Origin: an uncultured Oscillospiraceae bacterium
Lineage (GTDB): Bacteria > Bacillota > Clostridia > Oscillospirales > Oscillospiraceae
Reading direction: 5' to 3'
NCBI GenBank assembly: GCA_947629775.1
Contig: CANRFA010000010.1
Span: 1-60,322 of the forward strand
Length of the DNA: 60,322 bases
Part shown: piece by piece, positions 1 to 60,322 of the stretch
How the letters are laid out: each line of letters starts with the position of its first letter
Position numbering within the stretch: the first letter of the stretch is position 1
The notes under the pieces: model-generated
The model's input: only the letters and a program-made list of their open reading frames with translations
Databases searched by the model: none
What the model was told of the DNA's origin: nothing
Position numbers and translations under genes: made by a program

Positions 1-155
1 TTCGGGCCAGCGGTTATTTCGACATCCGCACAACAAGTGGAGATAAGATAACCGCAAAGTATACGGACTGTACGGTTATCCAGCTTCAGAGCGGATACAA
101 GTTCAGTTACTCCAGAACTGTGCCCCAGACACCGACAGATTCCTCCCGGGGATAA
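1..155 (+). CDS. 3' fragment of an unidentified gene
   Basis: An open frame enters from the left window edge (codons begin at base 3) and ends at the TAA at 153-155, giving about 50 residues ending in a Thr/Ser/Pro-rich tail. The codons (ACA, AGT, GAT, AAG, ATA, TAT) are clearly more AT-rich than those of every gene downstream. I do not recognise the family; a short, beta-rich, polar C-terminus would fit a phage or surface protein, but that is only a guess. It is interesting because it lies directly against a YbjN-like gene that has no normal start. Confidence 0.4.
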   Translation, partial: RASGYFDIRTTSGDKITAKYTDCTVIQLQSGYKFSYSRTVPQTPTDSSRG

Positions 156-241
156 ATCCCCGGGGATCCTCTGCCGTCCTACTGAAGGACCTGGACTGGA
201 AGTACACCTGGGATAAGGAGAACGGGATTGTCCGCTACGTC

Positions 242-775
242 ATGAACCTGAACGGGTGCCGGTTCCGCACGGCGGAGGGCGTTCTGAGCGTGAACCCGGA
301 CTCCTTTACCGGTTTCCTGATCTGCCCCGTGGCCGCGGACCCGGCGGACCGGGACGGCATGCTCGCCGTGTCGGAGTTCCTCTCCCGGGCCAATTACAAC
401 CTGGTCCACGGCTGCTTTGAGATGGACTTCCGGGATGGCGAGATCCGCTACAGGCTCACCATCGACTGCGACGGCGTGGAGCCATCCCGGGAGATGGTGG
501 TCGACGCGCTCAACATTCCCTGCGAGATGATGGAGCGCTACGGCGACGGGCTTGTGGAGGTCATCTACGCCGTCCGCACGGCGGAAGAGGCGGTGAAGCG
601 CTGCGAGAGCGGAAATCCCGTTCTGAACTCCATGCTCCGCCAGCTGCGCAGCGCTCCCGAGGAGTTCCTGGACGGCTTCCGCGCCTTCCTGGCCCGGCAG
701 ATGGAGGATTCCGCGGCAGAAGAGGAGGAAACGGACGACGGGGAGCGGGACGACAGCGGCTTTCCCGCCTCCTGA
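242..775 (+). CDS. YbjN-like domain protein, 5' end abnormal
   Basis: The 177 residues from the first ATG resemble the YbjN / type III secretion chaperone-like fold: an alternating beta-alpha pattern with a conserved stretch around residues 35-75 and an acidic tail rich in Glu and Asp. YbjN-like similarity continues in frame upstream of this ATG back to about base 182 (Leu-Lys-Asp-Leu-Asp-Trp-Lys-Tyr), but there is no ATG, GTG or TTG there and no good ribosome-binding site. The real protein therefore either begins at a rare codon near 182 or has lost its first residues in a rearrangement. Function in Gram-positive bacteria is not established. No operon partner is visible. Confidence 0.6.
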   Translation: MNLNGCRFRTAEGVLSVNPDSFTGFLICPVAADPADRDGMLAVSEFLSRANYNLVHGCFEMDFRDGEIRYRLTIDCDGVEPSREMVVDALNIPCEMMERYGDGLVEVIYAVRTAEEAVKRCESGNPVLNSMLRQLRSAPEEFLDGFRAFLARQMEDSAAEEEETDDGERDDSGFPAS

Positions 776-946
776 TGTCGCTCCGCGCTTCCACGGGAGG
801 CGAGCTCGCCTCCGGGCCCGCCTCTGAGGAGTGCGACCCTTTCCGGACGGTTTCCTGACGGGGGCGGAGCAGGCGGCTGCGGGGTCCATCGGATCGCGGA
901 GCCGCGGCCTCCGGAGAATTCCGGGAAAGAGACAGCGACACATGCG

Positions 947-995
947 GAAAACAGACACCCGTTCGAAGACCCTTTCGGGCTCTTCGGACGGGTGT
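947..995 (-). terminator. Terminator of the Suv3-like gene
   Basis: A near-perfect 15-bp stem (955-969 paired with 981-995, one G-U/mismatch position) with an 11-base loop. Read on the minus strand it is followed by TTTT at 947-950, just past the stop codon of the helicase gene. Confidence 0.75.
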
Positions 996-1005
996 TTCGC
1001 GTCTC

Positions 1006-3231
1006 TCAGTGTTTGCGGGTCCAGTGGGGCCGGGAAGAGGAAGCCCTGCGGTTGCGGAGAAAGCAGGCGTCGCAGAGCCGCCCGTGATGGTGGAGGGGAA
1101 GAGGTTTTCCGCACTGGTCGCAGAAGCGGATGTTGTTGCGCAGGCGGTGGAGCAGGATTTCGTTGATCTCGTCGGCTACCGCCTCCCGGGAATCGTAGAG
1201 CCGGTCCTCGTCGATTGGGCAGTCGAAGGTTCTGCAGAAAGAGAAGTAGAGGTCCAGCTTCCGGTAGTGCTGCTCCAGGGCGGGCAGGGTGCGCTCCCCC
1301 TCCGGCAGGGCCGGCGGTTCGATGGCCAGCCCCTGCTGCCAGCGCTGGAGGTACTGGAAGAACAGATCCCGCAGGGGATCCTCCGTTTCGTCAAAGGGAA
1401 TGTTGGCCGCCCGCAGTTCCTGCTCCTTCGAGAGCAGAAACCCCATCTCCCGCATTTTGGAAATCAGGGAGATGTAGCGGGAGATGTCCAGCTTGATATA
1501 GGGCTCCACCGTGGGCATGCGGTTCCACTCGGTGAGCACCTCCAGCAGGTCGAAGTCCACCTGGAGCACCAGGTCGGAAAACCCCACCACGGCGTGCTGC
1601 AGGGGCGGGACCACGGCGTCCAGGCCGGCCCGGATGGCCGCCAGGTTCTGGGTGGCCCCCACATAGCCCTTGCTGTACATCCCGTAGCGGCCCGCCCGGC
1701 CGGCGATCTGTTTGATCTCCTCGGCCTTCAGCTCCCGCCGCTCCACGCCGTCAAACTTTTCCGTCTCCATGAAGATGATGCGGCGGATAGGCAGGTTGAG
1801 TCCCATGCCGATGGCGTCTGTGGAGACCACATACTGCATGTCCCCGTTGAGAAAGCCCTCCATCTGCCGGCGGCGGGTGGAATAGGGGAGGGCCCCATAG
1901 ATGATGGCGGGCTCCTTGCCGTTCTGCCGCAGGTCCTCCGCCACGCTCAGCACCCCCACCTTGGAGAAGGTGATGAGGGCGTCCCCAGGCTGCACCCGCT
2001 CGTAATCCACCGTGCGGCTCATGCAGACGAGGGGGGTCTTGCGCTGGTGAATGATCACCTCGCTGGTGTCGCCGCAGCTTTCAATGAGCCGCAACAGCAG
2101 AGGGCGGGTCTCCGGCGCGGCGCACAGGTGAACCTCCGGGGCCTGCACGCCCAGGATGGCACGGGTCCAGGCGTATCCCCGCTGACGGTCCGCGATCATC
2201 TGGCACTCGTCGATGACCGCCACGTCGTAGCGCTGCTTCAGATCCAGCTTCTCGGCGGTGGCCGCCATGTGGGTGTCGCCCTCCTGGAAATCTTCCTCCT
2301 CCCCGGTGGAGAGGGAGCAGCGGATGTCCGCGTCCAGCAGGGTCTCCTGGGCCTCCAGAGCAAGCAGGCGCAGCGGAGCCAGGTAAACGCCGGTCTCCGC
2401 CCGGATCAGCCGCTGAAAGCCCTCGTAGGTCTTGCCGGTATTGGTGCCGCCCAGATGAACCACGAAGTGCCGGCGCATGGCCCGGGCTTCCGGGTATTCG
2501 TCCTTGGGGTTGAGGGCCACCAGCAGGGAGAGGCTGGTGCGGATGGCGGTGGGGACGTACCAGACAGCCCAGACGCTGGCCAGTCCCTCCCGCAGCAGCT
2601 GGCTGCCGGGAAAGTTCTCCCGGGTGAGCATGGCCTTCAGATCCGCCTCCGGCTGGCTGGCCCGGAAGTCGCCGGAGACCTGGCGGGCCACCGCCAGCAG
2701 CACCTCCGGGTAGGAGCGGATGACCTCTCCGGCCAGCGGGGAACGGGAGGACTGGAGCCAGGTGTGGCAGCGGAGGAAGTTTTTCCAGTGGACGGGCAGC
2801 TCCCGTTCGATGCACCGCTGCCGCAGGGAGAGAAACTGCTGCAGCCAGGCCTGAATCTGGGTAAAGCGGAGACCGGTCTCCCGCTTCTGGCTTTCGAGCC
2901 GCTCCAGAAGGGCCTCGTGGTAGCGCAGGGCCAGCAGAGAGGCCAGGGAGTCGTCCCGCTCCGCTTCGTTCCAGGCCCGCTCCAGCAGAAGGGCGGCGGG
3001 ACTCTCCGGGCGGGCGGATTCCTCCTCCCTGCGGTGGCGGGCCTGAAAGTCCTGAAAGCGGCTGTCCCGCTCCCCGGCCAGCACATCTTCCCGCCCCCAG
3101 ACCCGGATTTCCCCGTTCCGGTAGGGCATATAGCCCGGTCTGGGCAGGAGCGTGCGCATCAGATCCTCCGTCCAGCCCCGCTGCCGGAGCTGCCGCACGT
3201 CCCACAGGACCCTGTTCTTATGGCTGGCCAT
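1006..3231 (-). CDS. Suv3-type ATP-dependent RNA helicase with C-terminal zinc motif
   Basis: This 741-residue protein is a superfamily 2 helicase of the mitochondrial Suv3 (SUPV3L1) type. Walker A is GGTNTGKT at 261-268, the DExx box is DECQ at 341-344, and the motif VI region reads QIAGRAGRYG. The spacing and the GGTNTGKT form fit Suv3 rather than DEAD-box or Ski2 helicases. The first 250 residues are a poorly conserved, helix-rich extension. The last 40 carry two CxxC pairs (Cys704, Cys707, Cys720, Cys723), a likely treble-clef or ribbon zinc site, not part of the mitochondrial enzyme as I know it. Expected role is 3'-5' unwinding of structured RNA in turnover. It is monocistronic, with its own terminator. 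Identification of the family is strong; the exact substrate is not known. Confidence 0.85.
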   Translation of the reverse strand: MASHKNRVLWDVRQLRQRGWTEDLMRTLLPRPGYMPYRNGEIRVWGREDVLAGERDSRFQDFQARHRREEESARPESPAALLLERAWNEAERDDSLASLLALRYHEALLERLESQKRETGLRFTQIQAWLQQFLSLRQRCIERELPVHWKNFLRCHTWLQSSRSPLAGEVIRSYPEVLLAVARQVSGDFRASQPEADLKAMLTRENFPGSQLLREGLASVWAVWYVPTAIRTSLSLLVALNPKDEYPEARAMRRHFVVHLGGTNTGKTYEGFQRLIRAETGVYLAPLRLLALEAQETLLDADIRCSLSTGEEEDFQEGDTHMAATAEKLDLKQRYDVAVIDECQMIADRQRGYAWTRAILGVQAPEVHLCAAPETRPLLLRLIESCGDTSEVIIHQRKTPLVCMSRTVDYERVQPGDALITFSKVGVLSVAEDLRQNGKEPAIIYGALPYSTRRRQMEGFLNGDMQYVVSTDAIGMGLNLPIRRIIFMETEKFDGVERRELKAEEIKQIAGRAGRYGMYSKGYVGATQNLAAIRAGLDAVVPPLQHAVVGFSDLVLQVDFDLLEVLTEWNRMPTVEPYIKLDISRYISLISKMREMGFLLSKEQELRAANIPFDETEDPLRDLFFQYLQRWQQGLAIEPPALPEGERTLPALEQHYRKLDLYFSFCRTFDCPIDEDRLYDSREAVADEINEILLHRLRNNIRFCDQCGKPLPLHHHGRLCDACFLRNRRASSSRPHWTRKH

Positions 3232-3331
3232 GGCTGTTTCCTCCTTGCTGCCCTGGGGCAGTTCTCATAGTATAGCCCGGATCGGGGGGAGATTCAACTG
3301 AAAATGTTGGCCCCGGCAGTCCTTCTGTGTC

Positions 3332-3356
3332 ACCCGGACCTGTTCCCGCATAGGAT
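3332..3356 (+). promoter_or_regulatory. Possible mother-cell sigma (sigmaK/E-like) promoter of spoVM
   Basis: CATAGGAT at 3349-3356 resembles the CATAnnnT -10 element of mother-cell sigma factors, with AC at 3332-3333 placed 15 bases upstream as for a sigmaK -35. The 15-mer around the -10 (3348-3362 region, CCGCATAGGATGGAG) recurs exactly before spoIVA. Confidence 0.4.
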
Positions 3357-3403
3357 GGAGCAGCCGCAAGCGGCGAGTCGCGAGGAGGAGAGGAGGCTGG
3401 AAG

Positions 3404-3475
3404 ATGGGAATCGTGGTGGTCCGTTCCCCCAGGTGTCTGCGGGGCCTGCTGCGCAGGCTCTTCGGGCTGAAGTAG
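3404..3475 (+). CDS. spoVM: SpoVM, membrane-curvature-sensing spore coat anchor
   Basis: A 23-residue ORF preceded by AGGAGG with 7-base spacing. SpoVM in Bacillus subtilis is a 26-residue amphipathic helix that recognises the convex forespore membrane and recruits SpoIVA. The peptide here keeps the hallmark pattern: Pro at position 9, Gly at 14, Arg at 17, Gly at 21, a hydrophobic start, and alternating Leu/Arg over residues 10-20. Its place just ahead of sipL and spoIVA, whose products it functionally partners, strengthens the call greatly. It is so short that automatic gene finders usually miss it. Residue 11 is Cys rather than the usual Phe, a small oddity. Confidence 0.85.
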   Translation: MGIVVVRSPRCLRGLLRRLFGLK

Positions 3476-3573
3476 CGCGATCCCGGGGCATACATGCCCG
3501 CTTCCCCGCATATGGTGTCCATGATTCAGGGCCGTCCGGAGGCCCGGACACCAGAGCGAGGGAGCGGAAGAAC

Positions 3574-5103
3574 ATGGAACTGACATTTGAGCGCGATACG
3601 ATTGTCTGTTACGAGACGGCGGTGGAGGTGACCCTGTGCCAGGAGGAGACCCTGGAGAGCATTGTCCCCGACGCCTGTCCGGATATCCTGCGCATTGTGG
3701 ACGTCTGCGGCCAGGCGGTGCTGGGCGGCGGCCAGGCGCGGGAGGGGATGGCGGCTGTCTCGGGCACGGTCCAGGCCGGCATCCTGTACCAGCCCGAGGG
3801 AGCCGCCGGTCTGCGACGCATGGAGGTGGAGCTGCCTTTCAGCTGCCAGGCGGAGGCCCCCGGCCTCACGGAAGAGGGAAAGGTGCTGGCCTGTCCCCGC
3901 CTGCGCAGCGCGGAAGCCCGGGCGCTGAACCCCCGTAAGGTCCTGCTGCGGGTGGATCTGGCGGTGGACATCACCGCCTGCCAGCCGGTGGAGCGCGCCG
4001 TATGTCGCGGCGTCCAGGGGGAAGAGGACCAGGGGCTGTGCCAGAAGCAGTGGGACGGAGAGGACTGGCTGCTCACCGCCGTGGAGAAGCGTCCCTTCCC
4101 CTTCAGCGAAACGATCCGGCTGCAGACCGGTCAGGGGGAAGTTCCCCGGGTTCTGGCCCTGCGGGCGGAGCCCTCCTGCGGGGAGAGCAAGCTCATCGGG
4201 AACCGCCTGATCTGCAAGGGAGCGGTGGAGATTCACATGCTGCTGCAGGAGCCGGGAGGAGGTATGAACGCCGCCCGGGAGAGCCTGCCCTTCTCCCAGG
4301 TGCTGGAGGTGCCGGCGGCGGGCGAGAACGGAGACTGCCAGGTGGAGGTGGCCGTCACCGCCCTGAACTGGGACGTAAATCCTGGGGACGACGGAGAGCT
4401 GGAGGTGGAACTGGTGCTGGAGGCCCAGGCCATGGTGCGCGCCCCCCGCCCGGTAACGCTGCTCCAGGATCTCTACAGTACCGCCTGGGAGGTGGAGACA
4501 GAGCGGGAGAAGCAGGTCTTCTGCCGGCTGGAAGAGCAGTCCATCCGGCCCCAGGCGGCCCGGGAGATGGTGGAAACCGGAGAGATGGTGCGGGGCGTAG
4601 TGGACGCCCGGCTGGCCCTGGGCCAGGTGACCCGGGCCCGGGAGGGCGGACAGGCGGTGCTGACCGCGGAAGGCTGGATCACGGTCCTCTATCTGGATGA
4701 GAACGGAACGGTCCAGTGCGCGCGGCGGACGGTGCCCGTGACCTGCCGGCTGGACTGTCCGGAGGGCAGTCGCTGCGAGTGCCGCTGCCGCAGCGCCGGA
4801 GAGATCTTCGCGGCTCCCATGGCCGGCGGCGTGGAGGTGCGCTTCACCCTGGAGTTCCACTGCCGCACTACGTCCCGGCAGACGGTGCCCGCCGTCCGCG
4901 GCGCCCGCCTGACGGAGCCCCGGGGCGGCGAGACGGGCCCCCGGCCCTCCATTGTCCTGCGGCGGGCGGGACCGGGGGAGGAGGCCTGGGACATCGCCAA
5001 GGCCTACGGCACCACGGTGGAGCGCATCCTGAAGGCCAACGCTCTGGAGGAAGAGACCCTGCCGGAGGGGCAGATTCTCCTCATCCCCGGGGTGCGGACA
5101 TAA
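3574..5103 (+). CDS. sipL: SipL, SpoIVA-interacting coat morphogenetic protein (DUF3794 + LysM)
   Basis: A 509-residue protein starting at the ATG at 3574 behind GAGGGAGCGG. It consists of repeated DUF3794 (SPOCS) modules over roughly residues 5-430, each with the pattern of a beta-rich domain including a Pro-Asp-hydrophobic segment in the first copy. A C-terminal LysM domain of about 45 residues ends the protein (Trp-Asp-Ile-Ala...Asn-Ala-Leu...Pro-Glu-Gly). This DUF3794-LysM order is that of Clostridioides difficile SipL, whose LysM domain binds SpoIVA to localise the coat; it replaces Bacillus SpoVID functionally. It lies 33 bases before spoIVA on the same strand, consistent with co-expression in the mother cell. 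Confident call. Confidence 0.9.
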   Translation: MELTFERDTIVCYETAVEVTLCQEETLESIVPDACPDILRIVDVCGQAVLGGGQAREGMAAVSGTVQAGILYQPEGAAGLRRMEVELPFSCQAEAPGLTEEGKVLACPRLRSAEARALNPRKVLLRVDLAVDITACQPVERAVCRGVQGEEDQGLCQKQWDGEDWLLTAVEKRPFPFSETIRLQTGQGEVPRVLALRAEPSCGESKLIGNRLICKGAVEIHMLLQEPGGGMNAARESLPFSQVLEVPAAGENGDCQVEVAVTALNWDVNPGDDGELEVELVLEAQAMVRAPRPVTLLQDLYSTAWEVETEREKQVFCRLEEQSIRPQAAREMVETGEMVRGVVDARLALGQVTRAREGGQAVLTAEGWITVLYLDENGTVQCARRTVPVTCRLDCPEGSRCECRCRSAGEIFAAPMAGGVEVRFTLEFHCRTTSRQTVPAVRGARLTEPRGGETGPRPSIVLRRAGPGEEAWDIAKAYGTTVERILKANALEEETLPEGQILLIPGVRT

Positions 5104-5126
5104 TGCCGGGCCTGTCCGCATAGGAT
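5100..5126 (+). promoter_or_regulatory. Possible sigmaE-like promoter before spoIVA
   Basis: ATA at 5100-5102, a 16-base spacer, then CATAGGAT at 5119-5126. The -10 and its flank repeat the sequence before spoVM exactly over 15 bases. The GGAGG at 5127-5131 that follows is the ribosome-binding site for spoIVA. Confidence 0.35.
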
Positions 5127-5136
5127 GGAGGGAACC

Positions 5137-6636
5137 ATGCCGAAGGAGGAATTTACGTTGGAAGACCGAAAAATCTATGAGGATATCGCCCTTCGGACCG
5201 AGGGCGACATCTACATCGGCGTCGTGGGACCGGTCCGCACGGGAAAGTCCACCTTTATCAAGCGCTTCATGGAGACGCTGGTGATTCCCGGAATCGACAA
5301 CGTCTACCGGCGGGAGCGGGCCCGGGACGAACTGCCCCAGAGCGGGTCCGGGCGGACCATCATGACGGCGGAGCCAAAGTTCGTCCCCGAGGACGCCGTC
5401 ACGGTGGCGGTGGAAGGCGGAGCCTCCTTCCGGGTGCGGCTGGTGGATTGCGTGGGATACATGGTGGAGGGAGCCGTGGGCCAGCTGGAGGGGGAGAACG
5501 AACGCATGGTCACCACCCCCTGGTTCGACCACGAGATTCCCATGAAGGAGGCGGCGGAGATCGGGACCCGCAAGGTGATCTCCGAGCACTCCACCATCGG
5601 GGTGGTGATCACCACGGACGGCACCATTACGGACATTCCCCGGGAGGCCTATCTGGAGGCGGAGGAGCGGGTGATCTCCGAGCTCAAGGAACTGGGCAAG
5701 CCCTTTGTGGTGCTGCTCAACTCCGCCAGTCCGGATTCCGAGCGGGCCCGGGCCATCCGGGCGGATATTGTCCAGCGCTACGATGTCTCCTGCGAGGCGG
5801 TGAACTGTCTGGAACTGGGCCAGGAGCAGATCAACGCTCTGCTGCGGGACGTGCTGTGCGAGTTCCCCATGAAGGAACTGGATCTCTTCCTGCCCCCCTG
5901 GGTGGACGCCCTGCCCCAGGAGCATCCCATCCGGGCGGCTCTCTACGAAGCGGTGCGCCAGGGCACCGGACAGCTGCGGCGCATCCGGGACGCGGAGCGG
6001 GCGGTGGAGAGCTTCCAGGCCTGCGAGATGGTGAGCTCCGCCCGCATCACGGATATGGACCTGGGGGCCGGCATGGCCGCCGCCTGCCTGGAACTGCCCC
6101 GGGGGCTGTTTTATGAGACGCTCTCCCAGCAGTCCGGTTTTCATATTACGGATGACGGAGACCTGATGGCCCTGCTGACGGAGCTTGCGGGGGTCAAGGC
6201 CGCCTATGACAAGGTGGCGGACGCCCTCAAGGAGGTGGAGGAGACCGGCTACGGGATCGTGGTGCCCTCCATCGACTCCCTGGTGCTGGAGGAGCCGGAG
6301 ATCATGAAGCAGGGGGGACGCTATGGCGTGCGGCTGAAGGCCAGCGCCCCCAGCATCCACATGATCCGGGCGGACATCGAGACGGAGGTCTCCCCCATTG
6401 TCGGGGGCGAAAAGCAGAGCGAGGATATGATCCACTATCTGCTCTCGGAGTACGAGGGGGACTCCAGCCGCATCTGGGAGGCCAACATCTTCGGAAAGTC
6501 CCTCCACGAGCTGGTGAACGAGGATCTGAACGTGAAACTGAAGCGCATGCCGGAGGACGCCCGGGGCAAGCTGCGGGAGACCCTGCAGCGGATCATCAAC
6601 GAGGGCTCCGGAGGGCTGATCTGCATTATTCTCTGA
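5137..6636 (+). CDS. spoIVA: SpoIVA, spore coat basement-layer ATPase
   Basis: A 499-residue homologue of the ATPase that polymerises on the forespore outer membrane as the foundation of the coat (B. subtilis protein 492 residues). Walker A GPVRTGKST is at 31-39 and the N-terminal TRAFAC-like GTPase fold has evolved into an ATPase. The C-terminal end is hydrophobic with Cys-Ile-Ile-Leu as last residues, as needed for SpoVM contact. The ATG at 5137 is preferred over the one at 5125 because GGAGG at 5127-5131 lies 5 bases before it and the protein then begins like its relatives. It closes the spoVM-sipL-spoIVA cluster. Confidence 0.95.
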   Translation: MPKEEFTLEDRKIYEDIALRTEGDIYIGVVGPVRTGKSTFIKRFMETLVIPGIDNVYRRERARDELPQSGSGRTIMTAEPKFVPEDAVTVAVEGGASFRVRLVDCVGYMVEGAVGQLEGENERMVTTPWFDHEIPMKEAAEIGTRKVISEHSTIGVVITTDGTITDIPREAYLEAEERVISELKELGKPFVVLLNSASPDSERARAIRADIVQRYDVSCEAVNCLELGQEQINALLRDVLCEFPMKELDLFLPPWVDALPQEHPIRAALYEAVRQGTGQLRRIRDAERAVESFQACEMVSSARITDMDLGAGMAAACLELPRGLFYETLSQQSGFHITDDGDLMALLTELAGVKAAYDKVADALKEVEETGYGIVVPSIDSLVLEEPEIMKQGGRYGVRLKASAPSIHMIRADIETEVSPIVGGEKQSEDMIHYLLSEYEGDSSRIWEANIFGKSLHELVNEDLNVKLKRMPEDARGKLRETLQRIINEGSGGLICIIL

Positions 6637-6654
6637 TGGACGCAAAGACGGCAG

Positions 6655-6676
6655 CGGCCGCCCCGAGGGGCGGCCG
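6655..6676. terminator. Terminator between spoIVA and ltaE (convergent)
   Basis: A perfect 10-bp GC-rich inverted repeat (6655-6664 with 6667-6676) followed on the plus strand by TTT, lying between two converging genes. Confidence 0.8.
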
Positions 6677-6686
6677 TTTGGCATGT

Positions 6687-7724
6687 TCAGCGCAGGGCGC
6701 GGATATCCCGGCAGAGGGTTTCCACTTCCTCGTCCCGGGTGGCCCAGCTGGTGCAGAAGCGCACGCAGAGACGTCCGTCCGGCAGGGCCTCCTGCAGCTC
6801 GAAGATATGACTGCGCTCCAGGGTGTCCGCCTGCTCCCGGGTGAGAATCACGAACTGCTGGTTGGTGGGGCTGTCCAGGTACAGGGGAATGCCGGCCTCC
6901 AGAACGGCGTCGCGAAGGCGCATGGCCTGCTCCACCGCCTGCCGGGTGATGGTGAAGTAGAGATCTCCCTCCAGCAGGGCGGAGAACTGCAGTCCCAGCA
7001 GCCAGCCCTTGGCCAGCATGCCCCCGTTCTGCTTGATGAAGCTGCGGAAGAAGGGCTGGAGAGAGGGATGGAGCAGCACCACCGCCTCGCCGAAGAGAGC
7101 GCCGCACTTGGTTCCCCCGATGGTGAACGCGTCCGTCAGCCGGGCCAGGTCCGGCAGGGACAGGTCGCAGCGGGGGGACCCAAGACCGTAGCCCAGGCGG
7201 GCTCCGTCCAGGAAAAGCAGCAGGCCGTACTCGTCGCAGACCGCCCGGATGGCTTCCAGCTCCGCCTTCGTGTACAGAGTCCCGAACTCCGTCGGGAAGG
7301 AGAGGTAGACCAGGCGCGGGCAGGTGATGTGTTCCGGGATCTCGCTCTCCCGGAAGCGGCGGGCCTCCGCTTCGATCTGGCCGGCGGAGATCTTTCCGTC
7401 CCGGGCGGGCAGGGCGAGAATCTTGTGCCCGATGTGTTCCACGGCGCCGGTCTCGTGGACGTGGATGTGGCCGGTGTCCGCGCAGAGCACGCTCTCATAG
7501 GGGCGCAGGGCGGCGGCGATGACCGTGAAGTTGGCCTGGGTGCCGCCGGTGAGAAAGTGTACCTGGGCCCGGTCGGTTTCCAGCAGGGCGCGGATCTGGC
7601 GGGCGGCGGTCTCGCACCACACGTCCTGGCCGTACCCGCCGTAGCTCTGGGCGTTGGTGCGCTGCAGGGCCTCCAGGATGGCGGGATGGGCGCCGTGGTT
7701 ATAGTCGTTGTTCCAGCGATACAT
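6687..7724 (-). CDS. ltaE: Low-specificity L-threonine aldolase (PLP enzyme)
   Basis: A 345-residue fold-type I PLP enzyme of the threonine aldolase / beta-eliminating lyase family, cleaving L-threonine or allo-threonine to glycine and acetaldehyde. The Schiff-base lysine is Lys206 in TIGGTKCGALFGE, and Asp173 in FLDGARL is the residue that pairs with the cofactor ring nitrogen. The N-terminus (Tyr-Asn-His-Gly-Ala-His-Pro) is typical of the clade seen in gut Clostridia and Bacteroides. It is last in a minus-strand run after the phosphodiesterase and cardiolipin synthase genes, 37 bases behind cls; no functional link between them is obvious. Confidence 0.88.
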   Translation of the reverse strand: MYRWNNDYNHGAHPAILEALQRTNAQSYGGYGQDVWCETAARQIRALLETDRAQVHFLTGGTQANFTVIAAALRPYESVLCADTGHIHVHETGAVEHIGHKILALPARDGKISAGQIEAEARRFRESEIPEHITCPRLVYLSFPTEFGTLYTKAELEAIRAVCDEYGLLLFLDGARLGYGLGSPRCDLSLPDLARLTDAFTIGGTKCGALFGEAVVLLHPSLQPFFRSFIKQNGGMLAKGWLLGLQFSALLEGDLYFTITRQAVEQAMRLRDAVLEAGIPLYLDSPTNQQFVILTREQADTLERSHIFELQEALPDGRLCVRFCTSWATRDEEVETLCRDIRALR

Positions 7725-7761
7725 GAGAAGTCCTCTTTTCGGAAGTCAGGATGAGCGCGCC

Positions 7762-9279
7762 CTACATGAGAGGCGCGAAAATCCGCAGAACGCTGCGGTA
7801 GAGCTGTTCCAGGGGGCGCAGATGGCGGAAGCGGTTCAGAGGATAGAGTTCGCTGCGCTCCATGGTGCGCTCGAAGTCCCGGCGGATTTCCGCCACGCAG
7901 GGGGTGTCGCACATCCAGACGCCGTCCTCGAAGTGGAGGAAGAGGCTGCGGTAGTCCAGGTTGACGGTACCCACGGTGGCGAACCGGTCGTCCACCACGA
8001 AGTTTTTGGCGTGGATGAAGCCGGGGGTGTATTCATAGATGCGCACGCCGGCCTCCAGGAGGGGCGGATAGTGGGCCCGGGTGACCTGGAAGACGTAGCG
8101 CTTGTCCGGAATGTGGGGGGTGATGATGCGCACATCCACGCCGGACTTGGCGGCCGTACAGAGGGCGGTGTTGGTGGCCGTATCGATCACCAGGTAGGGG
8201 GTGGTGATATAGATATACCGGCGGGCGGAGTAGATGAGGTTCAGATAGACGGTCTGGGCCACCGGCTCTCCGTCCAGCGGCGTGTCCGTGTAGGGCTGGA
8301 CATAGCCGGTCCAGGGGCGGACCGGAGCCGCCGGGGGCCGGAAGGCGGACCAGTTCTCCCTGCCGCCCCGGCATTCCTCCCACATGGAGAGGAACATGAC
8401 GGTCATGGACCAGACGGCGTCCCCATCCAGCTCGATGACGCTGTCCTTCCAGTGTCCGAAGCGCTCCTGGCGGTTGATATACTCGTCCGAGAGATTGATG
8501 CCGCCGGTGAAGCCAACGGTTCCGTCGATGATCATCAGCTTGCGGTGGTCCCGGTTGTTGAGGCGCAGGGTCATGACGGGCAGGAAGCGGTTGAAGACCT
8601 GGCAGCGGATGCCTTTTGCGCGCAGGGTTTCGTCGTAGGTCCGGGGCAGGCTGAACATGCATCCCATGTCGTCGTAGATGACCCGCACGTCCACGCCCTG
8701 GGCGGCCTTGCGTTCCAGCACCTCCAGAACGGCGTCCCAGAAGACGCCGGGACGGATGATGAAGTACTCCAGAAAGATATAGTGTTCCGCCTTCTCCAGC
8801 TGTTCCAGCATTCGGGGAAAGGCCTCGTCCCCCAGAGAAAAGTAGCGGGTTTCCGTGTTGGAGTAGGTGGGACAGGCGGCGATGCGCTCCAGGTAGGAGG
8901 CCTGGCGGGCGGCGTCGCCGCCCAGGAAGGCCAGATCCTCCGCCTTGAAGTCGTCCCGCAGGGCGGCGGCGGACTTCTCCAGCAGGCCCTGCATGCGGCG
9001 GCGGGTCCGCTTGGGGACATAGCCGCCGCCCACCATCAGGAAGAAGGCTCCGCCCAGAACGGGGAAGGGCAGCACCAGCAGCAGCCAGGCGATCTTGTAG
9101 CCCGGCTCCATGCGGCTGCCGATGATGGCCAGAGCGGCGACGATGCTGAGAAACACGAACAGCCAGTAGAAGTTGGAGGCGCTGTGAAGAATGAGGAGGG
9201 CGAGGACGGCGATCTGGGCGATGATGCTGAGTCCGATCAGCACGGAGCGGTGAAAAAGAATGTAGAGCAGTTTTTTCAC
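7762..9279 (-). CDS. cls: Cardiolipin synthase (PLD type)
   Basis: A 505-residue membrane phospholipase-D-family enzyme that condenses two phosphatidylglycerols into cardiolipin and glycerol. Two or three hydrophobic helices occupy residues 10-85. The two catalytic HKD motifs are HRKLMIID at 245-252 and HAKNFVVDD at 423-431, each followed by the expected Gly/Asn positions (FTGGINLSDEY and GTVNLD). Length matches ClsA-type enzymes of Firmicutes. It starts 36 bases after yfcE ends, so the two are probably co-transcribed. Confidence 0.93.
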   Translation of the reverse strand: MKKLLYILFHRSVLIGLSIIAQIAVLALLILHSASNFYWLFVFLSIVAALAIIGSRMEPGYKIAWLLLVLPFPVLGGAFFLMVGGGYVPKRTRRRMQGLLEKSAAALRDDFKAEDLAFLGGDAARQASYLERIAACPTYSNTETRYFSLGDEAFPRMLEQLEKAEHYIFLEYFIIRPGVFWDAVLEVLERKAAQGVDVRVIYDDMGCMFSLPRTYDETLRAKGIRCQVFNRFLPVMTLRLNNRDHRKLMIIDGTVGFTGGINLSDEYINRQERFGHWKDSVIELDGDAVWSMTVMFLSMWEECRGGRENWSAFRPPAAPVRPWTGYVQPYTDTPLDGEPVAQTVYLNLIYSARRYIYITTPYLVIDTATNTALCTAAKSGVDVRIITPHIPDKRYVFQVTRAHYPPLLEAGVRIYEYTPGFIHAKNFVVDDRFATVGTVNLDYRSLFLHFEDGVWMCDTPCVAEIRRDFERTMERSELYPLNRFRHLRPLEQLYRSVLRIFAPLM

Positions 9280-9315
9280 AGGCGGAGTCCTCCATTCAGA
9301 AGAGTGGGGAGAGGC

Positions 9316-9771
9316 TCAGTTCCGGTGTATTTCGCAGGAGATTGTTCCTCTCTCGATGGTGATGAGTCCATAGCTGGTGCGGCTGGTGCCCGGATTCATG
9401 ACCCAGAGCCCGGTTTCCGTCCTCGTACAGTACGGAATATGGGTGTGGCCGAAGAGCAGCACATCCGCGCCGGCTGTCGTGGCGTCCGCAATGGCCATGC
9501 CGTAGCCGGACTTTACGTGCCAGTTGTGTCCATGGGCCAGGAGAAAGACCTTGCCGGCCAGGGTAATGCGCTTTTTCAGGGGCTCTGTGCCCCAGCCGTC
9601 GCAGTTGCCGGGGACCCGGCAGACCGGGATATCGTCGTAGACATCGGCGAGCCATTCCGCGTCGGACTCGTAATCGCCCAGGTGGATGATCTGGTCCGGC
9701 TGATGGAGATCCACCGCGTTGTACATTCCGTTCATGGAGCGGTGGGAGTCGGAAAAGACAAGAATCTTCAA
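9316..9771 (-). CDS. yfcE: YfcE/MJ0936-family metallophosphodiesterase
   Basis: A 151-residue calcineurin-like phosphoesterase. All metal-binding blocks are visible: FSDSH near residue 7, HLGD near 30, GNCD near 57, HGH near 79 and FGHTH near 108. Single-domain proteins of this size hydrolyse phosphodiesters in vitro, while the physiological substrate is not known. First gene of a probable yfcE-cls-ltaE minus-strand operon. Its start lies opposite the promoter of the small-gene operon at 9834. Confidence 0.85.
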   Translation of the reverse strand: MKILVFSDSHRSMNGMYNAVDLHQPDQIIHLGDYESDAEWLADVYDDIPVCRVPGNCDGWGTEPLKKRITLAGKVFLLAHGHNWHVKSGYGMAIADATTAGADVLLFGHTHIPYCTRTETGLWVMNPGTSRTSYGLITIERGTISCEIHRN

Positions 9772-9779
9772 TGCGTGTC

Positions 9780-9805
9780 ACCTCGGATATTCCCCCGCAT
9801 ATACT
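9780..9805 (+). promoter_or_regulatory. Possible sigmaK-like promoter of the 9834-10973 operon
   Basis: AC at 9780-9781, 16-base spacer, CATATACT at 9798-9805: the arrangement of a mother-cell sigmaK promoter. The GTGTCACC context of the -35 is shared with the spoVM site. About 30 bases separate it from the first start codon. Confidence 0.45.
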
Positions 9806-9833
9806 GGAGTAAAACGCAGGGGAGATGATTGCC

Positions 9834-10100
9834 ATGAAACGGGAAGCAAATCCGCTGGACCAGGCCCTGTCCGGTTCGCAGCGGGAGACTCTGGGCCGGC
9901 TGGCCCGGTCCGGAGACGCCCGGAAGCTGATGGAACTGCTGAACCGGCAGGGAGGCGTGCAGGAGGCCGCCCAGGCGGCCGCCGGCGGGGATACCCGGGC
10001 CCTGATGGAGATGATGGACCGGCTGATGCGGTCCGGAGAGGGAGCGGCGCTGGTGGAGCGCATCGGGGAGCAGGCCCGGAAGGCGGGACTGGAACCGTAA
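9834..10100 (+). CDS. Small helical protein of unknown function, first gene of a three-gene set
   Basis: An 88-residue, charged, all-helical protein with repeated Ala-Gly-Asp and Met-Glu-Met-Met-Asp segments. I recognise no enzyme family. The ATG at 9834 is preferred over 9825 because the AGGGGAG ribosome-binding site at about 9818-9824 is properly spaced only for the former. It is followed at short intervals by two more unknown genes on the same strand and preceded by a sigmaK-like promoter, which suggests a sporulation role. That link is inference. Confidence 0.65.
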   Translation: MKREANPLDQALSGSQRETLGRLARSGDARKLMELLNRQGGVQEAAQAAAGGDTRALMEMMDRLMRSGEGAALVERIGEQARKAGLEP

Positions 10101-10138
10101 CGGTCTGAGGCCCGGCAGGCGGAAAGGGGGAGCGAGGC

Positions 10139-10600
10139 GTGGACGGGTTTGAGGACAGACTGAATTCCATTCTGGGAAATCCGGAAGCCATGGGACAGAT
10201 CATGGCCCTGGCCCGGTCCCTGAACGCGCCGGAGGGCTCACCGCCGCCCGACGGGGAGACCGGGAAGGACCGGGAAGAGTCTCCTCCGGAGCCGGCCGGA
10301 GAGGAAGAGCCTGCGGACCGGCCCCGGCCCCGGGAGCGGGAATCCGAAGCGGATGGTCCGGATCTCTCCGCCCTGCTGGGACAGCTGGATCCCGCCATGC
10401 TGCGGCTGGGAGGTCGCCTGCTGCGGGAGATGCAGGGGTCGGAAAGCCGCAACGCCGCCCTTCTCCAGGCGCTGCGCCCCTTCCTCCGGGAGGACCGGCG
10501 GGAGCGTCTGGACCGGGCCCTTCAGCTGGCCCGGGTGACCCGCCTGATCCGGGTGGCCCTGGGAGCCCTGGCGGGGAAGGAGGGAGAGGGGAGTGTATAA
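10139..10600 (+). CDS. Unknown protein with acidic/proline-rich linker
   Basis: A 153-residue protein from a GTG start (GGGGGAGCGAGG just before). An N-terminal helical segment (residues 1-30) is joined by a disordered Pro/Glu/Arg-rich linker (about 35-75) to a C-terminal helical bundle rich in Leu and Arg. No recognised domain, no signal peptide or membrane segment. It overlaps the next gene by 8 bases, which implies translational coupling, so the two products may act together. Confidence 0.65.
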   Translation: MDGFEDRLNSILGNPEAMGQIMALARSLNAPEGSPPPDGETGKDREESPPEPAGEEEPADRPRPRERESEADGPDLSALLGQLDPAMLRLGGRLLREMQGSESRNAALLQALRPFLREDRRERLDRALQLARVTRLIRVALGALAGKEGEGSV

Positions 10601-10973
10601 CCGCTACATCCCGGCGGAAGAAGAGTACGTGCTGGTGGAGGATCCGCCCGCCCCGGAGAATCCGTTGCCTCCGCCGAAGTCCCGGCCTTTCTCTCCTGGC
10701 CAGGAACCCTCTTCCCCTGGCGGTTTTTTTTCTCTGCCCCGGTTTCCGAAGGGCAGGGATCTGGCCTCCGGCCTTTCCGCCCTGCTGGGGCGGAAAGAGG
10801 GGGGCGGGATCTCCGGCCTTCTGCGCTCCCTGGGACTGGAAGACATCGACACGGGGGACGTGCTCCTGCTGCTCATCATCCTCTACCTGCTGGTGGAAGG
10901 AGACGATCTGGAACTGGTGATCGCCCTGGGGCTGACGCTTCTCATGGGACCCGGGGAGAAGGAAGAAAGCTGA
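10593..10973 (+). CDS. Unknown small membrane-associated protein
   Basis: A 126-residue protein from a GTG start inside the end of the previous gene. After a Pro-rich N-terminal half comes a Gly-Leu-rich stretch and then a hydrophobic segment (about residues 86-118) with the pattern Asp-Thr-Gly-Asp-Val-Leu-Leu-Leu-Leu-Ile-Ile-Leu, interrupted by a Glu-Gly-Asp-Asp turn before a second hydrophobic run. It looks like a helical hairpin membrane anchor. Similar short GD-LLLLLI proteins are, in my knowledge, common hypothetical proteins of spore-forming Clostridia. Last gene of the operon. Confidence 0.65.
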   Translation: MYNRYIPAEEEYVLVEDPPAPENPLPPPKSRPFSPGQEPSSPGGFFSLPRFPKGRDLASGLSALLGRKEGGGISGLLRSLGLEDIDTGDVLLLLIILYLLVEGDDLELVIALGLTLLMGPGEKEES

Positions 10974-10982
10974 AATACGCAG

Positions 10983-11007
10983 ACGGGGCGGCCGTGGGCC
11001 GCCCCGT
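10983..11007. terminator. Convergent terminator
   Basis: Perfect 11-bp stem (10983-10993 with 10997-11007), 3-base loop, between two converging transcription units. T-run is weak (TTCT). Confidence 0.7.
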
Positions 11008-11009
11008 TC

Positions 11010-11771
11010 TCACGAAACTGTGTGCAGGACCGTTCCGTCCGGAAGCGCGAAGGAGGCGTCCGCCGGGCAGGGGGTGGTGATGGCGCCGGAGGATGTCATG
11101 CGATAGACCAGGGTTCCGTCCTGTTCCATCTCCGCGGCCATCAGAAGTCCGTTGTCCACGCTGACCCAGTAGCGCTCCAGCGCCTGGGGATGGTCCAGAC
11201 GCACTTCCACGTAGACGCAGGGCAGTTCGTCCCGCATCTCGTAGCCGGCGTTGACGATGGAGGCCGGATCCAGATCCAGCACCGTCTCATAGGTGGGAAT
11301 GGTCTGGGAGAGGTCCGGGGAGCGGCTGTCCGAGGGCGCGGTCTGGTACAGACGGCTGCCGGAGTACCAGTAGTAGAGCTTTCCGTCTCCGGTCATTTCG
11401 TGCCGTTCCGCGCCGGAGGGCAGCGTGCGGGTGGTGCGGGTCCAGCCGCCGTCCGTCCATACCTGGACGGAAGAGGTGTGGGACCCGCCGCTCCAGAAGG
11501 TCTCTACCGTCAGAGTCCGGAAGCAGCTGTTCACCCGGGAGAGAGTGGCAATCACGTTCTGTACGGTCTCCGGGGTGACCGCCACGGCCTGGTACTGGCC
11601 TCCCAGGGAAGCGGAGGATTCGGCCCCGCTGCCGGAGGAGGGGTCCACGGCGGGCAGTTCCACGGAAGGAGTGCGCAGGGAGAGCCAGCTGCGGCCGAAG
11701 CTGGCGAAGAGGGCGCCCACCAGCAGCAGGATCACAAGGGCGGCCAGGATAAGCCGGTTCTTCTGTTCCAG
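11010..11771 (-). CDS. Membrane-anchored extracytoplasmic protein of unknown function
   Basis: About 241-253 residues. An N-terminal transmembrane helix (Leu-Ile-Leu-Ala-Ala-Leu-Val-Ile-Leu...) is followed by a Ser/Pro/Gly linker and a beta-rich extracellular domain with many Thr, Ser, Trp and Tyr residues, reminiscent of LolA/RseB-like folds but not assignable. GTG at 11735 is the first conventional start but cuts the helix. In-frame CTG at 11771, followed by Glu-Gln-Lys-Asn-Arg and directly preceded by GAGGTGAGG, restores a normal anchor and is my preferred start. Last gene of the trpS-tagO-mnaA run, so a cell-envelope role is plausible. Confidence 0.6.
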   Translation of the reverse strand: MEQKNRLILAALVILLLVGALFASFGRSWLSLRTPSVELPAVDPSSGSGAESSASLGGQYQAVAVTPETVQNVIATLSRVNSCFRTLTVETFWSGGSHTSSVQVWTDGGWTRTTRTLPSGAERHEMTGDGKLYYWYSGSRLYQTAPSDSRSPDLSQTIPTYETVLDLDPASIVNAGYEMRDELPCVYVEVRLDHPQALERYWVSVDNGLLMAAEMEQDGTLVYRMTSSGAITTPCPADASFALPDGTVLHTVS

Positions 11772-11800
11772 GGGACCTCACCTCGCTCCGGAAGAAAAGA

Positions 11801-12949
11801 TTACGGATGGAATTCGTCGGGGGGCTCGGCGCGCAGGCCGAAGCGCCATTCAATGGCGTCCGCGATGCGCCGGCAGGCCTGTCCGTCTCCGTAGGGGTTG
11901 ACGGCGTGGGCCATGCGGTGGTAGGCGTCCGGATCCGATAGGAGCCGGCTGGCGGCCTGGAAGATTGGTTCCTCCTCCACGCCGGCCAGTTCCACGGTGC
12001 CGGCGGCCACGGCCTCGGGCCGTTCCGTCTCCCGGCGCAGGACCAGCACGGGCTTGCCCAGGGCGGGGGCCTCCTCCTGCAGGCCGCCGGAATCCGTCAT
12101 CACCAGGAAACTGCGGTCCATGAGATTGTGCATCTCATCCACCGCCAGCGGGGCGATGAGGTGGATGCGGGGATGACCGTCCAGAATGGAGTGGGCGGCC
12201 TCCTGTACCACGGGGGAGAGATGGACGGGATACACAAGCTCCGTGTCCGGGGAGGCGTCCGCCACCCGGCGCAGGGCCGTGAAGATGTTGCGCATGGGCT
12301 GCCCGTAGTTTTCCCGCCGGTGACAGGTGACGAGAATCACCCGCCGGCTCTGATAGTCCAGTTCGTTGAGGACCGGCTCCTGGAAGGTGAAATCGGAAAG
12401 CACGGTGTGCTTCAGGGCGTCGATGACGGTGTTGCCCGTCAGGAAGATCCCCTTCGTGATGTTCTCCCGGGCCAGATTCTCCCGGTTTGTGACGGTGGGG
12501 CAGAAGTGGAGTTCGGCGATGGCGCCGGTCATACGGCGGTTCATCTCCTCCGGATAGGGGGAGTACTTGTCGCCGGTGCGCAGTCCGGCCTCCACGTGGC
12601 CCACGGGGATCTTCTGGTAGAAGGCCGCGAGAGCCCCGGCGAAGGTGGTGGAGGTGTCGCCGTGGACCAGCACCAGGTCCGGCTTCGCCTGCTCCAGCAC
12701 GGTCCCCATGCCCGTCAGGCACTTGGAGGTGATGGTGTAGAGGGTCTGCCGGGGCTCCATGATGTTGAGATCGTAGTCCGGCTTCAGGCGGAAGATCTGC
12801 AGCACGCTGTCCAGCATTTCCCGGTGCTGGGCGGTGACGCAGCAGAGCGCCTCGATGGAATCACGCCGCGCCAGTTCCAGGGCCAGCGGGGCCATCTTGA
12901 TGGCTTCGGGCCGGGTGCCGAAGACGGTCATGACTTTCAGTCTGCTCAT
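11801..12949 (-). CDS. mnaA: UDP-N-acetylglucosamine 2-epimerase (non-hydrolysing)
   Basis: A 382-residue GT-B-fold enzyme interconverting UDP-GlcNAc and UDP-ManNAc. The N-terminal FGTRPEAIKMAPL signature, the HGDTSTTFAGA block, the HVEAGLRTGD block and the late DSGGLQEEAPALGKPVLVLR block are all present. UDP-ManNAc is the donor used by TagA, whose gene lies at 32841-33587. It overlaps tagO by 4 bases (ATGA), so the two are translationally coupled. Confidence 0.95.
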   Translation of the reverse strand: MSRLKVMTVFGTRPEAIKMAPLALELARRDSIEALCCVTAQHREMLDSVLQIFRLKPDYDLNIMEPRQTLYTITSKCLTGMGTVLEQAKPDLVLVHGDTSTTFAGALAAFYQKIPVGHVEAGLRTGDKYSPYPEEMNRRMTGAIAELHFCPTVTNRENLARENITKGIFLTGNTVIDALKHTVLSDFTFQEPVLNELDYQSRRVILVTCHRRENYGQPMRNIFTALRRVADASPDTELVYPVHLSPVVQEAAHSILDGHPRIHLIAPLAVDEMHNLMDRSFLVMTDSGGLQEEAPALGKPVLVLRRETERPEAVAAGTVELAGVEEEPIFQAASRLLSDPDAYHRMAHAVNPYGDGQACRRIADAIEWRFGLRAEPPDEFHP

Positions 12950-14136
12950 CGGGATGATTGATCCTCCTCGCCGAAGAAGTTTTCGTTGCCCGCGATCTGG
13001 GAGGGACCCTGGGGCCTGAGCCGGTTGGGACGGTTGGTCTGCTGCTGCAGGGGAGGCCGGGGAGCCGGCTCCTTTTTCGCGGGGGCGTCATGGGGCCCGT
13101 TGTGGCTGATGAAGATGGAGGCGGCCACGGCTCCCGCGAAGCACAGAGCGACCAGGAAGATCATGGCCCGCAGCACGCCGGCGGTGGTGAGCACCACGGC
13201 GGAGAGTCCCAGAATGGCGCTGATGATATAGAGGGTGGCGACCGCCTGCTTCTGGGAGAACCCCATGTCGATCAGGCGGTGGTGAATGTGGCCCCGGTCC
13301 GGAGCCAGGGGAGACTGCCCGTGGGATATCCGGCGCACAATGGCGAAGCAGGTGTCGAAGATGGGCAGACCCAGCATGAGGAAGGGCACGGCGAAGGAGA
13401 TGATCATGTGGAACTTGAACAGTCCCTCCACGGAGGCCGTGGCCAGAATGAAGCCCAGGAAGGTGGACCCCGTGTCTCCCATGAAGATCTTGGCCGGGTT
13501 CAGATTATAGGGCAGAAACCCGATGCACGCGCCCGCCAGGGCGGCGGTCAGGATGGCGATGTCCGGCTCCGTGACGATCAGGGCGATGACCAGCAGGGTC
13601 ATGGAGCTGATGGTGGAGACGCCGCAGGCCAGCCCGTCCAGGCCGTCGATGAGGTTGACGGCGTTTGTGATGCCGGCGATCCAGAGAACGGTGATGGGGA
13701 AGCTGAGCCAGCCCAGATCCCAGTAGGGATTGCTGGAAAAGATGTTGATGTTGGAGAGAAACTCGATGCGGTTTCCTCCGCTGACGGCCACCAGGGCCGC
13801 CACGATCTGCACGGCGAACTTCAGTTTGGGCCCCAGGGCCTTGATGTCGTCGACGATGCCCAGCACCACGATGATCACGGAGCCCAGCAGCATGGTGCGC
13901 AGCTGCTCGGTCAGGGGCAGAAAGATGAGGACGCTGAGCAGGAAGCCGAAAAAGATGGCGAGACCGCCCATGCGCGGAATGGGATGGTCGTGCATGCGCC
14001 GGTTGTCCCGGGGCACATCCACCGCGTGCATGCGGAAGGCCAGGGAACGGACCACCGGCGTGGAGATCAGAGAGACCAGGGCGGCGGTAATCAGGGCCGC
14101 CGCAGCGGTCTCAATAACGGGAAGCTGAATGCCCAT
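12946..14136 (-). CDS. tagO: Undecaprenyl-phosphate N-acetylglucosaminyl-1-phosphate transferase
   Basis: A 396-residue polytopic membrane protein of the MraY/WecA/TagO family that transfers GlcNAc-1-P from UDP-GlcNAc to undecaprenyl phosphate, the first committed step of wall polymer synthesis. It has about 11 hydrophobic helices, the DDIKALGPK acidic loop, the NAVNLIDGLDGLA motif, and the cytoplasmic HIHHRLIDMGFSQKQAV motif typical of WecA/TagO rather than MraY. The proline/arginine-rich C-terminal tail of about 45 residues is lineage-specific. Starts 47 bases after trpS and probably shares its promoter. Confidence 0.92.
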   Translation of the reverse strand: MGIQLPVIETAAAALITAALVSLISTPVVRSLAFRMHAVDVPRDNRRMHDHPIPRMGGLAIFFGFLLSVLIFLPLTEQLRTMLLGSVIIVVLGIVDDIKALGPKLKFAVQIVAALVAVSGGNRIEFLSNINIFSSNPYWDLGWLSFPITVLWIAGITNAVNLIDGLDGLACGVSTISSMTLLVIALIVTEPDIAILTAALAGACIGFLPYNLNPAKIFMGDTGSTFLGFILATASVEGLFKFHMIISFAVPFLMLGLPIFDTCFAIVRRISHGQSPLAPDRGHIHHRLIDMGFSQKQAVATLYIISAILGLSAVVLTTAGVLRAMIFLVALCFAGAVAASIFISHNGPHDAPAKKEPAPRPPLQQQTNRPNRLRPQGPSQIAGNENFFGEEDQSSR

Positions 14137-14183
14137 AATGGCTCCTCTTCAGAAAAATAAGACGGTGAGACGCGAAACGCGAC

Positions 14184-15185
14184 TCAGGGCTGGACGAAGC
14201 CAACCTTTTTGTAGACCTTGCGCAGGGTCTTATTGGCCACGCGGGAGGCCTTTTCGGCGCCGGCGCGGTAGACGCCCTCCAGGTAGCCCTTGTCCTTGAG
14301 AATGCGGGTGGCCTCCTCCCGGATGGGACGCAGGCACTCGATGACCGCCTCGCCCACCTTCGGCTTGAAGGCGCCGTAGCCCTGCCCATCGAATTCCGCC
14401 TCGATGGCCTCGAAGGTGCGGCCGGTGATGGCGGAGTAGATGTTCATCAGGTTGGAGACGCCCGGCTTCGCCACGGGATCGTAGCGCACACAGCGCTCCG
14501 TGTCGCTGTCCGTCACCGCCCGGCGGAACTTGCGCTGGATGTCTTCCGGCTTTTCCATGAGGAAGACGCAGCCCTCCGGGATGGACTTGGACATCTTGGA
14601 GCCGGGCACGGTGAGGCCCATGATGCGGGCGCCGGCCTTGGGGATATAGGGCTCCGGGATCTTGAACACGGGGCCGTAGATGCCGTTGAACCGCTGGGCC
14701 ACGTCCCGGGTGAGCTCCACGTGCTGCTTCTGGTCCTCGCCCACCGGCACATAGTCCGGCTGGTAGAGGAGAATGTCCGCCGCCATCAGGGCGGGATAGG
14801 TGAAGAGACCGGCGTTGATGTTGTCCTTGTGCTTGGCGGACTTGTCCTTGAACTGGGTCATGCGGCTCAGTTCGCCGAACATGGTGTAGCAGTCCAGGAC
14901 CCAGCCCAGCTGGGCGTGAGCGGGAACGTGGGACTGGAAGAAGAGCGTATTCTTTTCCGGATCCAGGCCGCAGGCGATATACTGAGCCAGCTGCTCCAGA
15001 GAGCGGCGGCGGAGATCCGCGGGATTCTGGCGGACGGTGATGGTGTGCAGATCCGCCATGAAGTAGTAGCAGTCAAATTCCTCAACCCGGTCGGCCCAGT
15101 TCTTGATGGCCCCCAGGTAGTTGCCCAGGTGGAGATCGCCGCTGGGCTGGATGCCGGAGAGCATGATTTTCTTTGTGTCATCCAT
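14184..15185 (-). CDS. trpS: Tryptophanyl-tRNA synthetase
   Basis: A 333-residue class I aminoacyl-tRNA synthetase. The HIGH-equivalent is HLGN in PSGDLHLGNYLG (residues 14-25) and KMSKS lies in PGSKMSKSIPEG. Length matches bacterial TrpRS. It probably heads an operon with tagO, mnaA and the unknown gene. The 5' leader is short and holds no T-box signature, so tRNA-dependent control is not evident. Confidence 0.96.
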   Translation of the reverse strand: MDDTKKIMLSGIQPSGDLHLGNYLGAIKNWADRVEEFDCYYFMADLHTITVRQNPADLRRRSLEQLAQYIACGLDPEKNTLFFQSHVPAHAQLGWVLDCYTMFGELSRMTQFKDKSAKHKDNINAGLFTYPALMAADILLYQPDYVPVGEDQKQHVELTRDVAQRFNGIYGPVFKIPEPYIPKAGARIMGLTVPGSKMSKSIPEGCVFLMEKPEDIQRKFRRAVTDSDTERCVRYDPVAKPGVSNLMNIYSAITGRTFEAIEAEFDGQGYGAFKPKVGEAVIECLRPIREEATRILKDKGYLEGVYRAGAEKASRVANKTLRKVYKKVGFVQP

Positions 15186-15247
15186 GTCTGTAAGGCTCCT
15201 TTTGGATCAGAAGGTATCCGAAAGGGGATACCGGTTGGTGTCAGTGT

Positions 15248-15276
15248 ATTCTATCACAGGGGCAGACGTTTGGCAA
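15248..15276 (-). promoter_or_regulatory. sigmaA promoter of trpS
   Basis: On the minus strand TTGCCA (15271-15276), 17-base spacer, TAGAAT (15248-15253), about 60 bases before the trpS start. Confidence 0.7.
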
Positions 15277-15353
15277 CCTGTGAAAGCGCTGAAAAAAACC
15301 TCCGGCGGAGGGCGGGTTCCGTAAAATCCGGAACAGGAGAGCGCCGGCAGGAT

Positions 15354-15382
15354 TTGACAGCGGAAGCGGAGTCTGCTAGAAT
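15354..15382 (+). promoter_or_regulatory. sigmaA promoter of the DHHW gene
   Basis: TTGACA (15354-15359), exactly 17 bases, TAGAAT (15377-15382). It overlaps the upstream ATG at 15381, which rules that codon out as the start of the gene. Confidence 0.75.
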
Positions 15383-15425
15383 GGCGGGTACGGAACGGAT
15401 TTTGCCGGGGGAGGAGGAAACCTCT

Positions 15426-16664
15426 GTGGGAAAACGGGAAAAACGGAGCGCGGGAAATGAAAACCTGGGGGGGCGCAGACCGGCGGGAACGCGGGAGCGC
15501 CTGGCCGCGGGACTGTTCAGCGTCGCTTTCTGCCTGATCCTGGCCGGAGTCGCCCTCCTGACGCTGACGCGGCCGGCGGAGACGGTCTCCGTGTGGGAAA
15601 ACCGCTCTCTGGCGGAATTTCCCGAGGTGAAGAAGGAGTCTCTGGCAGACGGAAGCTGGTTCCGGGACATGGAGGAGTTTCTCTGCGACCACGCCGCCCT
15701 GCGCGCCACGTCCCTGCGGATGCTGACGCGGACGGATCTGAACCTCTTCCACCGCCCGGTGGTCAACGAGATCGTCCCCACGGAGGAGGCCCTGCTTCCC
15801 TGGTGGGATTACGAGGAGACGGATCCGGAGGAGATGGAGCGTCTCGCGGAGGAGATGGGGGACCGCCTGGCGCTGGTTCAGGCGGAGACGGAGCGCTATG
15901 GCGGGCTGTTCCTCTACGTGGCGGTGCCATCCCAGAACGCGTTCTGGGGCGACTACCCGTCCTTCCTCAACAGCCGGGTGGAGTACGCCGAACTCTCCCG
16001 GGACTGCCTGGCCCGGGCCCTGGAGAAGCGGGGGATCGGGTTCCTGGACGCGGGGCAGCTGTGGGCGGAGCAGGGAAATCCGCCGGAGTATTTCTCCCGG
16101 GGCGATCATCACTGGACCCTGTCCGGCTGTCTCTCCGTGACGGAGGAGATTCTCGCCGAGCTCAACCGCCGAACCGGATCCGAACTGGCGCTGCCGGAGC
16201 TGATCCGGGAGACCCTTCCGAATCCCGTGCTGGGCTCCCGGTCCCGCTACCTCTGCGGCCTGGTGGACACCGGGGAGCATCTCTCCTGGGCGCGGCCCGC
16301 GGAGCCGATTCCCTTTACGCGGCAGGACAACGGCCAGGAGCGGGAGGCCTCTCTGTTCGCGTTCCCGGCTTCGGAGAGCGAAGATGTGGCCTATACATTC
16401 TACATGGGGGGAGATGTGGCCCGGACCGACCTCCGCACGGAGCGGCCTCAACTGCCCTCCTGCCTGCTCTTCGGGGACAGCTTTACCAATCTCATGGAGA
16501 CGTTCCTCTGGACCGCCTTTGACGAAACCGGCTCGGTGGATCTGCGGATGGATCCCGAGCTGTCTCTCCTGGAGCAGATCCGTACGGAGCAGCCCGAGGT
16601 GGTTCTCTGTGTGCGGGACTATGTGAATCTGCTGACGCAGTCGGGAAACGGAGAGATCCGCTGA
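15426..16664 (+). CDS. DHHW-family envelope protein (SGNH/AlgX-like)
   Basis: A 412-residue protein with a single N-terminal membrane anchor (about residues 25-45: Leu-Ala-Ala-Gly-Leu-Phe-Ser-Val...) and a large extracytoplasmic domain. It carries the family-naming sequence GDHHWT near residue 225 and a later LLFGDSFTN block, the Asp-Ser of SGNH hydrolases. AlgJ/AlgX/DHHW relatives bind or O-acetylate polysaccharides; the Asp-His-His and Gly-Asp-Ser residues are compatible with an active acetyl-transfer or esterase site. GTG at 15426 is chosen because GGAGGAGG lies 8 bases upstream and the promoter -10 overlaps the earlier ATG. Substrate unknown. Confidence 0.82.
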   Translation: MGKREKRSAGNENLGGRRPAGTRERLAAGLFSVAFCLILAGVALLTLTRPAETVSVWENRSLAEFPEVKKESLADGSWFRDMEEFLCDHAALRATSLRMLTRTDLNLFHRPVVNEIVPTEEALLPWWDYEETDPEEMERLAEEMGDRLALVQAETERYGGLFLYVAVPSQNAFWGDYPSFLNSRVEYAELSRDCLARALEKRGIGFLDAGQLWAEQGNPPEYFSRGDHHWTLSGCLSVTEEILAELNRRTGSELALPELIRETLPNPVLGSRSRYLCGLVDTGEHLSWARPAEPIPFTRQDNGQEREASLFAFPASESEDVAYTFYMGGDVARTDLRTERPQLPSCLLFGDSFTNLMETFLWTAFDETGSVDLRMDPELSLLEQIRTEQPEVVLCVRDYVNLLTQSGNGEIR

Positions 16665-16674
16665 AAAAAGCGAA

Positions 16675-16715
16675 ACTGCCCGCCGGACCGGTCTTACTTC
16701 GGTCTGGCGGGCAGT
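16675..16715. terminator. Convergent terminator
   Basis: 15-bp stem (16675-16689 with 16701-16715) and 11-base loop between the DHHW gene and glgX; short A/T runs on both sides suggest bidirectional use. Confidence 0.8.
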
Positions 16716-16724
16716 AAAACGTTC

Positions 16725-18920
16725 TTACAGGGCGACGTGGGGGGAGAAGTCGTCCGTGTCCGGAGCGGCGGACCACTCCGTGCGGGGAACGGCGGTGTAG
16801 ACCTGTACGGTCCGGGGCCGGATGGCGAAGGTGCTGTCGGAAAGCACGCGGGGGAACTGCTCCGCCTGCCAGGTGTCCACGGCCAGCTGCCAGGCCAGAC
16901 CTTCCGGCAGTTCGGGAAGGGCGCCCCGCAGTTCCCGCCAGAAGGCGTTGGAGGCGATATAGACGATGTCCGGCTGCTGTTTGTGCTTCTGTCCGGCGAA
17001 CATCACGCCCACATAGTGGTCGCAGTGCTCGAAGCGGCTCTTCCAGGGGGAGATGCCGTGGAAGCTGGTGTCCGGCAGGTCGCCCACGCCGTCGCTCAGG
17101 TTGCGGCGCAGAATGCCGTGGGCCTTGCGGAAGGCGATCATGGAGCGGAAGAACTCGAAGTGGGCCCGGTTGGTCTTCAGCATGCCCCAGTCCAGCCAGG
17201 AGGTGATGTTGTCCTGGCAGTACGCGTTGTTGTTGCCGAACTGGGTGTTGAGGAATTCGTCTCCCGCCAGGAACATGGGGGTGCCGCGGCTGCACAGCAG
17301 CAGGGCGGCGGCGTTGCGGGCCATGCGCTGGCGCAGGGCGTTGATGGCGGGATCCCGGGTCTCTCCCTCCGCGCCGCAGTTCCAGCTGAAGTTGTCGTTG
17401 GAGCCGTCCGTGTTGTTCCAGCCGTTGAGCTCGTTGTGCTTGTAATTGTAGGAAAAGAGATCCCAGAGCGTGAAGCCGTCGTGGCAGGTGATGAAGTTCA
17501 CGCTGGCGTTCTCCCGTCCCCGGACGGCGTAGATGTCCCGGGAGCCGGCGATGCGCAGGGCGGCGGACTGGGCGGAGCCCTCGTCTCCCTTCAGGTAGCG
17601 GCGCATGTCGTCCCGGTAGAGGCCGTTCCACTCGGCCCAGCGGTTCCAGTCCGGGAAGGTGCCCACCTGATAGAGTCCCCCGGCGTCCCAGGCCTCCGCG
17701 ATCAGTTTGACGTCCGCCAGGATGGGATCGAAGGCCATGGCCTGCAGGAGAGGAGGCTTGCTCATGGGGGAGCCGTCCTCGTTGCGTCCCAGAATGGAGG
17801 CCAGATCGAAGCGGAAGCCGTCTACCCGATAGGCCACCACCCAGTAGCGCAGGCAGTCCATGATCATCTGGTGGACGATGGGGTGGTTGCAGTTCATGGT
17901 ATTGCCGCAGCCGCTGAAGTTGTAGTACCTGCCGTCCGGAGAGAGCAGGTAGTAGATGTTGTTGTCAAACCCCTTGAAGGAGAAGAAGGGACCCCGCTCG
18001 TCCCCCTCCGCCGTGTGGTTGAAGACCACGTCCAGGAAGACCTCGATCCCCTGTTCCTTGAGGGCCCGGATCAGGGACTTGAGCTCGTTGCCCTCCCGGT
18101 TGTATTCGGAGCCGGAGGCGTAGCTGGTGTTGGGGGAGAAGAAGCTGACCGTGCTGTAGCCCCAGTAGTTGTAGAGCTGACGGCCCTCGTATTCCCGGTA
18201 ATCCAGCATCTCGTCGAACTCGAAGATGGGCATCAGCTCCACGGCGTTGACGCCAAGGTGCTTCAGATAGGGAATCTTCTCCTTAAGGCCGTCAAAGGTG
18301 CCGGGGTGGGCGACGCCGGAGCCGGGGCCCCGGGTAAACCCCCGGACGTGGAGTTCGTAGATGATCAGATCCTCCATGGGAATCAGGGGATTTGCGGTAT
18401 TGCCCCACTCGAAGTCGTCCCGCACCACCCGGGCCCGGTACTGGCTGCCGTAGATGGCCCGCTTTCCCCACTGGTTCTGGCCGGCGACCGCCTTGGCGTA
18501 GGGGTCCAGCAGGTAGAGGTGGGGATTGAAGATGATGCCTTTTTTCGGATCGCTGGGCCCGTAGACCCGGTAGGCGTACTCCAGGTTCTCAATGCTCAGA
18601 CGGAAGACAATCATGGAGTAGACGTTTCCGATGCGGTAGCGGGGCGGGAAGGGGATTACGGCGTAGGGCTCCTTATCGCCCCGGTGGAAGAGCACCAGGT
18701 CGATGGCGGTGGCGCCGTGGGAGTAGACGGTGAAATTGACGCCCCCGGGAATGGCGGTGGCGCCGTTGATCTCATAAAATCCCGGGCGGACGGAAAACCC
18801 GCTGACCACATCCATGGGAACCAGATGGATGCTGCGGGGAAGCGTCAGTCGGTAGACACCCTGGCTGGCGTCCCGCTCCAGCGCGGCGCCATAGGAATTC
18901 AGGTCGGACTGCGGATCCAT
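16725..18920 (-). CDS. glgX: Glycogen-debranching / isoamylase-type enzyme (GlgX-like, GH13)
   Basis: A 731-residue GH13 enzyme hydrolysing alpha-1,6 branches of glycogen or limit dextrin. An N-terminal CBM48-like beta domain (about 35-150) precedes the TIM barrel. The catalytic nucleophile lies in DGFRFDLAS, the acid/base in LIAEAWDAGG and the transition-state stabiliser in TCHDGFTL; DVVFNHTAEG forms conserved region I. No signal peptide, so it acts on intracellular polysaccharide. Other glycogen genes are not in the window, so it stands alone under its own promoter. Confidence 0.88.
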   Translation of the reverse strand: MDPQSDLNSYGAALERDASQGVYRLTLPRSIHLVPMDVVSGFSVRPGFYEINGATAIPGGVNFTVYSHGATAIDLVLFHRGDKEPYAVIPFPPRYRIGNVYSMIVFRLSIENLEYAYRVYGPSDPKKGIIFNPHLYLLDPYAKAVAGQNQWGKRAIYGSQYRARVVRDDFEWGNTANPLIPMEDLIIYELHVRGFTRGPGSGVAHPGTFDGLKEKIPYLKHLGVNAVELMPIFEFDEMLDYREYEGRQLYNYWGYSTVSFFSPNTSYASGSEYNREGNELKSLIRALKEQGIEVFLDVVFNHTAEGDERGPFFSFKGFDNNIYYLLSPDGRYYNFSGCGNTMNCNHPIVHQMIMDCLRYWVVAYRVDGFRFDLASILGRNEDGSPMSKPPLLQAMAFDPILADVKLIAEAWDAGGLYQVGTFPDWNRWAEWNGLYRDDMRRYLKGDEGSAQSAALRIAGSRDIYAVRGRENASVNFITCHDGFTLWDLFSYNYKHNELNGWNNTDGSNDNFSWNCGAEGETRDPAINALRQRMARNAAALLLCSRGTPMFLAGDEFLNTQFGNNNAYCQDNITSWLDWGMLKTNRAHFEFFRSMIAFRKAHGILRRNLSDGVGDLPDTSFHGISPWKSRFEHCDHYVGVMFAGQKHKQQPDIVYIASNAFWRELRGALPELPEGLAWQLAVDTWQAEQFPRVLSDSTFAIRPRTVQVYTAVPRTEWSAAPDTDDFSPHVAL

Positions 18921-18967
18921 GGGAAGCTCAGCCTCCTTTCAGAAGGTGGGAATGGGGCAACTGAAGC

Positions 18968-18996
18968 AGTTTACGGCTGGCCGGGCTTCCTGTCAA
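18968..18996 (-). promoter_or_regulatory. sigmaA promoter of glgX
   Basis: Minus strand TTGACA (18991-18996), 17-base spacer, TAAACT (18968-18973), about 47 bases before the start codon. Confidence 0.75.
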
Positions 18997-19116
18997 GGGG
19001 GCAGAATGAATTTCTCCATTTCTTCCAGCCTGGCGGCGCGAAATTTGTGCAGATTGACGGCTCCGGGCCTTCCCGCCAGAAGGAACCGACCGGAAACGGG
19101 ATCCGGAAGAGGAAAG

Positions 19117-19142
19117 AAAAAGGCTCCCCGCTGTGGGGAGCC
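19117..19142 (-). terminator. Terminator of the HIT gene
   Basis: Perfect 8-bp stem (19122-19129 with 19135-19142) followed on the minus strand by TTTTT at 19117-19121. Confidence 0.85.
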
Positions 19143-19166
19143 GGAGACGCGGGGAAACAGGAGAGC

Positions 19167-19505
19167 TCAGCCGGGAGGCCAGGTCATATCGCGTCCGGAG
19201 AGCACGTGGAAGTGCAGGTGCTGAACGCTCTGGCCGGCCTGCTCGCCGACGTTGGACACCACGCGGAAGCTGGTGATGCCCCGCCCGGTGGTGAGTCTGG
19301 CGATGACCTCGAAGATGTGGGCCACGACGGCGGAGTTTTCCGGGGTAATGGCGCCCGCGGAGGGGATATGCTCCTTCGGAATGACCAGGAAGTGCTCGGG
19401 AGCCTGGGGATCGATGTCGTGGAACGCCACGCAGAGCTCGTCCTCGTAGAGTCTGCTGGAGGGAATCTCGCCGGAGGCGATCCTGCAGAACAGGCAGTCG
19501 GACAT
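19167..19505 (-). CDS. HIT-family nucleotide-binding hydrolase (Hint-like)
   Basis: A 112-residue histidine-triad protein. The N-terminal CLFC (Cys4 and Cys7) and the C-terminal QHLHFHVLSGRD (HxHxHxx triad) define the HINT branch, which hydrolyses phosphoramidates such as aminoacyl- or lysyl-AMP. The ATG at 19505 follows AAAGGAGGAG, and the protein then begins MSDCLFC like its relatives; longer upstream reading is non-coding. It ends in a strong terminator. Confidence 0.93.
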   Translation of the reverse strand: MSDCLFCRIASGEIPSSRLYEDELCVAFHDIDPQAPEHFLVIPKEHIPSAGAITPENSAVVAHIFEVIARLTTGRGITSFRVVSNVGEQAGQSVQHLHFHVLSGRDMTWPPG

Positions 19506-19590
19506 GGATGACTCCTCCTTTGAATAGAGATGAATCGGGATGGGACCGCCGGGGAGCCCAGGACCCGCGGCGCGGGCCTGCAAACGGAAA

Positions 19591-19623
19591 CCCCGGGCCC
19601 CTTGCAGGACAGGGGGCCCGGGG
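19591..19623 (-). terminator. Terminator after tRNA-Gly
   Basis: 11-bp GC stem (19591-19601 with 19613-19623), followed on the minus strand by TTTCCGTTT. Confidence 0.65.
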
Positions 19624-19632
19624 TACGGTCCA

Positions 19633-19706
19633 TGGAGCAGGTGAGGGGAATCGAACCCCCGTGTTCAGCTTGGGAAGCTGACATTCTGCCATTGAACTAC
19701 ACCTGC
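19633..19706 (-). tRNA. tRNA-Gly (anticodon CCC)
   Basis: A 74-base tRNA with encoded CCA (19633-19635). The acceptor stem pairs 19700-19706 with 19637-19643 over 7 bp, the anticodon stem is 5 bp with loop TTCCCAA (anticodon CCC, reading GGG), and the T-loop has the GGTTCGATTCC form. Own promoter and terminator. Confidence 0.97.
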
Positions 19707-19721
19707 GTTCAAAGCGTTTTG

Positions 19722-19750
19722 AGTATAGCACAGCGCCCGGGGGATTGCAA
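19722..19750 (-). promoter_or_regulatory. sigmaA promoter of tRNA-Gly
   Basis: Minus strand TTGCAA (19745-19750), 17 bases, TATACT (19722-19727), 16 bases before the tRNA. Confidence 0.8.
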
Positions 19751-19896
19751 GAGGGTTCTGAAAAAAATTTTCCTGCGCATCCCGGGAAAAAACGTCGAGG
19801 AAGGAATTCCGACCTCTATTTCGTATAGATAAATGGGGTGGAATGTCCAATATCCGATCCCGCCCGACGGGAGACAGGATGAAAGAAGGGGTGAAG

Positions 19897-20901
19897 ATGA
19901 CGCTGCGGGAACAGACGCAGGCCCGGGAGGCCCTGTGCCTGTCGGAGTTTGCCTGCCGCTCGGCGGACAGCCGGGGCAGAGCCCGGCAGGAAGAGGAGTG
20001 TCCGGTGCGGACGGCGTTTCAGCGCGATGTGGACCGTATCGTTTACAGCAAGGCGTTCCGGCGTCTGAAGGACAAGACGCAGGTCTTTCTCAAGCCCGAG
20101 GGGGACCACTACCGGACCCGGCTCACCCATACGCTGGAGGTGACCCGCATCGCGCGCTCCATCGCCCGGGGACTGAGCCTCAACGAGGATCTGACGGAGG
20201 CTGTGGCCATGGGCCACGATCTGGGGCACACGCCCTTCGGCCACGCCGGAGAGCGGGCGCTGAACCTCGTGATGCCCGGCGGCTTTACCCATTTTGCCCA
20301 GTCGGTGCGGGTGACGGACCGTCTGGAAAAAAACGGGGAGGGGCTGAACCTGACCTGGGAGGTCCGCGACGGCATTCTTCATCACACCAGGGGCGAGAAC
20401 GCCGCTACGCTGGAGGGACAGACGGTCCGTCTGGCGGACCGCATTGCCTACATCAACCACGACATCGAGGACGCCATCCGGGGCAACGTTCTGACGCCGA
20501 ACGACCTGCCCGCGGACGCCGTGGCGGTTCTGGGGTCGAACCTGGGCCAGCGGGTGGATACTCTGGTGCAGGACGCCATCCGCGCCAGCGCGGGAAAGCG
20601 GGTCATCTGTCAGAGTCCGGAGGTGGCGAAGGCCACGGAGGAGCTTCACAGCTTCATGTTCGCCGAGGTCTATACGAACCCCAAAGTGAAGGGAGAAGAG
20701 GGCAAGGCGGTGCGGATGCTGACGGACCTCTTTCGCTACTTTCAGCGCTCTCCGGACCAGCTGCCCCGGGATTTCCAGGAGATTCTGGAGCGGGAGGGCG
20801 TGGAGCGGGCGGTCTGCGACTACATCGCCGGCATGACGGACCCCTACGCCATTGAGACCTATACCAGACTGTTCGTGCCTGCCGGCTGGGCGGTGAAATA
20901 G
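19897..20901 (+). CDS. dgt: dGTPase-like deoxynucleoside triphosphate triphosphohydrolase
   Basis: A 334-residue HD-domain enzyme that removes triphosphate from dNTPs. The metal-binding residues are visible as RLTHTLEV and GHDLGHTPFGHAGE, with later Asp in YINHDIEDA. The ATG at 19897 is chosen because AAGGGGTG stands just before it and the protein then starts MTLREQ, the usual beginning; earlier in-frame ATGs at 19843 and 19879 lack this. First gene of the dgt-dnaG-rpoD block standard in Clostridia, linking nucleotide pools to replication and transcription. Confidence 0.9.
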   Translation: MTLREQTQAREALCLSEFACRSADSRGRARQEEECPVRTAFQRDVDRIVYSKAFRRLKDKTQVFLKPEGDHYRTRLTHTLEVTRIARSIARGLSLNEDLTEAVAMGHDLGHTPFGHAGERALNLVMPGGFTHFAQSVRVTDRLEKNGEGLNLTWEVRDGILHHTRGENAATLEGQTVRLADRIAYINHDIEDAIRGNVLTPNDLPADAVAVLGSNLGQRVDTLVQDAIRASAGKRVICQSPEVAKATEELHSFMFAEVYTNPKVKGEEGKAVRMLTDLFRYFQRSPDQLPRDFQEILEREGVERAVCDYIAGMTDPYAIETYTRLFVPAGWAVK

Positions 20902-20928
20902 GACAGGCCGGAGGAGGGGAGGATCGAA

Positions 20929-22692
20929 ATGCCGTTACCGAACGACTTTCTGGAGGAACTGCGCGCCCGTTCGGACATTGTGGACGTGGTGAGCCAGTAT
21001 GTCCCTCTGACGAAGAAGGGCAGAAGCTACTGGGCCTGCTGCCCCTTTCACAGCGAGAAGACCCCCTCCTTCAGCGTCACGCCGGAGCGGCAGATGTTCA
21101 AGTGCTTCGGCTGCGGCAAGGGCGGCGGGGTGATCAACTTCGTGATGGAGATCGAGCACCTGCCGTTTCGGGACGCGGTGGAAGTGCTGGCCCGGCGGGC
21201 GGGGCTGCCCATGCCCCAGGGTACCGGAGGCGACGCCGGGACCCGGGGACGCCGGGAGAAGATTCTGAAGCTCAACGTCCTGGCGGCCCGCACCTTCCAC
21301 CGCTGGCTGGCCGGGCCGGAGGGCCAGGCGGGACTGCAGTATCTGCGTAACCGGGGCCTGACCAACTCCACCCTGACCCGTTTCGGACTGGGATTCGCTC
21401 CGGACCGCTGGGATGCCCTCATCGAGGCCATGAAGAAGGAGGGCTACGACAAGCAGGATCTGCTGGACGCGGGTCTTGCGGTCAGCAACAAAAACGGGCG
21501 CATCTATGACCGCTTCCGCAATCGGGTGATCTTTCCCATCATCGATATCCGGGGGGACGTCATCGGCTTCGGAGGACGGGTGATGGATGACTCCAAACCC
21601 AAGTACCTCAATTCTCCGGATACGCTGGTCTATAACAAGAGCCTCAACCTCTTTGCCCTCAACATCGCCAAGAAGAGCAGGTCGGACCGGGTGATTCTGA
21701 CGGAGGGCTATATGGATACCATCGCCCTCCACCAGGCGGGCATTGACTGCGCGGTGGCCTCTCTGGGCACGTCCCTGACGGAGAAGCATGCCCAGCTGCT
21801 GAGCCGTTTTTTCCAGAACGCCGTGATCTCCTACGATGGAGACAGGGCGGGGGTGGCGGCCGCGCAGAGAGCCATTCCTCTGCTGGAGAACGCCGGACTG
21901 AAGGTGCGGGTGCTGCAGATGACGGGCGCCAAGGATCCGGACGAGTATATCCGCGCCTACGGCCGGGACGCGTTTCTGCGCCTGCTGGATCAGAGCGAAA
22001 ACCAGGTGGATTACCGGCTGGGACAGCTGGCGAAGCAGTACAACCTGGGGGACGACGCCCAGCGGGTGGCCTTTCTTCAGGAGGCGGCCCGCATGCTGGC
22101 CTCCCTGCCCAGCGCGGCGGAGCGGGAGATCTACGGAGACCACGCGGCCAGCATGGCCCAGGTGCCCAGGAATGTCGTGGCCGAGGATGTCGAGCGCTTC
22201 TACCGGGAGCGGACGCGCCGGGAAAAGCAGCAGGAGGAGCGGCGGGAGATGAACCCGGCCTCCGCGATGCAGCCCCGCTCCCCTTCGCTTCGCTACAGCA
22301 ATCTGCGCGCCGGCAGGGCGGAGGAAACTCTCCTGGGCCTCGTCATGCTGGACAGCTCGCTGCTCTATCAGATGGATGGGCTGACAGGAGCGGATTTTAC
22401 GTCCCCTCTGCTGGGCCGGGTCTTTGATCTGCTGGTGCAGCGGGCCAGGGAAGGGTACGATACGGATCCCGCGAATCTGGCGGAGGAGCTGAACGCGGAC
22501 GAAATGGACCACGTGGTGGAGATTGCCCTCAGACCGCTCTCGGTGCCCAACAGCGCCAAGGCGGTTCAGGATTGCCTGGGTGTCCTCCGGGAGGAGAAGC
22601 TGCTTCGGGCCAGGAAGACCAACGAAAATCTTCTGAACCTCCAGAAAGGGTATCATGCGAAAAAAGCCTGGCGGCCTGCGGACGATACCTGA
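20929..22692 (+). CDS. dnaG: DNA primase
   Basis: A 587-residue primase that synthesises RNA primers at the replication fork. The N-terminal zinc site is Cys-Pro-Phe-His ... Cys-Phe-Gly-Cys (about residues 41-65). The TOPRIM core shows LTEGYMD, the glycine-rich SLGTSLTEKH and the YDGDRAG metal-binding motif. The C-terminal 150 residues resemble a DnaB-binding domain. GGAGGGGAGGATCGAA precedes the ATG. 27 bases behind dgt. Confidence 0.97.
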   Translation: MPLPNDFLEELRARSDIVDVVSQYVPLTKKGRSYWACCPFHSEKTPSFSVTPERQMFKCFGCGKGGGVINFVMEIEHLPFRDAVEVLARRAGLPMPQGTGGDAGTRGRREKILKLNVLAARTFHRWLAGPEGQAGLQYLRNRGLTNSTLTRFGLGFAPDRWDALIEAMKKEGYDKQDLLDAGLAVSNKNGRIYDRFRNRVIFPIIDIRGDVIGFGGRVMDDSKPKYLNSPDTLVYNKSLNLFALNIAKKSRSDRVILTEGYMDTIALHQAGIDCAVASLGTSLTEKHAQLLSRFFQNAVISYDGDRAGVAAAQRAIPLLENAGLKVRVLQMTGAKDPDEYIRAYGRDAFLRLLDQSENQVDYRLGQLAKQYNLGDDAQRVAFLQEAARMLASLPSAAEREIYGDHAASMAQVPRNVVAEDVERFYRERTRREKQQEERREMNPASAMQPRSPSLRYSNLRAGRAEETLLGLVMLDSSLLYQMDGLTGADFTSPLLGRVFDLLVQRAREGYDTDPANLAEELNADEMDHVVEIALRPLSVPNSAKAVQDCLGVLREEKLLRARKTNENLLNLQKGYHAKKAWRPADDT

Positions 22693-22824
22693 GAGGGACT
22701 CTCCGGCTGCGTCATACCCCCGTTTTTCCCTGCGCACAGGAGGTTTCGCGGACGCATTCCTCCGCCCGGATCGGGATCCGGGATTCCCGGGCGTCTGAAG
22801 CTGGAAAAGGAGACACTGTACGGA

Positions 22825-24279
22825 ATGTCTGAAAAAGAAAGCCCCCGGTATGCATGGGATGCGGCGCAGAGAGATGCGGACCCCCAGGGAACGCTTCCTT
22901 CGGGCGCCTTGTGCGGCGGACAGATCAGCCGGGAAGAGAACGGCTTCGCGGAGCGGATTCCGGCACAACAGGCGGAGGAGGGAAACCTTCTGCCGGTGAC
23001 GGTGGAAGATCCGCTGAAGGATGGACCGGATCCGGCCTGGTCGGAGCCGCCGGACCGGGAAGAGGAAGGCGGCGTGCGGCCGGAAATTCTGGCCCTGGCG
23101 GACGGACTCCAGGAGGTGACGGGCCTGATGGAGCTTCTGGAGCGGGGCGCCAGGACGCACGCGGTCTCTTCGGAAGAACTGCTGGAGCTGATGGACGCGG
23201 CCGGACTGACTTCCGAGCAGGTGGACCGTGTCTGCGATATTCTGGAGACGCTGGACATCGAGGTGCTGGGCGAAGGGAACGGACAGTCCGATCTGTCCCG
23301 TCCCATGCCGGAGCAGACCGCGAAGGAGCGCGGAAAGGATCCGGAGGACAGCCTCGCCCTGGACGATCCGGTGCGGGCCTATCTGAAAGAGATCGGCCAG
23401 GTGCCTCTGCTGACCCAGGAAGAAGAGATCGCGCTGGCCCGGAAGATGGAGGCCGGGGCCGAAGCCGCCCGGCAGCTGCGGGAAATGGAGGTTCTTGGGG
23501 ACAGGGTTCCGGAGGAGGTTCAGGCTGAACTGGAGCGGATGGTTCGCGTGGGCGTTCAGGCCCGGGACCAGCTGGTGGAGTCCAATCTGCGCCTGGTGGT
23601 TTCCATCGCCAAGCACTATGTGGGCCGGGGCCTTCCGTTTCTGGATCTGATTCAGGAAGGAAATCTGGGGCTCATGCGGGCTGCGGGCAAGTTTGACGTG
23701 ACAAAAGGATTCCGGTTTTCCACCTACGCCACCTGGTGGATCCGGCAGTCCATCACCCGCTCCATCGCCGACCAGGCCAGAACGATCCGCATTCCGGTGC
23801 ATATGGTGGAGTCCATCAACCGGGTGCTCCGCACCGCCCGTCACATGACGCAGGCGCTGGGCCGCGAGCCCACGCCGGAGGAGATCGGCCGGGAAATGAA
23901 ACTTTCCCCGGAGCGGGTGAGAGAAATGCTTCGGGTTTCCCAGGAGCCCGTATCCCTGGACTCGCCGGTGGGGGAGGAGGAAGATTCCCATCTGGGGGAC
24001 TTCATTCCCGCGGAAACCTCCGAGGAGCCCCAGGAGGCGGTGATCCGGTCCCTTCTGCGGGATCAGATCGAGGAACTCCTGGAAACGCTTACGCCTCGGG
24101 AAGCGCAGGTGATCCGCCTGCGGTTCGGGATCGGGATCGATCGCTCCAGAACCCTGGAAGAGGTGGGGCGGCAGTTTGATGTGACCCGGGAACGGATCCG
24201 TCAGATCGAGGCGAAGGCCCTGCGGAAGCTGAGCCACGGCGTGCGGCTGAGAAAGCTGCGGGATTATCTGGACGGATAA
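22825..24279 (+). CDS. rpoD: Primary RNA polymerase sigma factor (RpoD/SigA) with long N-terminal extension
   Basis: A 484-residue housekeeping sigma factor. Region 1.1-like helices lie at about 98-150, region 1.2 at 177-205, region 2.4 contains [22 protein letters not shown], and region 4.2 contains [17 protein letters not shown]. Most Clostridial sigmaA proteins are about 360-400 residues; the surplus is the first 97 residues, polar, acidic and low-complexity. The ATG at 22825 has AAGGAGA 13 bases upstream, a little far, so a shorter form starting inside cannot be excluded. Third gene of the dgt-dnaG-rpoD block, with a hairpin terminator after it. Confidence 0.95.
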
Positions 24280-24287
24280 GGAGACAG

Positions 24288-24313
24288 AAAGACCGGCCTC
24301 CGGGCCGGCCTTT
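24288..24313 (+). terminator. Terminator of rpoD
   Basis: AAAG...CTTT-flanked GC hairpin (core CCGGCC 24293-24298 with GGCCGG 24303-24308), ending in TTT. Confidence 0.75.
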
Positions 24314-24367
24314 CGGGAAACGGCGGGGTCCGGAAGCGGAATCCGGCGCAGGAAGGATGTGTACGGG

Positions 24368-27300
24368 ATGGCAGAGGAAAAGGTCACAGAACCTTTTGAG
24401 GACAACGGGAACGGCCGGGATCAGTACGTGCTCGTCATCTCCCCGCAGGTGATGGAATCCATGGCTCAGCTGGTGGCGCAGAAGCGGAGCGCGCTCCAGG
24501 ACCGGATTTCGGAAGCGGAAGACGGATCTCCGGAAGTCATGTTCCGCCTGGGGCAGGACTTTGCGGAGGGCACCAACGGGGTACAGATGGACGAAGAGAA
24601 GGCCTTCTACTGGTTTTGCCGGGCGGCCGAGAGCGGCTACTCTCCGGCGATCGTCAATGTCGCCCGCTGCCTCCTCTACGGAACCGGGACGAAGGAGGAC
24701 CCTGAGACCGGACTGCGTCTGCTTCGGGGTCTGGCTTACGAGCAGGACGATCTGTCCGCCCTGTGCGAACTGGGCCTGTGCTACGAATTGGGCCAGGGAG
24801 TGAAGATCAGTAAGAGGAAGGCCTGCGAGCTGTACCGCGAGGCGGCGGAGCAGGACTACGCCCCCGCGCAGTGCAATCTGGGGTTCTTCTACTACCATGG
24901 GATTGCGGTGGACATGGACTACGACGAGGCCTTCTACTGGTTTACCCGGGCGGCGGAGCAGAACAACGCCCGGGCCATCTGCCTGCAGGGAATGTGCTAT
25001 GAGAACGGCAGCGGGACCGAACGGAACATCGAGGAAGCGGTGGACTGTTACCGCCGGTCCAGCGAGCTGGGATACGCTCCCGCCACCTGCGCCCTTGGCC
25101 TGTGCTACGAGACTGGTACGGGCGTGGAACAGGATCTGTCAAAGGCGCTGGAACTGTACCGGAAGGGGGCGGAGGCCGGCGACGCCCGGTCGCAGTGCAA
25201 TCTGGGCTACCTGTACTACCGGGGGATCGGGACGGTGCAGAACAGACAGAAGGCCTTTGAACTGTTTTCCCTGTCGGCCGAACAGGACTACCCGCGCGCC
25301 CTCCATCTGCAGGGCGAGTGCTTCGAGAACGGCTATGGAACCGAACGGGATCCGGAGAAGGCGGCGGACTGCTACCGCCGGGCCGTCGATGAGGGATACG
25401 CCCCCGCTATGTGCAGTCTGGGCCTGTGTTACGAGATGGGCACAGGCGTGGAAAAGGACCTTCAGAAGGCGCTGGAACTGTACCGGGAGGGAGCGGAGGC
25501 CGGCGACGCCTGGGCGCAGTGCAATCTGGGGTACTTATATTACCAGGGGATCGGGACCGACCGGGACGGGAAGAAGGCCTTTGAACTGTTTTCCCTGTCG
25601 GCCGGGCAGGACCACCCGCGCGCCCTCTGTCTGCTGGGCGAGTGCCATGCAAACGGTTGCGGAACCGAACGGAATCCGGAGAAGGCGGTGGACTGCTACC
25701 GCCGGGCCGCCGATCTGGGATACATTCCCGCCCTGTGCTGTCTGGGCCAGTGTTACGAACATGGCACAGGCGTGGAAAAGGACCTTCAGAAGGCGCTGGA
25801 ACTGTACCGGAAGGGAGCGGAGGCCGGCGACGCCTGCGCGCAGTGCAATCTGGGGTGCTTTTACTACCATGGCATTGCGGTGGAGGAGGACGACGAAGAA
25901 GCGTTCCGCCTGTTCTGCCTGTCGGCCAGCCAGGATTATGGAAGGGCCATCTACCTGCAGGGGGAATGCCTGGAATACGGCTATGGTACGGGGAAGAACC
26001 TGGAGAAAGCGGTGGCCTGCTATCGGAAGGCCTGCGACATGGAATATGGTCCCGCCTTCAGCGCCCTTGGCCTCTGCTACGAGCTGGGTTCCGGCGTAGA
26101 CAGGGACCTTCAGAAGGCCCTGGAGCTGTACCGGAGAGGAGTGGAGGCCGGCGACGCCCGGTCGCAGTGCAATCTGGGCTTCTTCTACTATCGGGGCATC
26201 GCGGTGGAGCGGGACGAGCGAAAGGCCTTTGAACTGTTTTCCCTGTCCGCCAGCCAGGACTATGGCCGTGGCATCTTCCTGCAGGGAGAGTGTTACGTGG
26301 ATGGCCTTGGAACCGAACGGGATCCGGAAAAGGCGGCGGACTGCTACCGCCGGGCCAGCGTAAAATATACTCCCGCTCTGTGCAGTCTCGGATTGTGCTA
26401 CGAGCTGGGCGAGGGGGTGGAACAGGATCAGCAGATGGCGTTCAACCTGTACCGGAAAGGGGCCGAAGCCGGCGACGCCCGGTCGCAATGCAATCTGGGT
26501 TTCTTCTACTATCGTGGGATCGCTGTGGAGCAGGACGAGCGAAAGGCCTTTGACCTGTTTTCCCGATCCGCCAGCCAGGGCAATGCCCGCGGCCTCTATC
26601 TGCAGGGGGAGTGCTACGAGGAAGGCCGCGGCACGGAGAAGGACGGAAAAAAAGCGGTGGAGTGCTATCGGCGGTCCAGCGAGCTGGGATACATTCCGGC
26701 TACCTGCGCCCTTGGCCTGTGCTACGAGAATGGTACAGGCGTGGAAAAGGATCTTTCAAAGGCGGTGGAACTGTACCGGAGGGGGGCGGAAGCCGGGCAC
26801 CCCTGGTCCCAGTGCAATCTGGGGTACTTCTACTATTATGGGATCGGGGTGGAGGAGAATGACGCCGAGGCGTTTCGCCTGTTTTCCCTGGCGGCCCGGA
26901 AGGACCATGCCCGCGCTCTGCGCCTGCAGGGCCAGTGCTACGAGAACGGCTACGGGACGCAAAAGGATCTGACGAAAGCGGTGGAATGCTACCGCCGTTC
27001 CAGCGACCTGGGGTATATCCCGGCCACCTGCGACCTTGCCGTCTGCTATGAAATGGGCGACGGCGTGGAGATGGACAAAAAGAAAGCGCTGGAGCTGTAC
27101 CGGAAGGGCGCGGAGGCCGGCGATGCCCGTTCGCAGTGCTGCCTGGGAGTCTTCTATTATAAGGGAATCGCGGTGGACAGGGATAACGCCGAGGCGTTCC
27201 GCTGGCTCTCTTTGTCGGCCGCACAGGGAGACGCCAGAGCCCTGTATTATCTGGGACAATGTCTGCTGACCGGGCGCGGGACAGAAAAGGACAGAAAGAG

Positions 27301-28156
27301 AGCGGCGGAATGCTATGAGCGATCCGCCTCGGGCGGGTATGCCCCGGCGTTATACGCTCTGGGTTTGTGCTGTGAGTTTGGTTGGGGCGTTGAGAAGGAT
27401 CTGGTCCGGGCGGTGGAACTGTACAGTCGGGCCGACGAGCAGGGCAATGTACGGGCAACCTGCAATCTCGGATACTGCTATTCCAGAGGAATCGGCGTTG
27501 ACCGGGACGACGCGCGCGCGTTTTCCCTCTTTCAGCGGGGGGCTCACCAGAATTACGCCCGGAGTCAGATGCTGCTGGGCGAGTGCTACGAGTATGGCAG
27601 GGGCGTGAAGAAGGATCCGGAGCAGGCGGCCGAGTGGTACCAGCGCTCGGTGGAGCAGGATTACGCGCCGGCCTTTGCCGCCCTGGGGAGCTGCTTTGAA
27701 CTGGGCTTTGGCGTGGAGCGGAATCTGGAGAAAGCGCTGGAGCTCTTCCGGAAAGGGGTTCAGAGGAACAACCCCAGAGCGATGCGTGAGCTGGGCGTGT
27801 GCTTCTGGATCGGACTCGGGACTGCGAAAGATCCGGTTCGGGCGGCGGAGCTCTTTCGAAAGGCGTCGAAACTTGGGGATGTCCGCGCCACGTATCTGCT
27901 CGGGCGATGCTTTGAGCTCGGGCGCGGAGTGGACGCCCCGAATCTGGAGACAGCCATGCAGTACTACAGGCAGGCGGCGCCGGACTGTCGGGAGGCCAAA
28001 GAAGCTCTGAGACGGCTGACCGAACCCTCCGATTCCCGTAGGAAGCCCGGGAAAACCGGGAAGTCCGGGAAGCTCGGGAAATTCGGAGAGCTCGGAAAGC
28101 TCGTGAAGGGCAGAAAAAAGGAACGAAAGAAACGAAGTCCCGGGAAACCGGAATGA
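24368..28156 (+). CDS. Giant Sel1-repeat protein with 108-residue super-repeats
   Basis: A 1262-residue soluble protein built almost wholly of Sel1-like (TPR-class) helical repeats of 36 residues, about 32 in all. They are grouped in threes: nine blocks of 108 residues (324 bases), each with one repeat containing QCNLGFFYYRGI, one containing LQGECYENGYGTE and one containing ALGLCYEMGTGVE. The phrase encoding LELYRKGAEAGD recurs at 25148, 25472, 25796 and 26120, exactly 324 bases apart. A basic Lys/Gly-rich tail (Gly-Lys repeats) closes the protein. No signal peptide. Sel1 arrays are protein-binding scaffolds; the partner is unknown. ATG 24368 is preferred to GTG 24359 by spacing from GGAAGG. 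Confidence 0.88.
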   Translation: MAEEKVTEPFEDNGNGRDQYVLVISPQVMESMAQLVAQKRSALQDRISEAEDGSPEVMFRLGQDFAEGTNGVQMDEEKAFYWFCRAAESGYSPAIVNVARCLLYGTGTKEDPETGLRLLRGLAYEQDDLSALCELGLCYELGQGVKISKRKACELYREAAEQDYAPAQCNLGFFYYHGIAVDMDYDEAFYWFTRAAEQNNARAICLQGMCYENGSGTERNIEEAVDCYRRSSELGYAPATCALGLCYETGTGVEQDLSKALELYRKGAEAGDARSQCNLGYLYYRGIGTVQNRQKAFELFSLSAEQDYPRALHLQGECFENGYGTERDPEKAADCYRRAVDEGYAPAMCSLGLCYEMGTGVEKDLQKALELYREGAEAGDAWAQCNLGYLYYQGIGTDRDGKKAFELFSLSAGQDHPRALCLLGECHANGCGTERNPEKAVDCYRRAADLGYIPALCCLGQCYEHGTGVEKDLQKALELYRKGAEAGDACAQCNLGCFYYHGIAVEEDDEEAFRLFCLSASQDYGRAIYLQGECLEYGYGTGKNLEKAVACYRKACDMEYGPAFSALGLCYELGSGVDRDLQKALELYRRGVEAGDARSQCNLGFFYYRGIAVERDERKAFELFSLSASQDYGRGIFLQGECYVDGLGTERDPEKAADCYRRASVKYTPALCSLGLCYELGEGVEQDQQMAFNLYRKGAEAGDARSQCNLGFFYYRGIAVEQDERKAFDLFSRSASQGNARGLYLQGECYEEGRGTEKDGKKAVECYRRSSELGYIPATCALGLCYENGTGVEKDLSKAVELYRRGAEAGHPWSQCNLGYFYYYGIGVEENDAEAFRLFSLAARKDHARALRLQGQCYENGYGTQKDLTKAVECYRRSSDLGYIPATCDLAVCYEMGDGVEMDKKKALELYRKGAEAGDARSQCCLGVFYYKGIAVDRDNAEAFRWLSLSAAQGDARALYYLGQCLLTGRGTEKDRKRAAECYERSASGGYAPALYALGLCCEFGWGVEKDLVRAVELYSRADEQGNVRATCNLGYCYSRGIGVDRDDARAFSLFQRGAHQNYARSQMLLGECYEYGRGVKKDPEQAAEWYQRSVEQDYAPAFAALGSCFELGFGVERNLEKALELFRKGVQRNNPRAMRELGVCFWIGLGTAKDPVRAAELFRKASKLGDVRATYLLGRCFELGRGVDAPNLETAMQYYRQAAPDCREAKEALRRLTEPSDSRRKPGKTGKSGKLGKFGELGKLVKGRKKERKKRSPGKPE
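24868..27770 (+). repeat. 324-bp tandem higher-order repeat array
   Basis: Nine in-frame copies of a 324-base unit inside the Sel1 gene. Copies in the middle (about 25150-27100) are most alike at DNA level; copy 5 lacks one codon (the segment reading Arg-Ala-Ser-Val-Lys-Tyr), and the outer copies have diverged. This is the pattern of unequal exchange acting mainly on the centre. Confidence 0.85.
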
Positions 28157-28214
28157 GCCGCCTGGAGCGGTAAGAGAGAACGGTTCCGGTCCGATGACCG
28201 GAGCCGGACCGGGA

Positions 28215-28259
28215 ACCCGGGTAATGTCCGCGGAGGACCGCGGGGATTGCCCGGGTTTT
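28215..28259 (+). terminator. Terminator of the Sel1 gene
   Basis: Long interrupted stem: CCCGGGTAAT and CCGCGG arms (28215-28233) pair with 28238-28255, followed by TTTT at 28256-28259. Confidence 0.75.
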
Positions 28260-28592
28260 GTCCTGGAGCGCCGTGGGAGGGATCCCCGGAGACCGGAGGC
28301 CCCCGTCGGATTGAGGATCTCCTGTGCAGACAGGTTCCTCTTTGCGCCGGACTGACAGGAGATCGGACGCTCTGAAACGACTGCCTGAGTTCGACCTCGG
28401 CGCAAGAGCGGAAACGAAGGGCCAGGAGACCCGGACGATTCAGCAAAACGGAGCGGACATACCGCTCCGGAAGGCGGATCACCGGATCAGGCCGTCGGGC
28501 GGCGCGGATCTGAGCGGTTCCGACGGCGGGACTGCACGGTTACCGCAGGTATGGTCCGGCAGGCGGCAGACAGATGCGAGGAGGCTGGAACA
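28260..28592. other. Intergenic stretch without recognised gene
   Basis: About 330 bases between the Sel1 terminator and the next gene. One 90-codon frame is open on the plus strand but has no ribosome-binding site and an Arg-rich, shadow-like composition. A promoter for the next gene should be here but I see no clear consensus. Confidence 0.5.
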
Positions 28593-29084
28593 GTGAAGAA
28601 CTTTTACGGGCAGGTGGAAGAGCGCCTGCGCGCCATGACAGAAGAGGAGAAGGACAGCTGGATTCTGACTGTGGCCACGCATGTACGCGGGCGGGACCAG
28701 GACCGGTTTCTGATGAGCCTTCGCGCAAGGGGAGGCGGGTCCGGGAGCGGATCTGAGGCGGGCGGTTCGGGCTCTCCCCTGGCGGAAGACTGGGAAGCCA
28801 TTCGGGATCTGCTGGCGGATCTGGCTCTGGAGCCGTACCTCGACGATCAGCTCGAGTTCGATCAGATCTGGGAGATAGTGGAGACCCGGATCCGGGAAGG
28901 CGGCTTCGAGAAGGAGCCGTGGGAGCTGAAGGAGAAGATCCTGCGGGAGCTCTATGCCAACGACTTCTACATTGAATATGGCATCGAAGATCCCATGCAG
29001 GATCTGGAGAGAGCCATGTGTGTAAGCGAAGAGGAAAAGCGGAAGCGGGAAGTCCTGCGCCGGCAGTTCCGGATCCGGGACTGA
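28593..29084 (+). CDS. Unknown acidic helical protein
   Basis: A 163-residue protein from GTG 28593, preceded by GAGGAGG at a 7-10 base distance. Residues 1-50 are helical and charged, a Gly/Ser-rich linker follows (about 45-65), then an acidic helical domain with many Glu, Trp and Tyr. No recognised family, signal peptide or membrane segment. It follows the Sel1 scaffold gene on the same strand but behind a terminator, so it is probably separately expressed. A role as scaffold client is only a thought. Confidence 0.65.
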   Translation: MKNFYGQVEERLRAMTEEEKDSWILTVATHVRGRDQDRFLMSLRARGGGSGSGSEAGGSGSPLAEDWEAIRDLLADLALEPYLDDQLEFDQIWEIVETRIREGGFEKEPWELKEKILRELYANDFYIEYGIEDPMQDLERAMCVSEEEKRKREVLRRQFRIRD

Positions 29085-29147
29085 GGAAGATCCGATTTCC
29101 GCCCGAACCGGCATACGGAAGCGGAAAAGCAGGACAGCAGCAGAAAA

Positions 29148-29179
29148 GCCAGGTTCCCGGGGACGGGAACCTGGCTTTT
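29148..29179. terminator. Convergent terminator (28593 gene / rnc)
   Basis: Perfect 12-bp stem (29148-29159 with 29164-29175) with TTTT after it on the plus strand and, on the minus strand, TTTT from AAAA at 29144-29147. Confidence 0.9.
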
Positions 29180-29186
29180 ATGACGA

Positions 29187-29879
29187 TCAGTCGGGATCGA
29201 GAGCGCCCAGCGCTTTCAGGGCGACCCGGGCGGCGGCCTGTTCGGCTTCCTTCTTGCTGTGGCCGGAACCGGTGCCCAAAGGGGTGCCATTGAGATTCAC
29301 TTCCATGAAAAAGCGCTTGTTGTGGTCCGGGCCCTCTTCGCCTGTGAGCACGTAGCGCAGAATCTGGCCGGATTCCCGCTGGACCACTTCCTGCAGCATG
29401 GTCTTATAGTCCCGGGGCCGGCGAAGGCTGTCCACCTCCCGGGTCAGAATGAACCGCTGAATGATGCGGCGCGCGGAGCCGATTCCTCCGTCCAGATAGA
29501 CGGCGGCCAGCACCGCTTCCACAGCGTCCGCCCGGATGGAGGGGCGTTCCCGGCCGCCGCCGGCCTCCTCCCCTTTGCCCAGGCGCAGATGATCGCCCAG
29601 ATGGAGCTGAGCGGCCACCTCCGCCAGACTTTCCTCGCAGACAAGAATCGAGCGGGCGCGGGTCAGGCTTCCCTCCGGAAGGTCCGGATGGGCCCGGTAG
29701 AGATGTTCCGCTGTAACCATGCCCAGAATGGCGTCCCCCAGAAACTCCAGGCGCTCGTTGCTCTGGAGTCTTCCCCGGCTCTCATTGGCCCGGGAGCTGT
29801 GGGTCAGGGCGTTTTCCAGCAGGGACAGGTCCTGAAACGTATAGCCCAGTTTTTTCTGTAAGGACTCCAGTGTCTCCAA
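29187..29879 (-). CDS. rnc: Ribonuclease III
   Basis: A 230-residue double-strand-specific endoribonuclease for rRNA and mRNA processing. The signature NERLEFLGDAILG is at about 41-53, the second metal ligand region is DAVEAVLAAVYLDGG, and the C-terminal double-stranded-RNA-binding domain carries the SKKEAEQAAA helix. It is downstream of acpP on the minus strand, a common Firmicute pairing, but a terminator stands between them. Confidence 0.96.
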   Translation of the reverse strand: METLESLQKKLGYTFQDLSLLENALTHSSRANESRGRLQSNERLEFLGDAILGMVTAEHLYRAHPDLPEGSLTRARSILVCEESLAEVAAQLHLGDHLRLGKGEEAGGGRERPSIRADAVEAVLAAVYLDGGIGSARRIIQRFILTREVDSLRRPRDYKTMLQEVVQRESGQILRYVLTGEEGPDHNKRFFMEVNLNGTPLGTGSGHSKKEAEQAAARVALKALGALDPD

Positions 29880-29955
29880 TACAATAACCTCCAGAGAGAA
29901 ATACCCGGCGGCAGGTCGCCGGTCACGAGTGGCCGGGGAAGCCCGCGCCGATCTT

Positions 29956-29988
29956 TAAAAACTGCCCGGTGGGCAGCCACCGGGCAGT
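29956..29988 (-). terminator. Terminator after acpP
   Basis: Perfect 12-bp stem (29961-29972 with 29977-29988), followed on the minus strand by TTTTT at 29956-29960. Confidence 0.88.
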
Positions 29989-29994
29989 GGATGG

Positions 29995-30228
29995 TCAGTC
30001 CAGCCTGTTCTGCAGGAACCGGACAAGGTCTCCTACCGTGACGATGGAAGAGGCGTCTTCCTCTTCCAGTTCCTCGATCCCGAACTCCTCCTCCAGAGCC
30101 ATGGAGAGGTCCACGATGTCCACGGAATCGGCGGAGAGGTCGTCGGCGAAAGAGGTTTCCATCGTGACGCTGTCCGGATCCACGTTGAACTGTTCGGCGA
30201 TCAGTTCCCTCAGTTTCCTGAAAATCAT
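29995..30228 (-). CDS. acpP: Acyl carrier protein
   Basis: A 77-residue acidic four-helix protein carrying acyl chains on a phosphopantetheine arm. The modified serine is in [11 protein letters not shown] (Ser-Val-Asp rather than the usual Asp-Ser-Leu-Asp, still with the required Asp-Ser). Strong terminator and own promoter indicate independent high expression. Confidence 0.95.
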
Positions 30229-30272
30229 AAGGCAAACGCTCCTTCTTGTGCGGCGGGCACATGTCTGCCATT

Positions 30273-30301
30273 ACTATAGGCAGATCCACGGAAAAAGTCA
30301 A
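30273..30301 (-). promoter_or_regulatory. sigmaA promoter of acpP
   Basis: Minus strand TTGACT (30296-30301), 17 bases, TATAGT (30273-30278), 45 bases before the start. Confidence 0.72.
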
Positions 30302-30339
30302 TAGGGGCCGGTGAAATTTCGGTCAGACTGCGCAGAGAA

Positions 30340-31467
30340 CTACTGATAGCGGGTCTGGCTGGCGATAAACTTCTGCAGCTGGTTGTAGGTGCGGAAGAAG
30401 TGATGCGCGTCGTCGTCGCCGAGAGCGTAGTAGTAGTCCCTCGTGCTGTCCGGATTCATGGCCGCCTTGATGGAATCCATGCCGGGGTTGGCGATGGGGC
30501 CCGGGGGCAGTCCCTTATAGAGATAGGTGTTGTAGGGAGAGTCGATGGTCTGGTCCTCGGCGGTAGGTTCCCGGCCGCCGTTGATGTAGACCAGGGTGGC
30601 GTCCACCTGCAGGAACCCCGCGGGTTCCGCGTCCGGGTGGTCCAGACGGTTGAAGATGACCGAGGCGATGTGGCTGCGGTCGTTGCCGTCCGTCTCCCGT
30701 TCGATCATGGAGGCCACGGTGATGATATCGTGGATGGAGCGGCCGCTGTCCAGGATTTCCTCGCGCATGTCGTCGGTCAGGCTGGCGTCAAAGGCGACCA
30801 GCATTTTGTTGATGGCGTAGAGGGCGCTGTGGGGAGTATAGAAGTTGTAGGTGCTGGGGAAGAGGTAGCCCTCCAGCCGGTTGGGATCCCCGAGAGGGAT
30901 GTCCTGCAGGAAGGAGAAGGCGTAGTCGTGGTTGGCGGCCACGTCGTTCAGCTCTTCCACCGTAGAGACGCCCTTGTCCTCCAGCAGCTGGAAGATCTGC
31001 GCCACGGTGTAGCCCTCCGGAATGGTGACGCTGATCTCCTGCTTGTTGGCGGAGTTCATGCTCATGCCGGCCAGCAGCGCCCGGTAGTCCATGTTGGTGC
31101 TGAGGTTATAGGTTCCGGAGGAGATCTTCTCCTCGCCGTGGGTGACTTTGGCGAAGAGACGGAAGAGGGATTTGTACTCGATGAGTCCCTCCTCCTTCAG
31201 ACGGTCAACGACATCGTCGAAGGTGTCGTCCTTGTCGATGGAGATGGTGACGGACTTTTCCTGCTTGTTCAGCGCCAGCACGTCGTTGGCGGCGATCCAG
31301 CCCACGCAGGCCAGCAGGATGGAAATGCTGATGACAGCGGCCACATAGAGCAGAGCGAAGCTCACCACGGAGCCGGCCGACCGGCGGTGTCTGCGCTTGC
31401 CGACCTTCTTTTTCTTTTTCTCCGGGGGCGCCTCGCGGCTCCTGCGTGTCCTTTTTTCCTCTGGCAT
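30340..31467 (-). CDS. mltG: Endolytic murein transglycosylase MltG (YceG family)
   Basis: A 375-residue single-pass membrane protein that cleaves nascent glycan strands and sets their length. A basic N-terminus (residues 1-35, Lys/Arg-rich) precedes the membrane helix at about 35-60. The LysM-like domain comes next, then the catalytic YceG domain with EGYLFPSTY and the catalytic glutamate in ASMIERET. It lies in the tagA-tmk-DJ-1-mltG run on the minus strand. Confidence 0.93.
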   Translation of the reverse strand: MPEEKRTRRSREAPPEKKKKKVGKRRHRRSAGSVVSFALLYVAAVISISILLACVGWIAANDVLALNKQEKSVTISIDKDDTFDDVVDRLKEEGLIEYKSLFRLFAKVTHGEEKISSGTYNLSTNMDYRALLAGMSMNSANKQEISVTIPEGYTVAQIFQLLEDKGVSTVEELNDVAANHDYAFSFLQDIPLGDPNRLEGYLFPSTYNFYTPHSALYAINKMLVAFDASLTDDMREEILDSGRSIHDIITVASMIERETDGNDRSHIASVIFNRLDHPDAEPAGFLQVDATLVYINGGREPTAEDQTIDSPYNTYLYKGLPPGPIANPGMDSIKAAMNPDSTRDYYYALGDDDAHHFFRTYNQLQKFIASQTRYQ

Positions 31468-31595
31468 AGGATCCTCCTGTTACATCTTCCGGCCCGCCGC
31501 CGTGTCCGGTCCGGTTGCAGGGAACCGGAGAACTGAGACGGAGCGCGACGCGCGGGATGGGAGAGAAATGAAAGTGGAAGGGAAGGGGCTCCCCG

Positions 31596-32147
31596 TCAGG
31601 CGCTGTAGTGGATGCCGGCGGCGACCTTCGCCGCCATCTCTTCGCCGGCCAGCCGGGCGACCAGGCGCAGGCCGAAGTCGAAGGCGGAGCCGGCGGCCCG
31701 TCCCGTGGTCAGAGTGCCGTCGTCCACGGCCCCCTGGTCCGGATGGAGCGTGGCGTCCGTCATCTGAGACTCCCAGCGCGCGTCCGGATAGCAGACGGCG
31801 TTGCGGCCATGGAGCAGCCCCCAGTTGCCCAGCAGGGAGGGAGCGGCGCAGATGGCGGCGATGGGAATGCCCCGGGCGTCCGCCTCCGTGAAAAGGCGAC
31901 GTACTTCGTCGCTTTTCCCCAGGTTGGCTACGCCCACCCCGCCGCCGGGAAGGACGAGCAGGCTGGCGTTCTCCAGAGAAACCCCGCTAAGAGGCAGATC
32001 CGCCTGTACGGTGATGCCATGTCCGCCGGTGACAGGACCCTCCGGTACGGCCACCAGGGACGTCTCTACGCCTGCCCGGCGCAGCAGATCCGTCGGAACA
32101 AGAGCCTCCGCTTCCTCAAAGCCAGGGGCCAGAAAGAGATAGACCAT
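31596..32147 (-). CDS. DJ-1/PfpI family protein (YajL-like)
   Basis: A 183-residue class I glutamine amidotransferase-like fold protein. The conserved nucleophile elbow is AICAAPSLLGNWGLL with the reactive Cys near residue 100, and the family Glu sits in FEEAEALVP near residue 12. YajL/DJ-1 proteins are associated with oxidative and carbonyl stress repair; exact activity is disputed. AAGGAGGTC precedes the ATG. Between tmk and mltG. Confidence 0.88.
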   Translation of the reverse strand: MVYLFLAPGFEEAEALVPTDLLRRAGVETSLVAVPEGPVTGGHGITVQADLPLSGVSLENASLLVLPGGGVGVANLGKSDEVRRLFTEADARGIPIAAICAAPSLLGNWGLLHGRNAVCYPDARWESQMTDATLHPDQGAVDDGTLTTGRAAGSAFDFGLRLVARLAGEEMAAKVAAGIHYSA

Positions 32148-32182
32148 GGAAAGAGACCTCCTTATATATAATGTAAGAGTGA

Positions 32183-32851
32183 TCAGAGAAGGGGAGAAAC
32201 CAGTCCCCAGATTTCCTGATGAATGTCTTCCACACTCCGCAGCTGTCCTTCGCCGTTCAGGCAGGAAACCACGGTCCAGCCCAGCAGAGAGGCGGCCTGG
32301 CGGGCGCAGTCCCGGCAGCTGGCCAGGTAGGCGGTGTCCAGTTCGTGGATGTCCGCGCGGGTATGGGTTTCCTCCTCCCGGGCTCTCAACAGCGAGACCG
32401 CCCGATCCACAGGCATGTCCAGCAGAATCACCAGGTCAGGCCGGGGGAGACCCAGACGGACATACTCGTAGTCGTCCAGCCAGGTGAGGAAGGCCGGGCG
32501 ATCTTCCGGCGCGCACTTTGCGCCCTGATGAATGGCGTTCGAGGTGGTGTAGCGGTCCGCCAGCACGAGACCGCCCTCCTCGTACCAGGTTCCCCACACC
32601 TTTTTCAGGGAGGCGTAGCGGTCCACGGCGTAGAAGGAGGAGGCCGCGTAGGGGTTCACATCGTCCGGATGAGAGCCGAACTCCCCGGCCAGATACATGC
32701 GGATCAGGGCGGAGGAGGGTTCCTGATACTGGGGAAAGACCAGCTGGCGGCTGGGAATGCCCGCTTCCTCCACGTGCCGGCAGAGCCGGCGGTACTGGGT
32801 GGACTTGCCGCAGCCGTCCGTGCCTTCCAGCACGATCAGTTTACCTGCCAC
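32183..32851 (-). CDS. tmk: Thymidylate kinase
   Basis: A 222-residue P-loop kinase phosphorylating dTMP. The Walker A is EGTDGCGKST at about 8-17, the DR(Y/H) motif is ADRYTTSN, and the LID arginine region follows. Start is the GTG at 32851, giving MAGKLIVLEG; it sits inside the last codons of tagA (11-base overlap), so the two are coupled. Longer N-terminal readings overlap tagA and lack support. Confidence 0.92.
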   Translation of the reverse strand: MAGKLIVLEGTDGCGKSTQYRRLCRHVEEAGIPSRQLVFPQYQEPSSALIRMYLAGEFGSHPDDVNPYAASSFYAVDRYASLKKVWGTWYEEGGLVLADRYTTSNAIHQGAKCAPEDRPAFLTWLDDYEYVRLGLPRPDLVILLDMPVDRAVSLLRAREEETHTRADIHELDTAYLASCRDCARQAASLLGWTVVSCLNGEGQLRSVEDIHQEIWGLVSPLL

Positions 32852-33587
32852 GCTTTGTCCCTCCCTTTCCGCCGGCGACCCGGGCCTTCGTGGCCTTGAC
32901 CAGAACCAGGGGCAGGCGGGCCATGCGGCCGAAGCGCTGCGGTTCGCACTTGAGGCGGTAGGCCCACTCCAGACCCAGACGGCGCCAGCTCTCCGGCGCC
33001 CGGATGGTGTGGCCGGAGAAGACATCCAGTGCGCCTCCCAGCCCGATAGCCATGCGGGCGCCCGTGCGGGGGCCCCACTTCGTCATCCAGAGTTCCTGCT
33101 TGGGGGCGCCCAGGCAGACAAAGATCAGGTCCGGACGCGCGTCCGCCACTTCCCGGAAGAGCGCCTCTTCGTCCTGGAAGTAGCCGTCGTGGGTGCCGCA
33201 GAGAACGATGTTGGGATACTGTTCCCGGATGTGAGCTCCGGCCTCTTCCGCGATATGGGGCTTTGCCCCCAGCAGAAACAGACGCCCGCTGCGCAGGTTG
33301 AGGCACTTCAGCATGTCCGCGGCGAATTCGATGCCCGGAAGGCGCTCCTTTATGGGAGTGCCGAGGATTTTCGCGGCGTAGATGACGCCGATGCCGTCTG
33401 GCAGCACCAGATCCGCGCGGTTCAGGGCCTGCCGGAAGGCGGGATTCTTCTCCGAGTCCAGGATGAACTCGGGGTTGGGGGTCACAACATAGTGAAAGCG
33501 GTCCTCGTCCAGGAGCTGGGCCCCCCGCTGGGCGGCCTCCTGACGGGTCATGTTGTCGAACCGGATTCCTAAGACATCTGTTTTCAA
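32841..33587 (-). CDS. tagA: N-acetylmannosaminyltransferase (TagA/WecG/CpsF family)
   Basis: A 248-residue GT26 enzyme that adds ManNAc to GlcNAc-PP-undecaprenol, completing the linkage unit of wall polymers. The signatures TPNPEFI, LPDGIGVIYAA, LGAKPHIAEEA and VCLGAPKQELWM are all present. A TTG start at 33587 is chosen: GGGAGGA lies 6 bases upstream and the protein then begins like its relatives (Lys-Thr-Asp-Val-Leu-Gly). It completes the TagO-MnaA-TagA path from a second locus. Confidence 0.93.
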   Translation of the reverse strand: MKTDVLGIRFDNMTRQEAAQRGAQLLDEDRFHYVVTPNPEFILDSEKNPAFRQALNRADLVLPDGIGVIYAAKILGTPIKERLPGIEFAADMLKCLNLRSGRLFLLGAKPHIAEEAGAHIREQYPNIVLCGTHDGYFQDEEALFREVADARPDLIFVCLGAPKQELWMTKWGPRTGARMAIGLGGALDVFSGHTIRAPESWRRLGLEWAYRLKCEPQRFGRMARLPLVLVKATKARVAGGKGGTKRGR

Positions 33588-33642
33588 GGGAAATCCTCCC
33601 AAATCGTTTCCTGAGGAGGGCGGGCGCCCTCAAACGGTGACA

Positions 33643-33671
33643 ATTATAACATGCCTCCCGGGCGATGTCAA
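33643..33671 (-). promoter_or_regulatory. sigmaA promoter of the tagA operon
   Basis: Minus strand TTGACA (33666-33671), 17 bases, TATAAT (33643-33648): a near-consensus promoter. Confidence 0.85.
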
Positions 33672-33703
33672 ACCGGGTGCTTCAGGAAAGAGGCTCTTTT
33701 TCG

Positions 33704-33732
33704 TTGACAGGGAACGGGAGTTGGGGTAAACT
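33704..33732 (+). promoter_or_regulatory. sigmaA promoter of rex
   Basis: TTGACA (33704-33709), 17 bases, TAAACT (33727-33732), divergent from the tagA promoter. I see no Rex palindrome (TTGTTAAnnnnTTAACAA type) here. Confidence 0.75.
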
Positions 33733-33777
33733 GAGGAAAGAAAGGTACGTCTCCCGCGAGAGGCGGTAAGGTGAGCG

Positions 33778-34446
33778 ATGAAACGGAATTCCAAAGTATC
33801 CACAGCGGTTATACGCAGGCTTCCCCGCTACTACCGGCAGCTGTCCGAGCTGCTGGAGGCCGGGACCGTGCGGATCTCTTCCAGCGCCCTGGGGCGCACC
33901 ATGGGACTGACCGCCTCCCAGATCCGGCAGGATCTCTTCTGCTTCGGGGAATTCGGCCAGCAGGGCTACGGCTACAAGGTGGAGAGCCTGCGCGAGGAGA
34001 TCGGCGAGATTCTGGGCCTGAGCCGCGGGCACACGGTGGTGGTGCTGGGCGTAGGCAACCTGGGCCGGGCCATCATGGAGAACTTCCGGTTTTCCCACAA
34101 CGGCTTTACCCTGCTGGCGGCCTTCGATGTCAGCGAGCGCATTGTGGGGACGGAGGTCATGGGCGTGCCGGTGTATCACGCGGATACCCTGGAGACCTAT
34201 CTGGCGGCGCACCGGGTGGATGTGGGAGTGCTGACCGTTCCCATATCGGAAGCCCAGACCATGGGAGACCGCCTGATCGAAGCCGGCGTCCCCGGCATCT
34301 GGAACTTTACCAACTATGAGATCACCTACGACCCCGCCCGGGCAGTGGTGGAGTCGGTCCATTTTCTGGACAGCCTGCTGGCCCTGTGTTATATGATCTC
34401 CCAGCGGGAGGATGCGGCCCGACCGGAGAACGAAGCGGAAACGTGA
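33778..34446 (+). CDS. rex: Redox-sensing repressor Rex
   Basis: A 222-residue NAD(H)-binding transcription repressor. The N-terminal winged helix (about 1-80) has the typical RRLPRYYRQL and TASQIRQDLFCFGEFG; the Rossmann domain has VLGVGNLGRA at about 91-100; the C-terminal swapped helix is present. High NADH releases it from fermentation and respiration promoters. The Rnf operon 2.1 kb downstream is a likely target in function, although no operator is obvious. Confidence 0.95.
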   Translation: MKRNSKVSTAVIRRLPRYYRQLSELLEAGTVRISSSALGRTMGLTASQIRQDLFCFGEFGQQGYGYKVESLREEIGEILGLSRGHTVVVLGVGNLGRAIMENFRFSHNGFTLLAAFDVSERIVGTEVMGVPVYHADTLETYLAAHRVDVGVLTVPISEAQTMGDRLIEAGVPGIWNFTNYEITYDPARAVVESVHFLDSLLALCYMISQREDAARPENEAET

Positions 34447-34561
34447 CAGGACGCCTGGCGGACGGCTTTCATTTCGAAAGGCGATTACCATCCCAATCTC
34501 TACTACAGGAGGTGCAAAGGCGCCCTCCGCCCCGGTTCCGGGGGAGCGGGCGCCGTTTCCC

Positions 34562-35674
34562 ATGAGCAGAAGAGGCAAGATCCTGCTGGGAGCCGCCATG
34601 GCTTTCCTTCTGATCACCTGCGGGGCCCTGGCCGCCGCGGGGGGAGATTCTCTGGTCTCCCTCAGCTATCTGACCGGTACTTTCCAGCCCAAAGCCCTGG
34701 AGGAAGGGCAGAAGGCGGCGGACAGCGCGCTCCAGGAAACCTACGACGAGGCGAAGAAGAAACTGGACGACTACCAGAAGACCCTGAGTCCGGGAAGTAC
34801 AGGCAGCGCGGGGCAGACCCAGAAGGCCGACGCCTGGAGCGATGTGCTGGCGCCCCAGAGCTGGAAGCAGGGCGAACTGGCGCGGCTGGGCACAGGAAGC
34901 GGATTCCTGCTGGCCTCCGGCTCCGTTACCCTGCAGCACGACGGGGCCGTGGTGGACATCACGGAGGGAGCGGAAGCGGCCAGCGGAACCGCGCTGAAGG
35001 CCAATCACCGCTATCTCGTGGCGGAAAACACCACCGCCACCCTTTATGTGCAGGCGGCGTCCTCCCTGGCGGTCCAGGGGGGCTACAGCAGGGGAACCTG
35101 GACTCCGGGCAGTCCCTTTACGGATGTGCTTCCCGGCACCTGGTATACGGACGCCGTCGCCTATGTCTACGAGAAGAATCTCTTCACCGGAACGGACGGG
35201 ACCCACTTTGACCCGAACGGCCGCATGGACCGCTCCATGATGATTACGGTTCTCTACCGGCTGGCCGGCAACCCGACGGTCAGCGGGCGGACGCCCGTTT
35301 ACACGGACGTTGCGAAGGGGGCCTGGTACGAAAAGGCGGTCAGCTGGGGCGGCTCCATGGGCATCACCACCGGCACCGGCGACGGGACCACGTTTTCACC
35401 CTCCATGGCGCTTACCCGGGAGCAGGCGGTTTCCTTCCTCTACCGGTACGCCACCCGCTTCCTGGGCGAGTCCAAAGTCTCCGCGGACAGCCTCAGCGGC
35501 TACCGGGATCGCGGCAAGGTCAGCGACTGGGCCGTCGAAGGTCTGGCCTGGGCGGTGAAGCGGGGGATCATCACCTCCACATCCTCCACGGAGTCCATCC
35601 TGGATCCCCAGGGCGTGGCCACCCGGGCCCAGATGGCGGTTCTGCTTCAGAACTTCTCGCAGAAGCTGGGCTGA
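34562..35674 (+). CDS. Secreted SLH-domain surface protein
   Basis: A 370-residue exported protein. A signal peptide occupies residues 1-25 (Arg-Arg-Gly-Lys then a hydrophobic core). A coiled-coil-like segment (about 40-75) follows, then a domain of unknown fold, and three S-layer homology modules at about 185-370, with the typical FTDV-WYTDAV, YTDV-WYEKAV and YRDRG-WAVEGL openings. SLH modules bind pyruvylated secondary wall polymer. The ATG at 34562 is chosen for the signal peptide; ribosome-binding site is GGGGGAG at a long 15-base distance, so an unusual start remains possible. Confidence 0.82.
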   Translation: MSRRGKILLGAAMAFLLITCGALAAAGGDSLVSLSYLTGTFQPKALEEGQKAADSALQETYDEAKKKLDDYQKTLSPGSTGSAGQTQKADAWSDVLAPQSWKQGELARLGTGSGFLLASGSVTLQHDGAVVDITEGAEAASGTALKANHRYLVAENTTATLYVQAASSLAVQGGYSRGTWTPGSPFTDVLPGTWYTDAVAYVYEKNLFTGTDGTHFDPNGRMDRSMMITVLYRLAGNPTVSGRTPVYTDVAKGAWYEKAVSWGGSMGITTGTGDGTTFSPSMALTREQAVSFLYRYATRFLGESKVSADSLSGYRDRGKVSDWAVEGLAWAVKRGIITSTSSTESILDPQGVATRAQMAVLLQNFSQKLG

Positions 35675-35681
35675 GGCGCGA

Positions 35682-35707
35682 ACCCATTCCGGCCCCCGGC
35701 ATAAGAT
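35682..35707 (+). promoter_or_regulatory. Possible sigmaK-like promoter of the Cys-rich mini-protein
   Basis: AC at 35682-35683, 16-base spacer, CATAAGAT at 35700-35707, 54 bases before the start codon. Confidence 0.5.
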
Positions 35708-35761
35708 GAAGTGAGAGCGGCGGAAAGCCCTCTCGAGACTTCATACAGGAGGTACTCATCA

Positions 35762-35923
35762 ATGGGGTGCTGCAATAACGGCTGGGGCGGCGGAAACTGC
35801 CTGTGGATCGTCATCCTCATCATCATCCTCTTCTGCTGCTGCGGCTGCAACGGTGGCTGCGGGTGCAACAACGGCTGCGGGTGCAACAACGGCTGCGGGT
35901 GCAACAACGGCTGCGGCTGCTGA
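35762..35923 (+). CDS. Cys/Gly/Asn-rich mini membrane protein, YjcZ-like
   Basis: A 53-residue protein following AGGAGG at 9 bases. It opens with Gly-Cys-Cys-Asn-Asn-Gly-Trp-Gly-Gly-Gly, has one hydrophobic helix (about residues 13-24: Leu-Trp-Ile-Val-Ile-Leu-Ile-Ile-Ile-Leu-Phe), then a tail of Gly-Cys-Gly-Cys-Asn-Asn units. Total 15 or so cysteines. The general plan (Gly-rich start, single helix) recalls the YjcZ family of small sporulation proteins, and a sigmaK-like promoter is upstream. The tail may cross-link or bind metal in the spore. Family call is tentative. Confidence 0.72.
   Translation: MGCCNNGWGGGNCLWIVILIIILFCCCGCNGGCGCNNGCGCNNGCGCNNGCGC
35861..35914 (+). repeat. Three perfect 18-bp tandem repeats
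   Basis: GGGTGCAACAACGGCTGC occurs three times without a mismatch (35861-35878, 35879-35896, 35897-35914), each encoding Gly-Cys-Asn-Asn-Gly-Cys in the mini-protein. Confidence 0.97.
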
Positions 35924-35943
35924 GTCTTCCGGCGCATGTACGG

Positions 35944-35971
35944 GGCGCGGTCCTTCGGGGCCGCGCCTTTT
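35944..35971 (+). terminator. Terminator of the Cys-rich gene
   Basis: GGCGCGG (35944-35950) pairs with CCGCGCC (35961-35967), TTCG-type loop, then TTTT. Confidence 0.88.
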
Positions 35972-36339
35972 CGCCGCTCCGGGCCTGTCCGTCTGATTCC
36001 AGGCCAGGCCGTACGGAGGACAGACCGAACCGCGGCGGCCCGTGAAGTGGAGCGGGTGTGGAAGTCGCCGCGTGTTGAGGATCTGCCCTGGCTGGAAACC
36101 GACCGCGCTTCGCCAGGGGCGGGGCTGCAGGCGGACTGTCAGAAGAGGCGTCCGCTATCGGGCGGCGGCCGACTTCCGTTTATCCCGACGGTATCATCTG
36201 CAGGATCAGCTGGAAAATATTGCATTCCTCTGACTAAATTGTGTGCAATGTGCGATCAACAGCTGAAATCCTGTACCTTTTCCACAAAAAACGGAAGGTC
36301 GAATCTGCAGATATGCCATCGGCTTTTTGGAAAACTTTC
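35972..36339. other. Gene-free region upstream of rnf
   Basis: About 370 bases with no credible ORF. The last 170 bases are AT-richer than the surroundings and hold A/T tracts (CACAAAAAACGG, TTTTTGGAAAAC), as promoters of strongly expressed operons often do. I find no Rex-type palindrome. Confidence 0.5.
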
Positions 36340-36368
36340 TTGCAATTTCAGGCGGGCGGGTGTATGAT
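36340..36368 (+). promoter_or_regulatory. sigmaA promoter of the rnf operon
   Basis: TTGCAA (36340-36345), 17 bases, TATGAT (36363-36368). Confidence 0.75.
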
Positions 36369-36374
36369 TACGCA

Positions 36375-36573
36375 TACAGGCAGAGTCGGCCTTCCTGCCC
36401 TTTTTCCGGGAACAGGGAAAGGGCGATTCTGCGCCACTCCGCGCAGGCGGAAAATCGGACGCCGGTTCCGTATATGGGGGAGTATGTTCTGCGCCCCGGC
36501 CCGCCCGGGCCGGGATCAGGGCCGGAACGGTGGTCCACATCTCCAGTGAAGTAATAGGGAGGTCGAAATCTGA
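36375..36573 (+). other. Long 5' leader of the rnf operon
   Basis: About 200 transcribed bases between the promoter and rnfC. It contains a hairpin pairing CCTTTTTCC-type and GGGAAAGG-type arms near 36399-36423 and GC-rich complementary segments near 36495-36530. The length suggests RNA-level control; no known riboswitch core is recognised. Confidence 0.4.
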
Positions 36574-37887
36574 ATGGGTAAGTTTCTCAAACGTTCCGCG
36601 CAGGGCGCGGGAGTGCCCCATGAAAAGGGTACTTCCAACCTTGCGACGGTAGTGATGCCGCTGCCGTCGAAGATTGTCCTGTCCATGAACCAGCACATCG
36701 GAGCGCCGGCTGCACCCCAGGTGAAGAAGGGCGATCAGGTGTACGTGGGCAGCGTGGTCGGAAAATCGGGCGGCTTTGTCTCCTCGGACATCCACTCGGG
36801 TGTATCAGGCAAGGTGGACGGCATTACGACCATCGTAGCGCCCAACGGCGCGGTTCAGACAGCGGTGGTCATCATTCCGGATGGCGAGCAGAAGGTGGAT
36901 CCCGCGATCCAGCCTCCGGTTGTCACGGATCTGAAGTCCCTCCAGAACGCGGTAAGGGCCAGCGGTCTGGTCGGACTGGGCGGTGCAGGCTTCCCCACCG
37001 CGGTCAAGCTGGCTCCGAAGAACCTGGACGAGGTAGACACGCTGCTGGTCAACGGCGCGGAGTGCGAGCCGTTCATCACCTCGGATAACCGCTGCCTGCT
37101 GGAGGATACGAAGTATATCCTCAGCGGGATTAAGACCGTCATGAAGTACATGGACCTGAAGCAGTGCGTCATCGGCATCGAGGGCAACAAGCCCGAGGCC
37201 ATCGCCCACATGCAGAAGGCCATTGGGGGAGACTCCTCCATTACCGTAAAGACCCTTCCCTGCCGGTATCCCCAGGGCGCTGAGAAAGTCCTGATCGAGA
37301 ACTGCACCGGACGGGAAGTTCCGTTCCCCGGTCTGCCTTCCGACGTGGGCGTCGTGGTCATGAACGTGACCTCCATCGCCTTTGTGGGCAAGTATCTGGA
37401 GACCGGCATGCCGCTGGTAACCAAGCGGCTGACCGTGGATGGGGATATCGTGAAGGAGCCCAAGAACGTGGAAGTCATCATCGGCACGCCCGTACAGGAA
37501 CTGTTGGACTTCTGCGGCGGTCTGACGGACGAGCCGGGCAAGGTGCTCTACGGCGGCCCCATGATGGGCAACTGCCTGGCGGACCTGTCTCAGCCCATCC
37601 TCAAGAACAACAACGCCATTCTCGCGTTCTCAAAGAAGTGGGCCCATCTGCCCAAGGAAACCAACTGCATCCACTGCGGCCGCTGCACGAACGCGTGCCC
37701 GCTGGGTCTGTCCGCCAAGGAGATCGTGCAGGCGTATCAGGACGGAAACGTGGAACTGCTGCATGAGCTCAACGCCGACCTGTGCATGAGCTGCGGCACC
37801 TGTTCCTTCGTGTGTCCCGCCAAGCGGCCTCTGGCGCCCTCCATCGCTCTGGCCAAGATCATGATGAAGAATGGAGGTAAGAAGTGA
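36574..37887 (+). CDS. rnfC: Rnf complex subunit RnfC
   Basis: A 437-residue peripheral subunit of the Rnf complex, which moves electrons from ferredoxin to NAD+ and pumps Na+ or H+. It holds a Gly-rich NADH/FMN-binding region (GLGGAGFPTAVKL, about 127-139), the NGAECEPF motif, and two C-terminal 4Fe-4S sites (CIHCGRCTNACP and CMSCGTCSFVCP). GGGAGG precedes the ATG. First gene of rnfCDGEAB, the standard Clostridial order. Confidence 0.97.
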   Translation: MGKFLKRSAQGAGVPHEKGTSNLATVVMPLPSKIVLSMNQHIGAPAAPQVKKGDQVYVGSVVGKSGGFVSSDIHSGVSGKVDGITTIVAPNGAVQTAVVIIPDGEQKVDPAIQPPVVTDLKSLQNAVRASGLVGLGGAGFPTAVKLAPKNLDEVDTLLVNGAECEPFITSDNRCLLEDTKYILSGIKTVMKYMDLKQCVIGIEGNKPEAIAHMQKAIGGDSSITVKTLPCRYPQGAEKVLIENCTGREVPFPGLPSDVGVVVMNVTSIAFVGKYLETGMPLVTKRLTVDGDIVKEPKNVEVIIGTPVQELLDFCGGLTDEPGKVLYGGPMMGNCLADLSQPILKNNNAILAFSKKWAHLPKETNCIHCGRCTNACPLGLSAKEIVQAYQDGNVELLHELNADLCMSCGTCSFVCPAKRPLAPSIALAKIMMKNGGKK

Positions 37888-38828
37888 TGGCCAACAAACT
37901 GATAGTCACCGCTGCCCCCCATATTACCGACAACGACTCCACCCAGAAGATCATGGGCCGGGTCTGCCTGGCTCTGGTGCCCACCCTGGTGGCCTCCACC
38001 ATTATCTTCGGACTGAATTCCCTGATCCTTACCGTTGTTACCGTGGCGGCCTGCGTATTCTTCGAGTGGGCCTGGTGCAAGCTGCGCCACAAGGACATCC
38101 CCATCGAGGATCTCTCCGCCGTCGTTACCGGCATGCTGCTGGCTTTTAACATGCCGGCCACCCTGCCTCCCTGGATGGCGATTGTGGGCGCCTTCATCGC
38201 GATTGTGATCGTCAAGCAGCTCTTTGGCGGTCTGGGCTATAACTTCGCCAACCCCGCCATCGTGGCCCGCATCGCCATGGCGGTGGGCTTTGCCTCCAAG
38301 ATGTCTTCCTATCCCTTCGGTGGCGGCGTGGACGCGCTGGCTTCCGCCACCCCGCTGGCGGTCAGCTCCGAGCTGGGCGCCTCCAATTACGTCACGCTTC
38401 TGCTGGGCAACCACGGCGGCGTGCTGGGCGAGACCTGCGCCATCACCCTGATCATCGGCGGGATCTACCTGATCATCACCAAGGTCATCAGCCCCATCAT
38501 CCCCGTTACTTACCTGGCCACCGTGGCTGTTCTGTCCGTGCTCTTCGGTCTGGATCCCATCGTGCAGCTGCTCTCCGGCGGCCTCATGCTGGGCGCCTTC
38601 TTCATGGCTACGGACTATGTCACCTCTCCCACGACCGACAAGGGCAAGCTGATCTTCGGCCTGATCCTCGGCCTCATCACCATGATGATCCGCAAATTCG
38701 GCACGATGAACGAAGGCGTTTCCTTCGCCATCCTGCTGGGCAACCTGCTGGTGCCTTACATTGACATCAATACCCGCCAGGATCGGCTGGGCATTGCAAA
38801 GAAGAAGAAGGAGGCGGCTGCGAAATGA
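37887..38828 (+). CDS. rnfD: Rnf complex subunit RnfD
   Basis: A 313-residue integral membrane flavoprotein with about 9-10 helices. The covalent FMN site is the threonine in ATDYVTSPTTDKG (Ser-Pro-Thr). ATG 37887 shares one base with the rnfC stop and has GGAGG 9 bases upstream, so it is preferred to GTG 37884. Confidence 0.96.
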   Translation: MANKLIVTAAPHITDNDSTQKIMGRVCLALVPTLVASTIIFGLNSLILTVVTVAACVFFEWAWCKLRHKDIPIEDLSAVVTGMLLAFNMPATLPPWMAIVGAFIAIVIVKQLFGGLGYNFANPAIVARIAMAVGFASKMSSYPFGGGVDALASATPLAVSSELGASNYVTLLLGNHGGVLGETCAITLIIGGIYLIITKVISPIIPVTYLATVAVLSVLFGLDPIVQLLSGGLMLGAFFMATDYVTSPTTDKGKLIFGLILGLITMMIRKFGTMNEGVSFAILLGNLLVPYIDINTRQDRLGIAKKKKEAAAK

Positions 38829-39355
38829 GTAACTGGAACCGGATCGGAAAACCCATCGTGGTGCTGTGCGTCATCTGCATCGTCATCACCGGCGCTCTGG
38901 CCGCCACCAACTCCGTCACAGCTCCCATTATCGAGGCGGCTACCATCGCCGCTCAGGACGCGGCCCGGAAGGAACTGATCCCCGAGGCCGGCAGTTTCAC
39001 CAAGGTGGAAGGAATCACGGTGGATAAGGTCTCCGACGTCTACGAAGCGGATACCGGCGGATACGTCATCACCTCCACCGGCAAGGGCTATGGCGGCGAC
39101 GTCACCGTCATGACCGCCTTCGACGCGGACGGCAACATCATCAGCCTGAAGGTTACCGAGCAGGCCGAGACCAAGGGTATCGGCAGCAACGTGGCGGACA
39201 ACCCGGACTACTGGTCCAAATACAACGGCCTGTCCGGCGCGAAAGAACTGGTGCTCGGCACGGATGTGGACGCCTATTCCGGCGCCACCATCTCCAGCCG
39301 CGCTCTGAACTCCGCCGTCAACTCCGCCATTACCGCCTACAACGCGATTCCCTGA
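38825..39355 (+). CDS. rnfG: Rnf complex subunit RnfG
   Basis: A 176-residue subunit with one N-terminal helix and an extracytoplasmic FMN-binding domain. Covalent FMN attaches to the threonine of SGAT in DAYSGATISSRALNSAV near residue 155. Overlaps rnfD by 4 bases. Confidence 0.96.
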   Translation: MSNWNRIGKPIVVLCVICIVITGALAATNSVTAPIIEAATIAAQDAARKELIPEAGSFTKVEGITVDKVSDVYEADTGGYVITSTGKGYGGDVTVMTAFDADGNIISLKVTEQAETKGIGSNVADNPDYWSKYNGLSGAKELVLGTDVDAYSGATISSRALNSAVNSAITAYNAIP

Positions 39356-39372
39356 AAGGAGGGTGAGACAAG

Positions 39373-40056
39373 ATGAGTCAACCGAGTAAAATCAAAGTAC
39401 TGACCAATGGCATTCTGAACGAGAACCCCGTTCTGCGGCTGGTCCTGGGGACCTGTCCCACCCTGGCCGTTACCACCATGGCCTCCAACGGCATCGGCAT
39501 GGGTCTGGCAGCCACCTTCGTGCTGCTGTGCTCCAACGTCGTTATCTCCGCCCTGCGCAACATCATTCCCAACCAGGTCCGTATTCCCTGCTTCATCACC
39601 GTCATCGCCGGCTTCGTTTCCGTGGTGCAGATGGTGGTCAAGGCCTTCGTACCCAGTCTGGACTCCGCTCTGGGCGTGTACCTGCCCCTGATCGTCGTCA
39701 ACTGCATCATCCTGGGCCGCGCCGAGGCCTTCGCCTCCAAGAACGGCGTGGTGGATTCCGCTCTGGACGGCATCGGCATGGGCATCGGCTTTACCTGCAC
39801 CCTGACCATCATGGGCACTATCCGTGAGATCCTGGGTTCCGGCACCTGGATGGCCGGCCTCGACGGTCTGCTGCCCTTCCTGCCGGACGGCTTCGCCATC
39901 CGGGTGATCCCCGAGTCCATCGATCCCTTCACCATCATGACCAGCGCCCCCGGCGGATTCTTCGTCTTCGGCATCATGATGGCCGCCGCCACCTGGCTCA
40001 CCAGCCGCCCGAAGAAGGGCGCGGCTGAACCCGCGGAAGGAGGCAACGCACAATGA
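39373..40056 (+). CDS. rnfE: Rnf complex subunit RnfE
   Basis: A 227-residue membrane subunit with six helices, paralogous to RnfA. The conserved NENPVLRLVLGTCPTLAVT opening and the LPLIVVNCIILGRAEAFA segment, which carries the cysteine thought to ligate the intramembrane 2Fe-2S centre, are present. AAAGGAGGGTGA precedes the start. Confidence 0.96.
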   Translation: MSQPSKIKVLTNGILNENPVLRLVLGTCPTLAVTTMASNGIGMGLAATFVLLCSNVVISALRNIIPNQVRIPCFITVIAGFVSVVQMVVKAFVPSLDSALGVYLPLIVVNCIILGRAEAFASKNGVVDSALDGIGMGIGFTCTLTIMGTIREILGSGTWMAGLDGLLPFLPDGFAIRVIPESIDPFTIMTSAPGGFFVFGIMMAAATWLTSRPKKGAAEPAEGGNAQ

Positions 40057-40646
40057 TCAAGCAGCTTGCCGTCATCTTCTTTACGATGATTCTGGTGGAC
40101 AACTATGTGTTGTCCAAGTTCCTGGGCATCTGCCCCTTCCTGGGCGTGTCCAAAAAGCTCGACAGCGCCGTCGGCATGTCTCTGGCTGTCGTATTCGTCA
40201 TGGTGATGGCGACCGCCGCCACCTGGCCCATTCAGACCTTCCTGCTGGATCCCAACGGAATGGGATACCTGCAGACCATCGTCTTCATTCTCATCATCGC
40301 CATTCTGGTGCAGCTGCTGGAGAACTTCCTGAAGAAGTTCATTCCCGCCCTGTACCGCTCCCTGGGTGTGTACCTGCCCCTGATTACCACCAACTGCACC
40401 ATCCTGGGCGTGACCATCCTCAACATCGACAACGAGTACAACTTCATTGAGAGCATCGTCTGCGCGGCCGGCGCCGGTCTCGGCTTCCTGGTAGCCATGG
40501 TGCTGTTCTCCGGTGTCCGCCGCAGAGTGGAGCAGGCCAGGCCCCCGGAGTGCTTCAAGGGACTGCCCATCACTCTGGTCGCCGCTGCCATGACCTCCCT
40601 GTCCTTCATGGGCTTCGGTGGCATCGTGGACGCCATCTTCGGCTGA
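40053..40646 (+). CDS. rnfA: Rnf complex subunit RnfA
   Basis: A 197-residue, six-helix membrane subunit forming the inverted pair of RnfE. The FLGICPFLGVSKK and LPLITTNCTILGV segments hold the Cys residues of the intramembrane cluster. 4-base overlap with rnfE. Confidence 0.97.
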   Translation: MIKQLAVIFFTMILVDNYVLSKFLGICPFLGVSKKLDSAVGMSLAVVFVMVMATAATWPIQTFLLDPNGMGYLQTIVFILIIAILVQLLENFLKKFIPALYRSLGVYLPLITTNCTILGVTILNIDNEYNFIESIVCAAGAGLGFLVAMVLFSGVRRRVEQARPPECFKGLPITLVAAAMTSLSFMGFGGIVDAIFG

Positions 40647-40665
40647 TAGGAGGGGAAAGAAGAGT

Positions 40666-41484
40666 ATGAATCCGATTCTCATGGCGATTATCCTGGTCAC
40701 CGCCATCGGCCTGATTGGCGCCGTGATCCTGGTAGCCGCGTCCATCTTCATGTATGTTCCCGTGGACGAGCGCGTGGAGCAGATCACCGCCGTCCTGCCC
40801 GGCGCCAACTGCGGCGCCTGCGGCTGCGCCGGCTGCGCCGACTACGCCAAGAACGTGGTGGAGAACGGCGCTCCCGTCAACAAGTGCGTGCCCGGCGGCG
40901 CCGCGGTGGCCGCCAAGGTCGCCGCCGTCATGGGCGTGGAAGCGGGCGCTTCCGTCCCCCAGAAGGCCGTGGTGGCCTGTTCCGGCACCTGCGGGAAGAC
41001 CTCCAAAAAGTACGAGTTTGAGGGAATTAAAACCTGTCAGTCTGTCAAGGGCCTCTACGGCGGCGATGGCGCGTGCACCTTCGGCTGCCTGGGCTACGGC
41101 GATTGCACCCGGGCCTGCCCCTTCGACGCCATCCATGTGGTGGACGGCGTGGCCAAGGTGGACCGGGAGAAGTGCGTCGGCTGCGGCGCCTGCGCGGCGG
41201 CCTGCCCGAACCACATCATCTCCATCATTCCCGAGCCGGTGAAGAACCCCAAGCGGCCCCGTCCCGTGGTCCTCTGCCAGAATAAGAACAAGGGCGCGGA
41301 CACCCGCAAGGCCTGCACCGCCGGCTGCATCGGCTGCATGAAGTGCGCCAAGGCCTGCAAGCTGGGCGCCATCACGGTCGAGAACTTCCTGGCCCATATC
41401 GACCAGGAGAAGTGCGTGGGCTGCTATCTGTGCGTCAAGGAGTGCCCCATGCAGGTTATCCACATTCCCGCCAACGAGGCGTAA
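40666..41484 (+). CDS. rnfB: Rnf complex subunit RnfB (ferredoxin-accepting)
   Basis: A 272-residue subunit that takes electrons from ferredoxin. An N-terminal helix (about 3-27) anchors it; the GANCGACGCAGC motif (about 45-56) is the 4Fe-4S-binding four-cysteine domain; then CVGCGACAAACP, CIGCMKCAKACK and CVGCYLCVKECP mark further 4Fe-4S sites. ATG 40666 follows GGAGGGGAAAG at a normal distance. Last gene of the operon. Confidence 0.97.
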   Translation: MNPILMAIILVTAIGLIGAVILVAASIFMYVPVDERVEQITAVLPGANCGACGCAGCADYAKNVVENGAPVNKCVPGGAAVAAKVAAVMGVEAGASVPQKAVVACSGTCGKTSKKYEFEGIKTCQSVKGLYGGDGACTFGCLGYGDCTRACPFDAIHVVDGVAKVDREKCVGCGACAAACPNHIISIIPEPVKNPKRPRPVVLCQNKNKGADTRKACTAGCIGCMKCAKACKLGAITVENFLAHIDQEKCVGCYLCVKECPMQVIHIPANEA

Positions 41485-41501
41485 GATCCGTCTTTCTCAT
41501 C

Positions 41502-41531
41502 GCGCCGCTCCCTTTCGGGGGCGGCGCTTTT
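41502..41531 (+). terminator. Terminator of the rnf operon
   Basis: GCGCCGC (41502-41508) pairs with GCGGCGC (41521-41527), followed by TTTT. Confidence 0.88.
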
Positions 41532-41571
41532 GCAGCCCGGAAGATTTTTTTCGGAAAATTGCGGAAACCGG

Positions 41572-41600
41572 TTGACAGGAGCGGCCGGATGGGGTATTCT
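41572..41600 (+). promoter_or_regulatory. sigmaA promoter of nifS-nifU
   Basis: TTGACA (41572-41577), 17 bases, TATTCT (41595-41600). No clear IscR-type palindrome is seen in the 90-base leader. Confidence 0.78.
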
Positions 41601-41689
41601 ACAGCTGCTAAAAACCCTGCATTTTAGTAGGTTAATAGGATATACATCCGTCCCGTCCCCGGGACGGGAGGAAAGGACAGAATCCGATC

Positions 41690-42877
41690 ATGATCTATAT
41701 GGATAACGCGGCCACCACCCGCACCAGCCCGACGGCGATGCGGGTCATGATGGAGTGCATGGAGCAGTTCTGGGGGAATCCCTCCAGCCTCCACACTCCC
41801 GGCCAGAAGGCGGCGGAAGTGCTGGAGCAGGCCCGGGCGGACGTGGCCGCCGCTCTGCACGCTCAGCCCCGGGAGATCATCTTCACCGCCGGCGGCACCG
41901 AGGCGGATAACCAGGCCATCCAGAGCGCGGCCCGTCTGGGAAGAAAGAAGAGGAAGACCCATCTGATCTCCACCGCCATCGAACACCACGCGGTGCTCCA
42001 CACGCTGAAGCGCCTGGAGCAGGAGGGCTTTGAGGTCACCCTGCTTCCGGTCGGCGAACAGGGCATTGTCCGGGTGGAGGATGTGGCCGCCGCCATCCGG
42101 GAGGATACCGCCCTGGTGAGCGTCATGTTCGCCAACAACGAAATCGGCACCATTCAGCCCATCGCGGAAATCGGGAAGCTCTGCCGGGAGAAGAAGGTTC
42201 CCTTCCATGTGGACGCCGTACAGGCGGTGGGCCAGCTGCCCATCGACGTGAACGCCATGTGCATCGACATGCTCTCCCTGTCCGGGCACAAGTTCCACGG
42301 CCCCCGGGGATGCGGCGCCCTGTATGTGCGGCGGACCCTGCCCATTCAGCCCTACATCGAGGGGGGCGCCCAGGAGCGGGGCAAGCGGGCCGGGACCGAA
42401 AACCTGCCCGCCATCGCCGGCATGGCGGCGGCGCTGAAGGAGTCCTGCGCCAACATGGAAGCCAACAGCGCGAAGATGAGCGCAATGCGGGACCGGCTGA
42501 TCGACGGGATCGCGCAGATCCCTCACAGCGCGTTGAACGGCGCCCGGTCTCCCCGCCTGCCCGGGAACGTGAACTTCTGCTTCGAGGGAATCGAAGGGGA
42601 GTCGCTGCTGCTCCTGCTGGACGATAAGGAAATCGCGGCCTCCTCCGGTTCCGCGTGTACCTCCGGATCTCTGGATCCCAGCCACGTGCTGCTGGCCATC
42701 GGACGGCCTCACGAGGTGGCCCACGGTTCCCTGCGTCTGACGCTGGGGCCCGAGACCACCGAGGAGCAGGTGGATGAGACCATCCAGGCCGTAAAGGAAG
42801 TTGTGGAGTATCTGCGGGGCATGTCTCCCGTATGGAAGGAACTGCAGGAAGGAGTGCGCAGCTATGTTATACAGTGA
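41690..42877 (+). CDS. nifS: Cysteine desulfurase (IscS/NifS)
   Basis: A 395-residue PLP enzyme that takes sulfur from cysteine for Fe-S cluster assembly. The PLP lysine is in SLSGHKFHGPRGCGALY and the mobile catalytic Cys in SSGSACTSGSLDPSHVL. The N-terminus MIYMDNAATT is the family start. It overlaps nifU by 14 bases. Confidence 0.95.
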   Translation: MIYMDNAATTRTSPTAMRVMMECMEQFWGNPSSLHTPGQKAAEVLEQARADVAAALHAQPREIIFTAGGTEADNQAIQSAARLGRKKRKTHLISTAIEHHAVLHTLKRLEQEGFEVTLLPVGEQGIVRVEDVAAAIREDTALVSVMFANNEIGTIQPIAEIGKLCREKKVPFHVDAVQAVGQLPIDVNAMCIDMLSLSGHKFHGPRGCGALYVRRTLPIQPYIEGGAQERGKRAGTENLPAIAGMAAALKESCANMEANSAKMSAMRDRLIDGIAQIPHSALNGARSPRLPGNVNFCFEGIEGESLLLLLDDKEIAASSGSACTSGSLDPSHVLLAIGRPHEVAHGSLRLTLGPETTEEQVDETIQAVKEVVEYLRGMSPVWKELQEGVRSYVIQ

Positions 42878-43292
42878 GAAGGTCATGGACCATTTCCGGA
42901 ATCCCCGTAATGTGGGAGAGATCCCCGACGCGGACGGCGTGGGGCAGGTGGGCAACGCGAAGTGCGGAGACATCATGCGTATGACCCTGAAGATCGACGA
43001 CGGCATCATCTCCGACGTGAAATTCACCACCTTCGGGTGCGGGTCCGCCATCGCCACCAGTTCCATGGCTACCGAGCTCATCAAGGGCAAGCCCCTGAGC
43101 CAGGCGCTGGAACTGACCAACCAGGCGGTGGTGGAGGCCCTGGACGGACTGCCGGCCTACAAGCTCCACTGCTCCGTGCTGGCTGAGGAGGCGGTGAAGG
43201 CCGCCATCAAAGACTACTATGACCGCAACGGGATCGCCTATGATCCGGATCTCTTCCGGGACTGCGGCGACTGCGAGGGCTGCATGTCCTGA
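42864..43292 (+). CDS. nifU: Fe-S cluster scaffold protein (IscU/NifU N-type)
   Basis: A 142-residue scaffold. The three cluster cysteines are visible: Cys in GNAKCGD (about residue 33), in TFGCGSA (about 58) and in KLHCSVL (about 102). A further Cys-rich tail (Cys-Gly-Asp-Cys-Glu-Gly-Cys) ends the protein, common in Clostridial versions. With nifS it probably serves the Rnf complex and other anaerobic Fe-S enzymes. Confidence 0.95.
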   Translation: MLYSEKVMDHFRNPRNVGEIPDADGVGQVGNAKCGDIMRMTLKIDDGIISDVKFTTFGCGSAIATSSMATELIKGKPLSQALELTNQAVVEALDGLPAYKLHCSVLAEEAVKAAIKDYYDRNGIAYDPDLFRDCGDCEGCMS

Positions 43293-43326
43293 GAAAGGAT
43301 CCGCAAGGAGAAGCGGAACAGCGAAA

Positions 43327-43361
43327 AGACAGACGCCACCTGCCGTGGCGTCTGTCTTTTT
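43327..43361 (+). terminator. Terminator of nifS-nifU
   Basis: Perfect 13-bp stem (43327-43339 with 43345-43357), 5-base loop, then TTTTT. Confidence 0.92.
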
Positions 43362-43751
43362 ATACGTTACAGGAAAAAAGCGGAAATAACACTTGAAAAA
43401 GTAAGCGAATGGAACAGAATGGAATACTCCAGGATCAGGAGCTGGAGAACCGATGCGGGAAGAGAGAGGAGCCGGGGGACGGAACGTGGAAGGTTCCTGT
43501 TTCCGCAGATTCTGGAGGCGGAAACCCGGTCCGGAAACCGGTCTGGGATACGGACAAAGAGCGGAGCTGGAGGAAAACGGAAGCTGAAGTAAATTATTGG
43601 AAACGCTGTGGAGGGGAGGCGACAGAAAGCAGGGGAAAACGCTGGAAATCAATGGAAATCTACGTTCAGAATCTGTTAAACTGCGCCGATTGGGGCTGGG
43701 CAGATTGCCGGAAACATGATATAATGAAGCGGAATTTATGGGCAGGATGCA
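43362..43751. other. Gene-free stretch
   Basis: About 390 bases, AT-richer than average. One plus-strand frame is open (from 43409) but its product is Arg/Trp/Glu-rich, runs antisense into the next gene and its terminator, and has no family resemblance. A lone TATAAT at 43724-43729 has no good -35. Confidence 0.5.
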
Positions 43752-43783
43752 GAAACGCCGCCCTTCCCGAAGGAAGGACGGCG
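43750..43783 (-). terminator. Terminator of the HMG-CoA-lyase-like gene
   Basis: Stem CGCCGCCCTTCC (43756-43767) with GGAAGGACGGCG (43772-43783), tetraloop CGAA; on the minus strand a GTTTCT run follows. Confidence 0.78.
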
Positions 43784-43797
43784 GAAGAGAGGGCTTC

Positions 43798-44724
43798 TTA
43801 CTTCGCCTGGGAGGCGATGAGGTCCCGGGAGCGGCCGGCGCGGAGGATGTAGCTCTCCATGCCGTGGTTGAGCAGGGTGCGCAGGCTGCGGGAGAGGGCG
43901 ATCAGCTTGACGATGTCGACGCCGGTCTCGATGCCGGACTCCTCACAGAGGTGCAGCACGTCCTCGGTGCAGACGTTGCCGGCGGCGCCGGGAACGAAGG
44001 GGCAGCCGCCCAGACCGCCGAAGGAACTGTCAAACCGGGTCATGCCGGCCTCCATGGCCGCCATGATGTTGGCGATGCCCAGGCCGCGGGTGTTATGGAA
44101 GTGGAGCCACCAGGTGTTCTCGGGGTACTTCTCCCGGACGTGGGAGCAGATCTCGTTGACCTGGCTGGGGACGGCCATGCCGGAGGCGTCGGAGAGGGAG
44201 ATCTCCGTGATGCCCACGTTCATATAGGCCTCGATGATGGAGTCCACCTGCTCCTGGGGGATCCGCCCCTCCCAGGGGGAACCGAAGGGCATGGAGATGG
44301 AGCCGGAGATGACGATGTTGTTGTCATGAGCCATCTTCACGCAGTCGGCGAAGCCGGCGACGCTCTGCTCGGGGGTCATGTTCAGGTTCTTGAGGTTGTG
44401 CATCCGGCTGGCGGAGACGTTGAGCTTGACCTTGCGGCAGCCGCACTCCACGGCCCGCTTCACACCCCGCAGGTTGGGAATCAGAGCGCGCAGCTCCACG
44501 CCGGGAACGTCACCCAGCTCTTTGAACAGCTGGTCCGTGTCCGCCATCTGGGGAACGCGCTTGGGGTGCATGAAGGAGCCTACCTCAATAACAGAGAAGC
44601 CGGCGTCGATGAGGCCGCGCAGCAGTTCCAGCTTCTGCTCCGTGGTGAGCAGAGTGTCCTCGTTCTGCAGGCCGTCCCGAAGACCGACCTCGCAGAGGGT
44701 GATGGAAGAGGGCAGTTTCAGCAT
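43798..44724 (-). CDS. HMG-CoA-lyase-like DRE-TIM metallolyase
   Basis: A 308-residue TIM-barrel lyase of the HMG-CoA lyase branch. The metal/substrate motif EVGLRDGLQNE is at residues 12-22, the metal His pair is in HFHNTRG, and the catalytic cysteine loop is GLGGCPFVPGAAGNVCTED. HMG-CoA lyase itself splits HMG-CoA to acetoacetate and acetyl-CoA; relatives act on other 3-hydroxy-3-methylacyl thioesters or act as aldolases. The usual HxHD is here HxHN. ATG 44724 follows AGGAGGTAAC. It is divergent from the island genes and probably belongs to the same pathway. Confidence 0.82.
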   Translation of the reverse strand: MLKLPSSITLCEVGLRDGLQNEDTLLTTEQKLELLRGLIDAGFSVIEVGSFMHPKRVPQMADTDQLFKELGDVPGVELRALIPNLRGVKRAVECGCRKVKLNVSASRMHNLKNLNMTPEQSVAGFADCVKMAHDNNIVISGSISMPFGSPWEGRIPQEQVDSIIEAYMNVGITEISLSDASGMAVPSQVNEICSHVREKYPENTWWLHFHNTRGLGIANIMAAMEAGMTRFDSSFGGLGGCPFVPGAAGNVCTEDVLHLCEESGIETGVDIVKLIALSRSLRTLLNHGMESYILRAGRSRDLIASQAK

Positions 44725-45020
44725 GATAATGTTACCTCCTGAAATAGGATGTCGGGGACATGGAGAGGACTCCATCCATTCTGACGCTATCATAGTACAG
44801 AAACGGGGCGCCGCGCAAATACAATTTTTCAATGGAGTCATAGAAAAAACTGATGCGAATCCGCTACAGCGGCCATCTTTGGAGGGGCGGTTGTTTCTGG
44901 AAATTCCGCGTTCGGCTCTCTGCACAAAATCAGGGGGCTGGATTTGTGCAACCTGCCAAAAACTCTGACGATTCATATAAGATTCCCATAAAATTCAGAT
45001 GAATCGATGAAGAACATATA
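44725..45020. other. Divergent intergenic control region of the island
   Basis: About 400 bases separate the two divergent transcription units. The region is AT-rich and contains an 8-bp perfect inverted repeat (44969-44976 with 44999-45006). A target for the LysR regulator encoded at 50959 is plausible. Confidence 0.5.
44969..45006. promoter_or_regulatory. Inverted repeat CGATTCAT-N22-ATGAATCG
   Basis: Perfect 8-bp arms 22 bases apart, just upstream of the -35 at 45021. Suitable as an operator for a dimeric or tetrameric regulator. Confidence 0.45.
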
Positions 45021-45050
45021 TTGGAATGCTTGTCAGGTTTTCAATATAAT
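45021..45050 (+). promoter_or_regulatory. sigmaA promoter of the island's plus-strand genes
   Basis: TTGGAA (45021-45026), 18 bases, TATAAT (45045-45050). Confidence 0.65.
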
Positions 45051-45120
45051 AGGCTGTGGAATGCAAGTGAGGTTGGCTATTCTGCCAATAAACCATCGAA
45101 CAGACAAGGAGAGAGGGTAT

Positions 45121-45963
45121 ATGGCAAAAAAGTTTTCTCTGGCATATCTTACAATTCCCGGAACGCCGCCGGTGGAGCAGATCCGGATTGCCAAGGAGTG
45201 CGGGTACGACTTCGTCAGTCTTCGTACCATCCCGATGCATCTCCCCGGCGAGCCGGAATTCCTGCTCCATGTGGACTCGGAGCTCTTTTTGTCCGTAAAA
45301 CGGGCCCTGGAAGAGTACGATATGAAGCTGATGGATATCGAGCTGGCCCGGATCCGTCCCGACCTGGACATCAACGAGTATGAGCCCGCGTTTGAGAAGG
45401 CGGCCGAGCTGGGCGCCACGGACGTTCTGGGCAGCGTGTGGACCCGCAATGTCTCCTACTACACCGAGCAGGTCGGCCGGGTGGCGGAGATGGCGAAGGA
45501 CTACGGCCTGTGCTATAACGTGGAGTTCCTTCCCTGGGCCGGCGTCCGCAACCTGCAGGAGGACATCACGCTGGTGGACGCGGTCGGCGCGGATAACCTG
45601 TTTGTCATGGTGGATACTCTCCATGCCGGACGGGCGGGCGTGACCGCCCAGGAACTGTCCCGCACGGACCCGAAGTACTTCCGCTTCATCCACCTCTGCG
45701 ACGGCCCCGGCGGATCCGACGGCGACCCCGTGCTCTGCGACATCCGGGATGAAAAGATGCTGCATACCGCCCGGGAAGCCCGGCTGTATCCCGGCTACGG
45801 CGTCATGGACATCGCGGGCATGGTAAAGGCCATGCCGGCCAACCTTCCTCTCTCCATCGAACTTCCCAACCTGACCCAGATCCGCCTGCGGGGCGCCAAG
45901 GGCCATGCGCAGCGCTGCATCGACATGGCCAGGCGGTACTTCGCGGACCACGGAATTGAGTAA
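45121..45963 (+). CDS. Sugar-phosphate isomerase/epimerase-like TIM-barrel protein
   Basis: A 280-residue AP-endonuclease-2/xylose-isomerase-like barrel. Metal ligands can be read from NVEFLPWAG (Glu), VDTLHAGRAG (Asp and His), IHLCDGPG (His) and LSIELPN (Glu). Members of this family include inosose dehydratase IolE, hydroxypyruvate isomerase and 3-dehydroshikimate dehydratase. Which reaction is done here cannot be told from sequence, but the following AroE-like gene makes a cyclitol or dehydroshikimate-type dehydratase an attractive idea. GAGAGAGGG precedes the ATG. Confidence 0.8.
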   Translation: MAKKFSLAYLTIPGTPPVEQIRIAKECGYDFVSLRTIPMHLPGEPEFLLHVDSELFLSVKRALEEYDMKLMDIELARIRPDLDINEYEPAFEKAAELGATDVLGSVWTRNVSYYTEQVGRVAEMAKDYGLCYNVEFLPWAGVRNLQEDITLVDAVGADNLFVMVDTLHAGRAGVTAQELSRTDPKYFRFIHLCDGPGGSDGDPVLCDIRDEKMLHTAREARLYPGYGVMDIAGMVKAMPANLPLSIELPNLTQIRLRGAKGHAQRCIDMARRYFADHGIE

Positions 45964-46015
45964 GTCCCCTGTTCCCGTCAGAGCCACCATTCTTTATGAA
46001 ATGAGGTAACACAGT

Positions 46016-46873
46016 ATGAAGGTCGACATCAACACCAAAATGATCACCCTGCTGGGCACCCCCCTGAGCCAGTCCTTTGCCGCCCGTATGCAGAACGCCG
46101 GTTACGAGTCCGCCGGGATCAACATGATCTATTTCTACACCGAGACGGACAACGAGCACTTGGGCGATATCGTCAATGGCCTGCGTTACATGAACTTTGC
46201 CGGCTTTGCCGTCACCAAGCCCAACAAGGTAGCTGTCCTGCAGTATCTGGACGAGCTGGATCCCCTCTGCGAGAAGATGGGCTCCAGCAACACCGTGGTG
46301 AAGAAGGACGGCAAGCTGATCGGCTACAATACGGACGGCGTGGGCTTCTATACCTCTCTGGTGGAAGAGGGCGGCGTGAAGGTGGACGAATCCGTCTTCT
46401 TCTGCTTCGGCGCCGGCGGCGCGGGCCGGGCCATGTGCTCCATCCTGGCCTATCACGGCGCCAAGAAGATCTACATCACCGATTTCTTTGAGTCCAGCGC
46501 TCAGTCCCTGGTGGCGGACATCAACGAGAAGTTCGCTCCGGTCGCCGAATTCGTGCCCAAGGATGACTTCTCCAAGCTGGCTGCCTGCGACGTGGTGCTG
46601 AACGCCAGCGGCGTCGGTATGGGCAAGAGCATCGGCAAGACTCCGATGCCCATCGAGTATGTCCAGTCCACCCAGTTGTACTTCGACGCCTGCTACAATC
46701 CCGACAAGACCCAGTTCCTGCTCAACGCCGAGGCCAAGGGCGCGAAGATCCTGAATGGCCTGGGCATGTCCCTCTACCAGGGCGCCGCGCAGGTGGAGCT
46801 CTGGACCGGCAAGAAGCCTCCGGTCGAGGCCATGCGCAAGGAACTGCTGACCATTCTGGCTGAGTCGAAGTAA
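46016..46873 (+). CDS. Shikimate/quinate dehydrogenase-like oxidoreductase (AroE superfamily)
   Basis: A 285-residue AroE-fold enzyme. Catalytic Lys is in VTKPNK, the catalytic Asp in IGYNTDGVGF and the dinucleotide loop in FGAGGAGRA. Two features point away from biosynthetic AroE. The usual Asn of the NVT motif is Ala (FAVTKP), and the second of the two substrate-binding Ser residues near the N-terminus is Ala (LSQSFA where HSKS is usual). After the second strand the sequence reads ITDFFES, with Asp where NADP-enzymes have Arg/Thr, indicating NAD+. A catabolic dehydrogenase acting on a shikimate-like hydroxy-acid is inferred. Confidence 0.85.
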   Translation: MKVDINTKMITLLGTPLSQSFAARMQNAGYESAGINMIYFYTETDNEHLGDIVNGLRYMNFAGFAVTKPNKVAVLQYLDELDPLCEKMGSSNTVVKKDGKLIGYNTDGVGFYTSLVEEGGVKVDESVFFCFGAGGAGRAMCSILAYHGAKKIYITDFFESSAQSLVADINEKFAPVAEFVPKDDFSKLAACDVVLNASGVGMGKSIGKTPMPIEYVQSTQLYFDACYNPDKTQFLLNAEAKGAKILNGLGMSLYQGAAQVELWTGKKPPVEAMRKELLTILAESK

Positions 46874-46918
46874 GACTCTTCCAACTCCCCCTTCGTATAC
46901 ATGCTTCCGTCCCGATGA

Positions 46919-46947
46919 TTGGGGCATCGGGGCGGAAGTGGTATAAT
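46919..46947 (+). promoter_or_regulatory. sigmaA promoter of the TRAP genes
   Basis: TTGGGG (46919-46924), 17 bases, TATAAT (46942-46947), within an imperfect CCGATG/CATCGG hairpin (46912-46930) that may also act as attenuator. Confidence 0.6.
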
Positions 46948-46978
46948 TCCCGGCAATCAAAGAAAGAGGAGGTATATA

Positions 46979-47542
46979 ATGAAAGCAATCAAGTGGCTGG
47001 ATGAGCATCTGGAAGAGGCGATCCTGATCGTCGGCCTGGTGCTCATCTCCGTGGTCTGCCTGGTGCAGGTCCTGTTCAACAAGCTTCCGTTCCTGACGAG
47101 CCTGACCTGGTCAGAGGAATTCTGCCGCTTCGTATGGATCTGGTGCGTGTTCATCTCCGTTCCTTACACGATCAAGAAGGGCAGCATGCTGCGCGTCAGC
47201 GTCGTTCTGGACCTGTTACCGCAGGGCCTGCGTAAGGTGATCAACCTGGTGGTTCAGATCATCGTGCTGCTCAGCATGATTCTGATGGCCTACTATTCCT
47301 TCGAGGTGGTCGGCTTCATCAAGGCGAGCGGGGAGCTGTCTGCGGCTCTTCGTCTGCAGATCTGGCTGATCTACGCATCCATCAGCGTTGGTTTCGTCCT
47401 CGGTGTCATCCGGGCCGCCCAGCAGGTCGTTCATGTTGTGAAGCATTTCAACGAGAAGGAACTGACCACTCTGGAGCAGACCATGGCCGATGCCGCCGCT
47501 GAGGCGGAAGCCAGCAAGAGAGCGGAAGGAGGGGCCAAGTAA
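46979..47542 (+). CDS. dctQ: TRAP transporter small membrane subunit (DctQ)
   Basis: A 187-residue four-helix membrane protein with the DctQ hallmarks LTWSEEFCRFVWIWCVF and KGSMLRVSVV. It joins DctM to form the membrane part of a Na+-coupled TRAP importer for carboxylates or related small acids. The start is the ATG at 46979, preceded by AGGAGGTATATA. It abuts dctM with no gap. Confidence 0.93.
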   Translation: MKAIKWLDEHLEEAILIVGLVLISVVCLVQVLFNKLPFLTSLTWSEEFCRFVWIWCVFISVPYTIKKGSMLRVSVVLDLLPQGLRKVINLVVQIIVLLSMILMAYYSFEVVGFIKASGELSAALRLQIWLIYASISVGFVLGVIRAAQQVVHVVKHFNEKELTTLEQTMADAAAEAEASKRAEGGAK

Positions 47543-48829
47543 ATGGCAGCTGTACTGGTATTTGCGGTATTCCTGATCGGAATCGTTGTCTCCATCCCCA
47601 TCGGCGTCAGCATGATCCTGGGCTCCGTAGCGCCCATCTTCCTGATGAACGCCGGCGGCGCGGTGGGACAGATCCTCGACAACACCTTCGGCGGAGCCAA
47701 CTCCACTCCCATCCTGGCGGTGCCTCTGTTCATCCTGGGCGGCGTCATCATGGCGGAAGGCGGCATCTCCCGCAAGCTGTTCAACTTCTTCGCCTACTTC
47801 GTAGGCCGTCTTCCCGGCGGCGTGCCCTGCGCGGTCATCCTGACCTGCCTGTTCTACGGTGCCATTTCCGGATCCGGCCCGGCCACGACCGCCGCTGTCG
47901 GCTCCATGTGTATCCCCTTCATGGTGAGCCTTGGCTATGACCGCCAGTGGAGCGCCGGCCTGGTGGCCGTCTCCGGCGGCCTGGGCGTCATCATCCCGCC
48001 GTCCATCCCCTTTGTTCTGTACTCCCTGGCCACCGGCGTTTCCACCGGTAACCTCTTCAAGGGCGGCATCATCCCCGGCATCCTCATCGGCGTCTTCCTG
48101 ATGATCTACGCGGTCTTCTACTGCGTGACCAAGGGCGAGGATAAGCAGAAGATCAAAACCAAGATGGATGAACTGAGCAGCAAGGGCTTCGGCGCCCTGT
48201 TCCTGGACAGCCTCTGGGCCCTCCTGTGCCCCATCATCATCCTGGGTGGCATCTACTCCGGCCTCTTCACCCCCACTGAGGCGGCCTGCATCTCTGTCTT
48301 CTATGCCCTCATAGTAGCGCTGTTTATTTACAAAACCATCACCTTTAAGGACATCATCCCCCTGCTGGCGTCCTCCGTCAAGACCTACGGCGGCCTGGCC
48401 TTCGTGCTGGCCTTCGCTACCGCCTTCGGTCGCGTGCTGTCCCTGACCCGCGCCACCACCTTCGTGGTTGACTTCGTCAGCAACAGCTTCCACACCTCCT
48501 GGACCGTGCTCACCGCCATGGTCATCATCTTCCTCATCCTGGGCATGGTCATGGATACCGGCCCGGCCATCATCATTCTGGCTCCCGTGCTGCTGCCCGC
48601 CGTGCAGAACCTGGGCGTCAACGACGTACACTTCGGCGTAGTGCTGGTATGCTGCCTGTCCATCGGCCTGGCGACCCCGCCCTTCGGCCTGGACCTGTTC
48701 GTGGCCGGCAACCTGTCGAAAGATCCGCCCATGTCCGTAGCGAAAAAGGCGGTACCTTTCATTATTGCCTTCCTGATTGCCCTGCTCCTGATTACTTATG
48801 TCCCGTGGTTCAGCACGGCTCTCATCTGA
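47543..48829 (+). CDS. dctM: TRAP transporter large membrane subunit (DctM)
   Basis: A 428-residue polytopic protein (12 or so helices) of the ion-transporter superfamily. The GAISGSGPATTAAVGSM segment, the IIPPSIPFVLYS segment and the VMDTGPAIIILAPVLLP segment are diagnostic. Its ATG follows directly on the dctQ stop. Confidence 0.95.
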   Translation: MAAVLVFAVFLIGIVVSIPIGVSMILGSVAPIFLMNAGGAVGQILDNTFGGANSTPILAVPLFILGGVIMAEGGISRKLFNFFAYFVGRLPGGVPCAVILTCLFYGAISGSGPATTAAVGSMCIPFMVSLGYDRQWSAGLVAVSGGLGVIIPPSIPFVLYSLATGVSTGNLFKGGIIPGILIGVFLMIYAVFYCVTKGEDKQKIKTKMDELSSKGFGALFLDSLWALLCPIIILGGIYSGLFTPTEAACISVFYALIVALFIYKTITFKDIIPLLASSVKTYGGLAFVLAFATAFGRVLSLTRATTFVVDFVSNSFHTSWTVLTAMVIIFLILGMVMDTGPAIIILAPVLLPAVQNLGVNDVHFGVVLVCCLSIGLATPPFGLDLFVAGNLSKDPPMSVAKKAVPFIIAFLIALLLITYVPWFSTALI

Positions 48830-48851
48830 TGGAAAGGAGGAAGACACAACG

Positions 48852-49889
48852 ATGAAAAAACTTGCAGCTCTGCTCCTGGCCGGCGCCATGGCTCTGTCCC
48901 TGGCTGGCTGTGCCGGTGGCGCAAACAGCGATAAGCTTGTCATGGTTGGCGTGGACAGCGCCGGACGTGGCGCTGCGGCCCAACTGTTCGGCGAACTGAC
49001 AGCCGAGAAGGTCGCCGAGACCAGCGGCGGTAATATTGTCCTGGACTATCACCCCAACGGCGACCTGGGCGATGACGCCACCCTGCTGCGTCAGACCTCC
49101 GCCGGCTGGCTGAATCTGGTGGTCTGCCAGACCGCTCCCGTGGTCAGCCTCATTCCTGAGATGGCCGTGTTCGACCTGCCCATGGTCTTCGCCAAGTACG
49201 ACGGCGACACCATCGACCAGGTTCTGAACAGCCCCGACTCCGAGTTCTTCCAGCAGATGTCCGCCGCCTATGAGAAGGCCGGCTTCCACCTGCTTGGTTT
49301 CCTGCAGAACGCCACTTACCGTCTGACCACCTCCAACAAGGCAGTCAACACGCTGGCGGACTTCAAGGGTCTGATCATCCGGACCATGGAGAACAGCAAC
49401 CACGTGAAGTTCTGGCAGGCCATCGACGCCCAGCCCAGTCCTCTGGCCTGGTCCGAGACCTACTTCGCCCTCCAGACCGGCGCCCGTGACGCCGAAGAGA
49501 ACGCCGCTGATACCATCGTAGGCGCCAACCTCCAGGAAGTGCAGAAGTATCTGGCCTGCACGAACCACATCCTGTATGTCAACCAGATGGCGGTCAGCAA
49601 GAAGACCTGGGACTCCATGACTCCCGAGCAGCAGGAGGCCCTCAACGAGGCCGTCGCCCAGGCTCTGGAGGAACTGCGTCCTCAGCTGCTGCAGATCGAC
49701 CAGGAGAACAAGGATAAGCTGATCAACGATCCAAACTATCCGATGACCCTGGTGGAGTACGACAACAGCTTCTTTGACGAGGTCCTTGCGGATCCCGAGG
49801 TCGTCGCCCTTTATAAGGACATCGACGCCCAGACCAACGGCCTCGGTACCATCCTTCAGGAATCCCTGGAGGCCGCTGCCGCCGGCTGA
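48852..49889 (+). CDS. dctP: TRAP transporter substrate-binding lipoprotein (DctP)
   Basis: A 345-residue periplasmic-type binding protein made a lipoprotein by the lipobox LSLAGCAGG (Cys21). The mature domain has the DctP pattern, including the conserved FKGLIIRTM segment whose Arg normally binds the substrate carboxylate. The ligand is thus an organic acid. Ribosome-binding site GGAAAGGAGG. Confidence 0.93.
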   Translation: MKKLAALLLAGAMALSLAGCAGGANSDKLVMVGVDSAGRGAAAQLFGELTAEKVAETSGGNIVLDYHPNGDLGDDATLLRQTSAGWLNLVVCQTAPVVSLIPEMAVFDLPMVFAKYDGDTIDQVLNSPDSEFFQQMSAAYEKAGFHLLGFLQNATYRLTTSNKAVNTLADFKGLIIRTMENSNHVKFWQAIDAQPSPLAWSETYFALQTGARDAEENAADTIVGANLQEVQKYLACTNHILYVNQMAVSKKTWDSMTPEQQEALNEAVAQALEELRPQLLQIDQENKDKLINDPNYPMTLVEYDNSFFDEVLADPEVVALYKDIDAQTNGLGTILQESLEAAAAG

Positions 49890-49904
49890 TTTCCGCAATC
49901 CGGT

Positions 49905-49939
49905 CCGGGGCCGCCAGACAGCGGTCTGAGCGGCCCCGG
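49905..49939 (+). terminator. Terminator of the TRAP operon
   Basis: 10-bp stem CCGGGGCCGC (49905-49914) with GCGGCCCCGG (49930-49939), T/C-rich tail. Confidence 0.7.
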
Positions 49940-49989
49940 TTCTCTCCGCATCCCGGATTCCTCCTGGAGTCCGAAAGGAGTTTCCTTCC

Positions 49990-50889
49990 ATGAAACCCGC
50001 ATCCGGCGGGAAGGCCTATGGCCTCCTGTTCCTGACTTTCTTCATCTGGGGCAGCGTATACGTGGGCGGCAAGCTGATCTCCGATCAGGTTCCCCCGGCC
50101 CTTCTGGCCTGTCTGCGCTGTACCCTGGGACTGATTCCACTGTCGATGATGGCCTCGAAGTATCGGGGCAAGGTGCATATCGCCCGGGAGGACTGGAAAT
50201 GGTTCTTCCTGGTAGGAGTCACTGGCTACTTCATGACCATCACCCTCATTCAGTTGGGCATTTCTCTGACCGGCGCCGCCATGGCGGCTCTGATCAACGC
50301 CCTGACCCCTGTCTCCGTTACCATCATGGCGGCCATTTTTCTCCGGGAGCGGATTACTCCCGTGAAGCTGGTCTGCCTGGTCCTCGCTCTGGCCGGAACC
50401 GTGATCATCACGGGCGGAGCCGGAAGCCAGGGGGAGATGGCGGGTATTCTGGTGGTCGGGGTGGCGGTCTTTACCTGGGGCATCGCCTCTGTGTTCATGC
50501 GCCGGCTGACCGCCCGCTATCCCGCCGTTCTGGTGACCGCCATCGGCACAGCCTTCAGTCTGCTCTTCCATATCCCGCTGGGGGTGTATACGGTTGCCAC
50601 GCAGCCGGTTGATCTGAATCCCCTCAGCATCTGTGTCGTGCTGTACCTGGCCTGGGTCGGGTCCGGGGTCGCCCAGTATTCCTGGACCCGGGCGCTGTCC
50701 CTTCTGCCGGCCAGCACATGTTCCCTCTTTTATCCCCTGCAGCCGATGTTTTCCGCTTTGCTGGGCGCTCTGATTCTGAAGGAGACGTTCGGTACCTCGT
50801 TTTTTGCCGGTCTGCTTCTGATTTCGCTGGACGTGGTGCTCAATACCTGGGAGACCCGCCGGCTGGCTCGAAACGAAAGACAGGCATAG
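49990..50889 (+). CDS. EamA/DMT-family permease
   Basis: A 299-residue, ten-helix protein with two EamA halves (about 10-140 and 155-290), ending in a basic loop. DMT permeases export or import metabolites such as amino acids and sugars. GAAAGGAG is 9 bases before the ATG. Between the TRAP terminator and the LysR gene, so it may be an efflux or overflow route of the same pathway; the substrate is unknown. Confidence 0.85.
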   Translation: MKPASGGKAYGLLFLTFFIWGSVYVGGKLISDQVPPALLACLRCTLGLIPLSMMASKYRGKVHIAREDWKWFFLVGVTGYFMTITLIQLGISLTGAAMAALINALTPVSVTIMAAIFLRERITPVKLVCLVLALAGTVIITGGAGSQGEMAGILVVGVAVFTWGIASVFMRRLTARYPAVLVTAIGTAFSLLFHIPLGVYTVATQPVDLNPLSICVVLYLAWVGSGVAQYSWTRALSLLPASTCSLFYPLQPMFSALLGALILKETFGTSFFAGLLLISLDVVLNTWETRRLARNERQA

Positions 50890-50958
50890 ATGCCGGCATT
50901 GGCTGAAGGGGCCGATCCCGGCGCACATTCTTCGGAGAAAAGCGAGGTCTGCCTTATC

Positions 50959-51909
50959 ATGAATCTTCGACAGCTGCAGTATTTCAAGGCCATCGCAGAG
51001 CTGGAGCACTATACCCGGGCGGCGGAAACGCTGTTCGTCAGTCAGTCCAGCCTCAGCCATGCGATTCAGGAGCTGGAGGGAGAACTGAAGGCGAAGCTGT
51101 TTGTCCGGGAAGGCCGGAACATCAAGCTGACCAAGTACGGAAAGCTGTTCCTGCCTTACGTGCAGCGGTGCCTGGAGACTCTGGATACCGGCGTCGCCAA
51201 GCTGTCGGATTACATCAACCCAAACACCGGTACCGTGGTCATGGCAGGTTTCCCTTCCCTGGCCTACTTTGCCCCTTATATTATTGTCCGTTACGTCTCC
51301 GACACGAACCGGGTGGATGTCCACCTGCAGTTCAACCAGGAAGCCACCTATACAAAGCTGAAGGAACAGGTCCTCAGCGGTCAGGTGGATCTGGTCTTTG
51401 CCACGGAGATTGACGACCCCCGCGTGGGCTGTACCTACATCGGGCAGCATCCGCTGGTGGTCCTCGCTTCCGTGAATCACCGGTTTGCCCGGCAGGAGCG
51501 GGTGGATCTGCGGGAACTGGACGGCGAGAACTTCATCGCCTTCGACCGCAACTGCCAGCTCCGGGCTCAGACAGACCGGGCGTTCCAGGAGCTTGGGGTT
51601 CATCCCAACATCACCACCGAAACTGCTCAGGATCTGATCATTTACGGCCTGGTGGCCGCCAATCACGGCGTGGCCATCACGCCCTATCCGCTGGGAGGGG
51701 CGCCCTACAATGTGAAGATCATTCCCATTGCGAATCCCATCGCCACCCGGAAGCTGTATCTGCTCTGGAACAAGGAGCAGTATATTCCGCCCGCGGCGGA
51801 ATATTTCCGGGACTTTGTGGTGCGAAGCGGACCCGTTTTCCACGACTACCTGCGTCAGAGCCAGGATCTGCGGAAAATCAGTTCCTTTGCCCGCATTCTG
51901 GACGCCTGA
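50959..51909 (+). CDS. LysR-family transcriptional regulator
   Basis: A 316-residue regulator with an N-terminal winged helix-turn-helix (MNLRQLQYFKAIAELEHYTRAAETLFVSQ... begins at 1, helix-turn-helix about 18-40) and a periplasmic-binding-like effector domain. ATG 50959 is the family start; the longer reading from 50890 adds 23 residues unlike LysR. It sits between transporter and ThDP-enzyme genes and is likely the island's regulator. Confidence 0.9.
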   Translation: MNLRQLQYFKAIAELEHYTRAAETLFVSQSSLSHAIQELEGELKAKLFVREGRNIKLTKYGKLFLPYVQRCLETLDTGVAKLSDYINPNTGTVVMAGFPSLAYFAPYIIVRYVSDTNRVDVHLQFNQEATYTKLKEQVLSGQVDLVFATEIDDPRVGCTYIGQHPLVVLASVNHRFARQERVDLRELDGENFIAFDRNCQLRAQTDRAFQELGVHPNITTETAQDLIIYGLVAANHGVAITPYPLGGAPYNVKIIPIANPIATRKLYLLWNKEQYIPPAAEYFRDFVVRSGPVFHDYLRQSQDLRKISSFARILDA

Positions 51910-51951
51910 GCGCTTCCCGCTCCCGTACAGACGCATCCCTTTGTTTGTCCC

Positions 51952-51981
51952 CTGACCTTCACGGAAGGTCTTACCCATACT
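51952..51981 (+). promoter_or_regulatory. Weak promoter and small inverted repeat before the ThDP gene
   Basis: ACCTTC/GAAGGT inverted repeat (about 51955-51969) overlaps a CTGACC-18-CATACT promoter-like pair. An operator overlapping a -35 would suit repression or LysR activation. Confidence 0.35.
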
Positions 51982-52011
51982 TTACACATTTCAATCAGGA
52001 GGTTATGTCCC

Positions 52012-53850
52012 ATGAGCAAGAAACTGGTCTCCGATCTGATGGTTGATTACCTGGAGCGCCGCGGCGTCAAGTACGTCTTCGGTCTCTGCGGCCACACTGT
52101 CATCGGAATGCTGGATGGTATGTCCCGCAGCTCCAAGCTCACCTACATCTCCAACCGCCATGAGGCTGTTGCGTCCACCGCCGCTGACGGCTATGCCCGT
52201 ATCACCCACAAGGCCTCCGTGGTCATGTGCCACCTCGGCCCCGGCCTGACCAACGTTCTCACCGGTGTTGCGAATGCTGCGTTCGACTCCATCCCCATGG
52301 TCGTCATTGCCGGCGACGTGCCCAGCTACTACTATGGCCGTCATCCTCATCAGGAAGTGAACATGCACGGCGACGCCACCCAGTACAAGATTCTGGAGCC
52401 CGTTGTGAAGCGCGCATGGCGGATTGACGACATTGAGGCTCTGCCCTCCATCATGGACAAGGCTTTCCGTCTCGCGGAATCCGGCCGTCCCGGCCCCGTC
52501 CTGATCGACATGCCCATGGATATGTTCTCCCGCGAGATGGAGGATTACCTGTGGGATCGCACCTACAAGGACAGCCCCGTCACCATGAAGCCCGCCCTGG
52601 ATCCCGCCGCCGCCAAGGCCATTGCCAAGCGGCTGGTTGAGGCCAAGGCCCCCGTGCTGCACGCCGGCGGCGGCATCCTGCTGGCGCAGGCCACCGACGA
52701 GCTGGCTGCTCTCGCCGAGTTCCTGGACATCCCCGTGTCCCGTACCCTGATGGGTCAGGGCTGCCTGCCCGACAACCATCCTCTGCTGGTTGGCCAGACC
52801 GGTTTCTGGGGCCTGGAGTTCACCCACTCCCTGACGAAGAACGCCGATGTCATCCTGGGCCTGGGCACCCGCTTCGCCGAGGCCGACAGCTCCAGCTGGT
52901 ATCAGGGCGTTACCTTCGATCCCGATAAGACCGCCTTCCTGCAGATCGACATCGATCCCATGGAGATCGGCCGCAACTATCCCGTCGAGATCGGCGCCAT
53001 CGCAGACCTGAAGGTCGGCCTGGCCCAGATTCTCGAGGAAGTGAAGAAGATCTGCCCCGAGGGCAAGAGCAATCCCGAGCTGCGCGCTCAGATCGCCAAG
53101 GCGAAGGCCGACTTCAAGGCTTCCAACGTGGCCATCTCCACCGACAGCCGCTTCCCCATGACCCCGCAGCGCATCCTCCACGACCTGAAGGAGGCCCTCC
53201 CCGAGGACGCCATCATCTTCACCGACGTGGGCTGGAACAAGAACGGCATGGCGCAGCAGTATGACATCAACATCCCCGGCACCATCCATCACTCCTCCGG
53301 TCTCGCCACCATGGGCTTCGGCGCTTCCGCCGTCCTGGGCGGCAAGGTCGCTGCTCCCGACAAGATCTGCCTGGCCCTCGTGGGCGACGGCGGCTTCGGC
53401 GTGAACCCCACCTGCCTGGCCACCGCGGTGGAGCAGGGCATCGCCTGCACCTGGGTTGTCATGAACAACTCCGCCTTCGGCACCATCGCCGGCCTGGAGA
53501 ACGCCAACTACAACACCCAGTTCGGCACCCTGTTCCACACCCCCGACGGCGAGCGCTACAGCCCCAGCTGGGCCGGCGTCGCCAGGGCTTACGGCGTGGA
53601 CTCCATCTGCTGCCAGTCCGCTGAGGACTTCCTGCCCGCCATGCAGAAGGCCATCGAGGCCAATAAGGCCGGCAAGCCCTTCCTGGTCGAGGCCCCCATG
53701 GAGAACATCGCCGTTCCCACGCCCGGCTGCTGGAACATCAACGACATCTACAGGCCGCACGATCTGGTCAAGGAAGGCAAGCTCGTGAAGCGGGACGAGA
53801 ACGGCAACTGGATCGCCCCCAGCCACAGCAAGTCCCACAAGACCCACTGA
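52012..53850 (+). CDS. Thiamine-diphosphate-dependent enzyme (acetolactate-synthase/IolD-like)
   Basis: A 612-residue three-domain ThDP enzyme. The cofactor-activating Glu is in SNRHEAVASTAADGYAR (about residue 49), and the ThDP/Mg2+ motif is VGDGGFGVNPTCLATAVEQ with the Asn-Asn at VVMNN. The opening FGLCGHT and HPHQEVNMHGDATQY differ from true acetolactate synthase. Known relatives include ring-opening cyclohexane-1,2-dione hydrolase, IolD and acetolactate synthase; substrate here is unknown. It has a strong ribosome-binding site (CAGGAGG) and codon use biased to few codons, indicating high expression. Confidence 0.82.
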   Translation: MSKKLVSDLMVDYLERRGVKYVFGLCGHTVIGMLDGMSRSSKLTYISNRHEAVASTAADGYARITHKASVVMCHLGPGLTNVLTGVANAAFDSIPMVVIAGDVPSYYYGRHPHQEVNMHGDATQYKILEPVVKRAWRIDDIEALPSIMDKAFRLAESGRPGPVLIDMPMDMFSREMEDYLWDRTYKDSPVTMKPALDPAAAKAIAKRLVEAKAPVLHAGGGILLAQATDELAALAEFLDIPVSRTLMGQGCLPDNHPLLVGQTGFWGLEFTHSLTKNADVILGLGTRFAEADSSSWYQGVTFDPDKTAFLQIDIDPMEIGRNYPVEIGAIADLKVGLAQILEEVKKICPEGKSNPELRAQIAKAKADFKASNVAISTDSRFPMTPQRILHDLKEALPEDAIIFTDVGWNKNGMAQQYDINIPGTIHHSSGLATMGFGASAVLGGKVAAPDKICLALVGDGGFGVNPTCLATAVEQGIACTWVVMNNSAFGTIAGLENANYNTQFGTLFHTPDGERYSPSWAGVARAYGVDSICCQSAEDFLPAMQKAIEANKAGKPFLVEAPMENIAVPTPGCWNINDIYRPHDLVKEGKLVKRDENGNWIAPSHSKSHKTH

Positions 53851-53903
53851 GTTCCCTCTCCCCTCTGAAGAGAATCCAACCTGATCGAAAGGATAGAACA
53901 TTA

Positions 53904-53942
53904 TCCGGCAGGAACCGCTTCGGCGGTTTCTGCCGGATTTTT
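53904..53942 (+). terminator. Terminator of the ThDP gene
   Basis: 15-bp interrupted stem (53904-53918 with about 53922-53937) followed by TTTTT. Confidence 0.85.
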
Positions 53943-54397
53943 CATGGCTTCGATTGCAGAACCTGATTCCGGTTCAGGGAACGGTATGCGGAAGAGAGTC
54001 GACGCCGGTTAAGGAATTCCTGCTCCGGCCTGCGCAGATGCGACGCAGGGATCTGTATCGGCAGGGGAGATGCGCATCATCCGATCTGCCATGAAGTCTG
54101 CCTCGGGTGACAGTTCCCCAAGGCCTGCGTGAAGTCCATCAGGCCAGGAAGCAAAAGCAGAGCGCGGTCCCGAAGGATCGCGCCCTGTTGTATGCGGGAT
54201 GAATGGGTGCGTCGAAGTGGAGAGCGGAGAGGATGATCTGCTGCAGGCAAAAGAGTATCCGGAATTCTGTCTGCTCCTCGGAAGAGAACCCCGGCCTGGC
54301 ACAGGCCTGCTGAAGTTGCCTTTCCGAGCAGGGTCGGAAAGGCTGACAGGAGCCAGCCCCGGATCAGCTGATCGAAGGGATTATCCCCGCTGGAGAC
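53943..54397. other. Gene-free stretch between island and redox operon
   Basis: About 455 bases without a credible gene. A GC hairpin (near 54161-54186) and a perfect 10-bp stem (54318-54327 with 54334-54343) are the only structures; the latter could end the flavodoxin transcript on the minus strand. Short frames on both strands have shadow-like composition. Confidence 0.5.
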
Positions 54398-54880
54398 TCA
54401 GAGTCCCAGTCCCGCCGCCCAGGTGGCGAGATCCGCCTCGGACACTGTGCCGCCCAGGCGCTTGCCTTCCTCTACGGTCGCCGCGCTGCCGACGATCTCC
54501 TGCAGCCGGCTCGCCGTATTGCCGATGCCGCTGCCGCCGGAGGTGCAGAAGGGAATGATCTTCTGTCCCGCAAAGGAGCAGGCGTCCAGGAAGGTATCCA
54601 CTACGCTGGGCTCCCGTCCCCACCACACGGGGAATCCCAGGAAGACCACGTCATACTGCGCCATGTCCGGCGCCTGGCTGGCGAGCGGGGGACGGCAGGT
54701 GGGATCCTTCATTTCGAGGGTGCTCCGGGACTGGGCGTTTGTCCAGTCCAGATCCGCCTTCGTGTACCTGGGCTGGGGGACGATCTCATGGAGATCCGCC
54801 TTTTCCACGCTGGCCAGCTCCTCGGCTACCCTGCGGGTGACGCCGCTGGCGGAAAAGTATGCTACGAGAACCTTGCTCAT
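54398..54880 (-). CDS. Flavodoxin
   Basis: A 160-residue FMN protein. The N-terminal phosphate loop FSASGVTRRVAEE (about 9-21; Ser-Ala-Ser-Gly-Val-Thr) replaces the more usual TGNT, as in flavodoxin-like proteins of anaerobes. FLGFPVWWG lines the isoalloxazine ring and FCTSGGSGIGN forms the later loop. A low-potential electron carrier, possibly for the radical SAM enzyme or nitroreductase in the same operon. ATG 54880, 50 bases after the nitroreductase stop. Confidence 0.9.
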   Translation of the reverse strand: MSKVLVAYFSASGVTRRVAEELASVEKADLHEIVPQPRYTKADLDWTNAQSRSTLEMKDPTCRPPLASQAPDMAQYDVVFLGFPVWWGREPSVVDTFLDACSFAGQKIIPFCTSGGSGIGNTASRLQEIVGSAATVEEGKRLGGTVSEADLATWAAGLGL

Positions 54881-54930
54881 TGCTGATTCCTCCTGTTGTA
54901 ATGATGATGGACTGAGTGATCGCTTATCAT

Positions 54931-55746
54931 TCAGGACAGCAGATACGACCCGATGTATTCGGTATCGGGATCGGTCTGCAGACCCGGATTATGGACAGTA
55001 AACTGTGCGGGGATCTTACGCTCCTGCGCGCAGAGATCAAAATGACAGAGGGCGATTCCCACGTCGATCTTCTGCATGTCGCCTACCGGCTGGCTGACGA
55101 AGCCTTTCGTGTGCTTGAGGTAGAAGTGAGCGGCCCGCTCTGTTACCACGACCCGCCAGGGCTGGCGGTTGACCGCGGAAGGGGCCAGCCGCACCATTTC
55201 CAGGGGGACCGCCAGCTGGCAGGCCTTCTCCCGGGTGAGCGGTTTCCCGAAGCTGCCGTCAAAGAAGAGACTGGCAAAGAGTTCCCGGCTGTCTGCGTGG
55301 ATGGCCTTGCGCATCATGGTTTCCTTGATGGATCGCTTTGTCGCCGGATAGCCAAGGGGACTCATGCAGGGCATCCGCTCTTCGCCGGTCAGCTCCATGG
55401 CCTGTTCGAAGGCGGGCCGGTCCATGGTGCCCCCGATCCAGACGCTCCCGATCCCCAGAGACTGAGCATACAGGACCAGCGTCTCCATGGTGTACCCGAA
55501 GGCCTCCTCCATGTGGGGAACCTTCCGGACCTTTCCGCCCACAAAGTGATTTGTGCCGGTGACGATGGGGCAGGGCAGTTTCTGCTTCGTCGCGTCCAGA
55601 AAGCGGAACTCCACCGGGATTCCATAGGGGTTGTCGATCTGCTCAGCGAAGGCAGACAGACTCTCCAGGTCCGAGGGACTCAGGGGCTTTCCATCGAAGG
55701 TGCGTACGCTTCTTCTGGCCCGGATGACATCTTCAGTATGCTCCAT
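54931..55746 (-). CDS. Nitroreductase-family flavoprotein
   Basis: A 271-residue FMN-dependent NAD(P)H oxidoreductase. The family start RRSVRTF (FMN phosphate-binding Arg residues, about 12-18) is clear; the later APSAVNRQPWRVVV contains the second FMN motif. It is one of the longer members, with a C-terminal extension of about 60 residues. ATG 55746 is preferred to TTG 55761 by GGAG spacing. Probably reduces quinone-, nitro- or peroxide-derived electrophiles; substrate unknown. Confidence 0.85.
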   Translation of the reverse strand: MEHTEDVIRARRSVRTFDGKPLSPSDLESLSAFAEQIDNPYGIPVEFRFLDATKQKLPCPIVTGTNHFVGGKVRKVPHMEEAFGYTMETLVLYAQSLGIGSVWIGGTMDRPAFEQAMELTGEERMPCMSPLGYPATKRSIKETMMRKAIHADSRELFASLFFDGSFGKPLTREKACQLAVPLEMVRLAPSAVNRQPWRVVVTERAAHFYLKHTKGFVSQPVGDMQKIDVGIALCHFDLCAQERKIPAQFTVHNPGLQTDPDTEYIGSYLLS

Positions 55747-55776
55747 TGCTTCACGCTCCAATCAGGATGAAGATTC

Positions 55777-56895
55777 TCAGGATAAAACGGCAGCGGACTG
55801 TGTCTCTGCCAGCAGGGCCTCCACGGTTTCCTTCCGTTCGAACAGCACGCAGCCGCCGCTGTGCTCCTCCAGAAGAACATCCCGCTCCTGCAACGCGTGG
55901 AACAGGGGAGAGCGCAGAGCCTCCCGAAGGGACGTGTCCTTTACATTGATGTCCGAGTAGGGGGAGAAGGGGCAGGGCTCCGCGCTTCCGTGGGAGCTGA
56001 TATGGAAGAAGCCCCGTCCCGCGGCCAGGCAGCCGCCGGAACTCTTCTCGTCGCCCGGGAAGGAGATAAACACCATATCCGGGTACTGCTCCCGTATGAG
56101 GTTCAATCGCTGCCGCAGGATCTCCCGCTCCTCGTCGCCAGGGGCCAGTTCCCGGCTGTCCTCGGTGACCGGAACAAATTCCACGTAGATGACCGCCTTG
56201 CAGCCGCTGATCCGAAGATCCTCCAGAAAAGCGTCTCCGGTGACCTCATCCAGGTTGGAGGTGGTGACCGTGACGGAGGCTCCATAGATCAGGTGGTTGT
56301 TGTACAGGCGTTCCATGGCGGTGCGGACCCAGCGGTAGACTCCGGTCCCCCGCCGCTCGTCTGTTTTCTCCTGCCGTCCCTCGATGCTGAGGATGGGAAC
56401 CAGGTTCCGCCGGCGGTCAAAGAGACGGAGCAGCTCCTCCTTGAGGAGCGTCCCGTTTGTGAAGACGGGAAAGAGGATCTCCGGAACCTTTTCGGCAGCT
56501 TCCAGGACGTCCTGACGCAGCAGCGGTTCGCCGCCGGCCAGCAGGATGAAGCTGATGCCGAGATCCCGGGCCTCGGCAAAAATCTGCGCCCAGTCTTCCC
56601 CCGTCAGCTGCTGAACCGGAGCCTCGTCCGTGCAGGCCTGGTTGTGCCGGGCATAGCAGCCGGCGCAGTGGAGATTGCAGGCGCTGGTGATGCTGGCGAT
56701 GAGGAAGGGAGGGATGTGCTCCCCCTGCTCTTCCGCGCGGGCCCTTCTGCGGGAGGCTTCCCGGGAAGCAAGGGCGAATCGCGCCAGAAAGGCGCTTTCC
56801 CGGGGATCCGAAAGGGTGGCCCGCACGGCCTCCCGTACGATCTTTTCCACGCCCCCGGTCAGGTACTGGCCGAGATTGAAATCTGTCTCTACCAT
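55777..56895 (-). CDS. Radical SAM enzyme
   Basis: A 372-residue radical SAM protein. The cluster motif is ACNLHCAGCY (CxxxCxxC) at about 73-82, followed by the GGEPLL motif and by the barrel. The C-terminal third holds a few Cys residues (GGCLAAGRG, EPCPFSP, GGCVLF) that may ligate an auxiliary cluster as in SPASM/Twitch enzymes. ATG 56895 is preferred to 56916, which overlaps the marR stop. The function is unknown; no peptide substrate is visible nearby. Confidence 0.85.
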   Translation of the reverse strand: MVETDFNLGQYLTGGVEKIVREAVRATLSDPRESAFLARFALASREASRRRARAEEQGEHIPPFLIASITSACNLHCAGCYARHNQACTDEAPVQQLTGEDWAQIFAEARDLGISFILLAGGEPLLRQDVLEAAEKVPEILFPVFTNGTLLKEELLRLFDRRRNLVPILSIEGRQEKTDERRGTGVYRWVRTAMERLYNNHLIYGASVTVTTSNLDEVTGDAFLEDLRISGCKAVIYVEFVPVTEDSRELAPGDEEREILRQRLNLIREQYPDMVFISFPGDEKSSGGCLAAGRGFFHISSHGSAEPCPFSPYSDINVKDTSLREALRSPLFHALQERDVLLEEHSGGCVLFERKETVEALLAETQSAAVLS

Positions 56896-56899
56896 ACTG

Positions 56900-57355
56900 T
56901 TACTGCTGCCCCTCATTCTTCTGCGTCAGTTTTCCGATGATTTCATAGAGAAGTGTATAAAGAGTCTGGGCCTTCCCGGGGTCCAGGGCCACGCAGGCCC
57001 CCAGCCGCTCCGGGACGGTAACCGCTTCCTCCTTCAGCGCCTCGCCTTTCTCCGTGATGGAGACGATCAGGTCCCGCTCGTCCACAGAGGAGCGTCGACG
57101 GGTGACGAATCCCTTTTCCTCCAGGCGCTTGAGGAGCGGGGTCAGGGTGCTGGAGTCCAGGTACAGGTACCGCCCCAGTTCCTTGACCCGCAGCTCCCGG
57201 TGTTCCCACATGACCATCATGGTGATGTACTGGGTATAGGTCAGATTCAGTTCGTCCAGGTACGGCTTGTAGGCTTTGACGATCTCCTTCGCGCAGGCGT
57301 AGAGGGGAAAGCAAAGCTGGTTTTCCAGTTTGAGCGCGTCGCATCGATCCGGCAT
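56900..57355 (-). CDS. OhrR-type MarR family peroxide-sensing repressor
   Basis: A 151-residue winged-helix repressor. The peroxide-sensing Cys15 occurs in QLCFPLYA, and Tyr29 and Tyr40, which hydrogen-bond to the cysteine in B. subtilis OhrR, sit at exactly the same numbers. The winged helix is at about 50-110 with LDSSTLTPLLKRLEEKG as recognition region. It is the third gene of the operon and most likely represses it through the palindrome at 58220-58236. Confidence 0.9.
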   Translation of the reverse strand: MPDRCDALKLENQLCFPLYACAKEIVKAYKPYLDELNLTYTQYITMMVMWEHRELRVKELGRYLYLDSSTLTPLLKRLEEKGFVTRRRSSVDERDLIVSITEKGEALKEEAVTVPERLGACVALDPGKAQTLYTLLYEIIGKLTQKNEGQQ

Positions 57356-57390
57356 GATCTGCCCTTCCTTTCCTGCTGATGGCGTTGCGC

Positions 57391-57657
57391 TCAGGAGGCG
57401 TTCTGTTCCGCCTCGTAGGCTTCCCGAACCGCTCTGGCGAGCTGGTCCGCACAGGAGGTGGGCCGGCGCCCGCAGAGCACCCCGGACAGTTTGCCGGCGA
57501 TCTGGTCCACGGTCCAGCCCTCTATGAGCAGAGGGATGGCCTTCAGATTCCCATCGCAGCCCCCGAAAAAGCGGACGTTATGAACGATGTCTCCCTCCAG
57601 ATCCAGGCTGATGAGCTGAGAGCACGTGTTTCTGGTCACATAATCGTAGTGGAACAT
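57391..57657 (-). CDS. TSCPD-domain protein (TIGR03905-like)
   Basis: An 88-residue protein with a TSCPD-type domain: conserved Cys near residues 12, 34, 62 and 69 (TCSQ, GGCDGN, LCGRRPTSC). Family members are small, uncharacterised Firmicute proteins resembling the C-terminal domain of ribonucleotide reductase. The start ATG overlaps the gpx stop (TGATG), so it is translationally coupled to the peroxidase. Its cysteines could act in redox chemistry or metal binding. Confidence 0.82.
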   Translation of the reverse strand: MFHYDYVTRNTCSQLISLDLEGDIVHNVRFFGGCDGNLKAIPLLIEGWTVDQIAGKLSGVLCGRRPTSCADQLARAVREAYEAEQNAS

Positions 57658-58196
57658 CACAGAATCTCCTCCGTTCTGGCCTTGACCTTTGCCATGGAGT
57701 CGGTGGGTTCAAAGCGGGCGGCGATCTCCCCATCCCGGGTGATCAGAAACTTGGTGAAGTTCCACTTGATCTTCCCGTTGTTCTTATAGTCGCTGTCCAT
57801 CTTCTTCGCAATGCCTTTCAGGACCAGGCCCATGGGGCCGCTGAAGCCGCCGAAGGTGGTGTTGGCGGTCAGGTACTGATAGAGCGGGATGGCGTGTTCC
57901 CCGTTGACGTCGATCTTCGCGAACTGAGGGAACGTGATCCCGAAGCGCCCCGTGCAGAAGGAGTGGATCTCCTCGTCGGTCCCCGGCGCCTGTTCCCCGA
58001 ACTGGTTGCAGGGAAAGTCCAGGATCTCGAGGCCGTCCTTCTGATGGAGCTCATAGAGTTCCTGCAGCTCGGAATACTGAGGCGTAAACCCGCAGCCGGT
58101 TGCCGTGTTCACAATAAGCAGGACCTTGCCCCTGTAATCGGAGAGCGAAACGTCGTGGCCGTCCTGTGTCCGCACCGTAAAGTCATGGATGCCCAT
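57657..58196 (-). CDS. gpx: Glutathione peroxidase-family thiol peroxidase
   Basis: A 179-residue thioredoxin-fold peroxidase (Cys-type GPx, normally thioredoxin-dependent in bacteria). Catalytic Cys35 is in NTATGCGFTPQY; Gln in FPCNQFGEQ and Trp-Asn in KWNFTKFLI complete the tetrad. First gene of the redox operon. Confidence 0.95.
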   Translation of the reverse strand: MGIHDFTVRTQDGHDVSLSDYRGKVLLIVNTATGCGFTPQYSELQELYELHQKDGLEILDFPCNQFGEQAPGTDEEIHSFCTGRFGITFPQFAKIDVNGEHAIPLYQYLTANTTFGGFSGPMGLVLKGIAKKMDSDYKNNGKIKWNFTKFLITRDGEIAARFEPTDSMAKVKARTEEIL

Positions 58197-58219
58197 GGAA
58201 TTACCCCCTTTTCAATTGC

Positions 58220-58236
58220 GCGAGATTCAATCTCGC
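58220..58236. promoter_or_regulatory. Palindromic operator of the peroxide-response operon
   Basis: A perfect 17-base palindrome, GCGAGATT-c-AATCTCGC, lies between the -10 and the gpx start, overlapping the expected transcription start. Position and symmetry fit a MarR/OhrR dimer site. Confidence 0.8.
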
Positions 58237-58248
58237 ACGACTGATAAG

Positions 58249-58277
58249 AGTATAGCGCGGAACTGCCCCCCTGTCAA
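58249..58277 (-). promoter_or_regulatory. sigmaA promoter of the gpx operon
   Basis: Minus strand TTGACA (58272-58277), 17 bases, TATACT (58249-58254), followed at once by the operator palindrome. Confidence 0.88.
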
Positions 58278-58436
58278 CGGGAGAAGAGAAGAATTCACAT
58301 TCTGTTCACAAAGAAGGAGCCGAGGAGGTTCGCAGGGTTTGAGAGGGGAGCGGTCAGGGTGAGGGCGTGCTGTCAGGGGGGATTCAGGGGCCGATTCGCA
58401 GCGCTGGAAGAATGCGGACAAGGACAGAAAAGCGGA

Positions 58437-58473
58437 AAAAGCGCCTTGCCGGCCAGAGTCGGCAGGGCGCTTT
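58437..58473 (-). terminator. Terminator of the rubredoxin gene
   Basis: Interrupted 15-bp stem (58437-58451 with 58459-58473), TTTTT on the minus strand. Confidence 0.82.
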
Positions 58474-58539
58474 CTGGCGGTCCGGTCCGATTCCGCGGAA
58501 GCGGGGGACCAGGCTCAGCCGGGGAGAGGATCGGTATCC

Positions 58540-58695
58540 TCAGTCGGCGGGCGTAAAGGAGTCCTTATCCAGGCCGCACACGGGGCATTCCCAGTCGGCG
58601 GGCAGGTCCTCGAACGCGGTTCCGGGGGCGATGCCGTTGTCGGGATCACCGACAGCGGGATCGTAGACGTAGCCGCAGGGGCACTCATACTTCAT
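58540..58695 (-). CDS. Rubredoxin with unusual CxCG first knuckle
   Basis: A 51-residue iron protein for one-electron transfer in oxygen and peroxide detoxification. [19 protein letters not shown] and [14 protein letters not shown] are diagnostic. The second knuckle is regular (Cys37-Pro-Val-Cys40-Gly), but the first is Cys5-Pro-Cys7-Gly, one residue shorter than the normal CxxCG. AAAGGAGGTAC precedes ATG 58695. Monocistronic, with promoter and terminator. It follows the peroxide operon and could feed it with electrons. Confidence 0.93.
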
Positions 58696-58764
58696 CTGTT
58701 GTACCTCCTTTCAGAGAGAAACGCCGTGTTCTCCCGGGGGACCCCGGGGGAGGACGGCTATCCT

Positions 58765-58794
58765 ATTCTATCACGGACCGGCGGTCCTCCGCAA
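58765..58794 (-). promoter_or_regulatory. Promoter of the rubredoxin gene
   Basis: Minus strand TTGCGG (58789-58794), 18 bases, TAGAAT (58765-58770). Confidence 0.6.
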
Positions 58795-58868
58795 GACGTT
58801 TTCCCGGGGATTGCGGGGAAAGAAGCCGTCCGGCCGGGAAATCCGGTCGGACGGAGTCTGAAAAAACC

Positions 58869-60239
58869 TTACGAGGCGAACATGCTGATGTAGCCCTGGA
58901 TGAAGACCACAAGAATGATCACCGGCAGGATATAGGAGACGTAGAAGCGGATGGCCTTGGGGAATTTGGGGCCGTCGCCGGCGTTGGCCTCGGCCAGGAA
59001 GTTGTCCCAGCCCCAGCCATAGCGGCTGGTGCAGAAGAACACATAGACCAGGCTGCCCAGAGGCAGCAGGTTGTTGCTGACGATGAAGTCTTCGAAATCC
59101 AGGACCGTCGAGCCGGGGCCAAGGGGCTGGAACCCGCTGAGGAGGTTGAAGCCCAGGACACAGGGAAGAGACAGGACGATAATGGCGATCAGGTTGAACG
59201 CAACCACTTTCTTCCGGGGAATCCCGCCAAGGTCGATGGCGAAGGAGATGATATTCTCGAAGACGGCGATGATGGTGGAAGCCGCGGCGAAGAGCATGCA
59301 CAGGAAGAAGATGGTGCCCCAGATGCGGCCGCCAGCCATGTTGTTGAAGATGTTGGGCAGGGTGATGAAGATCAGCGGAGGGCCGCTGGCGGGCTGAATG
59401 CCATAGGCGAAACAGGCCGGAAAGATGATCATACCGGCGATCAGGGCGACGCCGGTGTCCAGCGCGGTTACGCAGGCGGCTTCGCCGGCCAGGGAGCGGG
59501 ACTTGTCGATGTAGCTGCCGAAGATGGCGATGGAGCCGATGCCGATGCTCAGCGTGAAGAAGCTCTGGCCCATGGCGGCGAAGATCACGCTGGGAAGTCC
59601 GGCTTCCACAGCCTTGCCGAAGTCGGGCAGCAGATAGAAGCGGATGCCCTCGCCGGCCCCCGGCAGGAGCGCGGAGTGAACGGCAAGGACGATCATCAGG
59701 ATCAGAAGGAGGACCATCATCACCTTCGTGATCTTCTCCACGCCTTTTTCCAGACCCAGGCTGCAGACGCCAAAGCAGACCGCAACCACGATGATCATGC
59801 ACAGGGCCATCAGACCGGGCTGTCCCATCAGGTTGCCGAACTCGGCTTCCACCTGAGCGGGTTCCAGGCCCTCAAAAAAGCCGGTGGCGGTGCGGAACAG
59901 GTAGAGCAGGATCCATCCCCCGATGGTGGTATAAAACATCATCAGCAGGTAGTTGCCCACCATGCCGGTATATTTGTGCAGGTGCCATTTTGTTCCTTTC
60001 GGTTCCAGGTTGTCGAAGGACATGGCGATGCTGGCCTGGCTGCCGCGGCCGACCGCGTATTCCATGACCATGATCGGCAGACCGAAGATCACCAGGAAGA
60101 ACAGGTAGATCAGCACGAAGGCCGCCCCGCCGTACTGGCCGGTGATGTAGGGGAAGCGCCACACGTTTCCCAGCCCGATGGCGCACCCGGCGGAAATCAG
60201 GATGAATCCCAACCGGGAGCCAAATTTCTCTCTTTTGAT
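58869..60239 (-). CDS. Sodium:neurotransmitter symporter family transporter, no standard start codon
   Basis: A Na+-coupled amino-acid-type transporter (NSS/LeuT fold) of about 447-456 residues, with some 11-12 helices. The SAGCAIGLGNVWRFPY motif in helix 1 binds substrate and Na+; GQSFFTLSIGIG and other core helices are intact. The NSS family normally begins with a short Arg-Glu-Lys-(Trp/Phe)-Gly-Ser-Arg-Leu-Gly segment, which is present in frame from 60239 but preceded only by ATC, GTT and ATT codons. AAAGGAG is 8 bases before the ATC at 60239-60237. The next TTG (60212) would cut the conserved segment and has no ribosome-binding site. Confidence 0.85.
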   Translation of the reverse strand: MKREKFGSRLGFILISAGCAIGLGNVWRFPYITGQYGGAAFVLIYLFFLVIFGLPIMVMEYAVGRGSQASIAMSFDNLEPKGTKWHLHKYTGMVGNYLLMMFYTTIGGWILLYLFRTATGFFEGLEPAQVEAEFGNLMGQPGLMALCMIIVVAVCFGVCSLGLEKGVEKITKVMMVLLLILMIVLAVHSALLPGAGEGIRFYLLPDFGKAVEAGLPSVIFAAMGQSFFTLSIGIGSIAIFGSYIDKSRSLAGEAACVTALDTGVALIAGMIIFPACFAYGIQPASGPPLIFITLPNIFNNMAGGRIWGTIFFLCMLFAAASTIIAVFENIISFAIDLGGIPRKKVVAFNLIAIIVLSLPCVLGFNLLSGFQPLGPGSTVLDFEDFIVSNNLLPLGSLVYVFFCTSRYGWGWDNFLAEANAGDGPKFPKAIRFYVSYILPVIILVVFIQGYISMFAS

Positions 60240-60282
60240 AACAATCTCTCCTTTCCTTCCCGAACGCGGGAAGCCTGCAGAC

Positions 60283-60312
60283 AGTATACACCTCTGAAAA
60301 AGGAACTGTCAA
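60283..60312 (-). promoter_or_regulatory. sigmaA promoter of the NSS transporter
   Basis: Minus strand TTGACA (60307-60312), 18 bases, TATACT (60283-60288). Confidence 0.78.
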
Positions 60313-60322
60313 GAAAACCCCG

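What the first reader, a model, noticed from the sequence alone, without database searches (positions are those of the whole stretch)
43798..53850. Candidate undescribed catabolic island for a cyclic or branched hydroxy-acid
A TRAP importer for organic acids, an NAD-type AroE-like dehydrogenase, an IolE/dehydroshikimate-dehydratase-type barrel, a ThDP enzyme related to ring-opening or acyloin enzymes, an HMG-CoA-lyase-like enzyme, a permease and a LysR regulator occur together. By analogy with inositol breakdown (dehydrogenase, dehydratase, ThDP hydrolase, aldolase), one route would be oxidation, dehydration, ring opening and lyase cleavage of quinate, shikimate or a similar acid without protocatechuate. 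I know no described pathway with this gene set.
Basis: inference. Interest (0 to 1): 0.8.

Follow-up and report, generated by a model that had tools for sequence, protein, structure and literature searches.

The report
Predicted non-aromatic anaerobic quinate breakdown operon
This gene cluster, found in many anaerobic bacteria including gut species, probably takes up the plant acid quinate (or shikimate), opens its ring without making an aromatic compound and splits it into two central metabolites, a route for which I found no published description.

Summary
They form a conserved unit: relatives of the ThDP enzyme sit beside the TIM-barrel protein, an AroE-like dehydrogenase, an HMG-CoA-lyase-like enzyme, a TRAP or Tct importer and a CoA-acylating aldehyde dehydrogenase in Clostridia, Acidaminococcus, Synergistota and a spirochaete. 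At least three of the four partner enzymes are present at 45 of 80 loci; none of 20 acetolactate-synthase control neighbourhoods has the TIM barrel, AroE-like gene or aldehyde dehydrogenase. At ten relatives' loci a true type I 3-dehydroquinate dehydratase lies in or near the cluster, tying it to quinate/shikimate chemistry. Best reading: quinate -> 3-dehydroquinate -> 1-hydroxy-3,4-dioxocyclohexane-1-carboxylate -> ring opening to a homocitrate semialdehyde -> homocitryl-CoA -> acetyl-CoA + 2-oxoglutarate, the last cleavage reversing homocitrate-synthase chemistry. In the window's genome the aldehyde dehydrogenase lies on another contig, and no 3-dehydroquinate dehydratase was found, so quinate is likelier than shikimate here. 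No enzyme was assayed. Three genomes with the other cluster genes lack the TIM barrel, which the model does not explain.

The parts
43798..44724 (-). HMG-CoA-lyase-like enzyme; proposed homocitryl-CoA lyase (acetyl-CoA + 2-oxoglutarate)
   Evidence: Pfam HMGL-like; NCBIfam HMG-CoA lyase subfamily 307.9 bits over cut-off 246; catalytic residues kept. Substrate inferred.
45121..45963 (+). Xylose-isomerase-like TIM barrel; proposed 3-dehydroquinate C4/C5 dehydratase giving a ring 1,2-dione
   Evidence: Pfam AP_endonuc_2, no NCBIfam family; E135, D165, H191, E247 invariant in 48 of 48; remote PDB relatives IolI, Lmo2234, 5hmq, AsbF.
46016..46873 (+). AroE-like dehydrogenase; proposed NAD-dependent quinate dehydrogenase
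   Evidence: Pfam Shikimate_dh_N and SDH_C; pocket residues kept except second Ser of SxS to Ala; second AroE of the genome only 28% identical.
46979..47542 (+). TRAP transporter small permease DctQ
   Evidence: Pfam DctQ
47543..48829 (+). TRAP transporter large permease DctM
   Evidence: Pfam DctM; NCBIfam dctM 368.5 bits over cut-off 268.45
48852..49889 (+). TRAP solute-binding protein DctP
   Evidence: Pfam DctP; NCBIfam TRAP_S1 over cut-off; closest solved chains are TRAP binding proteins, many for sialic acid; ligand unknown
49990..50889 (+). EamA-family permease, accessory
   Evidence: Pfam EamA; found at 16 of 80 loci
50959..51909 (+). LysR-type regulator, proposed regulator of the cluster
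   Evidence: Pfam HTH_1 and LysR_substrate
52012..53850 (+). ThDP enzyme; proposed ring-opening hydrolase of the cyclic dione
   Evidence: Pfam TPP_enzyme N, M, C; Gly-His-Thr 27-29 as in cyclohexane-1,2-dione hydrolase
53903..53938 (+). Terminator-like hairpin after the ThDP gene
   Evidence: 16 pairs plus T-rich tail; a pattern match only
44725..45120 (.). Intergenic space between the divergent HMGL and TIM genes, likely control region
   Evidence: Promoter-like patterns at 44965-44994, 44994-45022 and 45021-45050 (6 found in the region against 2.9 expected)

Best explanation
The cluster encodes an anaerobic, non-aromatic route for quinate (and, where a 3-dehydroquinate dehydratase accompanies it and runs backwards, shikimate). 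(1) The TRAP system imports the acid. (2) The AroE-like enzyme oxidises quinate to 3-dehydroquinate. (3) The TIM barrel removes the C4 proton and C5 hydroxyl, as 3-dehydroshikimate dehydratases do; because C1 keeps its hydroxyl the product cannot aromatise at once and becomes 1-hydroxy-3,4-dioxocyclohexane-1-carboxylate. (4) The ThDP enzyme hydrolyses the C3-C4 bond, as cyclohexane-1,2-dione hydrolase does, giving a homocitrate semialdehyde with the aldehyde on the short arm. (5) A CoA-acylating aldehyde dehydrogenase, adjacent in many relatives and on another contig here, makes homocitryl-CoA. (6) The HMGL-like enzyme cleaves it to acetyl-CoA and 2-oxoglutarate, the reverse of homocitrate-synthase chemistry. 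Here 2-oxoglutarate could go on through a 2-hydroxyglutarate-type operon. Shown: gene families and co-conservation. Inferred: every reaction step. From the recalled descriptor of 3-dehydroquinate (1R,4S,5R) the product centre would have the (R) label of natural homocitrate.
For: Co-conservation: at least three of ALDH, TIM, AroE-like and HMGL at 45 of 80 loci, all four at 30 of 80; 0 of 20 acetolactate-synthase control loci have ALDH, TIM, AroE, AroD, TRAP or Tct hits. Hydroaromatic link: 10 of 10 AroD proteins tested from cluster loci pass the type I 3-dehydroquinate dehydratase cut-off, four of them next to the ThDP gene or one gene away (L027, L028, L083, L073); a type II enzyme over cut-off in L110. 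AroE-like pocket: K65, N86, T101, D102, Y215 equivalents in 46 of 46 rows. Second Ser to Ala in the window class, comparable to Ser338Gly of plant quinate dehydrogenases (PMC7752791, passages; residue mapping recalled). TIM: remote relatives IolI, 5hmq and AsbF (the last two recalled as 3-dehydroshikimate dehydratases). ThDP: G27-H28-T29 in 9 of 9 cluster enzymes and in CDH; CDH H28 and N484 matter for its activity profile (PMC12247030, passages). ALDH belongs to the CoA-acylating group. G167 has a citryl-CoA lyase over cut-off in the cluster and no HMGL orthologue. Aconitase and isocitrate dehydrogenase beside L013 and L014, citrate lyase beside L013 (by inspection). No 3-dehydroquinate dehydratase of either type in the window's genome, which favours quinate over shikimate there.
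Against: No activity shown. G259, G437 and G364 carry ThDP and (at least two of) AroE, ALDH, HMGL but no TIM barrel anywhere at E <= 0.001, so step 3 is unexplained there. The aldehyde dehydrogenase is not in the window. The HMGL-like protein passes the ordinary HMG-CoA lyase cut-off and may simply be one. G529, listed 99% complete, also lacks an HMGL orthologue (best 29%), though its cluster contig is cut upstream. The citryl-CoA lyase swap was seen once (L027) and in 0 of the 80 loci; recalled stereochemistry (such lyases use (S)-citryl-CoA) argues for caution. 16 of 80 loci have only ALDH, 7 of 80 none of the four; two of these seven, L040 and L094, have about 10 kb on each side. Nine loci have TIM, ALDH and HMGL but no AroE-like gene in the stretch held. 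AroE-like copies of L027, L028, L029, L083, L104, L109, L110 and L111 fall outside the window's AroE group and may be ordinary shikimate dehydrogenases. The Asp taken as NAD sign is in 22 of 46 rows only. In L046, L075 and L103 the AroD could be biosynthetic. CDH's second histidine is one column off. The 2-hydroxyglutarate-type dehydratase relative is in only 10 of 22 cluster genomes tested.
Confidence: 0.58

Rival explanations
1. Quinate/shikimate is the substrate and the same genes act, but the middle chemistry differs: the TIM barrel is a ketol isomerase like IolI, and the ThDP enzyme cleaves an acyloin instead of a dione, so the products are not homocitryl-CoA and 2-oxoglutarate.
For: The best profile match of the TIM barrel in the PDB is IolI, E 9.4e-19 (recalled as an inosose isomerase). 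Some clusters have no TIM barrel in the genome at all.
Against: It leaves the acylating ALDH and HMGL-like lyase without an obvious substrate, and gives no role to aconitase and isocitrate dehydrogenase beside L013 and L014.
Confidence: 0.2
2. The substrate is not a hydroaromatic acid but another cyclic or branched hydroxy-acid or a sulfonate-like compound; the AroE-like enzyme has drifted to it.
For: The second serine of the SxS carboxylate motif is Ala in 27 of 46 rows; ALDH scores best against acylating sulfoacetaldehyde dehydrogenase, below cut-off; a Gfo/Idh/MocA dehydrogenase is present in nine loci, in L045 and L102 without an AroE-like gene; the DctP is closest to sialic-acid binders.
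Against: AroD at ten loci; the rest of the pocket kept; ThDP far below the sulfoacetaldehyde acetyltransferase cut-off (268.8 against 676.4).
Confidence: 0.14
3. The TIM barrel is a 3-dehydroshikimate dehydratase and the cluster feeds protocatechuate, as in the classical aerobic pathway.
For: Remote similarity to AsbF and 5hmq.
Against: It gives no role to the ThDP enzyme, ALDH and HMGL-like lyase that travel with it; no protocatechuate ring-cleavage gene stood out among the recurrent neighbours (by inspection); the window's genome has no 3-dehydroquinate dehydratase.
Confidence: 0.05
4. The genes are neighbours without a common function.
For: Partial gene sets at many loci (16 of 80 with ALDH only, 7 of 80 with none of the four).
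Against: Complete sets in different orders under titles of three phyla and 0 of 20 control neighbourhoods.
Confidence: 0.03

Closest known systems
Classical hydroaromatic pathway (quinate/shikimate to protocatechuate)
   Same: Quinate/shikimate dehydrogenase first; a TIM-barrel enzyme related to 3-dehydroshikimate dehydratases
   Different: No aromatic intermediate proposed; ThDP ring opening, acyl-CoA and lyase steps instead
myo-Inositol catabolism (iol: dehydrogenase, IolE dehydratase, IolD ThDP hydrolase; recalled)
   Same: Logic of ring oxidation, dehydration to a dione and ThDP hydrolysis; TIM barrel remotely related to IolI
   Different: AroE-type instead of IolG-type dehydrogenase in most clusters; carboxylated ring; CoA-acylating step and HMGL-like lyase
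Cyclohexane-1,2-dione hydrolase (Azoarcus)
   Same: ThDP family, shared Gly-His-Thr at 27-29, proposed dione ring cleavage
   Different: Low similarity (2pgn E 3.8e-43, behind acetolactate synthases); other histidine one column off; substrate differs
HMG-CoA lyase
   Same: Family, over NCBIfam cut-off, catalytic residues kept
   Different: Proposed substrate homocitryl-CoA
Homocitrate synthase
   Same: Same C-C bond and intermediate in the proposal, reverse direction
   Different: Far below the homocitrate synthase cut-offs (76-78 against 413-463 bits)
Ilyobacter insuetus quinate/shikimate fermentation
   Same: Same substrates, anaerobic; cited in that sense in PMC10512730 (passages)
   Different: Genes unknown to me; its genome could not be examined; Brune et al. 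2002 not read, seen only as a citation

Membership tests
Quinate/shikimate dehydrogenase (AroE fold) | Shikimate-dehydrogenase N- and C-terminal domains | tested here: met
   Pfam over cut-off
Quinate/shikimate dehydrogenase (AroE fold) | Catalytic Lys/Asp and substrate-pocket residues | tested here: met
   Lys and Asp in 46 of 46 rows; second Ser of SxS replaced by Ala in the window class, 27 of 46
Quinate/shikimate dehydrogenase (AroE fold) | Score over a curated equivalog cut-off | tested here: not met
   Best 203.1 against 252; quinate/shikimate dehydrogenase model 148.6 against 349
Quinate/shikimate dehydrogenase (AroE fold) | Oxidises quinate | not testable with these tools
   Needs an assay
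HMG-CoA lyase family | NCBIfam subfamily cut-off | tested here: met
   307.9 against 246
HMG-CoA lyase family | Catalytic Arg, Asp, two His, Cys (labels recalled) | tested here: met
   41 to 43 of 43 aligned cluster copies, the rest gaps; alignment to the human enzyme
Cyclohexane-1,2-dione hydrolase | Active-site His28 | tested here: met
   Aligned His in 9 of 9 cluster enzymes and with CDH
Cyclohexane-1,2-dione hydrolase | His76 | tested here: inconclusive
   Invariant His74 lies one column from it
Cyclohexane-1,2-dione hydrolase | Close sequence relation to CDH | tested here: not met
   Many acetolactate synthases and glyoxylate carboligases score higher
3-dehydroshikimate dehydratase / IolE-type TIM barrel | Metal-binding E-D-H-E site | tested here: met
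   48 of 48
3-dehydroshikimate dehydratase / IolE-type TIM barrel | Membership in a curated dehydratase family | tested here: not met
   No NCBIfam family at E <= 0.001; only remote PDB similarity
CoA-acylating aldehyde dehydrogenase | Closest curated families are CoA-acylating | tested here: met
   Top three families for each of 3 proteins; all below equivalog cut-offs
Classical hydroaromatic pathway | Protocatechuate ring-cleavage genes | not tested
   Not searched in the genome; only the recurrent neighbours were inspected
Type I 3-dehydroquinate dehydratase in related clusters | TIGR01093 cut-off 139.3 | tested here: met
   10 of 10 proteins, 194.5-245.4 bits; absent from the window's own genome

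The most novel reading that the evidence does not exclude
Anaerobes of at least three phyla, including gut bacteria, degrade quinate and shikimate by a non-aromatic route that turns 3-dehydroquinate into (R)-homocitryl-CoA and then acetyl-CoA and 2-oxoglutarate. The end of the route runs homocitrate-synthase chemistry backwards and joins shikimate-type and lysine-type chemistry through one ThDP ring-opening step.
Probability: 0.5. Interest if true: 0.85.

Novelty: new variant of a known kind. Interest (0 to 1): 0.76.

Why it matters
Quinate and its esters (chlorogenic acids) are abundant in plant food, yet how strict anaerobes use the quinate ring is, to my knowledge, open. One marine lineage is cited as fermenting only quinic and shikimic acids (PMC10512730, passages), and no gene-level route turned up in my searches of the held library. 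If right, the cluster gives a marker for this trait, several new enzyme functions, and a link from dietary quinate to 2-oxoglutarate and possibly butyrate in gut bacteria. It makes the question directly testable with six proteins.

Tried and rejected
Gene calling with codon scores from the window failed for genomes of other base composition and was replaced by one seeded with homology. ThDP relatives at 41-43% identity (L031, L032) have other gene sets and were left out of the system. BbmA, the closest solved ThDP chain, could not be interpreted: the search found no paper about it. A sulfoacetaldehyde reading was considered and set aside. Structure prediction was asked for nine times, eight for the TIM barrel and one for the ThDP enzyme, and each time the machine was busy, so no fold search was run. 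The genome of Ilyobacter insuetus could not be reached; the one named-genome scan kept only the best 80 of 556 relatives.

How counts were made: HMGL and aconitase hits under 40% identity and AroE hits under 33% were dropped; TRAP counts any DctP/Q/M hit at E <= 1e-8, also weak ones. In one search, 47 of 54 TIM hits (255 aa or more) plus the window were aligned; the prediction alignment A2 holds 40. In one search AroE-like proteins over 240 aa were used. Control: of 42 of 61 genomes with an acetolactate-synthase match I took 20, one place each, down the score list, leaving out G192 (at a contig start); stretches were 11.8-20 kb, against up to 21.9 kb for the 80 loci. Some of the 80 loci share a genome (L041/L042, L092/L094, L034/L058, L043/L050, L087/L096), so loci are not independent genomes.
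Full report
WHAT IS THERE. The region holds nine genes: an HMG-CoA-lyase-like gene on the minus strand and, diverging from it, a xylose-isomerase-like TIM barrel, an AroE-like dehydrogenase, DctQ, DctM, DctP, an EamA permease, a LysR regulator and a ThDP enzyme, then a terminator-like hairpin. The window is one whole contig of a 3.07-Mb assembly in 204 contigs, 95% complete.

IT IS A CONSERVED UNIT. In the window's family 5 of 150 genomes, own included, carry the TIM barrel at E <= 1e-20. The other four hold cluster genes around it in other orders; in G058 (L013) there is no ThDP gene in the 19.7 kb held. In 398 genomes of the phylum, 8 (own included) have a ThDP relative at E <= 1e-140; those at 55-71% identity lie beside partner genes, the two at 42-43% have other gene sets. 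Titles include [Clostridium] symbiosum, two Acidaminococcus, [Clostridium] aminophilum, Oscillibacter valericigenes, Lutispora, Acetoanaerobium, Anaerovirgula, 18 Synergistota and one spirochaete.

COUNTS AND CONTROL. Of the 80 loci, 65 have the aldehyde dehydrogenase (ALDH), 53 the TIM barrel, 43 the HMGL-like gene, 40 an AroE-like gene and 42 TRAP genes; 45 have at least three of the four enzymes, 30 all four, 16 only the ALDH (14 of these are Synergistota by title) and 7 none of the four. Of those 7, L040 and L094 have about 10 kb on each side; the rest are cut by contig ends. Among 30 loci with at least 7 kb on both sides the numbers are 26, 24, 21, 21 and 20. In 20 acetolactate-synthase neighbourhoods, same BLAST threshold, none had an ALDH, TIM, AroE, AroD, TRAP or Tct hit; HMGL, aconitase and ICD references hit at 21-27% identity only, presumably leucine-pathway enzymes.

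THE MISSING MEMBER. For three ALDHs tested, the best three NCBIfam families are CoA-acylating (sulfoacetaldehyde, AdhE, EutE-type), all below cut-off. The window's genome has one match, 87% identical to that of L034 over residues 137-478 and cut by the end of contig C42. It would turn the aldehyde made by the ThDP enzyme into a thioester, which an HMGL-like lyase needs.

THE LINK TO QUINATE AND SHIKIMATE. Ten of ten AroD-like proteins from cluster loci (7 of the 80 loci, plus L027, L028, L029) pass the cut-off for type I 3-dehydroquinate dehydratase. In L027, L028 and L083 the gene is next to the ThDP gene, in L073 one gene away, in L029 two genes away, in L103 it heads a run AroD-TIM-HMGL-ALDH-ThDP-AroE. 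In L046 it is 5.6 kb off on the other strand, and in L075 and L103 a shikimate-kinase-like gene is next to it, so it could be biosynthetic there. L110 has a type II enzyme over cut-off. The window's genome has neither type, so its own shikimate pathway looks incomplete and backward use of AroD is not available to it; this points to quinate. The AroE-like protein keeps the known pocket except that the second serine of the SxS motif is alanine (SQSFAARMQN), as in 27 of 46 aligned rows; an Asp that may favour NAD is in 22 of 46. In plant enzymes Thr381Gly gives, and Ser338Gly improves, quinate activity, and a DID motif goes with NAD (PMC7752791, passages); that Ser338 is the second serine is recalled, and the residue recalled as Thr381 is still threonine here. 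AroD or AroQ accompanies 2 of 26 loci with the Ala-type AroE (L046, L075) but 8 of 16 with the Ser-type (L075 counted in both; counts), which would fit quinate-specific and shikimate-using versions. The genome's second AroE is 28% identical. In a FastTree of 46 sequences the window-class and related copies fall in a group of 34 (support 0.944) without it, but AroE-like copies of eight cluster loci also fall outside.

THE CHEMISTRY. The TIM barrel's remote solved relatives are IolI, Lmo2234, 5hmq and AsbF, and several sugar epimerases; 5hmq and AsbF are recalled as 3-dehydroshikimate dehydratases. Its E-D-H-E metal site is invariant in 48 of 48. Applied to 3-dehydroquinate, the dehydratase reaction gives a ring 1,2-dione because C1 keeps its hydroxyl. 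The ThDP enzymes carry Gly-His-Thr at 27-29 where cyclohexane-1,2-dione hydrolase does, while the two acetolactate synthases of the same genome have GAT and GGA. H28 and N484 are the residues changed in a CDH variant with new activity (PMC12247030, passages). Hydrolysis of the C3-C4 bond with the aldehyde at C3, acylation and lyase cleavage give acetyl-CoA and 2-oxoglutarate. The HMGL-like proteins keep the catalytic residues of HMG-CoA lyase and score over that family's cut-off, so an ordinary HMG-CoA lyase is not excluded.

FATE OF 2-OXOGLUTARATE. L013 and L014 have aconitase- and isocitrate-dehydrogenase-like genes beside the cluster, L013 also citrate-lyase-like genes (named by inspection); among the 80 loci only one has the aconitase, L051, the same place as L014. 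The window's genome has two adjacent 2-hydroxyacyl-CoA-dehydratase subunits over the Pfam cut-off with an activase, a decarboxylase-like set and CoA-transferase-like genes; only the activase and the sodium-pump subunit pass an NCBIfam cut-off and the CoA-transferase-like genes matched nothing there, so the name 2-hydroxyglutarate operon is inference. A relative of the beta subunit is in 10 of 22 cluster genomes tested. This fits the proposal but is not specific for it.

REPLACEMENTS AND GAPS. G167 has TIM, ThDP, AroD, AroE, ALDH and a citryl-CoA lyase over cut-off in one run, and no HMGL orthologue (best hit 25%, partial). None of the 80 loci shows this swap. G529 also lacks an HMGL orthologue, with its cluster cut by a contig end. 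A Gfo/Idh/MocA dehydrogenase is in nine loci, in L045 and L102 without an AroE-like gene. G259, G437 and G364 lack the TIM barrel at E <= 0.001; in G437 and G364 a cupin gene lies beside the ThDP gene and in no other locus searched. This gap is unexplained.

LITERATURE. In the listings I saw no gene-level description of anaerobic non-aromatic quinate breakdown, nor of homocitryl-CoA in quinate metabolism. Most subscription papers are not held, and one listed paper with the words quinic acid fermentation (PMC12249245) was not read, so this is weak evidence of novelty.

VERDICT. A real, widespread cluster. Hydroaromatic acids as substrate: likely, about 0.8.

Noticed in passing
window 36574-41484: Six genes that look like an Rnf complex operon, upstream of the cluster (named by inspection, no family search).
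   Followed up: no
window 41690-43292: NifS-like and NifU-like genes between the Rnf-like genes and the cluster (named by inspection).
   Followed up: no
L029 9348-9728 and L030 3203-3517: A small cupin gene beside the ThDP gene only in two related genomes that lack the TIM barrel; possible stand-in for the dehydratase step. No NCBIfam match.
   Followed up: partly
L045, L053, L072, L074, L076, L079, L082, L102, L111: A conserved Gfo/Idh/MocA dehydrogenase of about 390 aa in the cluster, perhaps for another stereoisomer or substrate.
   Followed up: partly
L036, L037, L038, L039, L041, L042, L059, L060, L087: A MoxR-like ATPase and a partner of about 400 aa recur as a pair at these nine loci, after the ALDH where the gene order was seen (L036, L041); role unknown.
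   Followed up: no
L039, L040, L049, L050, L058, L096: Two split transketolase-like genes and a 224-aa racemase-like gene recur near ThDP relatives, perhaps a second system.
   Followed up: no
14 Synergistota loci, e.g. L047, L056, L064, L101: ThDP enzyme of about 80% identity paired with the ALDH only, without the other partners in the stretch held.
   Followed up: no
L075 3726-4544: A protein with a chorismate-mutase-like N-terminus and a shikimate-kinase-like C-terminus, both below cut-off, next to AroD.
   Followed up: no
L033-L109, 7 loci with a PEP-mutase/isocitrate-lyase-family gene: A PEP-mutase-family lyase beside the cluster at 7 of 80 loci, below the curated cut-offs of its relatives; perhaps another downstream cleavage.
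   Followed up: no
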